Source: a virus. Taken from it: DNA of 41,130 nucleotides. The stretch lies in IMG/VR virus record IMGVR_UViG_3300047548_000307, positions 1-41,130 of that record, one strand, 5' to 3'. Below are positions 1 through 41,130 of the stretch, piece by piece (position 1 is the first letter of the stretch; every line of letters begins with the position of its first letter). The position numbers were made by a program, and so were the translations under genes. The notes beneath the pieces were generated by a model. It saw only the letters and a program-made list of their open reading frames with translations, ran no database searches and had not been told where the DNA came from.

Positions 1-53
1 GGGTCGAGGGCTGGTGCCGTTCCGGTGCTGGGCTGGCGGGGCTGGGCATAAGT

Positions 54-89
54 GAACCCCGCCGGCTTGGGGGTTGTCCGGCGGGGTTC
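54..89 (-). terminator. Hairpin terminator at end of leftward gene
   Basis: A perfect 12-bp inverted repeat (54-65 with 78-89, arm GAACCCCGCCGG) encloses a 12-nt loop just past the stop codon of the leftward gene at 102-554. There is no clear U-tract, so termination is inferred from position and stem strength. Confidence 0.6.
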
Positions 90-101
90 TGTCGGTGACG
101 G

Positions 102-554
102 TCAGGCGGTTTCGTTGAGCAGGCTTTCGGGGTCGAAGTGGGCGAAGGATCGGCGGAGCAGGCTTGCCGGTGCCCGCATGTCGAGGCCGTTGAGGAGCAG
201 GCTGGCCAGACTGTAGGTGCCGTCGAGGTTGTGGGCCTCTTGGGCGTGTAGTCGGGCCATCGCCGGCATGTCTGACGCGTATTCGATCGCGGCGAGGGTT
301 GCGAGCGTTGGCACGTGTTCTAGGTCGGCGTTGGACATGGCGGCCAGAATCCCTATCAACGTCAGGCCGTCGAGCGTGTTGCGGCCGGCGCGGGCTAGCA
401 ACGCGTCGCGTAGCGGAATGTCGGTCAGGGTTTCGGAGAGGAGTGCCGGCGTTTCTACTTCGCCGGTCTGCTCGTAATGCTTGATTGCGTTTTCCCATGT
501 TTCCCAACGGTTTTTCCGTGTGGTGAGGGTTTCGGCGTCGAGTGTGGTTGTCAT
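102..554 (-). CDS. DUF4192-like protein
   Basis: A 150-residue soluble protein of unknown function. The second half, about residues 50-140, is helical, and its pattern (RDALLARAGRNTLDG near residue 50, then AMARLHAQEAHNLDGTYSLA followed by LLLNGLD) resembles the C-terminal part of DUF4192 proteins, which are common in actinobacteria and their phages. It is shorter than full cellular members. The ATG at 554 is preceded by a GGGAGG ribosome site inside a small hairpin (561-574). It is the only leftward gene at this end, facing the operon that starts at 726. The family assignment is by eye and moderately secure. Confidence 0.6.
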   Translation of the reverse strand: MTTTLDAETLTTRKNRWETWENAIKHYEQTGEVETPALLSETLTDIPLRDALLARAGRNTLDGLTLIGILAAMSNADLEHVPTLATLAAIEYASDMPAMARLHAQEAHNLDGTYSLASLLLNGLDMRAPASLLRRSFAHFDPESLLNETA

Positions 555-560
555 GTTGTG

Positions 561-591
561 AACCTCCCAAGGTTGCCGGCGGGGTTGCCGG
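561..591 (-). promoter_or_regulatory. Leader hairpins with embedded ribosome binding site
   Basis: Read on the minus strand, a 5-bp hairpin (576-580 with 587-591, arms CCGGC/GCCGG) is followed by a second one (561-565 with 570-574, arms AACCT/AGGTT, loop TGGG). The second contains the GGGAGG Shine-Dalgarno for the gene starting at 554. The same arrangement recurs before several rightward genes. A translational-control role is inferred. Confidence 0.55.
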
Positions 592-685
592 TGGCCTGAT
601 CGTCTCAGAATTCGGGGCCGGTTGCAAGGCTCGCCGGGCTTTCGGTGCTTGCGCGTGTCCGGGGCTTTCCCTTACCCTCTCCCTT

Positions 686-711
686 GGGTTCCCGTTGGGG
701 GTTCCCGTTGG
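686..711 (+). repeat. Tandem 13-bp direct repeat
   Basis: Two perfect back-to-back copies of GGGTTCCCGTTGG (686-698 and 699-711) lie directly upstream of the CCTTGGGAGG ribosome site of the gene starting at 726. They sit in the divergent intergenic region, where a regulator might bind. Confidence 0.7.
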
Positions 712-725
712 CCTTGGGAGGGCTT

Positions 726-1187
726 GTGGTTTCTACGTTTTCTGCCGTCGTCACGTTCACCGGTGAGGGTTCACCGTCTCGCGTTTTAGAGGTTTCCGGC
801 GAGCGGTCGGGCCTTTTCACCGTTCACGAATTGGCGCATGTTGCCGACGAATTCGAGTCTGCCGAGGGTAAGCCGTCGCCGTTGGACCGTGGCGACGGGT
901 ACACGGTTGTAACCCCGCTCCGTGTCGAGGAGCCGGCTACGGGCTTGCGCTGCTCGGCTTGTGGCAACACTTCGCAATTCGTCGTCGAGTATTCCTCGAC
1001 GTTCCTCGTCTCCGGTCGGGCTGGTGACGCGTATGAGCGTGACGGGTTGCTCGAGGAGTCCACTAGGGTCTCCGGTTGCTGGCGTTGCGGCTCGGAGTCT
1101 GTCGAGAGTGTTACGCACGAGTGCTGCCGTCACGAGTACGAGTCGGGTTGTTCGTGCTGCATGTCCGAGTGCGAAGTGTGGGCCTAG
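726..1187 (+). CDS. Cys-rich zinc-ribbon protein, first gene of rightward operon
   Basis: Unrecognised 153-residue protein. It has a CxxC pair at about residues 76/79 and another at 118/121, typical of a zinc ribbon, then a Cys/His-rich tail (residues 133-149). The GTG at 726 is chosen because CCTTGGGAGG, the ribosome-site motif shared by this operon, sits four bases upstream and no better start follows. Long open frames on the opposite strand here lack recognisable features. It is the first of four small Cys-rich proteins in the operon. A nucleic-acid- or protein-binding role is possible but unproven. Confidence 0.6.
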   Translation: MVSTFSAVVTFTGEGSPSRVLEVSGERSGLFTVHELAHVADEFESAEGKPSPLDRGDGYTVVTPLRVEEPATGLRCSACGNTSQFVVEYSSTFLVSGRAGDAYERDGLLEESTRVSGCWRCGSESVESVTHECCRHEYESGCSCCMSECEVWA

Positions 1188-1199
1188 GTTTAGCGGTTG

Positions 1200-1265
1200 C
1201 CGAGCCGGCTCCGGTCGGCTCGGTTTCCGGTGCAACTAGGCACCTAACAACCCATTGGGAGGGTT
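1200..1265 (+). promoter_or_regulatory. Three-hairpin leader A
   Basis: In the 82-nt gap 1188-1269, hairpin 1 (1200-1207 with 1216-1223, arms CCGAGCCG/CGGCTCGG, loop GCTCCGGT, then TTT) looks like an intrinsic terminator. Hairpin 2 pairs 1229-1233 with 1240-1244 (GGTGC/GCACC). Hairpin 3 pairs 1249-1253 with 1261-1265 (AACCC/GGGTT) around the ribosome site of the ATG at 1270. The arrangement matches leaders B and C. Confidence 0.65.
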
Positions 1266-1269
1266 ACAG

Positions 1270-1602
1270 ATGATGACGACAAATAGCGCGGCCGACGCTA
1301 CGGCTGGCGCTTGCACGTGGTCGGACTCGGCTCCGGCGTATGCCGAGCCGGTGGCCGACCTCTACCGTTGGTCGGTGAATTGCGAACACTTCCGGCCGTG
1401 GTGCGTGTTTCTCGATCTGTCGGGCCTGTCGGCCGACGTTTCGGGCGAGCCGGCGGCCGAGTGGCACGAGCCGGCCGACGGGCTTGGCATGCACGAATTG
1501 GCCCTACTTGGCGCGGCTCTCGAGGCTTACGCGTTGCGGCCGACCGACGTTACGGCGTGGATCCGCGATCTGGTTGCCGTCGAGATGAAGTGGGGGTTGT
1601 AA
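1270..1602 (+). CDS. Hypothetical acidic protein
   Basis: A 110-residue soluble, acidic, Trp-containing protein with no family I recognise. Two adjacent ATGs (1270 and 1273) follow TTGGGAGGG at ordinary spacing, and the first is used here. Its TAA stop overlaps the ATG of the next gene by one base, implying translational coupling. It is preceded by leader A, so its expression is probably set by that RNA structure. Confidence 0.65.
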   Translation: MMTTNSAADATAGACTWSDSAPAYAEPVADLYRWSVNCEHFRPWCVFLDLSGLSADVSGEPAAEWHEPADGLGMHELALLGAALEAYALRPTDVTAWIRDLVAVEMKWGL

Positions 1603-1712
1603 TGCCGACGCTATCGCTCCGGACACGTTGCGCCGAGTGTGGCCGTGTGTTCGATCTGCTCGACCCGACCGACTCGGCCGAGTGGGCCGGTGGCCACGAT
1701 TGCGAGGGTTAG
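1602..1712 (+). CDS. 36-residue zinc-knuckle-like protein
   Basis: A very small protein carrying CAECG near the N-terminus and a late HDC, so a CxxC...H.C zinc site is conceivable. It starts on TAATG, sharing one base with the previous stop, and has no separate ribosome site. The Cys/His pattern supports coding in this short frame. Function unknown. Confidence 0.5.
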   Translation: MPTLSLRTRCAECGRVFDLLDPTDSAEWAGGHDCEG

Positions 1713-1715
1713 GCC

Positions 1716-1859
1716 ATGCGCCGACGTACTCGCCTAACGCGTAGGGGCTGGGCCGTGTTGCTCGTGCTGGGCCTGCTCGCGTGGTATCTGCTCGCTGCTC
1801 ACCTCTACGCCGACTGTATGGCGGCCGGCGGAACGTGGGAGGTCTGCCGTTTCGGCTAG
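1716..1859 (+). CDS. 47-residue single-span membrane protein
   Basis: Begins with a strongly basic stretch (MRRRTRLTRR), followed by one hydrophobic segment (about residues 12-28) and a short tail with two Cys. Positive-inside topology predicts an external C-terminus. It starts three bases after the stop of the 36-residue protein. It ends the transcription unit before leader B. Function unknown. Confidence 0.55.
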   Translation: MRRRTRLTRRGWAVLLVLGLLAWYLLAAHLYADCMAAGGTWEVCRFG

Positions 1860-1870
1860 TCCGACGGTTG

Positions 1871-1944
1871 CCGGCGGGTTTCGTGCCCGCCGGTTTCCGC
1901 CGGTCTAGCGGGAAAGTCCCGCTACCGGTAACCCTTGGGAGGGT
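1871..1944 (+). promoter_or_regulatory. Three-hairpin leader B
   Basis: In the gap 1860-1948, hairpin 1 pairs 1871-1878 with 1886-1893 (CCGGCGGG/CCCGCCGG) and is followed by TTT. Hairpin 2 pairs 1906-1912 with 1918-1924 (TAGCGGG/CCCGCTA). Hairpin 3 pairs 1931-1935 with 1940-1944 (ACCCT/AGGGT, loop TGGG) and holds the GGGAGG before the ATG at 1949. The order is the same as in leaders A and C, with different stem sequences. Confidence 0.68.
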
Positions 1945-1948
1945 AACT

Positions 1949-2635
1949 ATGGAAACAAGTACGTCAGCGGCGCCGGGTACCGGTGCTGCAGCGGTCAGCT
2001 CACGCCTTCAGCGTGGGCTGGAGGTTTACACTGTCAGCATGTCAGCGGCGACGTTTGTCGCGGCCGTGAAGTCGGTTGCGTTGGCTGCCGACTCGAAGGC
2101 TGGCCTGCCTTTCGATCATGTCTCGGTGTCTATCGGCGACTGTGGCGGGGTCGAATTTGCGGCCACTGACCGCTACCGGCTGGCTGTAGCGTCGAGCGTT
2201 GATCACGTTTCGGAACCGGTGTCGGTTGCGCTTTTGCCGGTGAAGGAATTGGTTTCGTTTACTCGGTCGGTGAAGGTTCCGGCTCGAGGTCCGGTGGATC
2301 TGGTGACGTTTTCGTTTGGGACTGATGTCGTCTCGATCATGTTCGGAGGATCCTCGGTGTCGTGGAAGCGTTCCGATCTGCCGGACGTGGATAGGTTCCC
2401 GTCGTACCGGAAGCTGCTGGTCATGCCGGACCCGGTGTCTGGCGTGAACGTGTCGAATTGGAATCCGCAATTTCTTGCCGACGGGGCCGAAGCTTGCGGC
2501 CTTATGGGTAAGAAGAACACGGGTGTCCGGTTTAGTTTGTTCGTTCCCGACAAGCCGGCGCTACTGGAGCCGGTGGAGCCGTTGGAGGGTATGCGTTTCA
2601 GCTATCTGATTATGCCGGTCCGTATTCGCGGCTAG
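1949..2635 (+). CDS. dnaN-like: Shortened DnaN-like sliding clamp
   Basis: 228 residues, against about 370-400 for bacterial DNA polymerase III beta. Recognisable clamp elements are ATDRYRLAV (residues 72-80, the domain 2 signature), FPSYRKL (150-156, end of domain 2), NPQFLADG (172-179, middle of domain 3) and the C-terminal YLIMPVRI (219-226; compare YVVMPMRL in E. coli). Domain 1 and the first half of domain 3 appear missing, leaving about one and a half domains. Beta clamps encircle DNA and bind polymerases, ligase and MutS. No polymerase is seen in the window, so it may engage host partners or compete with the host clamp. ATG at 1949 is chosen on the strong GGGAGG; the in-frame ATG at 2039 is an alternative. 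Confidence 0.75.
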   Translation: METSTSAAPGTGAAAVSSRLQRGLEVYTVSMSAATFVAAVKSVALAADSKAGLPFDHVSVSIGDCGGVEFAATDRYRLAVASSVDHVSEPVSVALLPVKELVSFTRSVKVPARGPVDLVTFSFGTDVVSIMFGGSSVSWKRSDLPDVDRFPSYRKLLVMPDPVSGVNVSNWNPQFLADGAEACGLMGKKNTGVRFSLFVPDKPALLEPVEPLEGMRFSYLIMPVRIRG

Positions 2636-2646
2636 TGGTTTCCGTT

Positions 2647-2718
2647 CAGCACCGGCTCCGGTCGGTGCTGCTCGGTGACCGCTAGGCAGGGTGCCTAGGG
2701 TCTGACCCTTGGGAGGGT
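2647..2718 (+). promoter_or_regulatory. Three-hairpin leader C
   Basis: In the gap 2636-2722, hairpin 1 pairs 2647-2654 with 2663-2670 (CAGCACCG/CGGTGCTG) and has the same eight-base loop, GCTCCGGT, as leader A. Hairpin 2 pairs 2682-2688 with 2692-2698 (CTAGGCA/TGCCTAG). Hairpin 3 pairs 2705-2709 with 2714-2718 (ACCCT/AGGGT, loop TGGG) around the ribosome site for the ATG at 2723. Confidence 0.68.
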
Positions 2719-2722
2719 TGTT

Positions 2723-2920
2723 ATGGAAAGTGTAATTAGTCGGGAGTCGTTCGGCTGGGACGTTCACCTTGTCGAATATTCACCGTATCGGTGCGACGTG
2801 TTGGACGACGAGCGGCCGGTCCGGACGTTCCGTGGAGAGTGTGCGTACATGGACGCTACACGTTATGCAACTGATCTGGTTATGTCCCGCGCTTACGGTA
2901 CGCCGTTCAGGGGAGAGTGA
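2723..2920 (+). CDS. Hypothetical 65-residue protein
   Basis: Small soluble protein starting MESVISRESFGWDVHLVEYS, with no family recognised. The ATG lies six bases after GGGAGG. It is first in a run of five genes (2723-3920) that are spaced by four bases or overlap, ending with the Rpf-like enzyme, so leader C probably controls the whole run. Confidence 0.65.
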   Translation: MESVISRESFGWDVHLVEYSPYRCDVLDDERPVRTFRGECAYMDATRYATDLVMSRAYGTPFRGE

Positions 2921-2924
2921 CTCC

Positions 2925-3155
2925 GTGAGTATTCTCGAAAGTATGACCATTCCGGAAACGGTTTCTATCTGTTGCCGTGATTGCGGATCCGACGCCGGTC
3001 CGGCGTGGGTTCACGCCGACGACGGGTCACTAATGCACTGCGGCAGGTTCGCCCATTGGCGGGACTGCGAGTGCGGCACTGCCGGCTGTACGACGATTGT
3101 CTGCGGCAAGTGCCAAGCCGAGTTACCGGACTGCGAAAGTGACGTGACAGTATGA
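2925..3155 (+). CDS. Cys-rich zinc-binding-like protein
   Basis: 76 residues with about ten cysteines, including CCRDCG (residues 16-21), a CEC and later GC, and CGKC (60-63), plus several His. This is consistent with one or two structural zinc sites. The GTG at 2925 follows a GGGGAG ribosome site; an in-frame ATG at 2943 is an alternative. The last codons overlap the next gene (ATGA). Function unknown. Confidence 0.6.
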   Translation: MSILESMTIPETVSICCRDCGSDAGPAWVHADDGSLMHCGRFAHWRDCECGTAGCTTIVCGKCQAELPDCESDVTV

Positions 3156-3349
3156 CCGAGGGTATCTTTTGGTCGGAGCTTGCCGAGCTTACGCACGATG
3201 AGCAGGTGGAGAGGTTCGGGTTTTGCACATGCGAGGACGGCCCTAAAGTTTTCGAGGACTGCCCGACGTGCTACTGCGCCGAGTGCTGTCCGGAGGGACA
3301 CTGCGGCTGCGAACAATGCGCCGAGCCTTGCGTATGGGAGTGTGGCTAG
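3152..3349 (+). CDS. Very Cys-rich small protein (12 Cys in 65 residues)
   Basis: The N-terminal third is acidic and helical. From about residue 24 on there are twelve cysteines in closely spaced CxC, CxxC and CC pairs, a density suggesting several bound metal ions (zinc-cluster or metallothionein-like) or disulfides. There is no signal peptide, so metal binding is more likely. It is coupled by ATGA to the gene before, and its TAG overlaps the GTG of the gene after. No family recognised. Confidence 0.6.
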   Translation: MTEGIFWSELAELTHDEQVERFGFCTCEDGPKVFEDCPTCYCAECCPEGHCGCEQCAEPCVWECG

Positions 3350-3477
3350 TGCCTTACGTGCTGGTTATTCTCGCCGTGTTCACCGTTCCGGCCGCATTGG
3401 CGGAGGGAAACACTCCGGCGCTAGTGTTCGTGGCGCTTGTAGGTATTGTCGGTCTAATAGTTGGAGGTAAGGAATGA
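3349..3477 (+). CDS. 42-residue double-span membrane protein, holin-like
   Basis: Almost entirely hydrophobic, with two predicted membrane segments (about residues 3-18 and 24-39) separated by a short polar turn (EGNT). The GTG at 3349 overlaps the preceding TAG, with GGGAG eight bases upstream. Its TGA overlaps the ATG of the Rpf-like muralytic gene. A tiny two-span membrane protein directly before a cell-wall enzyme suggests a holin-like role, but the enzyme has its own signal peptide, so this is inference. Confidence 0.5.
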   Translation: MPYVLVILAVFTVPAALAEGNTPALVFVALVGIVGLIVGGKE

Positions 3478-3920
3478 AACGAGCCGCTTTAGCGGCCGGC
3501 GTGGCGGGTCTAGCATTCATGCTAGGCCCGTCGCTGGCGCCGGTACCGGTTGCCCCGGTGCCGGTGCCGGCGTTGCCAGCTAACGTGTCTGACGCTGCGA
3601 CATTCTTAGGGTTCGGTCACCCTTCGGAAGCTGCTAAGCTTTTCACGTTTGAGGATCTGCCGAAGGCTTGGCAACGGCTGGCCTTGTGTGAATCATCGGG
3701 CCGGCCGGCTGTCCGTGGCGGTAAGCGCGGGCAATACCGGGGCCTTTTCCAAATCGAATTTCCCCGCACGTGGGTCGCCCACGGTGGCGAACTGCATGAC
3801 CCGCCTTCAGCGGCGAACGTGTCTGTGCAGTATGGTGTGGCTATGAATATTTGGAAGGATCGTGGATCCTCACCGTGGCCGCATTGTGGTAAGTATCTTC
3901 GTGAAGTTTATGGCAGGTGA
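3474..3920 (+). CDS. Secreted Rpf/transglycosylase-like muralytic enzyme
   Basis: 148 residues. An N-terminal signal-like segment (MKRAALAAGVAGLAFML) is followed by a Pro/Val linker and then, from residue 66, a resuscitation-promoting-factor/transglycosylase-like domain. WQRLALCESSG resembles the family's W.rlAqCESgG with catalytic Glu (E73), YRGLFQI resembles YyGGLQF, and WPHCG near the C-terminus supplies the second disulfide Cys (C72/C138). Rpf enzymes cleave actinobacterial peptidoglycan and wake dormant cells. It is last in the rightward operon and followed by a strong terminator. It could act in lysis, entry or host resuscitation. A separate endolysin occurs at 13204-13641. Confidence 0.8.
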   Translation: MKRAALAAGVAGLAFMLGPSLAPVPVAPVPVPALPANVSDAATFLGFGHPSEAAKLFTFEDLPKAWQRLALCESSGRPAVRGGKRGQYRGLFQIEFPRTWVAHGGELHDPPSAANVSVQYGVAMNIWKDRGSSPWPHCGKYLREVYGR

Positions 3921-3970
3921 TACCCGCCTTCAGCGGCGGCGTGTCGTTTGACTGCCAGCTATGATCTGGT

Positions 3971-4105
3971 TTAGTCTTCCTCTACCGGCTCGGTGAGGGG
4001 AAGCACTGGGCCAGTACCTCCCAAGGGTGAAGCCCCCGCTTCGGCGGGGGCTTCTTTATGTTCGGTGAACAGTTTCACATACCCGTCCCACCAGTTCGAT
4101 GTCAT
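3971..4105 (-). CDS. Possible 44-residue protein overlapping the convergent terminator
   Basis: Open frame beginning MTSNWWDGYVKLFTEHKEAP, with its ATG overlapping the previous stop as ATGA, the pattern used throughout this leftward operon. The middle of the frame is formed by the GC-rich terminator hairpin (4029-4054) and a second long hairpin (about 3976-4003), so the frame may be partly accidental. It would be the last gene of the early operon. Function unknown. Confidence 0.42.
   Translation of the reverse strand: MTSNWWDGYVKLFTEHKEAPAEAGASPLGGTGPVLPLTEPVEED
4029..4057 (+). terminator. Intrinsic terminator of rightward operon
   Basis: Perfect 11-bp stem (4029-4039 with 4044-4054) capped by a TTCG tetraloop and followed by TTT on the plus strand. 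It lies about 110 bp past the Rpf-like gene, between converging operons. On the minus strand there is no U-tract. Confidence 0.85.
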
Positions 4106-4275
4106 ATGTTTTCCGTATTTTCTGGAACTGGAAGTTCAATCGCAATGCTAAGTTCATATGCAACTTCACGAAGTAACTGTTTCGCTTGATCGCAAACGTG
4201 TGCCGGTGGTTCAACTGTTGACCAGTAGTTTATGTAGTGACGCACCCAGTACAGAGCTTCATCTCGTTCAGACAT
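4102..4275 (-). CDS. Hypothetical 57-residue protein
   Basis: Starts MSERDEALYWVRHYINYWS and continues as an amphipathic helical protein (DQAKQLLREVAYELSIAIEL). The ATG overlaps the last eight bases of the upstream gene and its stop overlaps the next ATG, fitting the coupled operon. The composition is protein-like throughout. No family recognised. Confidence 0.65.
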   Translation of the reverse strand: MSERDEALYWVRHYINYWSTVEPPAHVCDQAKQLLREVAYELSIAIELPVPENTENI

Positions 4276-4726
4276 GGAACTTGTTCAACTTCTCCTGCGG
4301 CACTGCATACACCGGCGGGCGACGACGATCTGGTGTGTCCAGATATTCGTCCTTCTTCGCATCATGCCCAAGCATCCAACCGATCACGTTGTAGGTCGGC
4401 ATGCCACCAGTGACCAGCACATACTTGCGATCCGGATCCGCATCGGTGAACACCAGCAACCTTCCGGTTAGGTGTTTCGTGAACTTCACATCGATGTTCG
4501 GTTTGATGTCGACACCGTTGTGTCCGAAGTCTGATGCCCAATAGATGCCGAGGTGTTTCGCAACCGCCATCTCAGCACCGGCACCGTCGATGTCTAGCAG
4601 GATCCGTTCCCACGGGTTCATGGTTTGGATGCCACGCATCTGCCGGTTGTTCGCTGCGGATGCGTAGCGTGCGAGTGCTGTGTTGATGACCGCTACGATC
4701 TCGTGCTTCTCGAGTGTTATGACCAC
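4268..4726 (-). CDS. Hypothetical protein, possibly PD-(D/E)XK-like
   Basis: 152 residues. GAEMAVAKHLG (about residues 49-59), then GVDIKPNIDVKFT (about 71-83), then alternating strands ending in YAVPQEKLNKF, resemble a restriction-endonuclease-like layout seen in phage proteins of unknown function: a Glu in a first helix, an acidic strand and a downstream Lys. I cannot confirm a catalytic triad. The GTG at 4726 is preceded by AGGTGGA and overlaps the sigma-like gene by ten bases. Confidence 0.6.
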   Translation of the reverse strand: MVITLEKHEIVAVINTALARYASAANNRQMRGIQTMNPWERILLDIDGAGAEMAVAKHLGIYWASDFGHNGVDIKPNIDVKFTKHLTGRLLVFTDADPDRKYVLVTGGMPTYNVIGWMLGHDAKKDEYLDTPDRRRPPVYAVPQEKLNKFHV

Positions 4727-5355
4727 GGTGTCGGTCCACCTAACTGTCGGTTGATGAACCGGAGAAGTTCTTTCACCCGCCGTTCCGCCGTGGACTTACT
4801 AATGTTCCATGCTTGTGCGAGCTGTTCGAATGTCATCTCTTGCGTGTAGTACTGTTCCAGCATCTGCTGATCTTCAGTAGAAAGTTTGTCGTAGATGCGG
4901 CGAATGTCCACGATCATGGCAATCAGGTTGCCACCTTCGCTCGGTGCCGACGGTCGCTTCGGCTGTCCGTCGTCAACGTGTTCGACGATTAGTTCGGCTG
5001 TGGTTTCGAAGTTGATCGCTGCGGGCATGAGTTCAGCGATCATTGCCTGGTCGTAGAAGAATTCGTCACCGGTTTTGTAGCCGAGTTTCTCGGCTTTCTC
5101 TTTCCGTGCGAATCGTTCTGCATACCTACGCATGCGTGCCATGATGCGGCGTGCAGTCCACCGTGTCTGCTCCCTGCCTTCAACGTACGCCTCAAGCAGT
5201 TCTTCAGCCAGCTTCGGGTGGGTGAGGATGTACACGTGGATCTCTTGGATCAGATCGTTAGTGTCAACGTAGCCGTCGAACTGTCGTGCCACTGATCTTG
5301 CTGCCGGTGCAGCGAGGTCGCGTAGGTGTTCTTCGGGGTCAGTGTGTTTCATCAT
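4717..5355 (-). CDS. Sigma-factor-like transcription regulator
   Basis: 212 residues from the ATG pair at 5355/5352. DTNDLIQEIHVYILTHP (about residues 31-47) resembles sigma-70 region 2, and the C-terminal LSTEDQQMLEQYYTQEMTFE with QLAQAWNISKSTAERRVKELL looks like a region 4 helix-turn-helix. The lengths suit a small alternative sigma or sigma-like factor that would direct host RNA polymerase to phage promoters. Region 2 is only weakly matched, so an HTH regulator is the alternative. The gene overlaps both neighbours within the early operon. Confidence 0.65.
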   Translation of the reverse strand: MMKHTDPEEHLRDLAAPAARSVARQFDGYVDTNDLIQEIHVYILTHPKLAEELLEAYVEGREQTRWTARRIMARMRRYAERFARKEKAEKLGYKTGDEFFYDQAMIAELMPAAINFETTAELIVEHVDDGQPKRPSAPSEGGNLIAMIVDIRRIYDKLSTEDQQMLEQYYTQEMTFEQLAQAWNISKSTAERRVKELLRFINRQLGGPTPWS

Positions 5356-5479
5356 CCGGCCATTCGAGGTAGGTGTCCATGTTTTCGAATGCTTTGAATC
5401 CGATAACCGCACCAAGTAAGGAGAAGGTGCTTGCTACGGCTATGAACCAGATGATGGTTCGCTTTACTTTTCCGGCCAC
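5339..5479 (-). CDS. 46-residue single-span membrane protein
   Basis: A GTG at 5479 with GGAG upstream opens a frame reading basic N-terminus, hydrophobic segment (IIWFIAVASTFSLLGAVIGF, residues 9-28), then an acidic tail (LEWPDDETH). It overlaps the ends of the Nmad1-like gene and the start of the sigma-like gene. The membrane-protein pattern makes coding likely. Function unknown. Confidence 0.6.
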   Translation of the reverse strand: MAGKVKRTIIWFIAVASTFSLLGAVIGFKAFENMDTYLEWPDDETH

Positions 5480-5949
5480 TTGTTCTCCAATACCATGATC
5501 GCTATGGCTGAATAGTTCAGTAGGTCGATGAATGAGTCACGTAACGATTCGTGATTCGGGTCGATGTCGTTGTCGATGAGGTTGTTGATGCGTGCCACCT
5601 TGTCCCACATGCGGACACGTAGCCCGTTGAGTGGTCCGCCTGGTGAGCGGCTGATGTTAGTCGGACCGTAGTCTTCATGCTTGCGCAGCAGAAGGTTGCC
5701 GGCTTCGTCCATCACATCCCATACGTCGAATACGAACTGGGACTTGGCGACGTCGCCAGTTGTCTTTGCAGTGGCAGATCGGGTATCAGTACTTGCAGCA
5801 AGAATCCTTCTGGCGTTTGCGACACGCTTTGAATGTTCAGCCCGATCGACTGCAGCATCTCCGCGACCCGCTCCAGAAGTTCCCGTTCCATTGTTCTCAC
5901 TGCTCGCTCTCGTATAGTCGTATGTCATTCCGTTGTCCCACTTATTCAT
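5464..5949 (-). CDS. Nmad1/DUF1599-like protein
   Basis: 161 residues from the ATG at 5949. The C-terminal ~83 residues match the DUF1599 (nucleotide modification associated domain 1) pattern: LLLRKHEDYGPTNI, PLNGLRVRMWDKVARINNLI, then ESLRDSFIDLLNYSAIAI. The family is found in phages near nucleotide-metabolism or base-modification genes and is distantly MazG-like. The first half (about residues 20-75) is low-complexity Ser/Gly/Ala/Thr. This is exactly where another frame looks coding (5712-5891), so the true start may be the ATG at 5712, which overlaps that frame's TGA as TGATG. Confidence 0.72.
   Translation of the reverse strand: MNKWDNGMTYDYTRASSENNGTGTSGAGRGDAAVDRAEHSKRVANARRILAASTDTRSATAKTTGDVAKSQFVFDVWDVMDEAGNLLLRKHEDYGPTNISRSPGGPLNGLRVRMWDKVARINNLIDNDIDPNHESLRDSFIDLLNYSAIAIMVLENKWPEK
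5712..5891 (-). CDS. Possible out-of-frame small gene inside the Nmad1-like frame
   Basis: Frame starting MERELLERVAEMLQSIGLNI and continuing with a strand-rich stretch ending in LLQVLIPDLP. It has helical and beta patterning and G/C-ending codons (CTG, GAG, GTC), whereas the overlapping frame is low-complexity. It ends on TGATG at a Met of the Nmad1-like protein, a common coupling arrangement. A GTG at 5900 is an alternative start. No strong ribosome site is visible. Confidence 0.45.
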   Translation of the reverse strand: MERELLERVAEMLQSIGLNIQSVSQTPEGFLLQVLIPDLPLQRQLATSPSPSSYSTYGM

Positions 5950-6604
5950 GGTCAATTCCGATCCTCTTTCTGAGTCCGTCGATTCCTTCAGCCATTGCAA
6001 TACTGTTGACGTCGCTGCCCGCTGGCAGCGTGACGAGTTGTGCCTGCTCAACTTCCGCCAGAATTTTCTGCGCCAACTCCATGCCTGGGTTTGCTGCATC
6101 AGCACTACCTTTGTCGTCGTTGTCTGCGAGAATGTAAACATTCCGGTATCCGCTGAATAGGCGACTGAAGTGTGGTCGCCATGCTTTCGCACCGGGAACT
6201 CCAACAGAAGGCAGCAGTTGGGAAGCGATGATTGTGTCCAGTTCGCCCTCGCAGATGGCAACTGAGTCCGTTGCAGTGTGAAGGTCAATAGCGTTGAATA
6301 GCCGAGCCGGTTGGTGTAGTGGTGCCATGTATTTCGGCCCCAGTTCTCCATCGATTCGACGGAATTTGAATCCGGTGACGCCATGTACCACGCGGTAGGG
6401 TATAGATAGCCAGCCGATGAATTGTGCATGTGCTGGGTCACAGTCTGCGGGTACGGTTCCGAGGAGATGCTTTTGGCACAGCTCTCTTGTGAATCCTCGG
6501 CTGACCAAATACTCCACGGTTTGGCTGTTCGCCTTGTGATGGTAGGTCAACGCCAGCTCGTGCAGCGATGTCAGTCGCTCTTGCGTGAGCAGCACGGAAA
6601 TCAC
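5942..6604 (-). CDS. DnaG-type primase, TOPRIM part
   Basis: 220 residues. SLHELALTYHH and YLVSRGFTRELC (about residues 13-43) resemble the DnaG segment before the catalytic core. VAICEGELDTI holds the TOPRIM Glu (E119) and ILADNDDKG the DxD (D161/D163). It would synthesise RNA primers for replication. It lacks the zinc-binding domain, which is in the overlapping upstream gene, and the C-terminal helicase-binding domain. The start is GTG at 6604, or GTG at 6595, which is better spaced from AGAAGGA. The end overlaps the ATG at 5949. Confidence 0.8.
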   Translation of the reverse strand: MISVLLTQERLTSLHELALTYHHKANSQTVEYLVSRGFTRELCQKHLLGTVPADCDPAHAQFIGWLSIPYRVVHGVTGFKFRRIDGELGPKYMAPLHQPARLFNAIDLHTATDSVAICEGELDTIIASQLLPSVGVPGAKAWRPHFSRLFSGYRNVYILADNDDKGSADAANPGMELAQKILAEVEQAQLVTLPAGSDVNSIAMAEGIDGLRKRIGIDHE

Positions 6605-6830
6605 ATCCTTCTTTCCACATGATCAAACTGTAGGCGTCGCCACCGATTCCACATGTGTGGCAGAAGAACAAGCCTGTGTCTTCTGGGTCTGTTGTCATCA
6701 CGGCGGACCGGTGGCGGTCGCCGTGGAATGGGCATCTGACTGATCGTCCTATGCCTGTCCGGATCTCACCGCCGTAATGTTCGAGTACTGCGATGAGAAG
6801 TTGGGCTTTACTTCCAGTCATCTGCGGCAT
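6438..6830 (-). CDS. DnaG-type primase, CHC2 zinc-finger part
   Basis: 130 residues. CPFH (C33/H36) and FFCHTCGIGGD (C57/C60) form the CHC2 zinc ribbon that reads template sequence for DnaG. DFRAAHARATDIAARAGVDLP follows as in DnaG. The C-terminal ~45 residues are basic (KRAVPKASPRNRTRRL) and overlap the TOPRIM gene for 167 nt in another frame, so the primase is split over two genes. The start is ATG at 6830 or 6821, overlapping the end of the small membrane-protein gene. Confidence 0.8.
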   Translation of the reverse strand: MPQMTGSKAQLLIAVLEHYGGEIRTGIGRSVRCPFHGDRHRSAVMTTDPEDTGLFFCHTCGIGGDAYSLIMWKEGCDFRAAHARATDIAARAGVDLPSQGEQPNRGVFGQPRIHKRAVPKASPRNRTRRL

Positions 6831-6996
6831 CGATACGGTCCCAAAGGGAGTCCCAGTATTCGATGTTGGACTTGTATTCTTTCGACCAACGTCTTGCCCA
6901 GATACGTTCCATGATGATGTCCCGGATGGTGACGATGAGGAAGATCACGCCGCCGGCTGCACCGGCTGTGATGAAGATGTTGATTGCGGTGTTCAC
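6808..6996 (-). CDS. 62-residue single-span membrane protein
   Basis: One N-terminal hydrophobic segment (about residues 5-24, INIFITAGAAGGVIFLIVTI) is followed by a charged, Trp-rich helix. The GTG at 6996 overlaps the upstream stop (GTGA) and the end overlaps the CHC2 gene. Function unknown. It may tether a replication protein to the membrane, but nothing in the sequence proves that. Confidence 0.65.
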   Translation of the reverse strand: MNTAINIFITAGAAGGVIFLIVTIRDIIMERIWARRWSKEYKSNIEYWDSLWDRIDAADDWK

Positions 6997-7361
6997 TTGT
7001 TTACCCTCTCCATGAACGTGTCCAGTTCCATGATGACGTACGCTTTGCCGGTGCCGTGGTTGCGTCGTTTCGCCACCACAATGGGGACAACTTCGACGGT
7101 TGCTTTGCGGGCTACTGCCCAGTTCGCTGCTTCAATGTTTGCTTCGTTGATCCACGGTCCCGGTTTGAACGATTGTTCGTTCTTCGCTTCAACGATGAGG
7201 ACAGTTTTGCCGTCGATGTACACCATCACATCACCTTCGTCGTGTTTGCCGGCGAGGCGTAGACGTTCGGCTACGAGTTGGTGGCTGCGGAAGTAGTCAA
7301 GGAGGTCCAGTTCCCACTGGGCACCTTTACGCTTATTCTTAGTCGCGTTAGATGTAGTCAT
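6993..7361 (-). CDS. Holliday-junction-resolvase-like PD-(D/E)XK nuclease
   Basis: 122 residues. KRKGAQWELDLLDYF (E17), HDEGDVMV (D44) and LIVEAKNE (E58 x K60) form the catalytic E...D...ExK arrangement of archaeal Hjc-type resolvases. These resolve four-way junctions or trim replication intermediates. The ATG at 7361 is preceded by AAGGA at good spacing; an upstream in-frame start is poorer. It overlaps the 3' end of the preceding gene. It sits between helicase and primase genes, as expected for a DNA-metabolism nuclease. Confidence 0.75.
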   Translation of the reverse strand: MTTSNATKNKRKGAQWELDLLDYFRSHQLVAERLRLAGKHDEGDVMVYIDGKTVLIVEAKNEQSFKPGPWINEANIEAANWAVARKATVEVVPIVVAKRRNHGTGKAYVIMELDTFMERVNK

Positions 7362-7728
7362 GCCAGTCATCCTTACCGAGACCATCTAATGCTGCGATGA
7401 TGTTTTCACGAACAGATGCAATGCGTTCTTTCACTCGTTCTTCTATGTAGTCTTCGGTGCGTAAACGCACATCTTTCTCGTCTTCGCATTCACGGCAAAG
7501 ATATGTTGCGTATGCCCAGTCGACATTGGTTGTGAACATCTGGAGCTTTTCATCAAATCTATATTCGACCATGAACTGATTGATCTGTGGACCTGAGAAC
7601 TTTGCTGGCATATGTTCACATCCCATGCCACCGTTGGCGATCAGCATGGTCTTTACGACCATGTCTTGAGGGTCTTCCATTTCAACGTACTGTCCAGCAC
7701 TTGGGCCGTTAGCAAGCCGGTACTTCAT
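7348..7728 (-). CDS. Hypothetical protein
   Basis: 126 residues. It begins MKYRLANGPSAGQYVEMEDP and has a C-terminal charged helix (YIEERVKERIASVRENIIAA). A CEH and a later CREC could form a metal site. The ATG overlaps the helicase stop as ATGA, with AGGAAG upstream. Not recognised. Confidence 0.7.
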   Translation of the reverse strand: MKYRLANGPSAGQYVEMEDPQDMVVKTMLIANGGMGCEHMPAKFSGPQINQFMVEYRFDEKLQMFTTNVDWAYATYLCRECEDEKDVRLRTEDYIEERVKERIASVRENIIAALDGLGKDDWHDYI

Positions 7729-8543
7729 GCGATAACTTCCTGTAGGACTGGGCGTGTTTTGATGTCACGGATCTGTACACGTGACGGATCCACTGCGAGG
7801 GTGACGAAGTGGCTGGCGTCTGCCGAGTGTGAACCGAAACGGTTCTTCACTGCTGCCACGTTCAAACTCCCATACTCCGGATTCATTGCAATGGACAGGA
7901 TCATACTTGGTAGTTGGCTTGCTTTGCCGAGGATTGCTCGGCGTGGTGCCGGCATTGTTGCATCTGCTTGAATGTTTTCCGACATGTGTGTCAATGCCAG
8001 AACGCATGCACCGGTCTTACGTGCAACGTGATGCAGCTCTGCCATGATGGCACGAATACCGGACCATTCTTCACCGGTTACCGATACACAGTTCATCAGG
8101 TTGTCGATCACAATCAACTGTGGTGCCGTGCCGTACACTTCGCCGTAGGCAAGGATCTCGAGTTCGATAGTGTCCATGTCGGGTGACGGGTCGTACACCC
8201 ATGTGATGTGTGATGCTTTCTCGCGGATCATTGGGTCGAAGAAGTTTGGATCCCTGTCCAGTTGTGACTCAACCTGGTTCTGTTCATAGTTCGTCAATGC
8301 TGCGCAGGTGCGGAACATTTGTGTGATCGGGTCGGTGTCTGCCGAGAAGTACAAGGTTGGAACACCTGACTTGATGGCGTACACCAAAGCCATGAGTGAC
8401 TTTCCACTGTTTGGTTGACCGGCGATCAGCACCAGTTGTGACTGGCGGAACTTCATCCCTTGTTCCTCGAGCGTGTGCCACACGAGTGGGAGTGGTTTCG
8501 CTGAGGATGCGGTTGAATGCACAGCTTGGAGAAGACTAAGCAA
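7725..8543 (-). CDS. DnaB-like RecA-fold ATPase (replicative helicase)
   Basis: About 272 residues. GQPNSGKS (42-49) is Walker A, QLIVIDNLMN is Walker B, and CVLALTHMSE is the sensor strand, as in the C-terminal ATPase domain of DnaB/RepA/KaiC-type proteins. The DnaB N-terminal domain is absent, as in several actinophage helicases. It would unwind DNA with the split primase. The start is uncertain: TTG at 8543 overlaps the end of whiB by a few bases; GTG shortly downstream is possible. Confidence 0.75.
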   Translation of the reverse strand: MLSLLQAVHSTASSAKPLPLVWHTLEEQGMKFRQSQLVLIAGQPNSGKSLMALVYAIKSGVPTLYFSADTDPITQMFRTCAALTNYEQNQVESQLDRDPNFFDPMIREKASHITWVYDPSPDMDTIELEILAYGEVYGTAPQLIVIDNLMNCVSVTGEEWSGIRAIMAELHHVARKTGACVLALTHMSENIQADATMPAPRRAILGKASQLPSMILSIAMNPEYGSLNVAAVKNRFGSHSADASHFVTLAVDPSRVQIRDIKTRPVLQEVIA

Positions 8544-8817
8544 TGTCGTAAATCTTTCTGGCCCAAATGTTGTGGCGGCGTCGGATCTTTGCCCGTTCCG
8601 CACTTGTGGTTGCAGCCCAGTAGTAGTGCTGCTCGTTGTAGATCGCCCAGTTCAAGCATTCGTCGAACAGTGGGCAGCCGAGGCATGCTTTCTTGATTGT
8701 TTCCTCATGCAGCCGGTCGATCTTGTTTGTTTCGTAGCAGTAGAAGTCCAGCCCAAGTGTTGCGCATGGTTCCATGCCGGTGTAGGCGGGCAGCCTTGTT
8801 GGTCTGCCCGCCGCCAC
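8536..8817 (-). CDS. whiB-like: WhiB-family Fe-S transcription factor
   Basis: 93 residues from the GTG at 8817. The four expected cluster ligands are C18, C45 and C48 (CLGC) and C54, with the spacing of WhiB proteins, followed by a basic tail (TTSAERAKIRRR). WhiB proteins bind a 4Fe-4S cluster and the housekeeping sigma factor, and occur only in actinobacteria and their phages, which strongly indicates the host. The usual G(V/I)WGG turn is replaced by YYWAA, an unusual change in the sigma-binding region. A hairpin (8785-8812) begins just after the start codon. Confidence 0.85.
   Translation of the reverse strand: MAAGRPTRLPAYTGMEPCATLGLDFYCYETNKIDRLHEETIKKACLGCPLFDECLNWAIYNEQHYYWAATTSAERAKIRRRHNIWARKIYDIA
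8785..8812 (-). promoter_or_regulatory. Hairpin at the whiB start
   Basis: Perfect 9-bp inverted repeat (GGCGGGCAG/CTGCCCGCC, loop of 10) five bases after the proposed GTG. It could act as an attenuator or limit initiation. Regulation is inferred. Confidence 0.5.
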
Positions 8818-8825
8818 CGCTTGTG

Positions 8826-9230
8826 CTATCCGTTGGCTCGGAAGTCGCACTCGTCGCTCCTTCTGGCGCATGCATAGAATGCGCGGTACGGCTTGCCGGT
8901 CTTCTTCGAGACACCAGCCGCAACGAACTTGGCTGGCTCGCCATGCTTACACACCACGGTGTCTTCACTCACGATGGACGCACCGAGGTTGGCAGCAACC
9001 TCAACTGGTGTGAGCGGAACCGCTGATGCTGGCACGTGTGTTGTGCGTGCAGCAGATGCTGGGTCTCCGACCAGTGCCTTCGCGAACTGTTCGACAACCT
9101 GGTCTGCTGCTTCCGGACCGAGAGCATCGATCAGCTTCACGTTGAACGCTGCCCAGTCTTCTGCGTTGATGACAGCGATCAGCCCGTTGGGGAGTTTGCC
9201 GCTGACTTGGAAATAGCCGGTGTCGGCCAT
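8826..9230 (-). CDS. Possible ssDNA-associated zinc-finger protein
   Basis: 134 residues. The N-terminal half (about residues 5-55) holds GYFQVSGKLPNGLIAVINAE and helices, then a Pro/Ala linker. The C-terminal region has CKHGE, SKKTGKPYRAFYACARRSDE and CDF, a four-Cys ribbon like those following ssDNA- or replication-associated modules in actinophages. Encoded one base downstream of the Cas4-like exonuclease, it may be a recombination or ssDNA partner. The ATG has GAGAGG upstream. Confidence 0.6.
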   Translation of the reverse strand: MADTGYFQVSGKLPNGLIAVINAEDWAAFNVKLIDALGPEAADQVVEQFAKALVGDPASAARTTHVPASAVPLTPVEVAANLGASIVSEDTVVCKHGEPAKFVAAGVSKKTGKPYRAFYACARRSDECDFRANG

Positions 9231-9231
9231 G

Positions 9232-10182
9232 TTAGTTACCTCTCTGTTTGATGTTCAGCCGGACTGTGTCTTTGCCGGTCTGTACACGTGGGACGAAACC
9301 CAGGAGTTGTTCTACCTGCTTCTCGTCGATGGATGTGCGAGCCTTCACCGTTGACCACGAAATGTCGATGCCGCTGAAAGTTTCGCCTGTGATCCCTTCG
9401 AACGTCTCCTTCAAGCCGTCACGCTTCTCGGTGAGTTCGCTGATCTGGTTATTCAGTTGTAGATAGTGGAGTGCGTTGGCGTCGACAGCAGCATCATCAA
9501 TGATGGTGGTGGCGAGCCTTTCCGCTTTTCCCCTACCCTTACACCCGATTTCCCCGGTTTCGTCGTAGAAGTCGCAGTAGTTGCGGCAGAACGACGGATC
9601 CTTTTCGGGATCTGGTGCAGTCTTGGATTGCTTGATTGCTTCCAGCCAGCCGAGGGCTTCCATTGCAATCTCGCTCGAGTACGGTTCGGTGTGAACCTTC
9701 ACGTCACGTTCATCCCCGTCGCGTGCAATAGCGACAAGGCTGACCGTGTTGACTTTGTGTCCGTTTTGTTCCATCAGGAACCCGTAGGTGTGGACCTGCC
9801 AGCGTTGCTGCTGCGATGGGAAGTAGTTCAGGTTCTTCACCTTCACTGTCTTCCAGTCCACAACGGCACCTATCTCCGGAATCCACAGGTCGATGTGGGC
9901 TTTCATGCCGTTCCATGCAACTTCGGATTCGACAACGAACCGTGTGCCGGTTGGGTCTGCCGCCTCGAGTGCATCTTCAATGGATGCGTGGATGGCGGTT
10001 CCCATGACGGCAGCCAACTTCAGTGTGCTGTCGTTGGTTTTCTCGTAGCCGTTGATGCGGTACCAGACTTTGCGACTGCACGAGCCGAGTTCGCTGGGGC
10101 CGATCTCGGTTTGATTAGAGCGTGGTCTGGCTTCGTCCCGCTGCCGAAGAACATCCAGCAGCAGTTGTCTGATGTCTGTCAT
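9232..10182 (-). CDS. Cas4/RecB-like exonuclease with Fe-S Cys motif
   Basis: 316 residues. SCSRKVWY (C35) and a distal Cys trio near residues 200-215 (CRNYC and EIGC) suit a 4Fe-4S cluster. MGTAIHASIED (H65), HIDLWI (D98) and VVDWKTVK (D109/K111) are the RecB-nuclease catalytic motifs. A C-terminal coiled region follows. It would degrade or resect DNA ends in phage recombination or host genome breakdown. The ATG overlaps the preceding stop as ATGA. Confidence 0.82.
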   Translation of the reverse strand: MTDIRQLLLDVLRQRDEARPRSNQTEIGPSELGSCSRKVWYRINGYEKTNDSTLKLAAVMGTAIHASIEDALEAADPTGTRFVVESEVAWNGMKAHIDLWIPEIGAVVDWKTVKVKNLNYFPSQQQRWQVHTYGFLMEQNGHKVNTVSLVAIARDGDERDVKVHTEPYSSEIAMEALGWLEAIKQSKTAPDPEKDPSFCRNYCDFYDETGEIGCKGRGKAERLATTIIDDAAVDANALHYLQLNNQISELTEKRDGLKETFEGITGETFSGIDISWSTVKARTSIDEKQVEQLLGFVPRVQTGKDTVRLNIKQRGN

Positions 10183-10313
10183 TCACTCCCCCATAGGGCT
10201 GTTTCTTTCAACATGTAGTGCAAGCTGCACATGGTTTCCCTGTACCCGAGTTTGGTTTGCGGCTGATCGCAGCCGTCTATAGTGCAGGTAGGTGTGCTGT
10301 TTTCTTCAGCCAT
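10179..10313 (-). CDS. 44-residue zinc-finger-like protein
   Basis: Starts MAEENSTPTCTIDGCDQPQT and continues to CSLHY. The C...C...C..H spacing suggests a small zinc finger, like short actinophage proteins with a CxxxxC...CxxH pattern. The ATG overlaps the end of the methyltransferase-like gene and its stop overlaps the exonuclease start. Function unknown. Confidence 0.6.
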   Translation of the reverse strand: MAEENSTPTCTIDGCDQPQTKLGYRETMCSLHYMLKETALWGSE

Positions 10314-10867
10314 ACCTGGTATCCAATCTCGAGTGTTTCGTAGTAGTCGTGGCACAGGCTGAGGAATGCTTTCACTCCATGCTCTGGCCGTTCCCACCGT
10401 GACAGTTCTGGTTTCCACCCGTAGTCGTCGAAGGCGATGATGCCACCGACTTTTAGATCCTGGAATGCGTTCAACCCGTCGGTCAGTACATTGACTGCCT
10501 TATGGTCACCGTCAATGTAGGCGAAGTCCCATTCGTAGCATCCACCGTATTCCATGAACCATTCGTCACTGGTCATCTTGCGTCTCCACACTGCACCTTG
10601 CCACGTCTTGTTGCGTGCAAGGTATGTGAGTTCCACATGTTCCCAATCAAGAACGTCATGTTCCGGCTCGTCGGATCCTTGCCATGTATCAACGTCAACA
10701 AGGAATGCGTCTTCGTGGTGGACGAGGATGTTGTCGTACATCCATGCTGATGCGTCACCAGTGAACGCTCCGATCTGCAGCATCTGTACCGGTTGACCTG
10801 CTAGGTCTAGTACATACTTTTCGAAGTTGTGCTGCTGGGTCCGGAACCAGTTCGGATAGGTGGTCAT
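10277..10867 (-). CDS. Class I SAM-dependent methyltransferase-like protein
   Basis: 196 residues. LQIGAFTGDASAWM (about residues 30-43) is the SAM-binding motif I, AFLVDVDTW is motif II, and FAYIDGDHKAVNV plus KVGGIIAFDDYG are the later strand motifs of the Methyltransf_24-type family. The substrate is unknown; these often modify sugars, lipids or small molecules. It shares an operon with a glycosyltransferase, suggesting surface or DNA glycan modification. The ATG at 10867 overlaps the upstream stop (ATGA). Confidence 0.72.
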   Translation of the reverse strand: MTTYPNWFRTQQHNFEKYVLDLAGQPVQMLQIGAFTGDASAWMYDNILVHHEDAFLVDVDTWQGSDEPEHDVLDWEHVELTYLARNKTWQGAVWRRKMTSDEWFMEYGGCYEWDFAYIDGDHKAVNVLTDGLNAFQDLKVGGIIAFDDYGWKPELSRWERPEHGVKAFLSLCHDYYETLEIGYQVWLKKTAHLPAL

Positions 10868-10986
10868 GCTTGCTCACCGCCACGGGCAGCGGCCTCATGT
10901 TCAGCAAGCCATTGTTCCAACTGTGGATTGTCAAACCCACAGGCATACAGCCATATTTCGTTTGTTGTCGGCGTGTAATCGCTCAT
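10864..10986 (-). CDS. Hypothetical 40-residue protein
   Basis: Reads MSDYTPTTNEIWLYACGFDN then an acidic helix ending ARGGEQA. Both ends overlap neighbouring genes by ATGA/TCAT junctions. Its last residues (AARGGEQA) are nearly identical to those of the next gene upstream, owing to a 30-bp direct repeat. Function unknown. Confidence 0.6.
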   Translation of the reverse strand: MSDYTPTTNEIWLYACGFDNPQLEQWLAEHEAAARGGEQA

Positions 10987-11012
10987 GCCTGCTCACCGCC
11001 ACGGGCAGCGGC
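10864..11012. repeat. Pair of 30-bp direct repeats at gene junctions
   Basis: 10864-10893 and 10983-11012 agree at 29 of 30 bases (mismatch at 10870/10989) and are 119 bp apart. Each covers the last codons of one small gene and the ATG of the next, suggesting a local duplication. Confidence 0.8.
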
Positions 11013-11249
11013 GATGGCTCGCTGGACTACGGGATGCGTCACCGCGACTGGTCCTTCGCTGACGAACTCGTTAGTGACTCGCTGTGCTGCCTTCTCCCGC
11101 TCGTCGGCACGAATCTCAGCTTCAAAGGCAGCCAGCCATAGGTCGAATTCAGCAAGCATGCTCTCTCGTAAGGTGTTATCAAAATCGTCGTATGCGTACT
11201 CTGCCCTTATTTGTTGGGTTGTTCGAGTTACGCCCTGAATAGACTTCAC
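10983..11249 (-). CDS. Hypothetical helical protein
   Basis: 88 residues, largely helical and charged (FDLWLAAFEAEIRADEREKA), ending AARGGEQA like its downstream neighbour. The GTG at 11249 overlaps the previous TGA (GTGA). The pattern resembles small actinophage proteins of unknown function. Confidence 0.65.
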   Translation of the reverse strand: MKSIQGVTRTTQQIRAEYAYDDFDNTLRESMLAEFDLWLAAFEAEIRADEREKAAQRVTNEFVSEGPVAVTHPVVQRAIAAARGGEQA

Positions 11250-11443
11250 CGTTGCTCACCTTTGACAGCAGCTCTGACATCGCTCAACAGGACATAACCG
11301 TAGGGGTCCGGTTCGCACGTACGGGCGATCCGTTCAAGGATGTCGATGGTGACGGTGTCTTCTTTGCCACCGAGTTTGTCGCAGATGCAGTTGCTGAGAT
11401 CGTCTTCACGATCGTCAGTTAGGCACCATTCATCATGCTTCAC
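11246..11443 (-). CDS. Hypothetical 65-residue Cys-containing protein
   Basis: Starts MKHDEWCLTDDREDDLSNCI and has a C-terminal helical part (DILERIARTCEPD). Four Cys might bind a metal, but spacing is irregular. The GTG at 11443 follows GGGAGG inside the small AACCT/AGGTT hairpin (11447-11460), the same ribosome-site structure as in the 0-3 kb operons. Confidence 0.65.
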   Translation of the reverse strand: MKHDEWCLTDDREDDLSNCICDKLGGKEDTVTIDILERIARTCEPDPYGYVLLSDVRAAVKGEQR

Positions 11444-11837
11444 GTGAACCTCCCGAGGTTATGCCGATGTCGTCAGGTCCATTCAACTGCAGATTGGACA
11501 CGTAGTCAACGACATATTCAGAAATCTTTGCAGGCCCATCAATAGGTCGCCATGTCATCATCAAACCAGGCAGCTTACCTTCGCCCGCTGGGTACAGTTT
11601 GATCAACCGATCGACCAGTAGGTAGTTGTCGTGCATGAAGTTGACGACATCAAGTCGTGCTGTGTCTGCAGCAGTGGATATGTATGGCATGTCGTAGAAC
11701 AGGCTGATGCCGCCTGCTGCTGGGATGCGTCGTTCGGAGTCGTAGACGAAGCCCATGACGGTGGAGTGTGGGCGGATGGATTGTGTGCAGTGTTCAGCCA
11801 TCTGTGCGTAGATGGTGTCCAATTCAGGTGTTTTCAC
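11433..11837 (-). CDS. Hypothetical protein
   Basis: About 134 residues from the GTG at 11837, which has AAGGA five bases upstream; an ATG at 11852 is the alternative. Mixed alpha/beta composition with no recognised motif; STVMGFVYDSERRIP and GLMMTWRPIDGPA are distinctive stretches. It overlaps both neighbours. Confidence 0.65.
   Translation of the reverse strand: MKTPELDTIYAQMAEHCTQSIRPHSTVMGFVYDSERRIPAAGGISLFYDMPYISTAADTARLDVVNFMHDNYLLVDRLIKLYPAGEGKLPGLMMTWRPIDGPAKISEYVVDYVSNLQLNGPDDIGITSGGSREA
11447..11460 (-). promoter_or_regulatory. Ribosome-site hairpin
   Basis: Minus-strand AACCT/AGGTT stem (11456-11460 with 11447-11451) with CGGG loop contains the GGGAGG of the gene starting at 11443. 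It matches the SD-hairpin class at 561-574, with one loop change. Confidence 0.6.
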
Positions 11838-12591
11838 TGGCTTCCTTTGCATCTTGAGCCAAACCTTTCAGGAGTTGTTCTTGCTGGTGCATGAGTGTCC
11901 AGTAGAAGTAGTAGTACTCTTGGTCGTATGGGAATCGTTTCATGTGCATGGCGATGCAGGATGTGTCGGCCCACAGTGGGATACCAAGTTGCTTGCACTT
12001 CTTGAAGAAGTGAATGTCTTCACCCAAGAATCGCTGCTCCGATTCCATGTCTTCGTAGAAGAAGATCGAATACTTCTCTCGAAGCTTTGTGACCACATCG
12101 CGGTGCATCAGCAGCAAACCGAAACCTGCCGAATCGACTTTGATGATTTGGTCTTTCGGCAGTGGGTGGATGAATTGGATGGTGAAGTGGTCGTCGGTGT
12201 CGATGAACAGGTCCGGTAGGGGCTGCATCATGGACTGTTCGTTCATGCGGGTCACCATGTACACGCCTGTCAGGAGTGGGCGTTCTTTGGCGTCGCGTCC
12301 ATTCCACAGTTTGGTGAGGATGTCTTTGGTCAACACAACATCTGAGTCGAGCCACAGTAGCCAGTCGCTGGTGTTGGAGTCGTACCACATGTCGATGAGG
12401 TTTTGTCGCTGGCGGGCGATCTGGTTGCCTGAGACTCGCATGGCGTTGACGATGGGGATGCCGGATCCGAGTCCGGTGAGCATGCTGTAGACGACGCCTT
12501 CGGTGAATTTGCCGTCCACCATGCCGTTGTCGCACCAGCCGAGGGTGAGGGTTTCGATGTTCCGCTTCGGGGCGGGCTTCTTGTTTGCCAT
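11824..12591 (-). CDS. GT-A type glycosyltransferase
   Basis: About 255 residues from the ATG at 12591. NAMRVSGNQIARQRQNLIDM, then DWLLWLDSDVVLTKD with the DxD metal/nucleotide-sugar motif, and a later LGEDIHFFKKCKQLG with the ED acidic pair typical of GT-A transferases. It would transfer a sugar from a nucleotide donor to an unknown acceptor (DNA base, virion protein or cell surface). It is the first gene of the leftward early operon. No Shine-Dalgarno is visible. The start codon instead abuts a palindrome, so initiation may be leaderless or the start may lie upstream (ATG near 12630). Confidence 0.75.
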   Translation of the reverse strand: MANKKPAPKRNIETLTLGWCDNGMVDGKFTEGVVYSMLTGLGSGIPIVNAMRVSGNQIARQRQNLIDMWYDSNTSDWLLWLDSDVVLTKDILTKLWNGRDAKERPLLTGVYMVTRMNEQSMMQPLPDLFIDTDDHFTIQFIHPLPKDQIIKVDSAGFGLLLMHRDVVTKLREKYSIFFYEDMESEQRFLGEDIHFFKKCKQLGIPLWADTSCIAMHMKRFPYDQEYYYFYWTLMHQQEQLLKGLAQDAKEASENT

Positions 12592-12607
12592 GTGCAAATC
12601 GTTGCAC
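12592..12607. promoter_or_regulatory. 16-bp palindrome at start of early operon
   Basis: Perfect dyad GTGCAA-ATCG-TTGCAC directly next to the start codon of the glycosyltransferase gene. It could be an operator for the WhiB or another regulator, or a start-codon-proximal RNA hairpin. Confidence 0.5.
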
Positions 12608-12854
12608 GGGGGTGAGACAACCGCCGGCATTGCCACATGCTCGGCGTGTCGGCACGCCTCGCAACACCGGAGCTGAACTTAGGAAAGGCTCCCCCCTCCC
12701 CCTCATTTCGAAAAACGAAGGGGAGTGGCGGCCCCGGCAACACCGTCGCGTCACTTGAGGGGTCGGCTCCCACCCTTACGGGCGGGTAGATCCTGACCGG
12801 TTGGAGGGCTTCCGACAAGCCCGACACGCCGGAAACAGAAAAGCCCAGAAACGC
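12608..12854 (-). other. Hairpin-rich non-coding region between late and early modules
   Basis: No convincing gene. Inverted repeats are 12643-12658 (GGCGTG/CACGCC), 12696-12725 (CTCCCC..GGGGAG around TTCG/CGAA), 12769-12786 (minus RNA CCCGCCC-GUAA-GGGUGGG, a GNRA loop) and 12806-12822 (GGGCTT/AAGCCC). The early leftward promoter must lie here, but I see no clear -35/-10 pair. A structured leader or replication origin is possible. Confidence 0.5.
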
Positions 12855-12902
12855 AAAATAAGCCCCCCAAGAGGACCGGACTTACCGATCCCCGAGGGGG
12901 GC
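12855..12902 (-). terminator. Late operon terminator
   Basis: Minus-strand hairpin: outer 7-bp stem (12896-12902 with 12862-12868, GCCCCCC/GGGGGGC), short internal loop, nine inner pairs and a TAAGT loop, then TTATTTT. It lies about 50 bp past the last late gene. Confidence 0.85.
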
Positions 12903-12952
12903 ATGAAAGTGTCTCAGAATGCCGCTGTGGGCTTTCTAGAGGTATGTGGTGG

Positions 12953-13207
12953 CTACGCCTTGGCAGCCTTCTTGGCAACCTTCTTCACCGGCTCCGGCAA
13001 AGGATCCGTCCAATAGGCAGCCTCAGTCTTCGCATCCTCAACCCGCTGGGCATACTCACCCAAACCGAGACTGGACAACACAAAGATCACAACCGGTTCA
13101 ACCGGCACATCCGGGGCAAACGCAGCCAACGCGATAGCCACCGTCGATGAAACCCAAGCCGCCACACGGACCGGATTCCGTTCAACAAACAACTTCAAAC
13201 GGTTCAC
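12953..13207 (-). CDS. Probable holin (two membrane spans)
   Basis: 84 residues. Two hydrophobic segments (about residues 15-31 and 35-50) are followed by a basic tail (VKKVAKKAAKA). It is translationally coupled (GTGA, AAGGAG upstream) directly after the endolysin gene, a typical actinophage lysis arrangement. Holins form membrane lesions that release endolysin and time lysis. Last gene of the late operon. The family is not identified by name. Confidence 0.65.
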   Translation of the reverse strand: MNRLKLFVERNPVRVAAWVSSTVAIALAAFAPDVPVEPVVIFVLSSLGLGEYAQRVEDAKTEAAYWTDPLPEPVKKVAKKAAKA

Positions 13208-13641
13208 ATGAACTCCTTCTTCAAACCGAACCGGCGGCTCGAACGATCCCCGGCTTCAGTAAAACTAACATGGATATGCTTCGAATGAGCATTCAAACCA
13301 GTGTATGGGCGTGCCGCCCAACGGGACTTCGCAGACCAAATCTGTCCCTCAAAAATGATGTACTTGATACGACCATCAGCCGGCGCAATGCGGGCAAGTT
13401 GCGCAACCAACTTGTTCGCAGCCCGAGGATCCGAACCATCACGCCCGTTCAAATCCTCGTCAATATCAATAGCCCGAACCACACCCGGAGGGGTCGATGT
13501 CGGATCCGGATTATGGTCAGACTTGCGGGCAGCGTGGGCATCATCGCCCTTCGCACCATCGGACTTCTTGTCCCGATTCGGCCATAGAGTGTTGATCTCT
13601 TTACGAAGCTGTTCAGCAGACTTCGACAACCACCAACTCAT
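13204..13641 (-). CDS. Endolysin, peptidase M15-like
   Basis: 145 residues. SDHNP (H43), VVRAIDIDED (D59/D61) and NAHSKHIHVSF (H122-x-H124) match the zinc ligands and HxH motif of M15 (VanY/L-Ala-D-Glu-type) peptidases used by actinophage endolysins. It would cut peptidoglycan cross-links during lysis. There is no separate cell-wall-binding domain and no signal peptide, so it needs a holin. It is flanked by two small membrane-protein genes, each coupled by overlapping start/stop codons. Confidence 0.8.
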   Translation of the reverse strand: MSWWLSKSAEQLRKEINTLWPNRDKKSDGAKGDDAHAARKSDHNPDPTSTPPGVVRAIDIDEDLNGRDGSDPRAANKLVAQLARIAPADGRIKYIIFEGQIWSAKSRWAARPYTGLNAHSKHIHVSFTEAGDRSSRRFGLKKEFM

Positions 13642-13856
13642 TTCTTCCCCATCAGAAACTCAAAGATCGCATCCACCCGCTCATGCAGACGAACCTGATT
13701 ATCCTCAATACGCTTCATGCGGTCATTCATAGAACCACCACCATTCGGCTTCAACTCGTTCAGATAGTGCTTCACCATCCAACGAATACCGGCAGCCACA
13801 CCAGCCACCACCGACACAACACCAGTGGCAACCGCAGCCCACTCCGTCGCAGCCAT
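13638..13856 (-). CDS. Membrane protein, holin or antiholin candidate
   Basis: 72 residues from the ATG at 13856 (TGATG overlap with the tail gene stop). One N-terminal membrane segment (about residues 6-25) and a C-terminal coiled helix (NDRMKRIEDNQVRLHERVD) resemble small actinophage membrane proteins placed before endolysins (DUF2746-like). Role in lysis inferred from position. Confidence 0.6.
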   Translation of the reverse strand: MAATEWAAVATGVVSVVAGVAAGIRWMVKHYLNELKPNGGGSMNDRMKRIEDNQVRLHERVDAIFEFLMGKK

Positions 13857-15847
13857 CACACAACCGTCCGAATCGTGATCGTGATAATCCCACCAAAGTT
13901 GTCATCAACAGGACCAGAAGGTGGGGTTGTTCTTGTGAACGAAATCTCCTCAATCACAGCATCAAAGTTTTCGCCAGATGAGAAGTCTTGAACAAGCACA
14001 GTGGAACCCGCAGACTCAATAGCCTCAAGCGCAGACAGGCGATACTTCGCACCACCCAACACACCCATGCGGGTACCGCGCCTATCGGTTTCGAAATCCA
14101 TGCAATACAACGGCAACTGGATCAGACGTGAACGGGTCGGTGACGGGATAGCCTTGATCGCATACCCCTTCAAGATCGCACCCTTCGTCGCATCCGTAGA
14201 GTTACGGTAAAGGTTGAACACCACGCGACCATTCACCTGCGGCGTCGCATACGCAGTGGACAGGTCGAAGTCAGTGTTGTATGCGTTGCCCTCGGTCATC
14301 GTCGCGATCTGCGAACGACCATCATTCGAGTCGGCATAGATTTCAATATTGCCCTGCAATGTGTCGGTCTCAACACGGACACGCTTCCAGGCTTTCTTCT
14401 CCAACGTACCCCAGTTGACAGTCGCCATATTGGCGACACCCTCGGCAACCAGTTCAGTAGCGGACTCCAACCAAATACCGGAACCACTCACAGAGAAAAA
14501 CAAACGACCAGCAGTCGGGAAGAAACCAACCGACTCAACATCACCAGTCGTAGACGTCGCATACACATCAGTGGCAAACGGGTAGCCACCATCATCCAGC
14601 AGTGTGCCAAGATTGATACGGTACGTGCCGGAAGCACCACCCACACCAGCCTTCGTGCCAGCCCAAATGTAGGAGTCGCGGGCAGCGAAAGCCTTCACCG
14701 GATTCACCGTGTCGAAAATGATCGGCCCGTACACAATCGTCGCATCGTCAGCAATAGCAGCGATACGCACACCACGGGACGTACCTATCGCAAGGAACGT
14801 ACCCAGATATCCATAGATAGCATGCACAACCTCACCGCGAGGAATATCGGCAACCGAAATCAACGCACCCAACACACCAGTGTTGTCCGGCTCAATCTTG
14901 AAAATGCTCGAGCGGTCACCTGCATAGCCCGACACGTAGATCGCACCGCGACCCTCAGCAATATCAGACCACACCCAACCGGTCGGCACAACCGTCGAAC
15001 CAGCAATAGGGGTCAGTGTTGATAGGTTCACTGTTGATGCGTGCGACGACGTCAGGATCTCGTACACCGCAGCAATAGTGGAGCCGCTGGCGAACGAGAT
15101 GCCAGCCATGAGACGGTTCTTCACAAACCCAAGCGTCACAGCCGATGCGTTCGCTGAGTCGAAGTTGATGTGCTTATGCACCGTTGGGGATCCAGCAGTG
15201 AAATCCAAATCATAAATACCGGTAGCGGTCGCCACATAAACACGGGAACCGTCAGACTCGGCAGCCAACACAGCCTCAGACAACGCTGCACCAGTAGCCA
15301 ACGTGGTGGAAGTACCACCAGCAGTCACCATGCTGACACGCACAGCCGACGTCGAAGCAGTCTTATCAACCGCAATCACATAGTCAGTAGATCCGACAGT
15401 TGCCGGCAACGCCAACACGCCACCCGACACGGTGCCAGCCGGCCACAGTTTCGCAGTCGAATGCAGCAACCCAATCTGACCTGGAGTCCACGGATCGATA
15501 CCGATACCCGAGTCGTAACGGAACCGAAGCTGATCCACGTTACCCTCAAGGGCTTCCTGAAACTGGATACCCTCACCAAGATGGAACGACGTTTGTGACC
15601 GCACCCACAGACCAGAGTCAAGAGTCTGTTCACCCGGTTCGCGTGCCTGATCGACACGCTCATACTTCCAACGTGCAGTGGAACGAATGTACGGCTGATC
15701 GTCTTTGATGGCGAACAGGAACGGCAGACCACCAATGGCAATGTCAATGGCGTACGTGTTCGGATCGTAGTATTGGGATCCGCGACCAGTGAGGTCGAAC
15801 ACTACGGATTCTGAAATGTCCGGTGCCTTGGATGCCTTCAGTGTCAC
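13856..15847 (-). CDS. Large minor tail protein
   Basis: 663 residues, beta-rich throughout. Repeated strand pairs such as GTVSGGVLALPATVGSTDYV, LAAESDGSRVYVATATGIYD and FLAIGTSRGVRI suggest a beta-propeller or beta-helical fibre body, ending GGIITITIRTVV. The N-terminal segment (YIRSTARWKYERVDQAREPG) resembles phage minor tail proteins. It is likely part of the host-contacting tail complex. The GTG at 15847 has AAGGA upstream, held in a hairpin. Exact function uncertain. Confidence 0.65.
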   Translation of the reverse strand: MTLKASKAPDISESVVFDLTGRGSQYYDPNTYAIDIAIGGLPFLFAIKDDQPYIRSTARWKYERVDQAREPGEQTLDSGLWVRSQTSFHLGEGIQFQEALEGNVDQLRFRYDSGIGIDPWTPGQIGLLHSTAKLWPAGTVSGGVLALPATVGSTDYVIAVDKTASTSAVRVSMVTAGGTSTTLATGAALSEAVLAAESDGSRVYVATATGIYDLDFTAGSPTVHKHINFDSANASAVTLGFVKNRLMAGISFASGSTIAAVYEILTSSHASTVNLSTLTPIAGSTVVPTGWVWSDIAEGRGAIYVSGYAGDRSSIFKIEPDNTGVLGALISVADIPRGEVVHAIYGYLGTFLAIGTSRGVRIAAIADDATIVYGPIIFDTVNPVKAFAARDSYIWAGTKAGVGGASGTYRINLGTLLDDGGYPFATDVYATSTTGDVESVGFFPTAGRLFFSVSGSGIWLESATELVAEGVANMATVNWGTLEKKAWKRVRVETDTLQGNIEIYADSNDGRSQIATMTEGNAYNTDFDLSTAYATPQVNGRVVFNLYRNSTDATKGAILKGYAIKAIPSPTRSRLIQLPLYCMDFETDRRGTRMGVLGGAKYRLSALEAIESAGSTVLVQDFSSGENFDAVIEEISFTRTTPPSGPVDDNFGGIITITIRTVV

Positions 15848-15885
15848 GACTGTCCTTCACGGTAGAAAAGCGAAAAGGGACAGTT
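15848..15885 (-). promoter_or_regulatory. Hairpin sequestering the ribosome site of the tail gene
   Basis: 15849-15855 (ACTGTCC) pairs with 15878-15884 (GGACAGT), with two further inner pairs and one wobble outside. On the minus strand the AAGGA ribosome site of the GTG at 15847 lies inside the stem. Confidence 0.6.
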
Positions 15886-15921
15886 TCAGCACATGTCCAG
15901 GTGCGTCCCTAGGTAGCGAGG

Positions 15922-16167
15922 TTACGAAAGGAGCGTCTTCAGCTCGTCAACAGACAGACCGAGACGGGCAGCAATCGCTTCCTTCTCAGCCTGCTTCGCT
16001 GCAGCAGCAGCCTCAGCCTCCGCCTGTGCAGCAGCATAGGCTGCTGCGTCCACTTCACGCTGCGCGATTTCCTCAGCGGTGAGTGGGCGGATGACTTCCT
16101 TGGGGTGTCCTTGTACTTCGCATGCTCCGCAGCAGCAGACCTCGAGTGCGGTGAGTTGTTCTGACAT
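15922..16167 (-). CDS. Hypothetical protein with Cys cluster and Ala-rich helix
   Basis: 81 residues. The N-terminus has a CCCGAC motif and HPKEVI. A long Ala/Glu helix (residues 32-62) follows, then GLSVDELKTLL. The ATG at 16167 has AAGGA upstream. It lies among fibre genes and may be a trimerising or chaperone-like accessory; unproven. Confidence 0.65.
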   Translation of the reverse strand: MSEQLTALEVCCCGACEVQGHPKEVIRPLTAEEIAQREVDAAAYAAAQAEAEAAAAAKQAEKEAIAARLGLSVDELKTLLS

Positions 16168-16175
16168 GATGATCC

Positions 16176-16679
16176 TTACTTGAGTCCGTAGAGTTGGAAT
16201 GTGGTACCGGAAACGAAATTCGCTGCCGTGCCACCAAAGTATGTCAATCCAATACTGGTGATTGCGGCTGAATTGGACCATAATCCAGCCAGCATAACCT
16301 GACCGGAGGTGGCTGCATTATTCTCAGAAACAGCATCACTTGAAATTGACTTGCTACTAGACCCCGAATAGTTCGGAATTGTTATTTCCATACTATTGAA
16401 TGTTGATGCAGTAAGGGTGCTTCTTTCGCCTTCTCCAACGAAATTGGCAGAACCACTGCCACTACCAGCGCCGGAACCAGTTCCATATAGATGCTTATAT
16501 GAAAAATTGGAAGAAGAACCATTCAAAGTAATTGCTATATCTCCAACATTTGCATCAAACCTTGAACTTACTATCAACTTCAAAGTCTTGAATGTTTGTG
16601 GGATTGTTCCACCAGAACCAAATGTCACAGAAGCAACAGAAATGCTAAGAGTCTGAGACTCAATAAGTGTCCAGCCCAT
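16176..16679 (-). CDS. Receptor-binding-like fibre protein, paralogue 3
   Basis: 167 residues. The opening (WTLIESQTLSISVASVTFGS), the central GSGSGSANFVGEGE and the close (GTTFQLYGLK) align with the two genes upstream. All three appear to be one beta-sandwich module of the kind found at phage fibre tips. The start uses TAATG overlap. Likely a surface-recognition protein. Confidence 0.65.
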   Translation of the reverse strand: MGWTLIESQTLSISVASVTFGSGGTIPQTFKTLKLIVSSRFDANVGDIAITLNGSSSNFSYKHLYGTGSGAGSGSGSANFVGEGERSTLTASTFNSMEITIPNYSGSSSKSISSDAVSENNAATSGQVMLAGLWSNSAAITSIGLTYFGGTAANFVSGTTFQLYGLK

Positions 16680-17164
16680 TACAGAATCCCCCAAAGTCTG
16701 AAGGTAAAACCGGACACCAAAGTTGCAGAATCGCTTCTCTGGAATGTAAGTGAAGTGATCGCTTCAGCAGGACTCTTTCTCCACAAACCAACGTTAGATA
16801 GAACATAACTTCCAGTATCAGATGATCTGAAAAGTACCGTCTTGCTGAAATTAGTGTTTGCGTAAGACATTATGTGTGCATGCCCAGATGAAACTGACGT
16901 GTTGAAATACATTGCAAAAAGTTGTCCAGAACTTGTCGTTCGACCAGACGGAGCGTTAGTCCCATCGCCAGCAAGATACGTGCGACTGTAGTTAGTTGCA
17001 GTGTCACCATTGAATCTCATGGTGTAGTCAGTTCCCGCACCACCGGGTGCGACGACTTCAAAAACAAGATCCCTGTATGTTCCTGGGATATTGGAAAAAG
17101 TGACGACTGTTTGTCCAGATCCAAGTGTTTGCTCTTGAATCAGGTCATATGTTGGCGTGGACAT
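16679..17164 (-). CDS. Receptor-binding-like fibre protein, paralogue 2
   Basis: 161 residues. YDLIQEQTLGSGQTVVTFSN, IPGTYRDLVFEVV, NYSRTYLAGDG and a C-terminal FTFRLWGIL show the same module as its neighbours. TAATG coupling on both sides indicates co-translation, so the three products may assemble together or provide alternative binding specificities. Confidence 0.65.
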   Translation of the reverse strand: MSTPTYDLIQEQTLGSGQTVVTFSNIPGTYRDLVFEVVAPGGAGTDYTMRFNGDTATNYSRTYLAGDGTNAPSGRTTSSGQLFAMYFNTSVSSGHAHIMSYANTNFSKTVLFRSSDTGSYVLSNVGLWRKSPAEAITSLTFQRSDSATLVSGFTFRLWGIL

Positions 17165-17775
17165 TACTTCACCCCATATAGACTGAAAGTTGAATGCTGG
17201 GCAAAACTTCCAGAATTGGTTAGGTCAATTCGATTCAATGTAGAAGTTGACAACCAGACCGCTGATGAAAGTTGAATACGAGTCAAATAGGCACTTGCCC
17301 CGCTATTTGCGTTTTCATCTGAACCGCCAAAGGCTCTCCACGTCTTATTCTTACTGCTGCTGGAATAGTCAAGAATGTCAATCACTACACCAGCAAACAC
17401 GTTTGACAAATTGCCAGCTGATGGTGTTATTGACGGTATGTAGCCATATGTCAAACCTGAGAAGTTTGACGAAAATCCACTTCCAGAACCAGTTCCCCAC
17501 AAATTATGACTCGCATAGTTTGACGCACTGTCACTATTGCACCTGAATGCAATGTTATCTTGCGCCGTTCCGGCAATCGTTGATCTAACTACACATCGAA
17601 TTTGAAGATGCTTATATGTTGACGGAATGTTGCTAAACGTGATACTTGCAGCACCACCGGAACCTACAGTCTGTGACTCAATCAACTCAAACCCGTAATC
17701 ATTACCGGCAGTGAACGAACCGAGACGCGGGTACTCCGAACGAATCGTCGACAGTTTGAAAGACCGAACAGCCAT
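17164..17775 (-). CDS. Receptor-binding-like fibre protein, paralogue 1
   Basis: 203 residues. A ~28-residue N-terminal extension (FKLSTIRSEYPRLGSF) that may attach it to the tail precedes the shared module (FELIESQTVGSGGAASITFS, IPSTYKHLQI, NYASHNLWGTG, FSLYGVK). It is the longest of the three tandem copies, and the extra N-terminus suggests it is the anchored member. A GGAGG ribosome site lies upstream. Confidence 0.65.
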   Translation of the reverse strand: MAVRSFKLSTIRSEYPRLGSFTAGNDYGFELIESQTVGSGGAASITFSNIPSTYKHLQIRCVVRSTIAGTAQDNIAFRCNSDSASNYASHNLWGTGSGSGFSSNFSGLTYGYIPSITPSAGNLSNVFAGVVIDILDYSSSSKNKTWRAFGGSDENANSGASAYLTRIQLSSAVWLSTSTLNRIDLTNSGSFAQHSTFSLYGVK

Positions 17776-18084
17776 CTATTCGTTCACCTCCATTGGTGTG
17801 TGATCAGCATTCGTGCAAGACCAGTCAGCCGTAGCCGTATCCAGCACAGCCTCATCGTGGCACTTCGGTGGGATGAACGCATCCAACACCTCATCGTACG
17901 TAAACCCGATACCGGCGTAACGGGCACGGATATTTCCGTTGTATGAGGTGCGGACACACTTCTGTCCCCGGAAGTTCCCGTACCACTGCTCGGGCGTAAG
18001 GCCCTCGATCAGTTCTGTTTCCTCAACACCGACAATGACTTCGGTTACAGTGTTGTTGTCATCAAGAAATGCGTAGTGTGCCAT
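17776..18084 (-). CDS. Conserved phage fibre-associated protein
   Basis: 102 residues. MAHYAFLDDNNTVTEVIVGV, TSYNGNIRARYAGIGFTYDE and DAFIPPK match a family I recognise from cyanophages and other aquatic phages (RKNYAGIGYTYD..DAFIPPKP pattern), usually beside fibre genes. Biochemical role unknown. The ATG at 18084 overlaps the upstream TAA (TAATG). Confidence 0.75.
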   Translation of the reverse strand: MAHYAFLDDNNTVTEVIVGVEETELIEGLTPEQWYGNFRGQKCVRTSYNGNIRARYAGIGFTYDEVLDAFIPPKCHDEAVLDTATADWSCTNADHTPMEVNE

Positions 18085-18971
18085 TATGCCCAACTCACGT
18101 TTCCGGTACCAGCAGTAATTGTCGTGATCTTGTTAGATCCAGAAGTACTTGTGCTACCAGTCAAACCGGCCCCGATAGTGATTGTGAAATTCGCTGGGTA
18201 CCGAAGTATGACAACACCAGAACCGCCATTGCCGCCAGTTGATGATCCACCGAAACTTCCAGAACCGGCACCATTGCCACCATCGCCAGTATTTGCAGAA
18301 CCAGAAACAGCAGCGTTGATAAAGTTGCTTGTACCCTGACCGTATCCACCAGATGCTCGAGTGACGGAAGAACCGGTAATTGAACTAGCAACACCTGTTC
18401 CTGGAGTTCTTCCAGAACCGGCAGCCCCAGCACCACCACCGCCACCGCCAGCAAAACTCCCAGCAGCGCCATCGTTCTTAGTTCCACCACCGTATCCCTG
18501 ACCGGCAGTTCCACTACCAGCAGCACCACCAGCGGAACCGGAAGCACCACCACCGGAACCGCCGTCTGAAATGGATACGTTACTGTCGTCAGCATCACGA
18601 CCAGCGCCACCACCAGAAGCGGTAGAGGTGTCGAAAGCACTGTTAGATCCCTTGGCGCCAACATTGCCGATTGTTCCACCGGCACCGCCACCGCCAACAG
18701 TAACTGAATAGTTTACAGATCTTGACAGTGTCAGTCTGGAAAGGGCACCAGTTCCGCCGCCAGATGATTCTCCAACGACGGATGAAAGATACCCGCCAGC
18801 ACCTGCTCCACCGCCACCTGCAACAGAATCTGCAGATCGCCCACCAGCGCCGCCACCGCCGGCAACGATCAGATATTCAACAGTGAGTAGTGTTGGGGCA
18901 TTTCCGGCAAGTGCGGAACGATGCTTCTTGAAACCCTGCTCAATGGTTGATGTTTTGAACGAACTAAACAT
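18084..18971 (-). CDS. Glycine-rich tail fibre/adhesin
   Basis: 295 residues. After VEYLIVAGGGGAGG, most of the protein is Gly-rich (GGGGAGGT, GGSGGGASG, GGGGGGAGA) and ends GGSGVVILRYPANFTI. This is the known polyglycine fibre pattern of phage tails, where stacked glycine helices present variable loops to the host receptor. Low-complexity repeats make recombination and length change likely. Confidence 0.75.
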   Translation of the reverse strand: MFSSFKTSTIEQGFKKHRSALAGNAPTLLTVEYLIVAGGGGAGGRSADSVAGGGGAGAGGYLSSVVGESSGGGTGALSRLTLSRSVNYSVTVGGGGAGGTIGNVGAKGSNSAFDTSTASGGGAGRDADDSNVSISDGGSGGGASGSAGGAAGSGTAGQGYGGGTKNDGAAGSFAGGGGGGAGAAGSGRTPGTGVASSITGSSVTRASGGYGQGTSNFINAAVSGSANTGDGGNGAGSGSFGGSSTGGNGGSGVVILRYPANFTITIGAGLTGSTSTSGSNKITTITAGTGNVSWA

Positions 18972-18982
18972 TAGTTCGCCCC

Positions 18983-19312
18983 TTACGAAAGTTCAGAACC
19001 GAAAGCCGTGAACGTCACATTCGCAGTCGAGGCATACACCGTGATTACGTCAGCAGCGCCAAGGGTGATACCCAATGTCAAAGCGGTTGAATCTGATGCT
19101 CCAACGGTTACGTCGTATGCAACATACTGGCTATTCGCAAGCGTTGCACCGTTGACACGGATAGCGATGCGGAATGTTGCTGCTGTTGTAGACAGGTTTG
19201 CCACAACGATAGTTGAAACCACAGCCTGCGTAGCGGAAGGCACTGTGTAAAGGGTCGTCGCCGTCGTTGCTGACGGGTTCGACTGACCAAGGACTTTGTA
19301 GTTAGTGGGCAT
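18983..19312 (-). CDS. Conserved small virion/tail protein
   Basis: 109 residues, all-beta. The pattern TTLYTVPSATQAVVSTIVVA, RIAIRVNGA, VAYDVTVGASDSTALTLGI and VTFTAFGSE is familiar from many aquatic phages beside fibre genes. Probably a structural accessory of the tail tip. AGGAG precedes the ATG. Confidence 0.65.
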   Translation of the reverse strand: MPTNYKVLGQSNPSATTATTLYTVPSATQAVVSTIVVANLSTTAATFRIAIRVNGATLANSQYVAYDVTVGASDSTALTLGITLGAADVITVYASTANVTFTAFGSELS

Positions 19313-19320
19313 GTTTTCTC

Positions 19321-19536
19321 CTAAGCACCCATCAGCATGAACGGATCCAGACCACCAGCGGCCTGAACATCTGAAGCCCTAGCAAGCGGGACGCCGCCAG
19401 GTGTAGTACCGTCGTGAACCACGACAGTCTTCTTATCGGTATCAACCGTAAGTTCCGCAAGCAAACCAGTGAACGAAGCATGCTCGGCAGTAGTGCCTCG
19501 CCGCCGCTGGTAGGCGAAAGAACTGGAGGACGGCAT
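19321..19536 (-). CDS. Short fibre adaptor (Mtd N-terminal-like)
   Basis: 71 residues. RRRGTTAEHASFTGLLAELT followed by VDTDKKTVVVHDGTTPGGVP is the short beta module found at the N-terminus of many phage tropism-determinant and fibre proteins. The C-terminus (DPFMLMGA) resembles that of the 726-residue fibre just upstream (VMMMMGA). Likely a connector between tail and fibre. Confidence 0.7.
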   Translation of the reverse strand: MPSSSSFAYQRRRGTTAEHASFTGLLAELTVDTDKKTVVVHDGTTPGGVPLARASDVQAAGGLDPFMLMGA

Positions 19537-19537
19537 G

Positions 19538-21718
19538 TCAGGCTCCCATCATCATCATAACTTGCGGCAGTGGGTCAGTCGTGATCGACGCCCACGAAGC
19601 TGTCGTGCCATTAGTGGTCAAATACTTACCCGAGTTACCAGTCTGTGACGGCAAACCGGACGGTGCCGCAGCCCACGACAAACCAGTAGCGGTCGTCGAT
19701 GCTGCAGTCAGAATGAAACCGTCAGTACCCACCGCCAGACGGGCAACCGTGTCCGCTGCTGTGCCAACAATCAGATCGCCCTTAGCGTCAATCGTGGTCA
19801 ACTGCACTGCGGACGATGCTGCTGTTGCCGCCGATGCGGCAGACACCGCAGCAGCCGACGCAGACGTGGCAGCAGAAGTCGCCGACGTTTCAGCACTTGA
19901 GGCTGACGTTGCTGCGCTAGACGCAGATGTCGCCGCCGACGTGGCAGAAGTAGCAGCATTCGAAGCCGAAGTTGCCGCTGCTGTTGCCGAGTTCGCAGAA
20001 CTCGTAGCCGACGTGGCGGCTGCACTAGCAGACGTAGCAGAACTTGTTGCCGAGGTTGCTGCAGCAGAAGCACTGTTCGAAGCGGACGTCGCAGACGTCG
20101 CAGCGGACGAAGCAGACACCGAAGCACTAGATGCCGAAGTGGCTGCAGCCGAAGCCGAGTTCGCCGAGGACGTTGCCGAGGTGGCAGCGTTCGATGCAGA
20201 AGTAGCAGCAGCCGTGGCACTATTCGCAGCCGACGTAGCAGACGTCGCTGCAGACGATGCTGATGTTGATGCACTGGAGGCAGATGTGGAAGCAGACGAT
20301 GCTGAGGTGCTGGCTGCACTGGCAGAAGCGTTAGCCGCATCAGCCACAGCCTGAATCGAGATCATCGTCGACGACGTAGTGTCGGCATCGGTGATCAGAC
20401 CCATGTCACGGACAACACCAGCACCAACCTGGTTCACAACCGAGGTGTAGGTGTTAGCGGCTGAGGTAGCAGAAGTTGCGGCCGAGGTGGCACTGTTTGC
20501 TGCTGCTGTAGCAGAGTTGGCAGCGGATGTGGCAGACGTTGCGGCGGAGGTTGCCGACAGGGCAGCCGATGTTGCGGATGTTGCTGCCGAAGCAGTAGAT
20601 CCGAACAGGGTGTCCGTGTACGACTTGTTGACCGCATCACCACTGGAGGTCGGTGTGCCGAGGTTTGTGATCTTGAACCCGCCAGCATTGATTGCTGCGA
20701 GCAGTGTGGAAGTGTTCTCCCACCGGCTGGTGGACGCATTGTAGATCAGCAGATTACCGGTCGCTGGGCTGGTGATGTACACATCGTGCAACTCGTCCAG
20801 CTCTTGACCGTTAGCGATCTTCACATAGATCTGACCAACCGTCGCGTGCGAGCGGGCAACGATACCGACAACCACACCGTTGTTCGGTGCGGTGGGACGG
20901 GTCGTTGTCAGCCCACCGGGTGTCGTAGCAGACAGCCACAGGGTTGCACCCTCGGCGAATGCTGCAGTGTTCAAGTTGTATGCCATGCCGAGCAGGATCA
21001 CAAAGCCCTGCTGGCCTGCGGAGATTGATTCGCCAACAATGCCGAACGTGCCAGTGGATGACATTTCGGTTGCAGCATTAGCCAACTTCACCGAAGGCAG
21101 ATTGCCCTGGGCACCGAACAGGTACACGACCTGACCGGCAGTGAGTGTGCTTGCCTCAGCATTCACGACACGTGCAAGAACTTCTTGCCCTTCACGCAGT
21201 GTGATGTTGTTACCCTTGAGTTTGAACTCAATAGTTCCGAGCGTGTCATTCCACGCCATCACACCGACAGCGGCAGTGCCAGGAGTTGTCGTGTCGAAAC
21301 CCAACGACTCGGTACCGGTGAACGTCTTTGAGGTGATCGTCTGCACATCGGTCGTACCGACAACATCACCCGTCACACCGTGAACACCGGAAGTGGTGGG
21401 AACAGATGTGGAACCGATGTGTGCAGAGAACTGGTTGAAATCTTGACCAGATGCGACGTGGCGGACAGTTGCGCCAGTCGAGTGAGCAACAGCCGGCGTA
21501 CCGTCCTGCCCACGAGTAACCGTGAGAATCGTACCTGACCCCGACGTTACGAGAACAAGTTCTTCCTTGTTAGTGTCCGGATCCAAAGCAAGCGTGTACG
21601 GATAGTTGCCTGGGAAGCCGGTGACAAGGTCAAGTGTGATGCTGGTGGTCACCGAATCTACTGACGCGGCAAGCGAAGCCTGCTTGGCTGTAGAAGCGTA
21701 ATACCGTTGCTGTGCCAT
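19538..21718 (-). CDS. Long coiled tail fibre protein
   Basis: 726 residues. An N-terminal beta region (KQASLAASVDSVTTSITLDL; TLALDPDTNKEELVLVTSGS; GQDFNQFSAHIGS) is followed by a central shaft-like domain, then two blocks of Ala/Ser/Thr repeats (about residues 375-425 and 460-640) likely to form a trimeric coiled shaft, then a C-terminal module (IDAKGDLIVGTAADTVARLA) ending VMMMMGA. The main receptor-contacting fibre by size and position. GAGGT precedes the ATG. Confidence 0.75.
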   Translation of the reverse strand: MAQQRYYASTAKQASLAASVDSVTTSITLDLVTGFPGNYPYTLALDPDTNKEELVLVTSGSGTILTVTRGQDGTPAVAHSTGATVRHVASGQDFNQFSAHIGSTSVPTTSGVHGVTGDVVGTTDVQTITSKTFTGTESLGFDTTTPGTAAVGVMAWNDTLGTIEFKLKGNNITLREGQEVLARVVNAEASTLTAGQVVYLFGAQGNLPSVKLANAATEMSSTGTFGIVGESISAGQQGFVILLGMAYNLNTAAFAEGATLWLSATTPGGLTTTRPTAPNNGVVVGIVARSHATVGQIYVKIANGQELDELHDVYITSPATGNLLIYNASTSRWENTSTLLAAINAGGFKITNLGTPTSSGDAVNKSYTDTLFGSTASAATSATSAALSATSAATSATSAANSATAAANSATSAATSATSAANTYTSVVNQVGAGVVRDMGLITDADTTSSTMISIQAVADAANASASAASTSASSASTSASSASTSASSAATSATSAANSATAAATSASNAATSATSSANSASAAATSASSASVSASSAATSATSASNSASAAATSATSSATSASAAATSATSSANSATAAATSASNAATSATSAATSASSAATSASSAETSATSAATSASAAAVSAASAATAASSAVQLTTIDAKGDLIVGTAADTVARLAVGTDGFILTAASTTATGLSWAAAPSGLPSQTGNSGKYLTTNGTTASWASITTDPLPQVMMMMGA
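19800..20600 (-). repeat. Short Ala/Ser/Thr coding repeats in fibre shaft
   Basis: Seven-residue-scale repeats of the type SAATSAT/SAASTSAS, encoded in two blocks (about 20450-20600 and 19800-20340) separated by a non-repetitive segment (VVNQVGAGVVRDMG). Length variation by slippage or recombination is plausible. Confidence 0.75.
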
Positions 21719-21720
21719 TC

Positions 21721-22620
21721 TTACCTCGTGTAGTGGAGCCGGATTGGGTACTGGTTGCGCAGATCGGCTGCCTCGATCTGCAACCGCTGCTGGTACAAGC
21801 CCAAGTAGAATCGGGCAGTGTTACCACCGCTACCGATGGGGCGGGTCTGATCGTTCACGTCAGCCTCAACAGACTGCGCAGGGATACGTGACGCATCCAA
21901 TGGGGCTAGAAGCCTCGCAATCGAACCGTAGACGATGCAATCCACCGAAGACGTAGGGAAACCAGTAACCGTCTCAAAAACGTCTGATGATGCCGCCATG
22001 AGGCTCGGAGCCTTCATGTACTTCACCTGCACCGTACGCCCCGGTTCGATAATGTCGAACAGATTCAGCACCTTCCCCGACGGAAACGCCGTCTGGTTAC
22101 CGTCCTTATCGAAACGGTACCGGCGAACCGGCAGCCACTCCTGGCTAGAGCCAGTCGTCTGCCAATACACCGACAAAATGTACTGCACATTCGCCGGCAA
22201 CTCATACGCCGTCACCGACGAATTGTAGGTGATCGTCGTTGTGGCAACACCGAAGATTTCCGGATAGGAAGCCTGCACCGTGTCATTGATAGCCTGCTTC
22301 ACGGCATGACGCGGATACGTTGGGGCAACCGTCACCATCGCATTGTTCGCAGCGGCAGCAGCAGTCGTGCCACGGAACCCGCGACCCCACGGGGTCGTGT
22401 ACACCGTCTTCGTCAAATTGTCGACACGATCCACATACACCAGTTCGTCGCCGATCTCCAACAGACCGCGACCAATCTGGGCCGTCTCATTCACAACGAA
22501 CGACGTATCGGCTGCAGTGATGCCACCATTCTGGTTGATCCACGTAGCAGTGTTCTGCTGAGAACCATACGACTGGATTTGACCCAGTGTACGGTCAATG
22601 ATTTCACTGAAAGTTGTCAC
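21721..22620 (-). CDS. Head-tail connector/adaptor-like protein
   Basis: 299 residues. ETAQIGRGLLEIGDELVYVD and TTPWGRGFRGT are beta elements inserted in an alpha/beta frame (AVKQAINDTVQASYPEIFGV; IVYGSIARLLAPLDASRIPA; GLYQQRLQIEAADLRNQ). The C-terminal helices resemble podoviral tubular-tail or adaptor proteins. Placed between fibre and capsid genes. The GTG overlaps the upstream TGA. Moderate confidence by context. Confidence 0.6.
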   Translation of the reverse strand: MTTFSEIIDRTLGQIQSYGSQQNTATWINQNGGITAADTSFVVNETAQIGRGLLEIGDELVYVDRVDNLTKTVYTTPWGRGFRGTTAAAAANNAMVTVAPTYPRHAVKQAINDTVQASYPEIFGVATTTITYNSSVTAYELPANVQYILSVYWQTTGSSQEWLPVRRYRFDKDGNQTAFPSGKVLNLFDIIEPGRTVQVKYMKAPSLMAASSDVFETVTGFPTSSVDCIVYGSIARLLAPLDASRIPAQSVEADVNDQTRPIGSGGNTARFYLGLYQQRLQIEAADLRNQYPIRLHYTR

Positions 22621-22889
22621 GAAGACCTCGCACGCAAAGCAGCAGCGGGAGCCAAATCGGTAGTACCACCTAGCTGGTTACACACGCCACGCAGATCCTT
22701 ATAGTTCGGTCGGCTGTTACCAGCCTTCACATTCAACGCACCAACCAGGTCAAGACCGGTAGTGCCAGCCCACGTGTTAGCAGCCTTCGTGGAATCCACA
22801 TAGTTCTGAATCACAGATGGGTATGTTCCACCGTTAGCCAACCGATTCAACTCGGCGGTCAGTGTGGACCCAGAAGTACCGAGAGCCAT
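22617..22889 (-). CDS. Conserved small structural protein
   Basis: 90 residues beginning MALGTSGSTLTAELNRLANG, with NTWAGTTGLDLVGALNVKAG and GVCNQLGGTT. I recognise this pattern as a short conserved protein in phages of aquatic actinobacteria and cyanobacteria, next to connector genes. Function unknown. Confidence 0.65.
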   Translation of the reverse strand: MALGTSGSTLTAELNRLANGGTYPSVIQNYVDSTKAANTWAGTTGLDLVGALNVKAGNSRPNYKDLRGVCNQLGGTTDLAPAAALRARSS

Positions 22890-23156
22890 TTACCATTTCA
22901 CCTTGTCTGCCCAGTAGGCTGCCGACATTTTGCCTTTCGAAATGTTCTTCGCATGGCGAGCCTTGAATGCCTCGTTCCGCTTCGAACCATCAGGGGAACC
23001 CTGAACACCTTGCTGGCCGAACCGGATCGTCTTCACCTTGTCACCCTCTTTAGCCACAACAACATGCGACTTCGTTGGGTGGTTCGGTGTACGCTTCGGC
23101 TTGTTGTAGCCGGAAACACCGGCACGCTCGAGACGTGAATCCTTCTTACTTGCCAC
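22890..23156 (-). CDS. Conserved basic protein (KARHAKNI...AAYWADKVKW)
   Basis: 88 residues from the GTG at 23156. The motif string GYNKPKRTPNHPTKSHVVVA, IRFGQQG and FKARHAKNISKGKMSAAYWA belongs to a small family in phage genomes with no assigned function. It overlaps the 3' end of the preceding lysine-rich gene by 11 bases. Basic charge suggests a DNA or capsid-interior association. Confidence 0.7.
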   Translation of the reverse strand: MASKKDSRLERAGVSGYNKPKRTPNHPTKSHVVVAKEGDKVKTIRFGQQGVQGSPDGSKRNEAFKARHAKNISKGKMSAAYWADKVKW

Positions 23157-23304
23157 GGCCAGCTCGCATATTGTCAATGAGGTTTGGGTACGGGCGACCA
23201 GCCTTCTTGGCGGACGCTTTCGCTTTAGCCTTCTGAGCAGGAGTCAACGGGGTTGACTTCTTCTTCGGGTTCGGCTTATCCCAAACGGGCTTCTTCTTGG
23301 GCAT
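23146..23304 (-). CDS. 52-residue lysine-rich protein
   Basis: MPKKKPVWDKPNPKKKSTPL, then a Lys/Ala helix and a conserved-looking end (AGRPYPNLIDNMRAGRGK). It sits in a chain of five short, overlapping or nearly touching basic genes (22890-23928). Possible virion nucleoid or capsid-lumen protein. Function unknown. Confidence 0.65.
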   Translation of the reverse strand: MPKKKPVWDKPNPKKKSTPLTPAQKAKAKASAKKAGRPYPNLIDNMRAGRGK

Positions 23305-23306
23305 GG

Positions 23307-23474
23307 TTACTTCTTCTTCCGTGCCTTGCCAGCTTCGGAAAGGGCGATGGCGATCGCCTGCTTACGTGACTTCACAACCGGTGCCTTCTTCGGACCTTTC
23401 GGATCCTTACCGGAATGTAGGGTGCCACGCTTGTATTCGCCCATGACCTTGGCGACCTTGTCCTTCTTCTTCAC
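23307..23474 (-). CDS. DUF6496-like basic protein
   Basis: 55 residues. KVMGEYKRGTLHSG, KSRKQAIAIALSEAGKARKK matches the DUF6496 pattern (hE.k.GtLhsG...v.srkQAiAIALSEAgk). The family is widespread in phages and plasmids without a known role. The GTG at 23474 overlaps the previous stop as GTGA. Confidence 0.75.
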   Translation of the reverse strand: MKKKDKVAKVMGEYKRGTLHSGKDPKGPKKAPVVKSRKQAIAIALSEAGKARKKK

Positions 23475-23752
23475 TTGGTCCCCTTGCTCAACTTGCCAGC
23501 CTTCTTCTCACCCTTGATCTGTGTCATGGCGACGCGACGCTCGTACGCGGGGAGCGAGTCAAGCCACTTCTTCAAACCTGGTGTGACTTCACCTGGTTGG
23601 CGACGGGCAGGCTTAGCCGACGCCTTAGCGGTCGGCTTCGGTGTTGCCTTCTTAGATTCCGAATAGCCGAAGTCCTTAGCAACCTTATTCGCAAGTTTGC
23701 CAGTAGGTGCCTTCGTGTTCTTGGTCTCTTGCCACTTGGGATCCTTCTTCAC
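23471..23752 (-). CDS. Basic Lys/Pro-rich protein
   Basis: 93 residues. The first half is Lys/Ala/Pro-rich and probably disordered. The second half (PGLKKWLDSLPAYERRVAMT) is a helical region. The GTG at 23752 follows the upstream stop with a four-base overlap. Function unknown; may bind DNA. Confidence 0.6.
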   Translation of the reverse strand: MKKDPKWQETKNTKAPTGKLANKVAKDFGYSESKKATPKPTAKASAKPARRQPGEVTPGLKKWLDSLPAYERRVAMTQIKGEKKAGKLSKGTK

Positions 23753-23928
23753 TTGGCAAAACCCTTCTTCGGACCGGTCGGCTTCGCCGGACCGTTATCA
23801 ATCATGCGGACCTGACCAGTGGGCAGATCATCCCTCTCAGGATTCACAACCATCGGCACAATGCCGGGTGCCTGTGAAATCTTCAACGGCATATCTTCGC
23901 TTTCCATCGACTTCTTATCCATCGGCAT
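23749..23928 (-). CDS. 59-residue hypothetical virion-region protein
   Basis: Starts MPMDKKSMESEDMPLKISQA and ends KPTGPKKGFAK. ATG at 23928 is chosen for its GGAGGA ribosome site. It overlaps the end of the HslV-like gene by 14 bases. Function unknown. Confidence 0.65.
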   Translation of the reverse strand: MPMDKKSMESEDMPLKISQAPGIVPMVVNPERDDLPTGQVRMIDNGPAKPTGPKKGFAK

Positions 23929-24445
23929 CTTGTTCCTCCTGAACAACGATCTGATCATCCCCACCAGTATTGATGTCATACCGGCCGGAAACCTTGAGAG
24001 CCGCCTTAGCGGCACGAATAGCCTTCTCGGCATTAGCCCACGGAGACTTCATCGAGGCAAGCACCCCAACCGCATAATCCCCACCAGACCCACAACCATA
24101 GATACGGTCATCGTCACGCATCCACGAATAGTCAGCGCCGATCTCAACAACCACACCATCGACAAGCACAAGCGCATCCCACGCATCATCCGCATGCGTA
24201 TACGACTTCGACGTGAAATGATCTTTCAGACTCATCGCCAAGTCATGCCACGTGTGCGTGTTTGGCTTCCAACCGGAAACCATGTCGATAGCCAAACCGT
24301 CACCAGCAAACCCGATCCACACACCACCAACGTGGCGGATCTTGCACATGCCGTCCGACACGTACGGCTTACTGCCGCTCACCATCATCGAATCGGCAGC
24401 CAGCAAACCAAACCCGTCACCCTGAATACCGATCAGTGTGGTCAT
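23915..24445 (-). CDS. HslV/proteasome-like Ntn-hydrolase, possible capsid maturation protease
   Basis: 176 residues. Removal of Met exposes Thr1 in TTLIGI. Asp17 lies in LLAADSMM and a Lys at position 34 in GMCKIRHV, close to the proteasome beta triad Thr1/Asp17/Lys33. WIGFAGDG matches HslV's IAGFAGG, and IYGCGSGGDYAVGVL matches HslV's GSGG.yA motif. These are self-compartmentalising proteases. No HslU ATPase is present. Located just downstream of capsid and scaffold genes, it may take the place of a prohead protease, cleaving scaffold or capsid. The substrate is inferred. Confidence 0.78.
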   Translation of the reverse strand: MTTLIGIQGDGFGLLAADSMMVSGSKPYVSDGMCKIRHVGGVWIGFAGDGLAIDMVSGWKPNTHTWHDLAMSLKDHFTSKSYTHADDAWDALVLVDGVVVEIGADYSWMRDDDRIYGCGSGGDYAVGVLASMKSPWANAEKAIRAAKAALKVSGRYDINTGGDDQIVVQEEQDADG

Positions 24446-24816
24446 AGAGCGACCGGCTTACCAGCCTTATCGGCTGCATGCTTTGCCGCATTGATGTCAG
24501 CCATGTTCGTGGTGCGGGGATCCAAACCCTCACGCACCGCAGACGCATACGCATTCATCTCAGCGTTCCAGAAACGCTTCGACATGGTGCGGCGAGAATT
24601 CGCATCACCAGTAGACAACTCAAGCGTTTGCGCCTTGCAAGCGAAACAATCATCCACATACTCAACATGGGACGCATGTTCCGAAACCTCAAACTCAACC
24701 GGCCACGGAGTCGGCGAAACCGCATCACAATCCGTGCAACCGTATTCAATGCCGACAAACCTATGCTCGGCATCCAGACCCCATTTCAGGATCTTCGTAG
24801 TATGGCTATGCTTCAC
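24442..24816 (-). CDS. Conserved hypothetical protein with CxxC pairs
   Basis: 124 residues. CTDCD (about residues 27-31) and DDCFACKA (about 56-63), with His between, suggest one zinc site. The C-terminal part (RFWNAEMNAYASAVREGLDP) is a helical region similar to uncharacterised aquatic-phage proteins. The GTG overlaps the upstream stop and its own stop overlaps the HslV-like ATG. Confidence 0.65.
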   Translation of the reverse strand: MKHSHTTKILKWGLDAEHRFVGIEYGCTDCDAVSPTPWPVEFEVSEHASHVEYVDDCFACKAQTLELSTGDANSRRTMSKRFWNAEMNAYASAVREGLDPRTTNMADINAAKHAADKAGKPVAL

Positions 24817-25118
24817 AACGCCACCAGGAACCCATCGTGTGCCTCATCAGACAAAGCATCAGCTTCAGCCTGCGTCTTCGTAGCGAACCCGAGGGAAGTA
24901 AGCACGGCAGCCGTCGCATTATCTACCGTGTAAACATGACCACCGACATAGGCATAATCAGCCTCAGCCATCTCATCCTCAGTGATACCGGACGAGATAG
25001 TTACCGTCGAACCGTTGATCAACACTGCACGTCCACGAGCAGACGTCCAGCGTCGCCAGAAACGATCCTTCAACGGCCAAGGTTCCATGACTTGCGGTGG
25101 GTAAAACAGATACGACAC
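24813..25118 (-). CDS. Hypothetical capsid-proximal protein
   Basis: 101 residues from the GTG at 25118, which has GGAGG at good spacing. SYLFYPPQVMEPWPLKDRFW is followed by beta-strand-rich sequence (VLINGSTVTISSGITEDEMA; YVGGHVYTVDN). First gene after the major capsid gene and its hairpin, a place often held by decoration or head-completion proteins. That role is only positional. Confidence 0.6.
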   Translation of the reverse strand: MSYLFYPPQVMEPWPLKDRFWRRWTSARGRAVLINGSTVTISSGITEDEMAEADYAYVGGHVYTVDNATAAVLTSLGFATKTQAEADALSDEAHDGFLVAL

Positions 25119-25138
25119 GGAACCTCCAGTAGTAAGGA

Positions 25139-25168
25139 GGGGGACGGCACCCGAAGGTGCCGCCCCCC
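25139..25168 (-). terminator. UUCG hairpin after the major capsid gene
   Basis: On the minus strand, a 13-bp stem (25156-25168 with 25139-25151; one G-U pair) is capped by TTCG. It starts nine bases past the capsid stop. With no strict U-tract it may be a partial terminator or mRNA-stabilising hairpin that raises capsid expression over downstream genes. Confidence 0.7.
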
Positions 25169-25176
25169 AGTCTCGA

Positions 25177-26100
25177 TTAGAGCGACGAAGCGCCGGACTC
25201 GAGGCGAACAACTGCAGCATCACGGAAGATGCCCCAGCCGCCGAAGTACTTCCAGCCGATGGCTGACTTGCGGCGCAGGTAGTCGGTCTGGGGCGAGATG
25301 ACCGTGGTCACGTCGTAGACCGAAGCCTCAAGGAGAGCTTCCTTCGCAACAGCGATCGCCTTGTAGACGTTAGCCGAAGCAGCACCTTCGGTCGTCACCG
25401 GAACGCGGTTGGTCTGAACAACCTGCAGACCCTCAAGCACACCGATCGTGCCGGTAAGGATGTTACCGACATTGTCCGAGGTGTACTTGTGGATGTCCAC
25501 AAAGCCGCCCGAGCCAGTCTCGGCACGAAGGTCGAAAGCCTGACGCGGGTGGATGAACAGTGTGTACAGGTCGCCAACACGTGGCTGAGCGTTACCTTCC
25601 ACAAGCTTCGTCTGAGCCTTACGCAGCATCGCCGTGGACAGAACGTCCGAAGCGGTGAGGGTGCCAGTCGAAGTGCGGGTACCGCCGTAGAACACGTTGG
25701 TGCCTGCAACAAGAGCATCCGAAACAAGCTGGTCGATCGTGTCGGCAGCGTTGTATGCGATGGCGTCGCCGATCATCGTGTCGATGTCGGAGAACGCAAC
25801 AAGGTTGACCTTCTCGGTCTGCTCAACAGCGTTACCGTATTCGGTCACCGTGACGGTGATCTGTGACGGGTTAGCGAGAGCAACCGGGGTGACATCCGAT
25901 GCTTCAGTAAGCGGGGTCTTAGCAGCCGAAAGGTTGCTGTACACCGAGAACTTGAGCGTGGTGCCAGGGTTGGTCATAGCGACCGGACGGATATCGGCGA
26001 CCTGACGCATGACTGGGAGCGAGCGGAGCTGTGCCCGCACGTAGGTATCGTAGCCAGTCTGGACAAGATTACCGAGGCCGGAGATTTGTGTAGTTGCCAT
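25177..26100 (-). CDS. Major capsid protein
   Basis: 307 residues. MRQVADIRPVAMTNPGTTLK, ITVTVTEYGNAVEQTEKVNL, a helical span (IGDAIAYNAADTIDQLVSDA) and FIHPRQAFDLRAE resemble HK97-fold capsids of the N4-gp56-like group. It forms the icosahedral shell. It directly follows the scaffold-like gene and is followed by a strong hairpin, as expected for the most highly expressed late gene. There is no obvious N-terminal delta domain in the same chain. Confidence 0.85.
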   Translation of the reverse strand: MATTQISGLGNLVQTGYDTYVRAQLRSLPVMRQVADIRPVAMTNPGTTLKFSVYSNLSAAKTPLTEASDVTPVALANPSQITVTVTEYGNAVEQTEKVNLVAFSDIDTMIGDAIAYNAADTIDQLVSDALVAGTNVFYGGTRTSTGTLTASDVLSTAMLRKAQTKLVEGNAQPRVGDLYTLFIHPRQAFDLRAETGSGGFVDIHKYTSDNVGNILTGTIGVLEGLQVVQTNRVPVTTEGAASANVYKAIAVAKEALLEASVYDVTTVISPQTDYLRRKSAIGWKYFGGWGIFRDAAVVRLESGASSL

Positions 26101-26125
26101 CAGGCACTACATCCTTTCTGTAGGC

Positions 26126-26611
26126 TTACAGCCCCTGTGCTGCCATTTCGGCAAAGAATGCCTTCAAAGCCTCTGGGCCTTGAGCAGCCGCCTCCTCCAT
26201 ACGTGACTGGATCTGCCGTTCACGGTCACCCGTCATGGCTGTATCCAGTGTTGTCTGTTGGCGGCGGTAGGCATCCTGATAGCCGGCAGGCACATTGGGC
26301 TGCTGGTTCGGATTGGTGGTCTGGATTCCGAAAACTTCAGAGTTCTCATCAATCCAGGCAGACAGCGATTCCTCATTGAGGTCGATGTCCTTCGGTACGA
26401 ACTTTGCGATTTTGTCGTTCACACCGCGAGAAGCGAAAACGTCTCGAATAGTGCGTTCACGGCGTTCCGTTGCAAGTTCCGCCAACTGTGCCTTGAGTTC
26501 GGCTAGTTCCTTCTCCTTGGCACGGTTAGCCTTGCGAAGTTGCTTCATAGCATCATTGCCGGTGTCTTCATATTCGAAGTCGTCGTCAATATCGCTCTCG
26601 TAATTGGACAT
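26126..26611 (-). CDS. Capsid scaffolding protein
   Basis: 161 residues. Acidic N-terminus (SDIDDDFEYEDTGND), a coiled coil (about residues 20-55), a Gln/Pro-rich linker and a C-terminal helix (PEALKAFFAEMAAQG) are typical of podoviral scaffolds. It is encoded immediately upstream of the major capsid gene. It would guide procapsid assembly and then leave, perhaps cut by the HslV-like protease. Confidence 0.8.
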   Translation of the reverse strand: MSNYESDIDDDFEYEDTGNDAMKQLRKANRAKEKELAELKAQLAELATERRERTIRDVFASRGVNDKIAKFVPKDIDLNEESLSAWIDENSEVFGIQTTNPNQQPNVPAGYQDAYRRQQTTLDTAMTGDRERQIQSRMEEAAAQGPEALKAFFAEMAAQGL

Positions 26612-26726
26612 GTGTCCTTCTCCCTTTCATCATTGATCGCCAGCCACAAACCACTCGGGGAAATTGGTTCGGCTCTGACTTCCAGTCTGTACACACAATC
26701 CGGCCCTGGCATTGCACGGTGTGGAG

Positions 26727-26809
26727 TGGATCTGCCTGGAATCGAACCAGGGTTACCGTTGCCGCCGGCGGGAAAACCGCTCGTACACACGGACTGACCG
26801 TTCAGACCC
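26727..26809 (-). ncRNA. tRNA-like element
   Basis: Minus-strand sequence has a tRNA T-arm (stem CCTGG/CCAGG at 26747-26751 and 26735-26739, loop TTCGATT) and a 7-bp acceptor stem (GGGTCTG 26803-26809 with CAGATCC 26728-26734, one G-U), then a discriminator A, with no encoded CCA. The total, 83 nt, would suit a long-variable-arm tRNA. I cannot fold a convincing D arm or 7-nt anticodon loop, so it may be degenerate, a tRNA mimic or a tRNA-derived attachment sequence. It fills the 220-nt gap between scaffold and internal-protein genes. Confidence 0.5.
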
Positions 26810-26831
26810 TTGCCCCAGTGGGGCTATTCAG

Positions 26832-28076
26832 TTATAGAGAACCAGTGCTGCGGCGACCCAAGGCGCCACGACCAACACCGGAAGAACCAGCGAACTGTGC
26901 CGCAGCGGTCTGCTGCACACGCTTCTGCGCAGCCAACGCTGCCGCGTCGGAACCGAACTCGGCACCCAACGCTTCCTGCGTTCCATAGTTCATGCCATAG
27001 ATTTCAGCAAGGCGTCCGGTTGTTGAAATGTCTTGCTGCACCGCAGAGTAGCGTTGACGCTGCTGCTGGTACGTCAACGATCCGGCACCGTAGGCGTTAG
27101 CGGCAGTAGCCACATCTGCAGACAGACCGGCAATCAAAGCTGCTGCCGTGTTCTTGTTACGACCCACAACCTGATCAAGAATCTTCTGACCCTTCATTGG
27201 GTCTGCGTAGTATGCGGTGAGCATCGACTCATCCACACCGTAGAACGTCTTCAGTGCGTTGAAAACTTCCGGCTTAGCAGCCTTCTGGGCGTCAACGAAA
27301 TCGCGGTATGCCTGCAGATCGTCAGCCACCTCAGACGGTGACTTGTCGTTGCGGAGGAACGTCTGGAAATCCTGTGCCGTGTCGTAGAACCCTGCCGGCA
27401 TGTTGTACGACTTCATAGCGTTCTGGTATTCGTCCTCAAGACCGAGAATGGTTTTCTCGTCCAACGCCTTGTAGCCGGCGTTGACCCGATCCTCATTGAC
27501 CTTGCCGAAACGGTCGTAGTACGCCTGAGTGTTCAGCAACTGCAGGTAAAACGCTGACTCGGTTGTGGGGATCTCGGTAATGTCTTTACCGAAACGATCC
27601 TTACCGACACCCTTGTAGATGTTTTCAATCTCGGTAGCCAACTCGGGCAGACCGTAATTGGCGAACCGTTCCCGCATCACATCAAACGCGGAACGACGCT
27701 GCGACTGCAGTTCAGCCTCACGCTGGGCATCAGCCTGATCCTGCATGCGCTTCATCGCATCCTCGAACTGCTGCTGCTGCTTCGTAAGGCGGTCGTTGTA
27801 TTCCTGCTCCATCTTGTCAAGACGGTCCTGGAATGCCTTCATCGGATCCGGTTCAGCGCCATCACCTTCGGCTGGTGGCTTGATAGTTTCCGGTGCTGGG
27901 GGTTCAAAGTCGCGGATCTCGCGGAACCGATTGATGGCTTCTTGCCGCTCATCAAGCGGCGCCTCAGTTACCGGCTGCGTAGGTGTGGTGACATTCTGAC
28001 GGGCATTGTATTGCGCCATGTACGCTTCGTACTCATCATAGGTGTCAAACACCAAACCATCTGGCGATGTAAACAT
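26832..28076 (-). CDS. Internal/ejection-type virion protein
   Basis: 414 residues. An acidic/Pro-rich start is followed by a long coiled coil (KAFQDRLDKMEQEYNDRLTK, then Gln-rich) and mostly alpha-helical sequence, with a Gly/Ala-rich, basic C-terminus (GVGRGALGRR). No enzyme motif seen. Together with the next three genes it forms a block like podoviral internal core proteins ejected with DNA. TAATG coupling to the upstream gene. Confidence 0.6.
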   Translation of the reverse strand: MFTSPDGLVFDTYDEYEAYMAQYNARQNVTTPTQPVTEAPLDERQEAINRFREIRDFEPPAPETIKPPAEGDGAEPDPMKAFQDRLDKMEQEYNDRLTKQQQQFEDAMKRMQDQADAQREAELQSQRRSAFDVMRERFANYGLPELATEIENIYKGVGKDRFGKDITEIPTTESAFYLQLLNTQAYYDRFGKVNEDRVNAGYKALDEKTILGLEDEYQNAMKSYNMPAGFYDTAQDFQTFLRNDKSPSEVADDLQAYRDFVDAQKAAKPEVFNALKTFYGVDESMLTAYYADPMKGQKILDQVVGRNKNTAAALIAGLSADVATAANAYGAGSLTYQQQRQRYSAVQQDISTTGRLAEIYGMNYGTQEALGAEFGSDAAALAAQKRVQQTAAAQFAGSSGVGRGALGRRSTGSL

Positions 28077-29869
28077 TAGCCGATCATTCCAAACCGTGAG
28101 AGAACATCAAGAGAAACCTGATCCAAAGTGGAGCGAGCATTCGACGTGTACTGCCACCGATTGTCCCGATACAGCTGCTGCTCAAACTCCCACAATGGAG
28201 TGGCGGCATGCGACGTGGTTTCACCCTTCGTCACAGACCGGCCCATCATTGCCTTACGAACCGTCGGATCCTCAAGATCCAACGCACCATCCGGAACCTC
28301 AAGAATGCGTGACATTGCCGAAATGTACGGTGTCGCAATCGACAGAGGATCCTCACCATTCAAGATGCGGTCACGGAAAGGCTGGAACGTATCGGCAGCA
28401 ATCTTGCGCAGATTATCGTCCACAGCCGAATCTGTGGTGTCACCAAGATAAATGTTCTTGCTGACATTGTACGCATCCTGGTCACTGATCTTCATACCGA
28501 AACGCGCATACTTACGCTTCAAAGCAGACACGTTAGCGTTGATAGCCAACTGCGTTTCCTGCTTGCTGAGGAACTTGTCGGTGCGGCGCAACTTCTTTTC
28601 GAAATCGTCAAGCGACGTTGACGTGTTCAACAACCCAAGGAACTGGCTGTCACCAACATTGAACTGGGCAGCAGACAGGCCGTAGTCTCGGCGATACACA
28701 TCGGCATAGTCGGCGACGGCTTCCTCGAACGACTTACCTGCGGTGATCTCGCGGGCAATCTCGGGCTTAGTCTTCAGATTGAACTTTTCGATAGCCCGCT
28801 GACCGAGACGGTAATCGATCTCCTCAGTGGACAGTAGCCCAGCGAGTTTCTGGTCACGGAAGTCGTTCAACTCAGCATCGGAAAGAGTGATGCCGTTGGA
28901 AAGACCCGATGCGTAGATCGGTGCCTTGACGCGTTCGTTGACGTCCTTGTACCAGTTCTGATCCTTCAGCCAAGCCTCAACGCGACCAGCCTCATACCTA
29001 CCTTTAGCGGCAGTCACAAGATAGTCGTAGATGTACTTGTACTTCGGGGTGTTCTTGAAGTAGTCGATCAGATACTTCGAACCATAGGATCCGAGAGTGG
29101 CACGCTGTGCCTCAGTCAAAGTTGTGGCATCAGTTGTTCTGGACGGAGTCTTAGTGGCTGGCGTAGTCTTTGTGCCAGCCGAAGTCTTTGTCGTAGTACC
29201 TGTGGAAGTTGTGGTCGTAACCGCAGCAGTCGTGGTTGGTGTGGTTGTAGCACCAGTAGCACGGGGAGCGGCTGTCGTAGCCGGTGTCACATCTGCACCA
29301 CGACGACGATCTGCTGCAGTTACCGTTGTCGGTCCAGCAGCAGTGGTCGGCACTGTGTATGCAGCCTTAGCGGTCGCTTCACGCACCTTAGCCGCAGCCT
29401 GCGTCTCGTACTGGCGGGCAGAATCAGTATTGCCCAAGTCACGCTCAACGGCAGCCTTCTCACGCAAAGCATCGGCTTCCTGACGGAGACGTTCAGCCTC
29501 ACGCTGTTCCTTATCTTCCGCCTTACGCTTCTTCAAAGCCTCTTGGGAAGCCTTAGTCTCAGCCTCAATCTGGCCAGCCAAAGCACGCACCTGATTGTCA
29601 GCCTGACCGATAGCAACCTGCATCGAATCAATCTTGGCTTGCGCCGCATCGCGGCGAGCCTTCGCCTCATTATAGGCACGAACCAGATTACGGTAGCCAG
29701 CAGTGTTCTTCTTACCGTCACGAACAGCGGCATCGATCTTGCCCTTCTCGAAACCCATGCGGGCTTCAGCTGTATCGACATCGCCCTGAAGTTGGTTCGC
29801 CTCAAACTTCAGATTGTTCAAAGTCTTCTGCGCGTCAGCCAACTGCTGACGGACATTCTTTTCAGCCAT
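28076..29869 (-). CDS. Large coiled-coil internal virion protein
   Basis: 597 residues from the ATG at 29869. An N-terminal coiled coil (about residues 1-165, strongly charged) is followed by a Thr/Ala/Pro-rich linker (about 175-245; TTTSTGTTTKTSAGTKTT) and an alpha-helical C-terminal domain (DFRDQKLAGLLSTEEIDYRL and RFGMKISDQDAYNV). No catalytic motif recognised. Probably a core or ejection protein. TGATG overlap at the start. Confidence 0.6.
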   Translation of the reverse strand: MAEKNVRQQLADAQKTLNNLKFEANQLQGDVDTAEARMGFEKGKIDAAVRDGKKNTAGYRNLVRAYNEAKARRDAAQAKIDSMQVAIGQADNQVRALAGQIEAETKASQEALKKRKAEDKEQREAERLRQEADALREKAAVERDLGNTDSARQYETQAAAKVREATAKAAYTVPTTAAGPTTVTAADRRRGADVTPATTAAPRATGATTTPTTTAAVTTTTSTGTTTKTSAGTKTTPATKTPSRTTDATTLTEAQRATLGSYGSKYLIDYFKNTPKYKYIYDYLVTAAKGRYEAGRVEAWLKDQNWYKDVNERVKAPIYASGLSNGITLSDAELNDFRDQKLAGLLSTEEIDYRLGQRAIEKFNLKTKPEIAREITAGKSFEEAVADYADVYRRDYGLSAAQFNVGDSQFLGLLNTSTSLDDFEKKLRRTDKFLSKQETQLAINANVSALKRKYARFGMKISDQDAYNVSKNIYLGDTTDSAVDDNLRKIAADTFQPFRDRILNGEDPLSIATPYISAMSRILEVPDGALDLEDPTVRKAMMGRSVTKGETTSHAATPLWEFEQQLYRDNRWQYTSNARSTLDQVSLDVLSRFGMIG

Positions 29870-30639
29870 CACGCACCAGCCAGCCGGGAAACAATATCTG
29901 CGTAATCATTGATCCGCATATTCACTGCCTCCGTCTCAAGAGCATCATCAGCCATGATTTGGCTCTCAAGCATCTGACTTGCACCAGTGCTGGACAAACC
30001 ACCAGTCGTAACCTGCGTATTGCCAGTGCGGGTAATAACCGTCGGGCTGGCGGCCTCAGCCGCACGAAGCGCCTTCGTAAACTGCGTGTACTCGGCACTG
30101 TTCGGATCACGACCAACCAACGCACGGAATGACGACTGCACAATCGCCTTCGCCGTTTCCGGATCCGAATAGTTCACATACTTCTGAACACTCGGGGCAC
30201 CAGTGCCACCACGCTGCTTCGCCGACAAGTCAACCTGCAAACGCTCATTCCACAGCACACCGTCAGCATTCGCCTTCTCAAGAAGACGCAGCATCGCCGG
30301 CGTATCATCCGTGTTATTCCACTCAAACTGGAAACGGTTCACAGCGGACTTCGGAAGGTAGCCAGCCTGAATCAACTGGGAACGCAGAATGTTCTGCTTC
30401 TCCAACGTGTTGAACTGATCAGAAACAATCGACCACACCTGCGTGTTGTTCAGGTTGTAGTTCGCCTTCGGCCATGACGCCTGATTGTTCGGGGCATACC
30501 CTGGACGCCACACCGGCGTGCCAGCCTGCACAGCGCCAGAACGGGAACCCTGAATCTGGGCGAGAGCCGCAACAAGCGTAGGGTCAGTAACGGCAGCAGT
30601 AGCCGCCGGCTGTGCCGTCGTCTTCTTCGTTTCAGCCAT
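29869..30639 (-). CDS. Internal virion protein
   Basis: 256 residues. Ala/Thr-rich, probably flexible N-terminus, then a helical domain (QVWSIVSDQFNTLEKQNILR; FQFEWNNTDDTPAMLRLLEK) and SSFRALVGRDPNSAEYTQFT, reminiscent of repeat helices in phage ejection proteins. It is coupled to both neighbours by overlapping codons, suggesting fixed stoichiometry with the 1,715-residue protein. No motif-based function. Confidence 0.6.
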   Translation of the reverse strand: MAETKKTTAQPAATAAVTDPTLVAALAQIQGSRSGAVQAGTPVWRPGYAPNNQASWPKANYNLNNTQVWSIVSDQFNTLEKQNILRSQLIQAGYLPKSAVNRFQFEWNNTDDTPAMLRLLEKANADGVLWNERLQVDLSAKQRGGTGAPSVQKYVNYSDPETAKAIVQSSFRALVGRDPNSAEYTQFTKALRAAEAASPTVITRTGNTQVTTGGLSSTGASQMLESQIMADDALETEAVNMRINDYADIVSRLAGA

Positions 30640-33600
30640 TACCTATTTCCCGTCTCGGCAGCAAACACACGCCAATACATCACACTGAAATCCTCATACT
30701 GAGAAATGATCTCGTAAGCCTTCGAATTCAACCAGTCAGCAATAGGCGCAACCGTCTTGCCGTTCAAATTCTCAAACCCGAGCTGATTGATAGCCGCAAG
30801 AGCCTGCGAACGGGCATCAAGAAACGCAGCCAAACCCTTACCGGCATTCGTGGCAGCAAACTTCTCATTACCCAACGCCTGAGTAACTTCCTTCACCAGC
30901 GTCTCGCGAGGAACACCAATCGACCGAGTCTCCGGCTCACCACCGAACTCAGCATCCAGTGCATCCTTACGAGCCAAATACACATCGTGGGCATCTCGAG
31001 GATCCGCACCCATAGCGACAGCCGTAGCCTCATCCTGCTGCAACTTCGCCTTACGGGCCGAATACACATACGAAGCAGCCTCAGCCTGCATGTCGGCAGG
31101 CGTCAACTTGAAACGCTGACCACGCTGCTCCTGCCACTTGGCAAACTCAGCCGAATACACACCACCGGGGAAGAACAACGCGAACGCGTTCGGGAACTGG
31201 TTCGCATCATCACGGTTCTCCGTGTAGAACTGCCACGCCTTATCTGTCGGCGTGATACCGCCACGCGTTCCAGACACCAAAGCGAACAGTGCATTCTCAC
31301 CATACTTGTCCGCCCACTTGCTGATGGCGGTCGCATAGTTGTCTGGGTTGTTTGCACGGATCTGGGCGAAATCGTTCACCATCAAAGCCTGCACATGCAG
31401 TTCGCCAGACTTGTCTTTCGCCAAAATCATTGGGGCGATAGAACCAGGTGACACGTTCTGCATGATGCCACGCCACAGCGCCAGCACACGGTTGACGCGG
31501 AACGAATCCTCAATCAACTTGTTCTGCTGCTCGGCACTGATCGGCAAATCGCCGTACTTACCGGTCGTGGCAAGATACGCCATGATTGGGCGTAGCGTGG
31601 AAATGTTCTTCTTCTCGTACGAATCGAACTGCAAACCGTACAAGATGCGCTGTGCCCAGGCGGGCGTGAATGTCTCAATCAGACCGGTGCCCTTCTCTGG
31701 GGCACCGAACGGGTAGATGATGTCGCGGAGTTGATCAGCGATCCAACCGTTCTGGTTCTGAATCGCACGACCCACCGTCAACTGAATAGCGGGACCGACA
31801 CCTGGCAGCAGTTCGTTCGAGAACGCAAGGTTCAACGACGGAACAGACAACGACACCGGCATACCTGGAACATCCACACCAGCAACCGGTGACAGCATCG
31901 CACCCAGAAGATCACCAGCGAACGGCATCACGATGCGCTTATCGCCGTAGGTTGGGTCGTTGAAGATGAACCCTTGTGACGGGTCATGCCACCCTTCGCC
32001 GAGCCATTCGTAGATGGCTCCGGTTTCTGGATGGTTCAGGAACTCGAAAGCATTCGCAGCCTTGTAGGCACGGGCCTGACCAGCCAACTTGAACGTGTTA
32101 GTAACGTCCTTCGTTATTAGTCCACCCCACACCGACAAGGTGTTTGCCCAAGCGGAAACGAACGGGGCAACTAGACGGGCCGCGGCAGCATACTGCTTCT
32201 GGCGTGTGGCGTCGTAGAACAGTTTCTCCAACTGGCGTGACGCGTACGCTGAAGCAATATCGTTCATATCGACACGGTTGATACCGCCCTCAGCGGGCAG
32301 ATCCTTTACCGCTGCACGCAGCTTCGCTAACGCTGGGTTTGTGGCAGATGCCGGTAGACCGAAAACTCGGACACCGCGAAGTTCCTTCTCGGCAACCTTC
32401 AAGATTTCTTCGCCAGCCTGACGGCTCAAAAGTGGGGCATTCTCAGCCACACCGTTCCAGTACTGCTGACGGAACTCCGGACCGAGCGATGCACGCTTCT
32501 CAATCGTGGACGACAGGCGGAAGAATGCGCTGACCGCTGTATCCCAGCGGGCAACCAGCCCACGACCACCAGCAGTGAACTCCGATGGGAGACGCAACTG
32601 ACCGACCGTGTTCTCCACATCCACAGATGCACGGTGACCGGCAAGAATCTTTGCAAGCCAACGGTCGCGTGGAATGTTGCTGTCCATGCGGTGGACCTGC
32701 ACGTTGCCGTTCACGTCAACCATCTGCTTACCGGCAATGTAGTCGCGGATCTCCTTAGACCCAGCGGACAGGTTGTCGATACCCATCTGGATGGTCTTGA
32801 AGTATGCCTCAACCGCTTCGCGTGCGACGGTTTCGTTTGCATCCATCATCACGGCGCGTGTTTCTTCATCAACATCTGCGATCAGTTTACGCAGATCACG
32901 ACCACGCTTCGTTTCGAACATGAAGTCGGTGATGATCTTCAGATAGTCGTCAGGGTTCTGGTAGTCCAAACCTTGCAGACGCTTCGCCTCAATGAACGCC
33001 GGTGCTTCCTGGAAGTGCCACAGTTTCACACCGTCCTGCACAGCACCCGAATCAAGACCGCCAGCGACAAGACGAGCAGCATCAGATGCACGATACTGCA
33101 GAATACCTGACGCCCAAGCACGGTTGAACTTCTTATCCGTGGACCCAATGAAACGCATACCGGTCGGCAACTGGCGGTAGCCAGCGGCAGCGGAACCGAC
33201 ACCAAAACCAAGTGACCGTGCCATCAACGCCGCATAGCGGTCCGCGTCAGCCAAGGCTGTGGATGTGAACTTTGCGTTCTCATCGCTAGTCAGCATACGG
33301 TCGAAGTTCTTGCCGAACACGTCATTCTGGAAACGTGCCATCTTCGACAACTGCTTCTGAATACCGTTACCCTCAGGGTTGCCAACCATCAGTGCGATCA
33401 TGCGCAGCGGATGATTGAATAGCGTTGACGAACCTGCAAGGTACGAACGTACCTGCATATCCATGATGTTACGGGCAATGTAGGAAACGCGACCAACCAG
33501 CACCAGCTGCTTGAATCGGGCATCGAACAGGTCGGTGGCTACACGGCGAACATCCTGCACCAGTTCACCACGTGAGAAAATGTCACGCATCGCACCAGTC

Positions 33601-35786
33601 AACTGGCGCATCTGGTCAACATCCGGCCACTTCACAAACGCCGTCAACTGCGAATCGATCAGTGGATCGAACTGTGAGAACTGGATCTTCTTGCCGTTCG
33701 CCAGCAAATACTCCACATTGCCGCCCTCGGCAGAAACCTGCGCCAAGAAGTTACGGTGCAGATCCTTCTCTTTGCGGAAAACTCGAGACGCTTCCTTCAG
33801 CAAATCCATCTGCTCAGGACGCAGATTCGGCATCTGCTCCGCAGCGAGATCGGTAAGCGTGTCCATGAACACTTCAAACCGTGCAGCCGGATTATCGGCA
33901 GCCATCATTCGCTGCACAGCACGATCACGCAACGCTTCGGAACCGCGCAGGAATGGGATCGTGTTGTACATTTCACGCACAAGCGTGTCAGCATCATCCA
34001 ACGAGATAAGACCACGCGTTGGGGCAAACCGGGTAAACATGTTGTCGGTCAGCTTCGCGCCAGCCTTAGTACCCTCAAGTTTGTTCCAAAACTGCTGCGT
34101 CATCGAAAACTGCATCTTGGCACCCTCAGGCACCAACTGACCCGGTTGGAACTTGATAGCACGGGCAGCCAAACCACGCTTCGCAGCACCCGACACATCA
34201 AGACCAGCCTCAGCGGCGAGAACGCCCAGCACTTCCTTCTCGGAAGTGGCGGCAGCCAACGTGCGGGCAACATCGATCGTGATGTTACCGTTCGGCCCAC
34301 CGAACGCCTGCCACACCTTGAAGTAGTCATCCGGACCGTAGTGGCGGGCAACCATGTTTGCTACGTTACGACCATGCTTACCGAACAGGAAGTCCGAAAA
34401 CTTCTGATAGTTCAACACACTCGTATCATCGATACGCAGCAAACCAGCATCCGCCTCAAGAGCCAAACGCTCCAGTGGAGTATCCGCCTCTAACGCAGCC
34501 TTCGCTGCATCTCGAGACGCCACAAGATCCTGCGTTTCTTTGACGCCGGACGCATACGCGGCATCACTTTCCTGAACTGCCTGCCGGAGAGAGGCAACAG
34601 TGTTTTCCGTTTCCGAAATAGCGTTATCAAACTCAGCCAACGTACGGAACGAAAGCGTAGCCTCCTCAGCACCCTCCATCAGAGTGCCAGACTCAGCCGC
34701 TTCTTTCACTGCACGTTCAGAACGCAAAACCTCAAGACGGTTCTCATTCGCCGCCAACGCTGCACGGGCAGCATCACGACGCTGAGCAACCTCACCAAAC
34801 TCAGCCTTCGACAAATCCTGACTGTTCTTCGCCGCATACAGTTCATCACGAACCTTGATAGCGTCATCAATGGACGTATCAACATCGTCACGCAGACGGG
34901 CAAGCGTTTCAGTCTTATCCGGATTCGCCACATCCTCAGCCGCAACCACAGGGCGGCGAGCCTTCAACGCGGCAACATCATCCTTCGTCTCATCAATGAT
35001 CTGCCGTGCAGCCTTCTTCGCCTCATACGCCTTGCCGAGACGCAGCGAAACACCAGACTTGCCAACCTTCAGCAAACCAACACCCGGCACATACGTCAAC
35101 GGGTCGAACGCGAGGTTGAAAACAAACCCAGACACAGCCTGAAACGTGCGAGCAGCTTTCGTCTCAGGATCATCAAACAGCGCGTTCGTCAAACCAGACT
35201 GGTACGTCCACGGCTGACCGCCGGACATCTTCGGACCAGCTTTGATCTTCGACTTCAGCAACGCCTTACCGACAGCAGAATTCGGATCAACATCCAAAAA
35301 TCCTGTGCCGACATCAATCCTGCCAGTCTTCGCCAACTGCATGATTGCCTGACCGGTGCTGGTCTGACCTAAAACATTATCGAACGGACTCTTACCGCCA
35401 GCAACATTGCGGACAGTAGCCTCAAGCAACTCAAACGGGGTAGACAACGCCATGAACGCGGTACGTGTCACTGGAGCCAACCAGTCAACAGGTGACCCGT
35501 CACCCTTTGTGTTCGACTCCTTGAACTTCGCAGCAGTCGTCAACGCGGCACTGCGCTGCGCATCAATCTGCGACTGCACATCAAGTGTTGAAGCCTGAGC
35601 AGCAAGATTACCGGTAGACAGCATGCCGGCACGGCCAGCATTCAACGCCAAACCTGGTGAAGCAGTAGGGTTCGCCTTAGCGAAAGCAGCGGTCTGCTTC
35701 GCAAGCCGCACCTGCTGATCCTTCACCCACTTGTCATACTCTTTCGTTCCACGCTCAGGAACGTAGAACGGGTTGTCTACAGTCAT
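30639..35786 (-). CDS. Giant internal virion/ejection protein
   Basis: 1,715 residues, about one eighth of the window. Ordered features are a short N-terminal region, a coiled coil (about residues 255-440), long alpha-helical stretches, possible membrane-active segments (LAFSNELLPGVGPAIQLTVG; TAFMALSTPFELLEATVRNV) and a charged helical C-terminus. Podoviruses of this size carry one very large core protein that threads through the cell envelope during infection. Position among coiled internal proteins, between portal and scaffold, supports this. No lysozyme or polymerase motif was seen. Confidence 0.65.
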   Translation of the reverse strand: MTVDNPFYVPERGTKEYDKWVKDQQVRLAKQTAAFAKANPTASPGLALNAGRAGMLSTGNLAAQASTLDVQSQIDAQRSAALTTAAKFKESNTKGDGSPVDWLAPVTRTAFMALSTPFELLEATVRNVAGGKSPFDNVLGQTSTGQAIMQLAKTGRIDVGTGFLDVDPNSAVGKALLKSKIKAGPKMSGGQPWTYQSGLTNALFDDPETKAARTFQAVSGFVFNLAFDPLTYVPGVGLLKVGKSGVSLRLGKAYEAKKAARQIIDETKDDVAALKARRPVVAAEDVANPDKTETLARLRDDVDTSIDDAIKVRDELYAAKNSQDLSKAEFGEVAQRRDAARAALAANENRLEVLRSERAVKEAAESGTLMEGAEEATLSFRTLAEFDNAISETENTVASLRQAVQESDAAYASGVKETQDLVASRDAAKAALEADTPLERLALEADAGLLRIDDTSVLNYQKFSDFLFGKHGRNVANMVARHYGPDDYFKVWQAFGGPNGNITIDVARTLAAATSEKEVLGVLAAEAGLDVSGAAKRGLAARAIKFQPGQLVPEGAKMQFSMTQQFWNKLEGTKAGAKLTDNMFTRFAPTRGLISLDDADTLVREMYNTIPFLRGSEALRDRAVQRMMAADNPAARFEVFMDTLTDLAAEQMPNLRPEQMDLLKEASRVFRKEKDLHRNFLAQVSAEGGNVEYLLANGKKIQFSQFDPLIDSQLTAFVKWPDVDQMRQLTGAMRDIFSRGELVQDVRRVATDLFDARFKQLVLVGRVSYIARNIMDMQVRSYLAGSSTLFNHPLRMIALMVGNPEGNGIQKQLSKMARFQNDVFGKNFDRMLTSDENAKFTSTALADADRYAALMARSLGFGVGSAAAGYRQLPTGMRFIGSTDKKFNRAWASGILQYRASDAARLVAGGLDSGAVQDGVKLWHFQEAPAFIEAKRLQGLDYQNPDDYLKIITDFMFETKRGRDLRKLIADVDEETRAVMMDANETVAREAVEAYFKTIQMGIDNLSAGSKEIRDYIAGKQMVDVNGNVQVHRMDSNIPRDRWLAKILAGHRASVDVENTVGQLRLPSEFTAGGRGLVARWDTAVSAFFRLSSTIEKRASLGPEFRQQYWNGVAENAPLLSRQAGEEILKVAEKELRGVRVFGLPASATNPALAKLRAAVKDLPAEGGINRVDMNDIASAYASRQLEKLFYDATRQKQYAAAARLVAPFVSAWANTLSVWGGLITKDVTNTFKLAGQARAYKAANAFEFLNHPETGAIYEWLGEGWHDPSQGFIFNDPTYGDKRIVMPFAGDLLGAMLSPVAGVDVPGMPVSLSVPSLNLAFSNELLPGVGPAIQLTVGRAIQNQNGWIADQLRDIIYPFGAPEKGTGLIETFTPAWAQRILYGLQFDSYEKKNISTLRPIMAYLATTGKYGDLPISAEQQNKLIEDSFRVNRVLALWRGIMQNVSPGSIAPMILAKDKSGELHVQALMVNDFAQIRANNPDNYATAISKWADKYGENALFALVSGTRGGITPTDKAWQFYTENRDDANQFPNAFALFFPGGVYSAEFAKWQEQRGQRFKLTPADMQAEAASYVYSARKAKLQQDEATAVAMGADPRDAHDVYLARKDALDAEFGGEPETRSIGVPRETLVKEVTQALGNEKFAATNAGKGLAAFLDARSQALAAINQLGFENLNGKTVAPIADWLNSKAYEIISQYEDFSVMYWRVFAAETGNR

Positions 35787-36178
35787 CAGCGACCTTCAGC
35801 ATCCAAGCGTGACACGAGACGAATCAAATCAGGATCCGGATACACGGCAGCCAATGCTCGAAGTGTTTGCGCAGTCTCATCCGGAGCAGCCGGTGGGACA
35901 GGAAGAACTTCACGACCCGGTCCTTCACCGAACGGGGCACCCGCCGTGATCGGCTCATCCCGACGCATCGTCGGGGCACCCAAAGCGCGATCCGGAAGTG
36001 GAATCATTGGGGCAGCCTGTTGCGCTTCAGCCATAGGTGCTGACGCCATGAAACCTGCAGTTTCGGCACCCTCACCGTAACCGGATGACGGAACATCCAT
36101 ACGTGTTTGCACATTGTCGCGTGCAAGATCGGTGCGGCGGGTGTATTTACCTGGACCTGCTGGACGCATATCAGCCAT
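35786..36178 (-). CDS. Hypothetical Pro/Ala-rich virion-region protein
   Basis: 130 residues. Low-complexity, probably disordered body (MADMRPAGPGKYTRRTD; GFMASAPMAEAQQAAPMIPL) with a short helical C-terminus (QTLRALAAVYPDPDLIRLVS). GGAGG lies upstream of the ATG, and TGATG couples it to the giant protein gene. Likely structural; role unknown. Confidence 0.6.
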   Translation of the reverse strand: MADMRPAGPGKYTRRTDLARDNVQTRMDVPSSGYGEGAETAGFMASAPMAEAQQAAPMIPLPDRALGAPTMRRDEPITAGAPFGEGPGREVLPVPPAAPDETAQTLRALAAVYPDPDLIRLVSRLDAEGR

Positions 36179-36410
36179 TGTCCGCCTCCAATCGTTCTAA
36201 GTCTTGTGAAAGTTTCGCCCAATCATTCGCATGCTTCGCTTCAAGACTGGACTGGTAATACATTGCCTTCATAAAGGCACGGAACATGTCCATCAACGCT
36301 AGGCTGATGTTGTACAGTGTTCCGAACACGACCGCCATGTAGTCGTATTTGTTGAGTGGACGGGCAGCAGCGGGACTGTTGTCTTCTTCATTCCTGCACA
36401 TGTCGCACAT
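36171..36410 (-). CDS. Hypothetical 79-residue helical protein
   Basis: Starts MCDMCRNEEDN (a possible CxxC metal pair). A partly hydrophobic helix follows (YMAVVFGTLYNISLALMDMF), then a charged coil. May associate with a membrane or another helical virion protein. Ends in an eight-base overlap with the next gene. Confidence 0.6.
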   Translation of the reverse strand: MCDMCRNEEDNSPAAARPLNKYDYMAVVFGTLYNISLALMDMFRAFMKAMYYQSSLEAKHANDWAKLSQDLERLEADNG

Positions 36411-36439
36411 CGTGCCGCCCGTCCTCTCAAATCGTTGTG

Positions 36440-36760
36440 TTAGTCGCCTTGCTTACGTGGCTTACGGCGTGACATTTCAGCGTGAAAGCCAACAGTGCGG
36501 CCCTTGGCGTAACCACGCGTTTCTGCGTCTCTCGCCATCCAAGGAACACTGAAAAATACAGACTCGGGTCCGTATGTAGCCTTGTTGTATTTTGCCGCTG
36601 CTGTAGATTCCTTTACGCCCCGAGCATACCCAGCCTTGTATTCCTTTGTCTGTGCAGTCTTACGCACATCGGAAATCTTACTCTTAGGCTTCGGAGTTGG
36701 CTTTGCAGCCTTCGGTGTCGACTTTGCAGACGACTTCGGTGTTGACTTCTTAGCGGCCAT
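36440..36760 (-). CDS. Basic protein with Lys/Pro/Ser-rich N-terminus
   Basis: 106 residues. The first ~30 are KSTPK-type repeats, histone-tail-like and probably DNA-binding. The remainder (YKAGYARGVKESTAAAKYNK and GYAKGRTVGFH) is a compact domain of unknown family. Encoded between portal and internal proteins. Confidence 0.65.
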   Translation of the reverse strand: MAAKKSTPKSSAKSTPKAAKPTPKPKSKISDVRKTAQTKEYKAGYARGVKESTAAAKYNKATYGPESVFFSVPWMARDAETRGYAKGRTVGFHAEMSRRKPRKQGD

Positions 36761-36762
36761 AA

Positions 36763-36909
36763 TCAGTGAGCCTTCTTGCCACCGGCAGAAGCAGCCTTGC
36801 CGACCTGCGGCGGCATGACCTTAGCGTTCTTGCCAGATGCGGACTTTGCCCCCATCATCGGCCCCATCACCGGAGCCTTGGCAACGCCGCCCTTCTTTGC
36901 ACCAAACAT
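36763..36909 (-). CDS. 48-residue basic Gly/Met-rich protein
   Basis: MFGAKKGGVAKAPVMGPMMG then a Lys/Ala/Gly tail. GGAGG lies five bases before the ATG at 36909. Small basic proteins of this kind next to portal genes are common in aquatic phages. Function unknown. Confidence 0.65.
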   Translation of the reverse strand: MFGAKKGGVAKAPVMGPMMGAKSASGKNAKVMPPQVGKAASAGGKKAH

Positions 36910-36929
36910 TTGCACCTCCAAGTGCGTTG

Positions 36930-38639
36930 TTACGCCGCCCCGGTGAGGGCTGCGAGTAGTTGATCCACAGGCGGTGGGCCTTGTGGAACAGGGGTGCCAG
37001 CCGCCGGGGCCGCACCAGGAACCCCCATTGGGGGTTGCGAAGCACCTGGGGCCATCTGATCAGCGGCTGGCTGCTCGGGAGCGAAGGCTTCCATCACAAC
37101 CTTCTCAAGAGCCACACCTTTCTGACGGCCCTCGATTACCTTCGCAAGTTGTGAAACAATCTGAATAGGATCGCCACCTTGAGCCGCAATCTGAGGAATA
37201 GCGGCAGCAAGCTGCTGAACGCCCATACGCAACGAATCACGCAAATCCTCAGTGTCAATCCGCTGCTCCTCCTGCGTCACATTCAACTGGAATGGAAGAT
37301 TACGGCGAACAAGTTCACGAGAAATCACCTTGTCGCCACGCAACTGCAACGCCATAATCGTTGCACGATTCGGATCAAGACCGGCAAGCAAACCATACTG
37401 AACATCAACCGTATAGTCACCCTTGATGTCACGCGTAGGCGTGTACTTCATCATGTACGGAGTGCCGTCATCGGTGCCACGAATCTCCTTCGTCATGTCA
37501 CCGAAAACCTTCTCATCAACCTGAAAAGCCTTCGAAATCATCGACTGGAAGAAACGGGCAAACACAGCCTGGGCACCACGGATCTGCGAATCAAACCCGC
37601 CCTGCAACGCCTTCACACCCTGACCGGTCACAATAGAAGCATCAATGTTGCCGGTACGTGCCTCCGGATAGCGTGAACCCATACGAAGTTCACGTTCCAA
37701 AGACTGCGTCTCCATCAACACACCAGCAGGCAACTCGATCGGTACACGACGGATACGCTCGGGTGTGTTCGAACGCAGCAACGCGTCCGGACCCAAAGCA
37801 AACTCCTGCACATCCGGTGGGATAGCGATCGGTGCATCAACCGACTTCTTCGCTGCCTCGAGTTGCAGCAACGCGAAACGTGCCTTCGCCATCTGCACAG
37901 GCAGCACATCATCGAACTGGCCGCGTGCAACACCATCAACTGTGGGACGTTCAGCCACATCGGCCAGACAAATACCCGTAATGTTCGGAATCTCCGACAA
38001 CACAGCGTTATCCATCGTGGGGACAAACACCGTGTCCTGATTCTTGTCGTGGTAACGAACAATCGTCACCAACGTATTCGAACCATAACGCTGACGAATA
38101 CGCTGAGCGAACTCGGGATACTGGTACATCACAACCGAAGCTGGCATCGTCAACAACTGCGCGAGACAGGTGACGTTACCGAAACGGTCCTTCTCGTAAT
38201 ACACACCCATCGGGTCAAGCATTTTGATGATCGGCGTGTTACGGTCAAAATCAAGATCAATAATCGCTGGGCAGAAACCGTACGTGTAATACCAGTCCTG
38301 ACCGGTGTAGTTCTGCAACTGAAGATCAGAAATGTTCACATAATGGTTAGCGATCTTTGTACGCTTATCAGCCGCATCACGTGCAGCTTTCGTCATCATG
38401 TTGCTCGAGGAGCAGTTGAAAGACGGCAACGGTGCCGACGTTTCAGCCAAATCTCGGGCAGCCACATCAACCATGTTCGCAATGAGCGGCTTCGGATACT
38501 CGTCAGAGAACTGCCCAAAAAACACGTCCTGCAGTTTGCCCTGTCGAACGGCAAGCACGTCGCCCATGCGCTGGTCACGCTCAATGGAGCGTTGCTTCAG
38601 CAACTCAACTTTTGCTGCAATCTGTTCAACAGTCAGCAT
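36930..38639 (-). CDS. Portal protein
   Basis: 569 residues. YPKPLIANMVDVAARDLAET, DWYYTYGFCPAIIDLDFDRN and MLDPMGVYYEKDRFG fit the wing/stem layout of phage portals. A long C-terminal helical region (RDSLRMGVQQLAAAIPQIAA) and a Pro-rich barrel-like tail follow. As a 12-mer it forms the DNA entry channel and docks the terminase. It lies directly downstream of the terminase gene, the conserved order. GGGAG precedes the ATG. Confidence 0.82.
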   Translation of the reverse strand: MLTVEQIAAKVELLKQRSIERDQRMGDVLAVRQGKLQDVFFGQFSDEYPKPLIANMVDVAARDLAETSAPLPSFNCSSSNMMTKAARDAADKRTKIANHYVNISDLQLQNYTGQDWYYTYGFCPAIIDLDFDRNTPIIKMLDPMGVYYEKDRFGNVTCLAQLLTMPASVVMYQYPEFAQRIRQRYGSNTLVTIVRYHDKNQDTVFVPTMDNAVLSEIPNITGICLADVAERPTVDGVARGQFDDVLPVQMAKARFALLQLEAAKKSVDAPIAIPPDVQEFALGPDALLRSNTPERIRRVPIELPAGVLMETQSLERELRMGSRYPEARTGNIDASIVTGQGVKALQGGFDSQIRGAQAVFARFFQSMISKAFQVDEKVFGDMTKEIRGTDDGTPYMMKYTPTRDIKGDYTVDVQYGLLAGLDPNRATIMALQLRGDKVISRELVRRNLPFQLNVTQEEQRIDTEDLRDSLRMGVQQLAAAIPQIAAQGGDPIQIVSQLAKVIEGRQKGVALEKVVMEAFAPEQPAADQMAPGASQPPMGVPGAAPAAGTPVPQGPPPVDQLLAALTGAA

Positions 38640-38647
38640 GATTCTCC

Positions 38648-40555
38648 CTACAGGAACTGCCGGGAATCAGCAGCCCACTCATCCAAATTCACAACCTGAC
38701 GCTTATTCTCATCAGCTCGCGTAAGGAACTTGTTCTTCATGAAATGCCCGCCATACTCACCGAACTGGCAAATCTCTTTAGCCCTGATCTCACAAAACCA
38801 CAGAGCCATAACAAGGTCCGTCTTATTCTTCGTCTCCGGCGACCACGTAATCAACTGATCCACCAACATACGAACACCCTCATTACGATCAGAAGGCAAA
38901 TGAATCAAATTGTCACGATGATGCCGACCGTTAGCCTCAACAGTGCCAAACAGCGTAGACATCGCAGCCACACCAAACCCAACATCCCACTTATTACGGG
39001 ACGTCGTATGTTCACGCAGCAACACACCCTTATTCGCAAGCCACTGACGCAAATTCTCATCCTGCGTCAAATAACCCTGAAACGCGTTACGTTCAACCAT
39101 CCACTCAGAAGGCTGATACTTTTCCGTGATCGTCGTAATCAAATCACGAATCTGCTGCGGAGTGGGGCGACTAATCGCAGTCGCATCCAACACATACCGC
39201 TTCTTCCGTCGACGATCAACAGCCATCACCACAGCAGCCGTATCGCCAACAATCGCCGGATCCAAACCGGCAAAAATCATCAAACCATCAGTAGACTCAG
39301 GATGCCCAGGCAACCCAGCCTGCAACGGACCGATCTGCCTCGCCCGATCAATACTGCCCTTCACACACACAGCATTGAAAACAGCATCCTCATCAACATC
39401 AGCCTGCTGATACACCATCGACCACGTGCGAGGATCCAACGCGGCACGACGGTTATTCAAATGATGACCATCCCACCGAGGATAAAGACCCTCAGCATCC
39501 GCCTGCGCATCCTCATCACCCTGCCACGGACGATCAGACTTCGGCCACAACGTCACCCATTCGGACGGCTTCTCAGCAAACTCAAGCACCGCTGGCATCG
39601 AAAGATAGGACCAGGGCGATGTACCCGTCGGGTAACGCTCCGGATTCCGAAGTTCTCGATAAAGATCAATAGAATCGACACGAGTACCCAGCACCAGCAA
39701 CTTACCGCCAGGGCCGATACGGGTCAGAACTTCCTGCTGAATCCAACGGATCTGCTTCTCATACTCGTGAGCATTCGAAAGCGTGACACAGTCATCCAGA
39801 ATGATCAGGTCCGCTCTCGCACCATACACCTGACCGCCGATACCCAACGCCTGAATCGTCGGATCCTTCTCCGCCGAATCACGCAGTTCCTCACCCAAAT
39901 ACACCGTGTTCGCCTGCCACGTCGCAGACTTCGACTTGAACCCAGACCCAGCCGCATACGCAACCTGCAACTTCGACCACGCCGGATGCGTCAACCGCTG
40001 CTTGATCGCATACAAAAACTCAGCAGCCTTATTCTGAGACTTCGACACCACCAAAATACGCACATTCGGATCCATACAAATCCGATACACCGGATAGTCA
40101 ATAGACGTCGTCATGCTCTTAGCATGCTCCGGCGGCACATTCACCAACACATAATTCGGGCGACCAGGCTCATACGTCATACTGGGATGAAGCCAGCGAG
40201 GATCCCGCCCCTCCAACAAATCCACAATATTCAACTGGTGCGGAAACGTCACCGAATCCAAAAACTCTTTACGAAAAGACTCGAAATCCAGCTTCAACGA
40301 CTCAGACTCGGTAACCCGACCCCCACTGATCTTCGCAGCCCGCACCCGATCAATCTGACCCGAAAACTCCTTATCAGACGACCGGTAATACTCATACGCC
40401 TTCACAGACTTACCGACCCGCCGGCAAGCCTCCTCCACCGTCAAACCCTCAGCCACCAACGCCACAATCCGCGACTTCACCTTCGAAGTCGCAGCAGACG
40501 AACCGCGTGGCCGCCCAGGTTTCAATGGGCGAACAGAATCAGTAGTCGACGTCAT
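38648..40555 (-). CDS. terL: Terminase large subunit with N-terminal HTH region
   Basis: 635 residues. The N-terminal ~75 residues (IVALVAEGLTVEEACRRVGK) look like a helix-turn-helix of the kind found in small terminases. Then come a Walker-A variant VNVPPEHAKSMTT, Walker B LIILDDC and the RNaseH-like nuclease start FAGLDPAIVGDTAA. It would cut concatemers and pump DNA into procapsids. No separate small terminase gene was recognised, so the fused HTH may recognise the packaging site. The ATG at 40555 has GGAG upstream. Confidence 0.88.
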   Translation of the reverse strand: MTSTTDSVRPLKPGRPRGSSAATSKVKSRIVALVAEGLTVEEACRRVGKSVKAYEYYRSSDKEFSGQIDRVRAAKISGGRVTESESLKLDFESFRKEFLDSVTFPHQLNIVDLLEGRDPRWLHPSMTYEPGRPNYVLVNVPPEHAKSMTTSIDYPVYRICMDPNVRILVVSKSQNKAAEFLYAIKQRLTHPAWSKLQVAYAAGSGFKSKSATWQANTVYLGEELRDSAEKDPTIQALGIGGQVYGARADLIILDDCVTLSNAHEYEKQIRWIQQEVLTRIGPGGKLLVLGTRVDSIDLYRELRNPERYPTGTSPWSYLSMPAVLEFAEKPSEWVTLWPKSDRPWQGDEDAQADAEGLYPRWDGHHLNNRRAALDPRTWSMVYQQADVDEDAVFNAVCVKGSIDRARQIGPLQAGLPGHPESTDGLMIFAGLDPAIVGDTAAVVMAVDRRRKKRYVLDATAISRPTPQQIRDLITTITEKYQPSEWMVERNAFQGYLTQDENLRQWLANKGVLLREHTTSRNKWDVGFGVAAMSTLFGTVEANGRHHRDNLIHLPSDRNEGVRMLVDQLITWSPETKNKTDLVMALWFCEIRAKEICQFGEYGGHFMKNKFLTRADENKRQVVNLDEWAADSRQFL

Positions 40556-40695
40556 AACAAAGCTCCGCAGCGGCCCCCAAGCCGCGAAGGAGCCATAGAA
40601 AAACCAATGGGCAAAACAGGGGAGGTTTATCTGGGGAAAGACACACTACACCCGCCCGCTTTCGGCAGAAACAAAACAGCAGGCGGCTCACTCCG

Positions 40696-40737
40696 CTAGG
40701 GGCTACGCTCGCCGCCCCCCAAAGGGCGGCACCCTAG
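40696..40737 (-). promoter_or_regulatory. Two-tier hairpin in the terminase leader
   Basis: Outer stem CTAGGG/CCCTAG (40696-40701 with 40732-40737) and inner stem GCCGCCC/GGGCGGC (40711-40717 with 40724-40730). It could be an attenuator in the late leader. Confidence 0.55.
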
Positions 40738-40739
40738 TC

Positions 40740-40766
40740 GGAACAACCTCCGGTTTATGTTGTTCC
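40740..40766 (-). promoter_or_regulatory. Hairpin beside an unused perfect Shine-Dalgarno
   Basis: 8-bp inverted repeat GGAACAAC/GTTGTTCC (40740-40747 with 40759-40766), loop of 11. On the minus strand AGGAGG overlaps its 5' edge but the triplet at normal spacing is ATA, so no gene starts there. Confidence 0.55.
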
Positions 40767-40952
40767 TCCTACTATAGAGAAGATGGGACAAAACAAGCAC
40801 TTCCCACAAAAAGTCCACATACTGAGACACATTACCGATAAACGGTACATATCATGCTGCTCAACGGCATTTTACGGGGAAAAATTTTAGAGAAGGTACA
40901 TACAACCCCATACCGGTGGCATGTAAAGCACCGGGGTCCGAATTGCCCGCTT

Positions 40953-41065
40953 TGTCCGGTTCTGAGCTGTCCGATATGCCGCATTTGCCCCGGTTTTGGG
41001 GTCGCCGATAATACACATTATGACAGATCGGGGCCGGCTCGGGGCCTGTCCCGCAATATGTCCGG
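40953..41065. repeat. Four TGTCC(G/C)-type short repeats
   Basis: TGTCCGG 40953-40959, TGTCCGA 40968-40974, TGTCCCG 41047-41053 and TGTCCGG 41059-41065: two pairs with 12-15 bp spacing, possible protein-binding iterons near the terminase gene. Confidence 0.4.
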
Positions 41066-41076
41066 CCGTGTAACTA

Positions 41077-41098
41077 ACCGCCTAAGCGGTCAGGCGGT
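41077..41098. promoter_or_regulatory. Hairpin near right end
   Basis: 7-bp inverted repeat ACCGCCT/AGGCGGT (41077-41083 with 41092-41098), loop of 8, about 30 bp from the window end. Confidence 0.45.
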
Positions 41099-41130
41099 CG
41101 GGCATGGGGGCAGGGGGCAGGGGTCGGGAG

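Follow-up and report, generated by a model that had tools for sequence, protein, structure and literature searches.

Phage T7 has repeated intercistronic hairpins in its early operon, which are RNase III sites. The closest layouts described in other phages are the SAS/ESAS motifs of cluster K, in which a 13 bp box, GGGATAGGAGCCC, lies only a few bases from the start codon and the ESAS consists of 17 bp inverted repeats whose sequence is conserved between copies; the authors of that work found "little support" for RNA hairpins at these sites (PMC3203893). In phage Adephagia the ESAS repeats hold SigA-like promoters (PMC11373665). In cluster EF Microbacterium phages, a box, GGGAAAGGACCCC, before the starts is accompanied by an upstream element of weak conservation with GTAGAG at its centre (PMC7302621). 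The SAS/ESAS motifs have lacked an explanation since 2011. Here we describe three intercistronic leaders, A, B and C, of an uncultured actinobacterial-type phage, which are real, structured, conserved in relatives and new in form.

The window, i.e. the whole stretch of DNA analysed, is a virus record of 41,130 bases. Its structural genes run leftward (portal-like gene at 36933-38639, terminase at 38651-40555), and a short rightward operon occupies approximately 726-3920. The terminator scan called a clear terminator-like site at 4029-4054, beyond the end of this operon. The terminase matched those of Streptomyces phages at about 45% identity and those of many IMG/VR contigs at 75-82%, and the phage group carrying the leaders is uncultured, with many members in IMG/VR. 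When positions 1-20000 were compared with named phages at the DNA level, no match was found. The first rightward gene has a GTG start at 726 and, like the genes described below, lies on the plus strand. Leader A precedes gA (1270..1602, 110 aa), a homologue of which stands after the class-2 leaders (see below) in many relatives; the search of named phages gave no match for gA, and no homologue was found in bacterial and archaeal genomes. The gene after leader B (1949..2635) encodes a protein of 228 aa that resembles the sliding clamp of DNA polymerase (PHROG 947, E 3e-8; Pfam PF02767, E 0.0027, which does not reach the curated cut-off), and this short clamp-like protein had no relative in named phages or viral contigs. 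The gene after leader C (2723..2920) encodes 65 aa, for which no family was found. The G+C content of positions 1-4000 is 61.7% and that of the rest of the window 51-56%. In addition, gA is only 40-53% identical to its homologues in relatives whose terminase is 75-82% identical. Given this higher G+C content and the low identity of gA in comparison to the terminase, a different lineage may be the source of the rightward module. We also observed an imperfect 27-nt inverted repeat at 3490-3545, inside the transglycosylase (Rpf-like) gene 3474-3920 at its 5' end; a box copy, CCCTTGGGAGGTA, on the minus strand at 4015-4027, which adjoins the terminator hairpin 4029-4054 and has no obvious gene downstream; and one tiled stretch of the rightward operon that folds with a z-score of -8.5.

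The first-pass annotation of this locus had described three gaps with three hairpins each, in the same order, and uninterrupted Watson-Crick stems were found for all of them on the plus strand. Leader A contains hairpin 1 (1200-1223) with an 8 bp stem, hairpin 2 (1229..1244) with a 5 bp stem and a box with the Shine-Dalgarno sequence GGGAGG (1249..1265), in which a 5 bp hairpin is possible. In leader B the stems of hairpin 1 (1871-1893) and hairpin 2 (1906..1924) are both of 8 bp, and the third hairpin is formed by the box ACCCTTGGGAGGGT at 1931..1944. Leader C has an 8 bp hairpin 1 (2647-2670), a 7 bp hairpin 2 (2682..2698) and the same box, ACCCTTGGGAGGGT, as its third hairpin at 2705..2718. 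The loop letters GCTCCGGT are common to hairpin 1 of A and C, whose arms differ, just as had been noted. When each gap was shuffled with its dinucleotides preserved, the three-hairpin layout appeared in 0/2000 (A), 4/2000 (B) and 0/2000 (C) sequences. The folding z-scores of A, B and C were -5.6, -4.0 and -4.8 (-4.5, -4.4 and -4.3 with other ends), and 38 control regions of the window, each upstream of an ORF start on the minus strand, had a mean of -0.4 and a minimum of -3.5. The box has the window consensus CC[C/A]TTGGGAGGGT, with start-associated copies at 561-2718. All hairpin 3 stems derive from this one conserved box; thus, the third hairpin is present in A, B and C as claimed but provides no independent sign of kept pairing.

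In the predicted folds, hairpin 1 forms the core of an interrupted hairpin that is longer (20-26 bp) and whose 5' arm starts at the upstream gene's stop codon. This long state extends over 1180..1244 in leader A (with the UAG at 1185-1187), 1855..1909 in leader B (UAG at 1857-1859) and 2632..2685 in leader C (UAG at 2633-2635; 22 bp in three blocks of 9, 3 and 10), all on the plus strand. It is the minimum-energy fold of A and C; for B the result depends on where the ends are set, one choice giving the long state the lowest energy and another placing it at most 1.4 kcal/mol from the best fold. Such predicted stems correspond to about two double-stranded turns, the length of an RNase III site. 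The long hairpin and hairpin 2 draw on the same bases, the latter taking part of the 3' arm of the former: hairpin 2 excludes the base of the long hairpin in A, overlaps its 3' arm in B and has 2682-2685 in common with it in C. When the stop-codon arm was blocked in the fold, hairpin 2 appeared in 3/3 window leaders. Thus, hairpins 1 and 2 exist as the first-pass annotation had it, but since hairpin 1 belongs to a longer hairpin that includes the upstream UAG and competes with hairpin 2, they are not simply arranged in series. The stop codon and the loop centre are 26.5, 25.0 and 25.5 nt apart in A, B and C, respectively, and this distance lies between 23 and 27 nt in 45/46 leaders (29.5 nt in the remaining one), with ranges of 25.5-26.5 nt in class 2, to which the exception belongs, and 23.0-25.0 nt in class 3.

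These classes were obtained by searching the operons of relatives for the conserved box before start codons. In relatives with a terminase of about 75-82% identity, this operon likewise has two or three leaders that share the design. Their boxes are ACCTACAGAAA or ACCTAGNGAAA, and every box match falls on the strand that the rightward operon uses. Class 1 comprises 21 distinct promoter-proximal leaders, with a DUF4192-like gene downstream in the member tested. These leaders have the box and a single hairpin but not the long one, and they contain a -10 element in which A and T are invariant; no other class has a recognisable promoter. The 20 leaders of class 2 and the 23 leaders of class 3 have a long hairpin, hairpin 2 and the box; their mean folding z-scores were -5.0 and -4.5, respectively. 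The genes downstream of class 3 leaders differ, and class 2 leaders stand before gA or, in several phages, an unrelated gene. Since the class-2 leader of L013, L015 and L032 precedes a gene unrelated to gA, the leader is not bound to one coding sequence. When leaders of sister phages were folded, the long hairpin was found in several of them, and hairpin 2 in most once the 5' arm was blocked. In the window itself, comparison with class-1 leaders allowed us to read a possible promoter of the rightward operon at 649..678 on the plus strand (TTGCGC, 18 nt, TACCCT), which the promoter scan did not call. The first rightward gene is preceded by the box variant GCCTTGGGAGGGC (711..723, plus strand) in a leader with no significant folding structure, and a perfect 13-nt tandem duplication, GGGTTCCCGTTGG, is located at 686-711, directly 5' of that box. 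On the minus strand, the divergent DUF4192 gene may have a class-1-type leader at 561..604, with the box variant ACCTTGGGAGGTT at 561-573 and a putative hairpin at 576-591 that was read by eye from the letters.

The proposal that the RNA structure is under selection is strongly supported in the relatives by compensatory changes, by the pairing of the outer stem and by the ratio of G.U to A.C. In the hairpin core of class 2, 96.4% of cells were paired (at most 70.7% when the arms were slid) and 34 cells had changed on both sides, in comparison to 9.2 in shuffles. The corresponding values were 96.5% (slid at most 52.6%) and 28 vs 12.7 for class 3, and 91.0% (slid at most 68.6%) and 21 vs 8.7 for class 1; in each class the number of both-side changes exceeded every one of 500 shuffles. 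The outer stem of class 3, which includes the stop codon, was paired in 272/272 cells (slid at most 48.2%), with 27 both-side changes vs 7.5. For the outer arms of class 2 (10 distinct arm pairs), cognate pairing had a mean of -10.3 kcal/mol, a value reached by 0/5000 permutations. Slides, shuffles and permutations do not remove common descent, and these cell counts overstate the number of independent events because changes are shared by descent; moreover, outer pairs are broken in some relatives (L009r, L010r). Across the three structures 112 G.U cells were counted vs 21 A.C cells, and this excess points to selection on the RNA strand and not on the DNA. Selection on RNA is also indicated by the loops, since the same hairpin is capped by UUCG/UCCG or by GAGA/GCAA/GGAA in different relatives. 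The competing hairpin 2 is supported as well, in class 3 columns, class 2 arms, the window leaders and the sister leaders.

The covariance model R1, built from class 3 leaders, found beyond its own members class-2 leaders and sister-phage leaders with other boxes, some of them weakly (L026 5594-5686, E 0.00025; L019 2600-2692, E 0.0006; others up to E 0.5). R1 also matched its own members on the reverse strand, as expected for near-palindromic stems, and low scores are therefore no proof. Leaders A-C were not matched by R1 at E values up to 10, so their kinship rests on the position before gA and on architecture. A search of Rfam with positions 1-4300 of the window gave nothing at the curated threshold, and the five sub-threshold matches all fell within 3957-4157, none of them at the leaders. 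The exact box ACCCTTGGGAGGGT before ATG occurred in 19 stretches of viral contigs, nearly all with a single copy, and the hairpin layout was not seen there; one of these contigs, L087, has one hairpin and the box but otherwise bears no similarity to the window. We take A, B and C to be members or close analogues of one phage family's repeated two-state intercistronic RNA element, the structure and competition of which are backed by covariation and folding.

We tentatively favour, at somewhat less than an even chance, the reading that the long hairpin of this two-state element is most likely a processing or insulating signal, a function that we infer. State 1 would be the long interrupted hairpin anchored at the upstream stop codon, and state 2 the upper core (hairpin 1) together with hairpin 2, which combines the 3' arm of state 1 with the stretch that precedes the ribosome-binding box. 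The long hairpin could be cut by host RNase III, by analogy with the T7 early operon. Either the cut or a ribosome that terminates at the stop codon would free the 3' arm to refold into hairpin 2, and the next cistron would then begin with a hairpin followed by the fixed Shine-Dalgarno box. This same hairpin-plus-box arrangement is seen in the promoter-proximal class-1 leaders of relatives, and processing or insulation is favoured because the long hairpin is what the interior leaders have in addition. A further proposal, that the ribosome finishing the upstream gene selects the stop-anchored long hairpin or the leader hairpin and so sets processing or expression according to upstream translation, seems to us rather doubtful. 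A purely passive role, as stabilisers of mRNA 3' or 5' ends or as insulation against read-on without cutting, would suit a long hairpin that starts at the stop codon and a hairpin 2 that adjoins the box, but this by itself leaves the retention of two competing folds unexplained, and we consider it very improbable.

The two states could also act as a translation-sensing switch, in which a terminating ribosome covers the base of the long hairpin and gives hairpin 2, the long hairpin forms otherwise, and the choice alters expression of the next gene. In A-C and in both classes the base pairs include or adjoin the stop codon, hairpin 2 can form in the window leaders and most sister leaders once the 5' arm is blocked, and the stop-to-loop distance is near-constant. 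However, the predicted accessibility of the Shine-Dalgarno sequence does not differ consistently between the states, and class-1 leaders have the hairpin and box though they have no upstream gene, so that we regard such a switch as unlikely. Nor did the gated translation suggested by the first-pass annotation turn out to be general, the Shine-Dalgarno sequence not being especially hidden in predicted folds: its mean unpaired probability was 0.84 in class 3, 0.58 in class 2 and 0.34 in class 1, and 0.48, 0.36 and 0.36 in A, B and C, with 0.37 for the window controls. Since the box is predicted to be open in most relatives, no clear influence of the two states on initiation can be seen. We rejected a general gating role of hairpin 3, as most relatives keep the sequence of the box and not its pairing; in class 1, as an exception, the box stem is partly covarying. 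The same annotation had read hairpin 1 as an intrinsic terminator or attenuator that ends part of the transcripts between genes, and strong GC-rich hairpins directly after stop codons would suit this. Yet the scan that called 4029-4054 called none of A, B and C, their hairpin 1 has no U-rich terminator tail, and in relatives the 3' flank CUUUA is replaced by CUCAA, CUUAG or CUAAG with the pairing mostly kept, which makes termination improbable. Finally, the leaders could be SAS/ESAS-type DNA sites for promoters and a regulator, joined to a conserved ribosome-binding box. The shared layout of inverted repeat, ribosome-site box, large gaps and non-structural genes speaks for this (PMC3203893, PMC7302621), but A-C are without a promoter-like site, their arms differ between copies, and the G.U excess and pair-preserving changes contrast with the little support for RNA hairpins seen in cluster K; we therefore find this reading very unlikely.

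Like the RNase III sites of T7, the leaders are repeated hairpins between a stop codon and the next ribosome-binding site; we know of no two-state design with a fixed box in T7. They also resemble translation-coupled attenuators in that the position of the ribosome could select between mutually exclusive hairpins, but here there is no leader peptide and no terminator tail, and a complete gene's stop codon would act as the sensor. The earlier statement that no such element had been described needs qualification, as the SAS/ESAS motifs share the general layout (PMC3203893; PMC7302621), whereas the RNA form seen here was not found described; the literature covered, outside which most subscription papers fall, yielded SAS/ESAS only. 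Common to the leaders and the cluster K motifs are a ribosome-site box with complementary ends (GGG...CCC there, CCC...GGG in the window) and inverted repeats just 5' of the box, in gaps of more than 50 bp before non-structural genes. As with SAS/ESAS, the box is limited to such genes (561-2718 in the window, the rightward-operon strand in relatives). The box itself differs from that of cluster K, being CC[C/A]TTGGGAGGGT in the window and ACCTACAGAAA or ACCTAGNGAAA in relatives, and in place of conserved ESAS repeats the window has imperfect inverted repeats of 23-29 nt with arms differing among A, B and C. In contrast to the ESAS of Adephagia, no promoter-like site was found by the scan in leaders A-C. 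The 16 regions upstream of SAS matches in Anaya folded with a mean z-score of -1.7, vs -5.0 for class 2 and -4.5 for class 3, the stretches having been cut differently. The SAS/ESAS-like motifs of cluster EF likewise combine a box with an upstream element, and the accessible part of that report mentions no RNA structure (PMC7302621). If the two states are used, the element would be a compact, repeated means to link or separate neighbouring phage genes. This leader family joins an SAS/ESAS-like layout to base pairing whose preservation in relatives is clear at the RNA level, which provides a testable RNA-based model.
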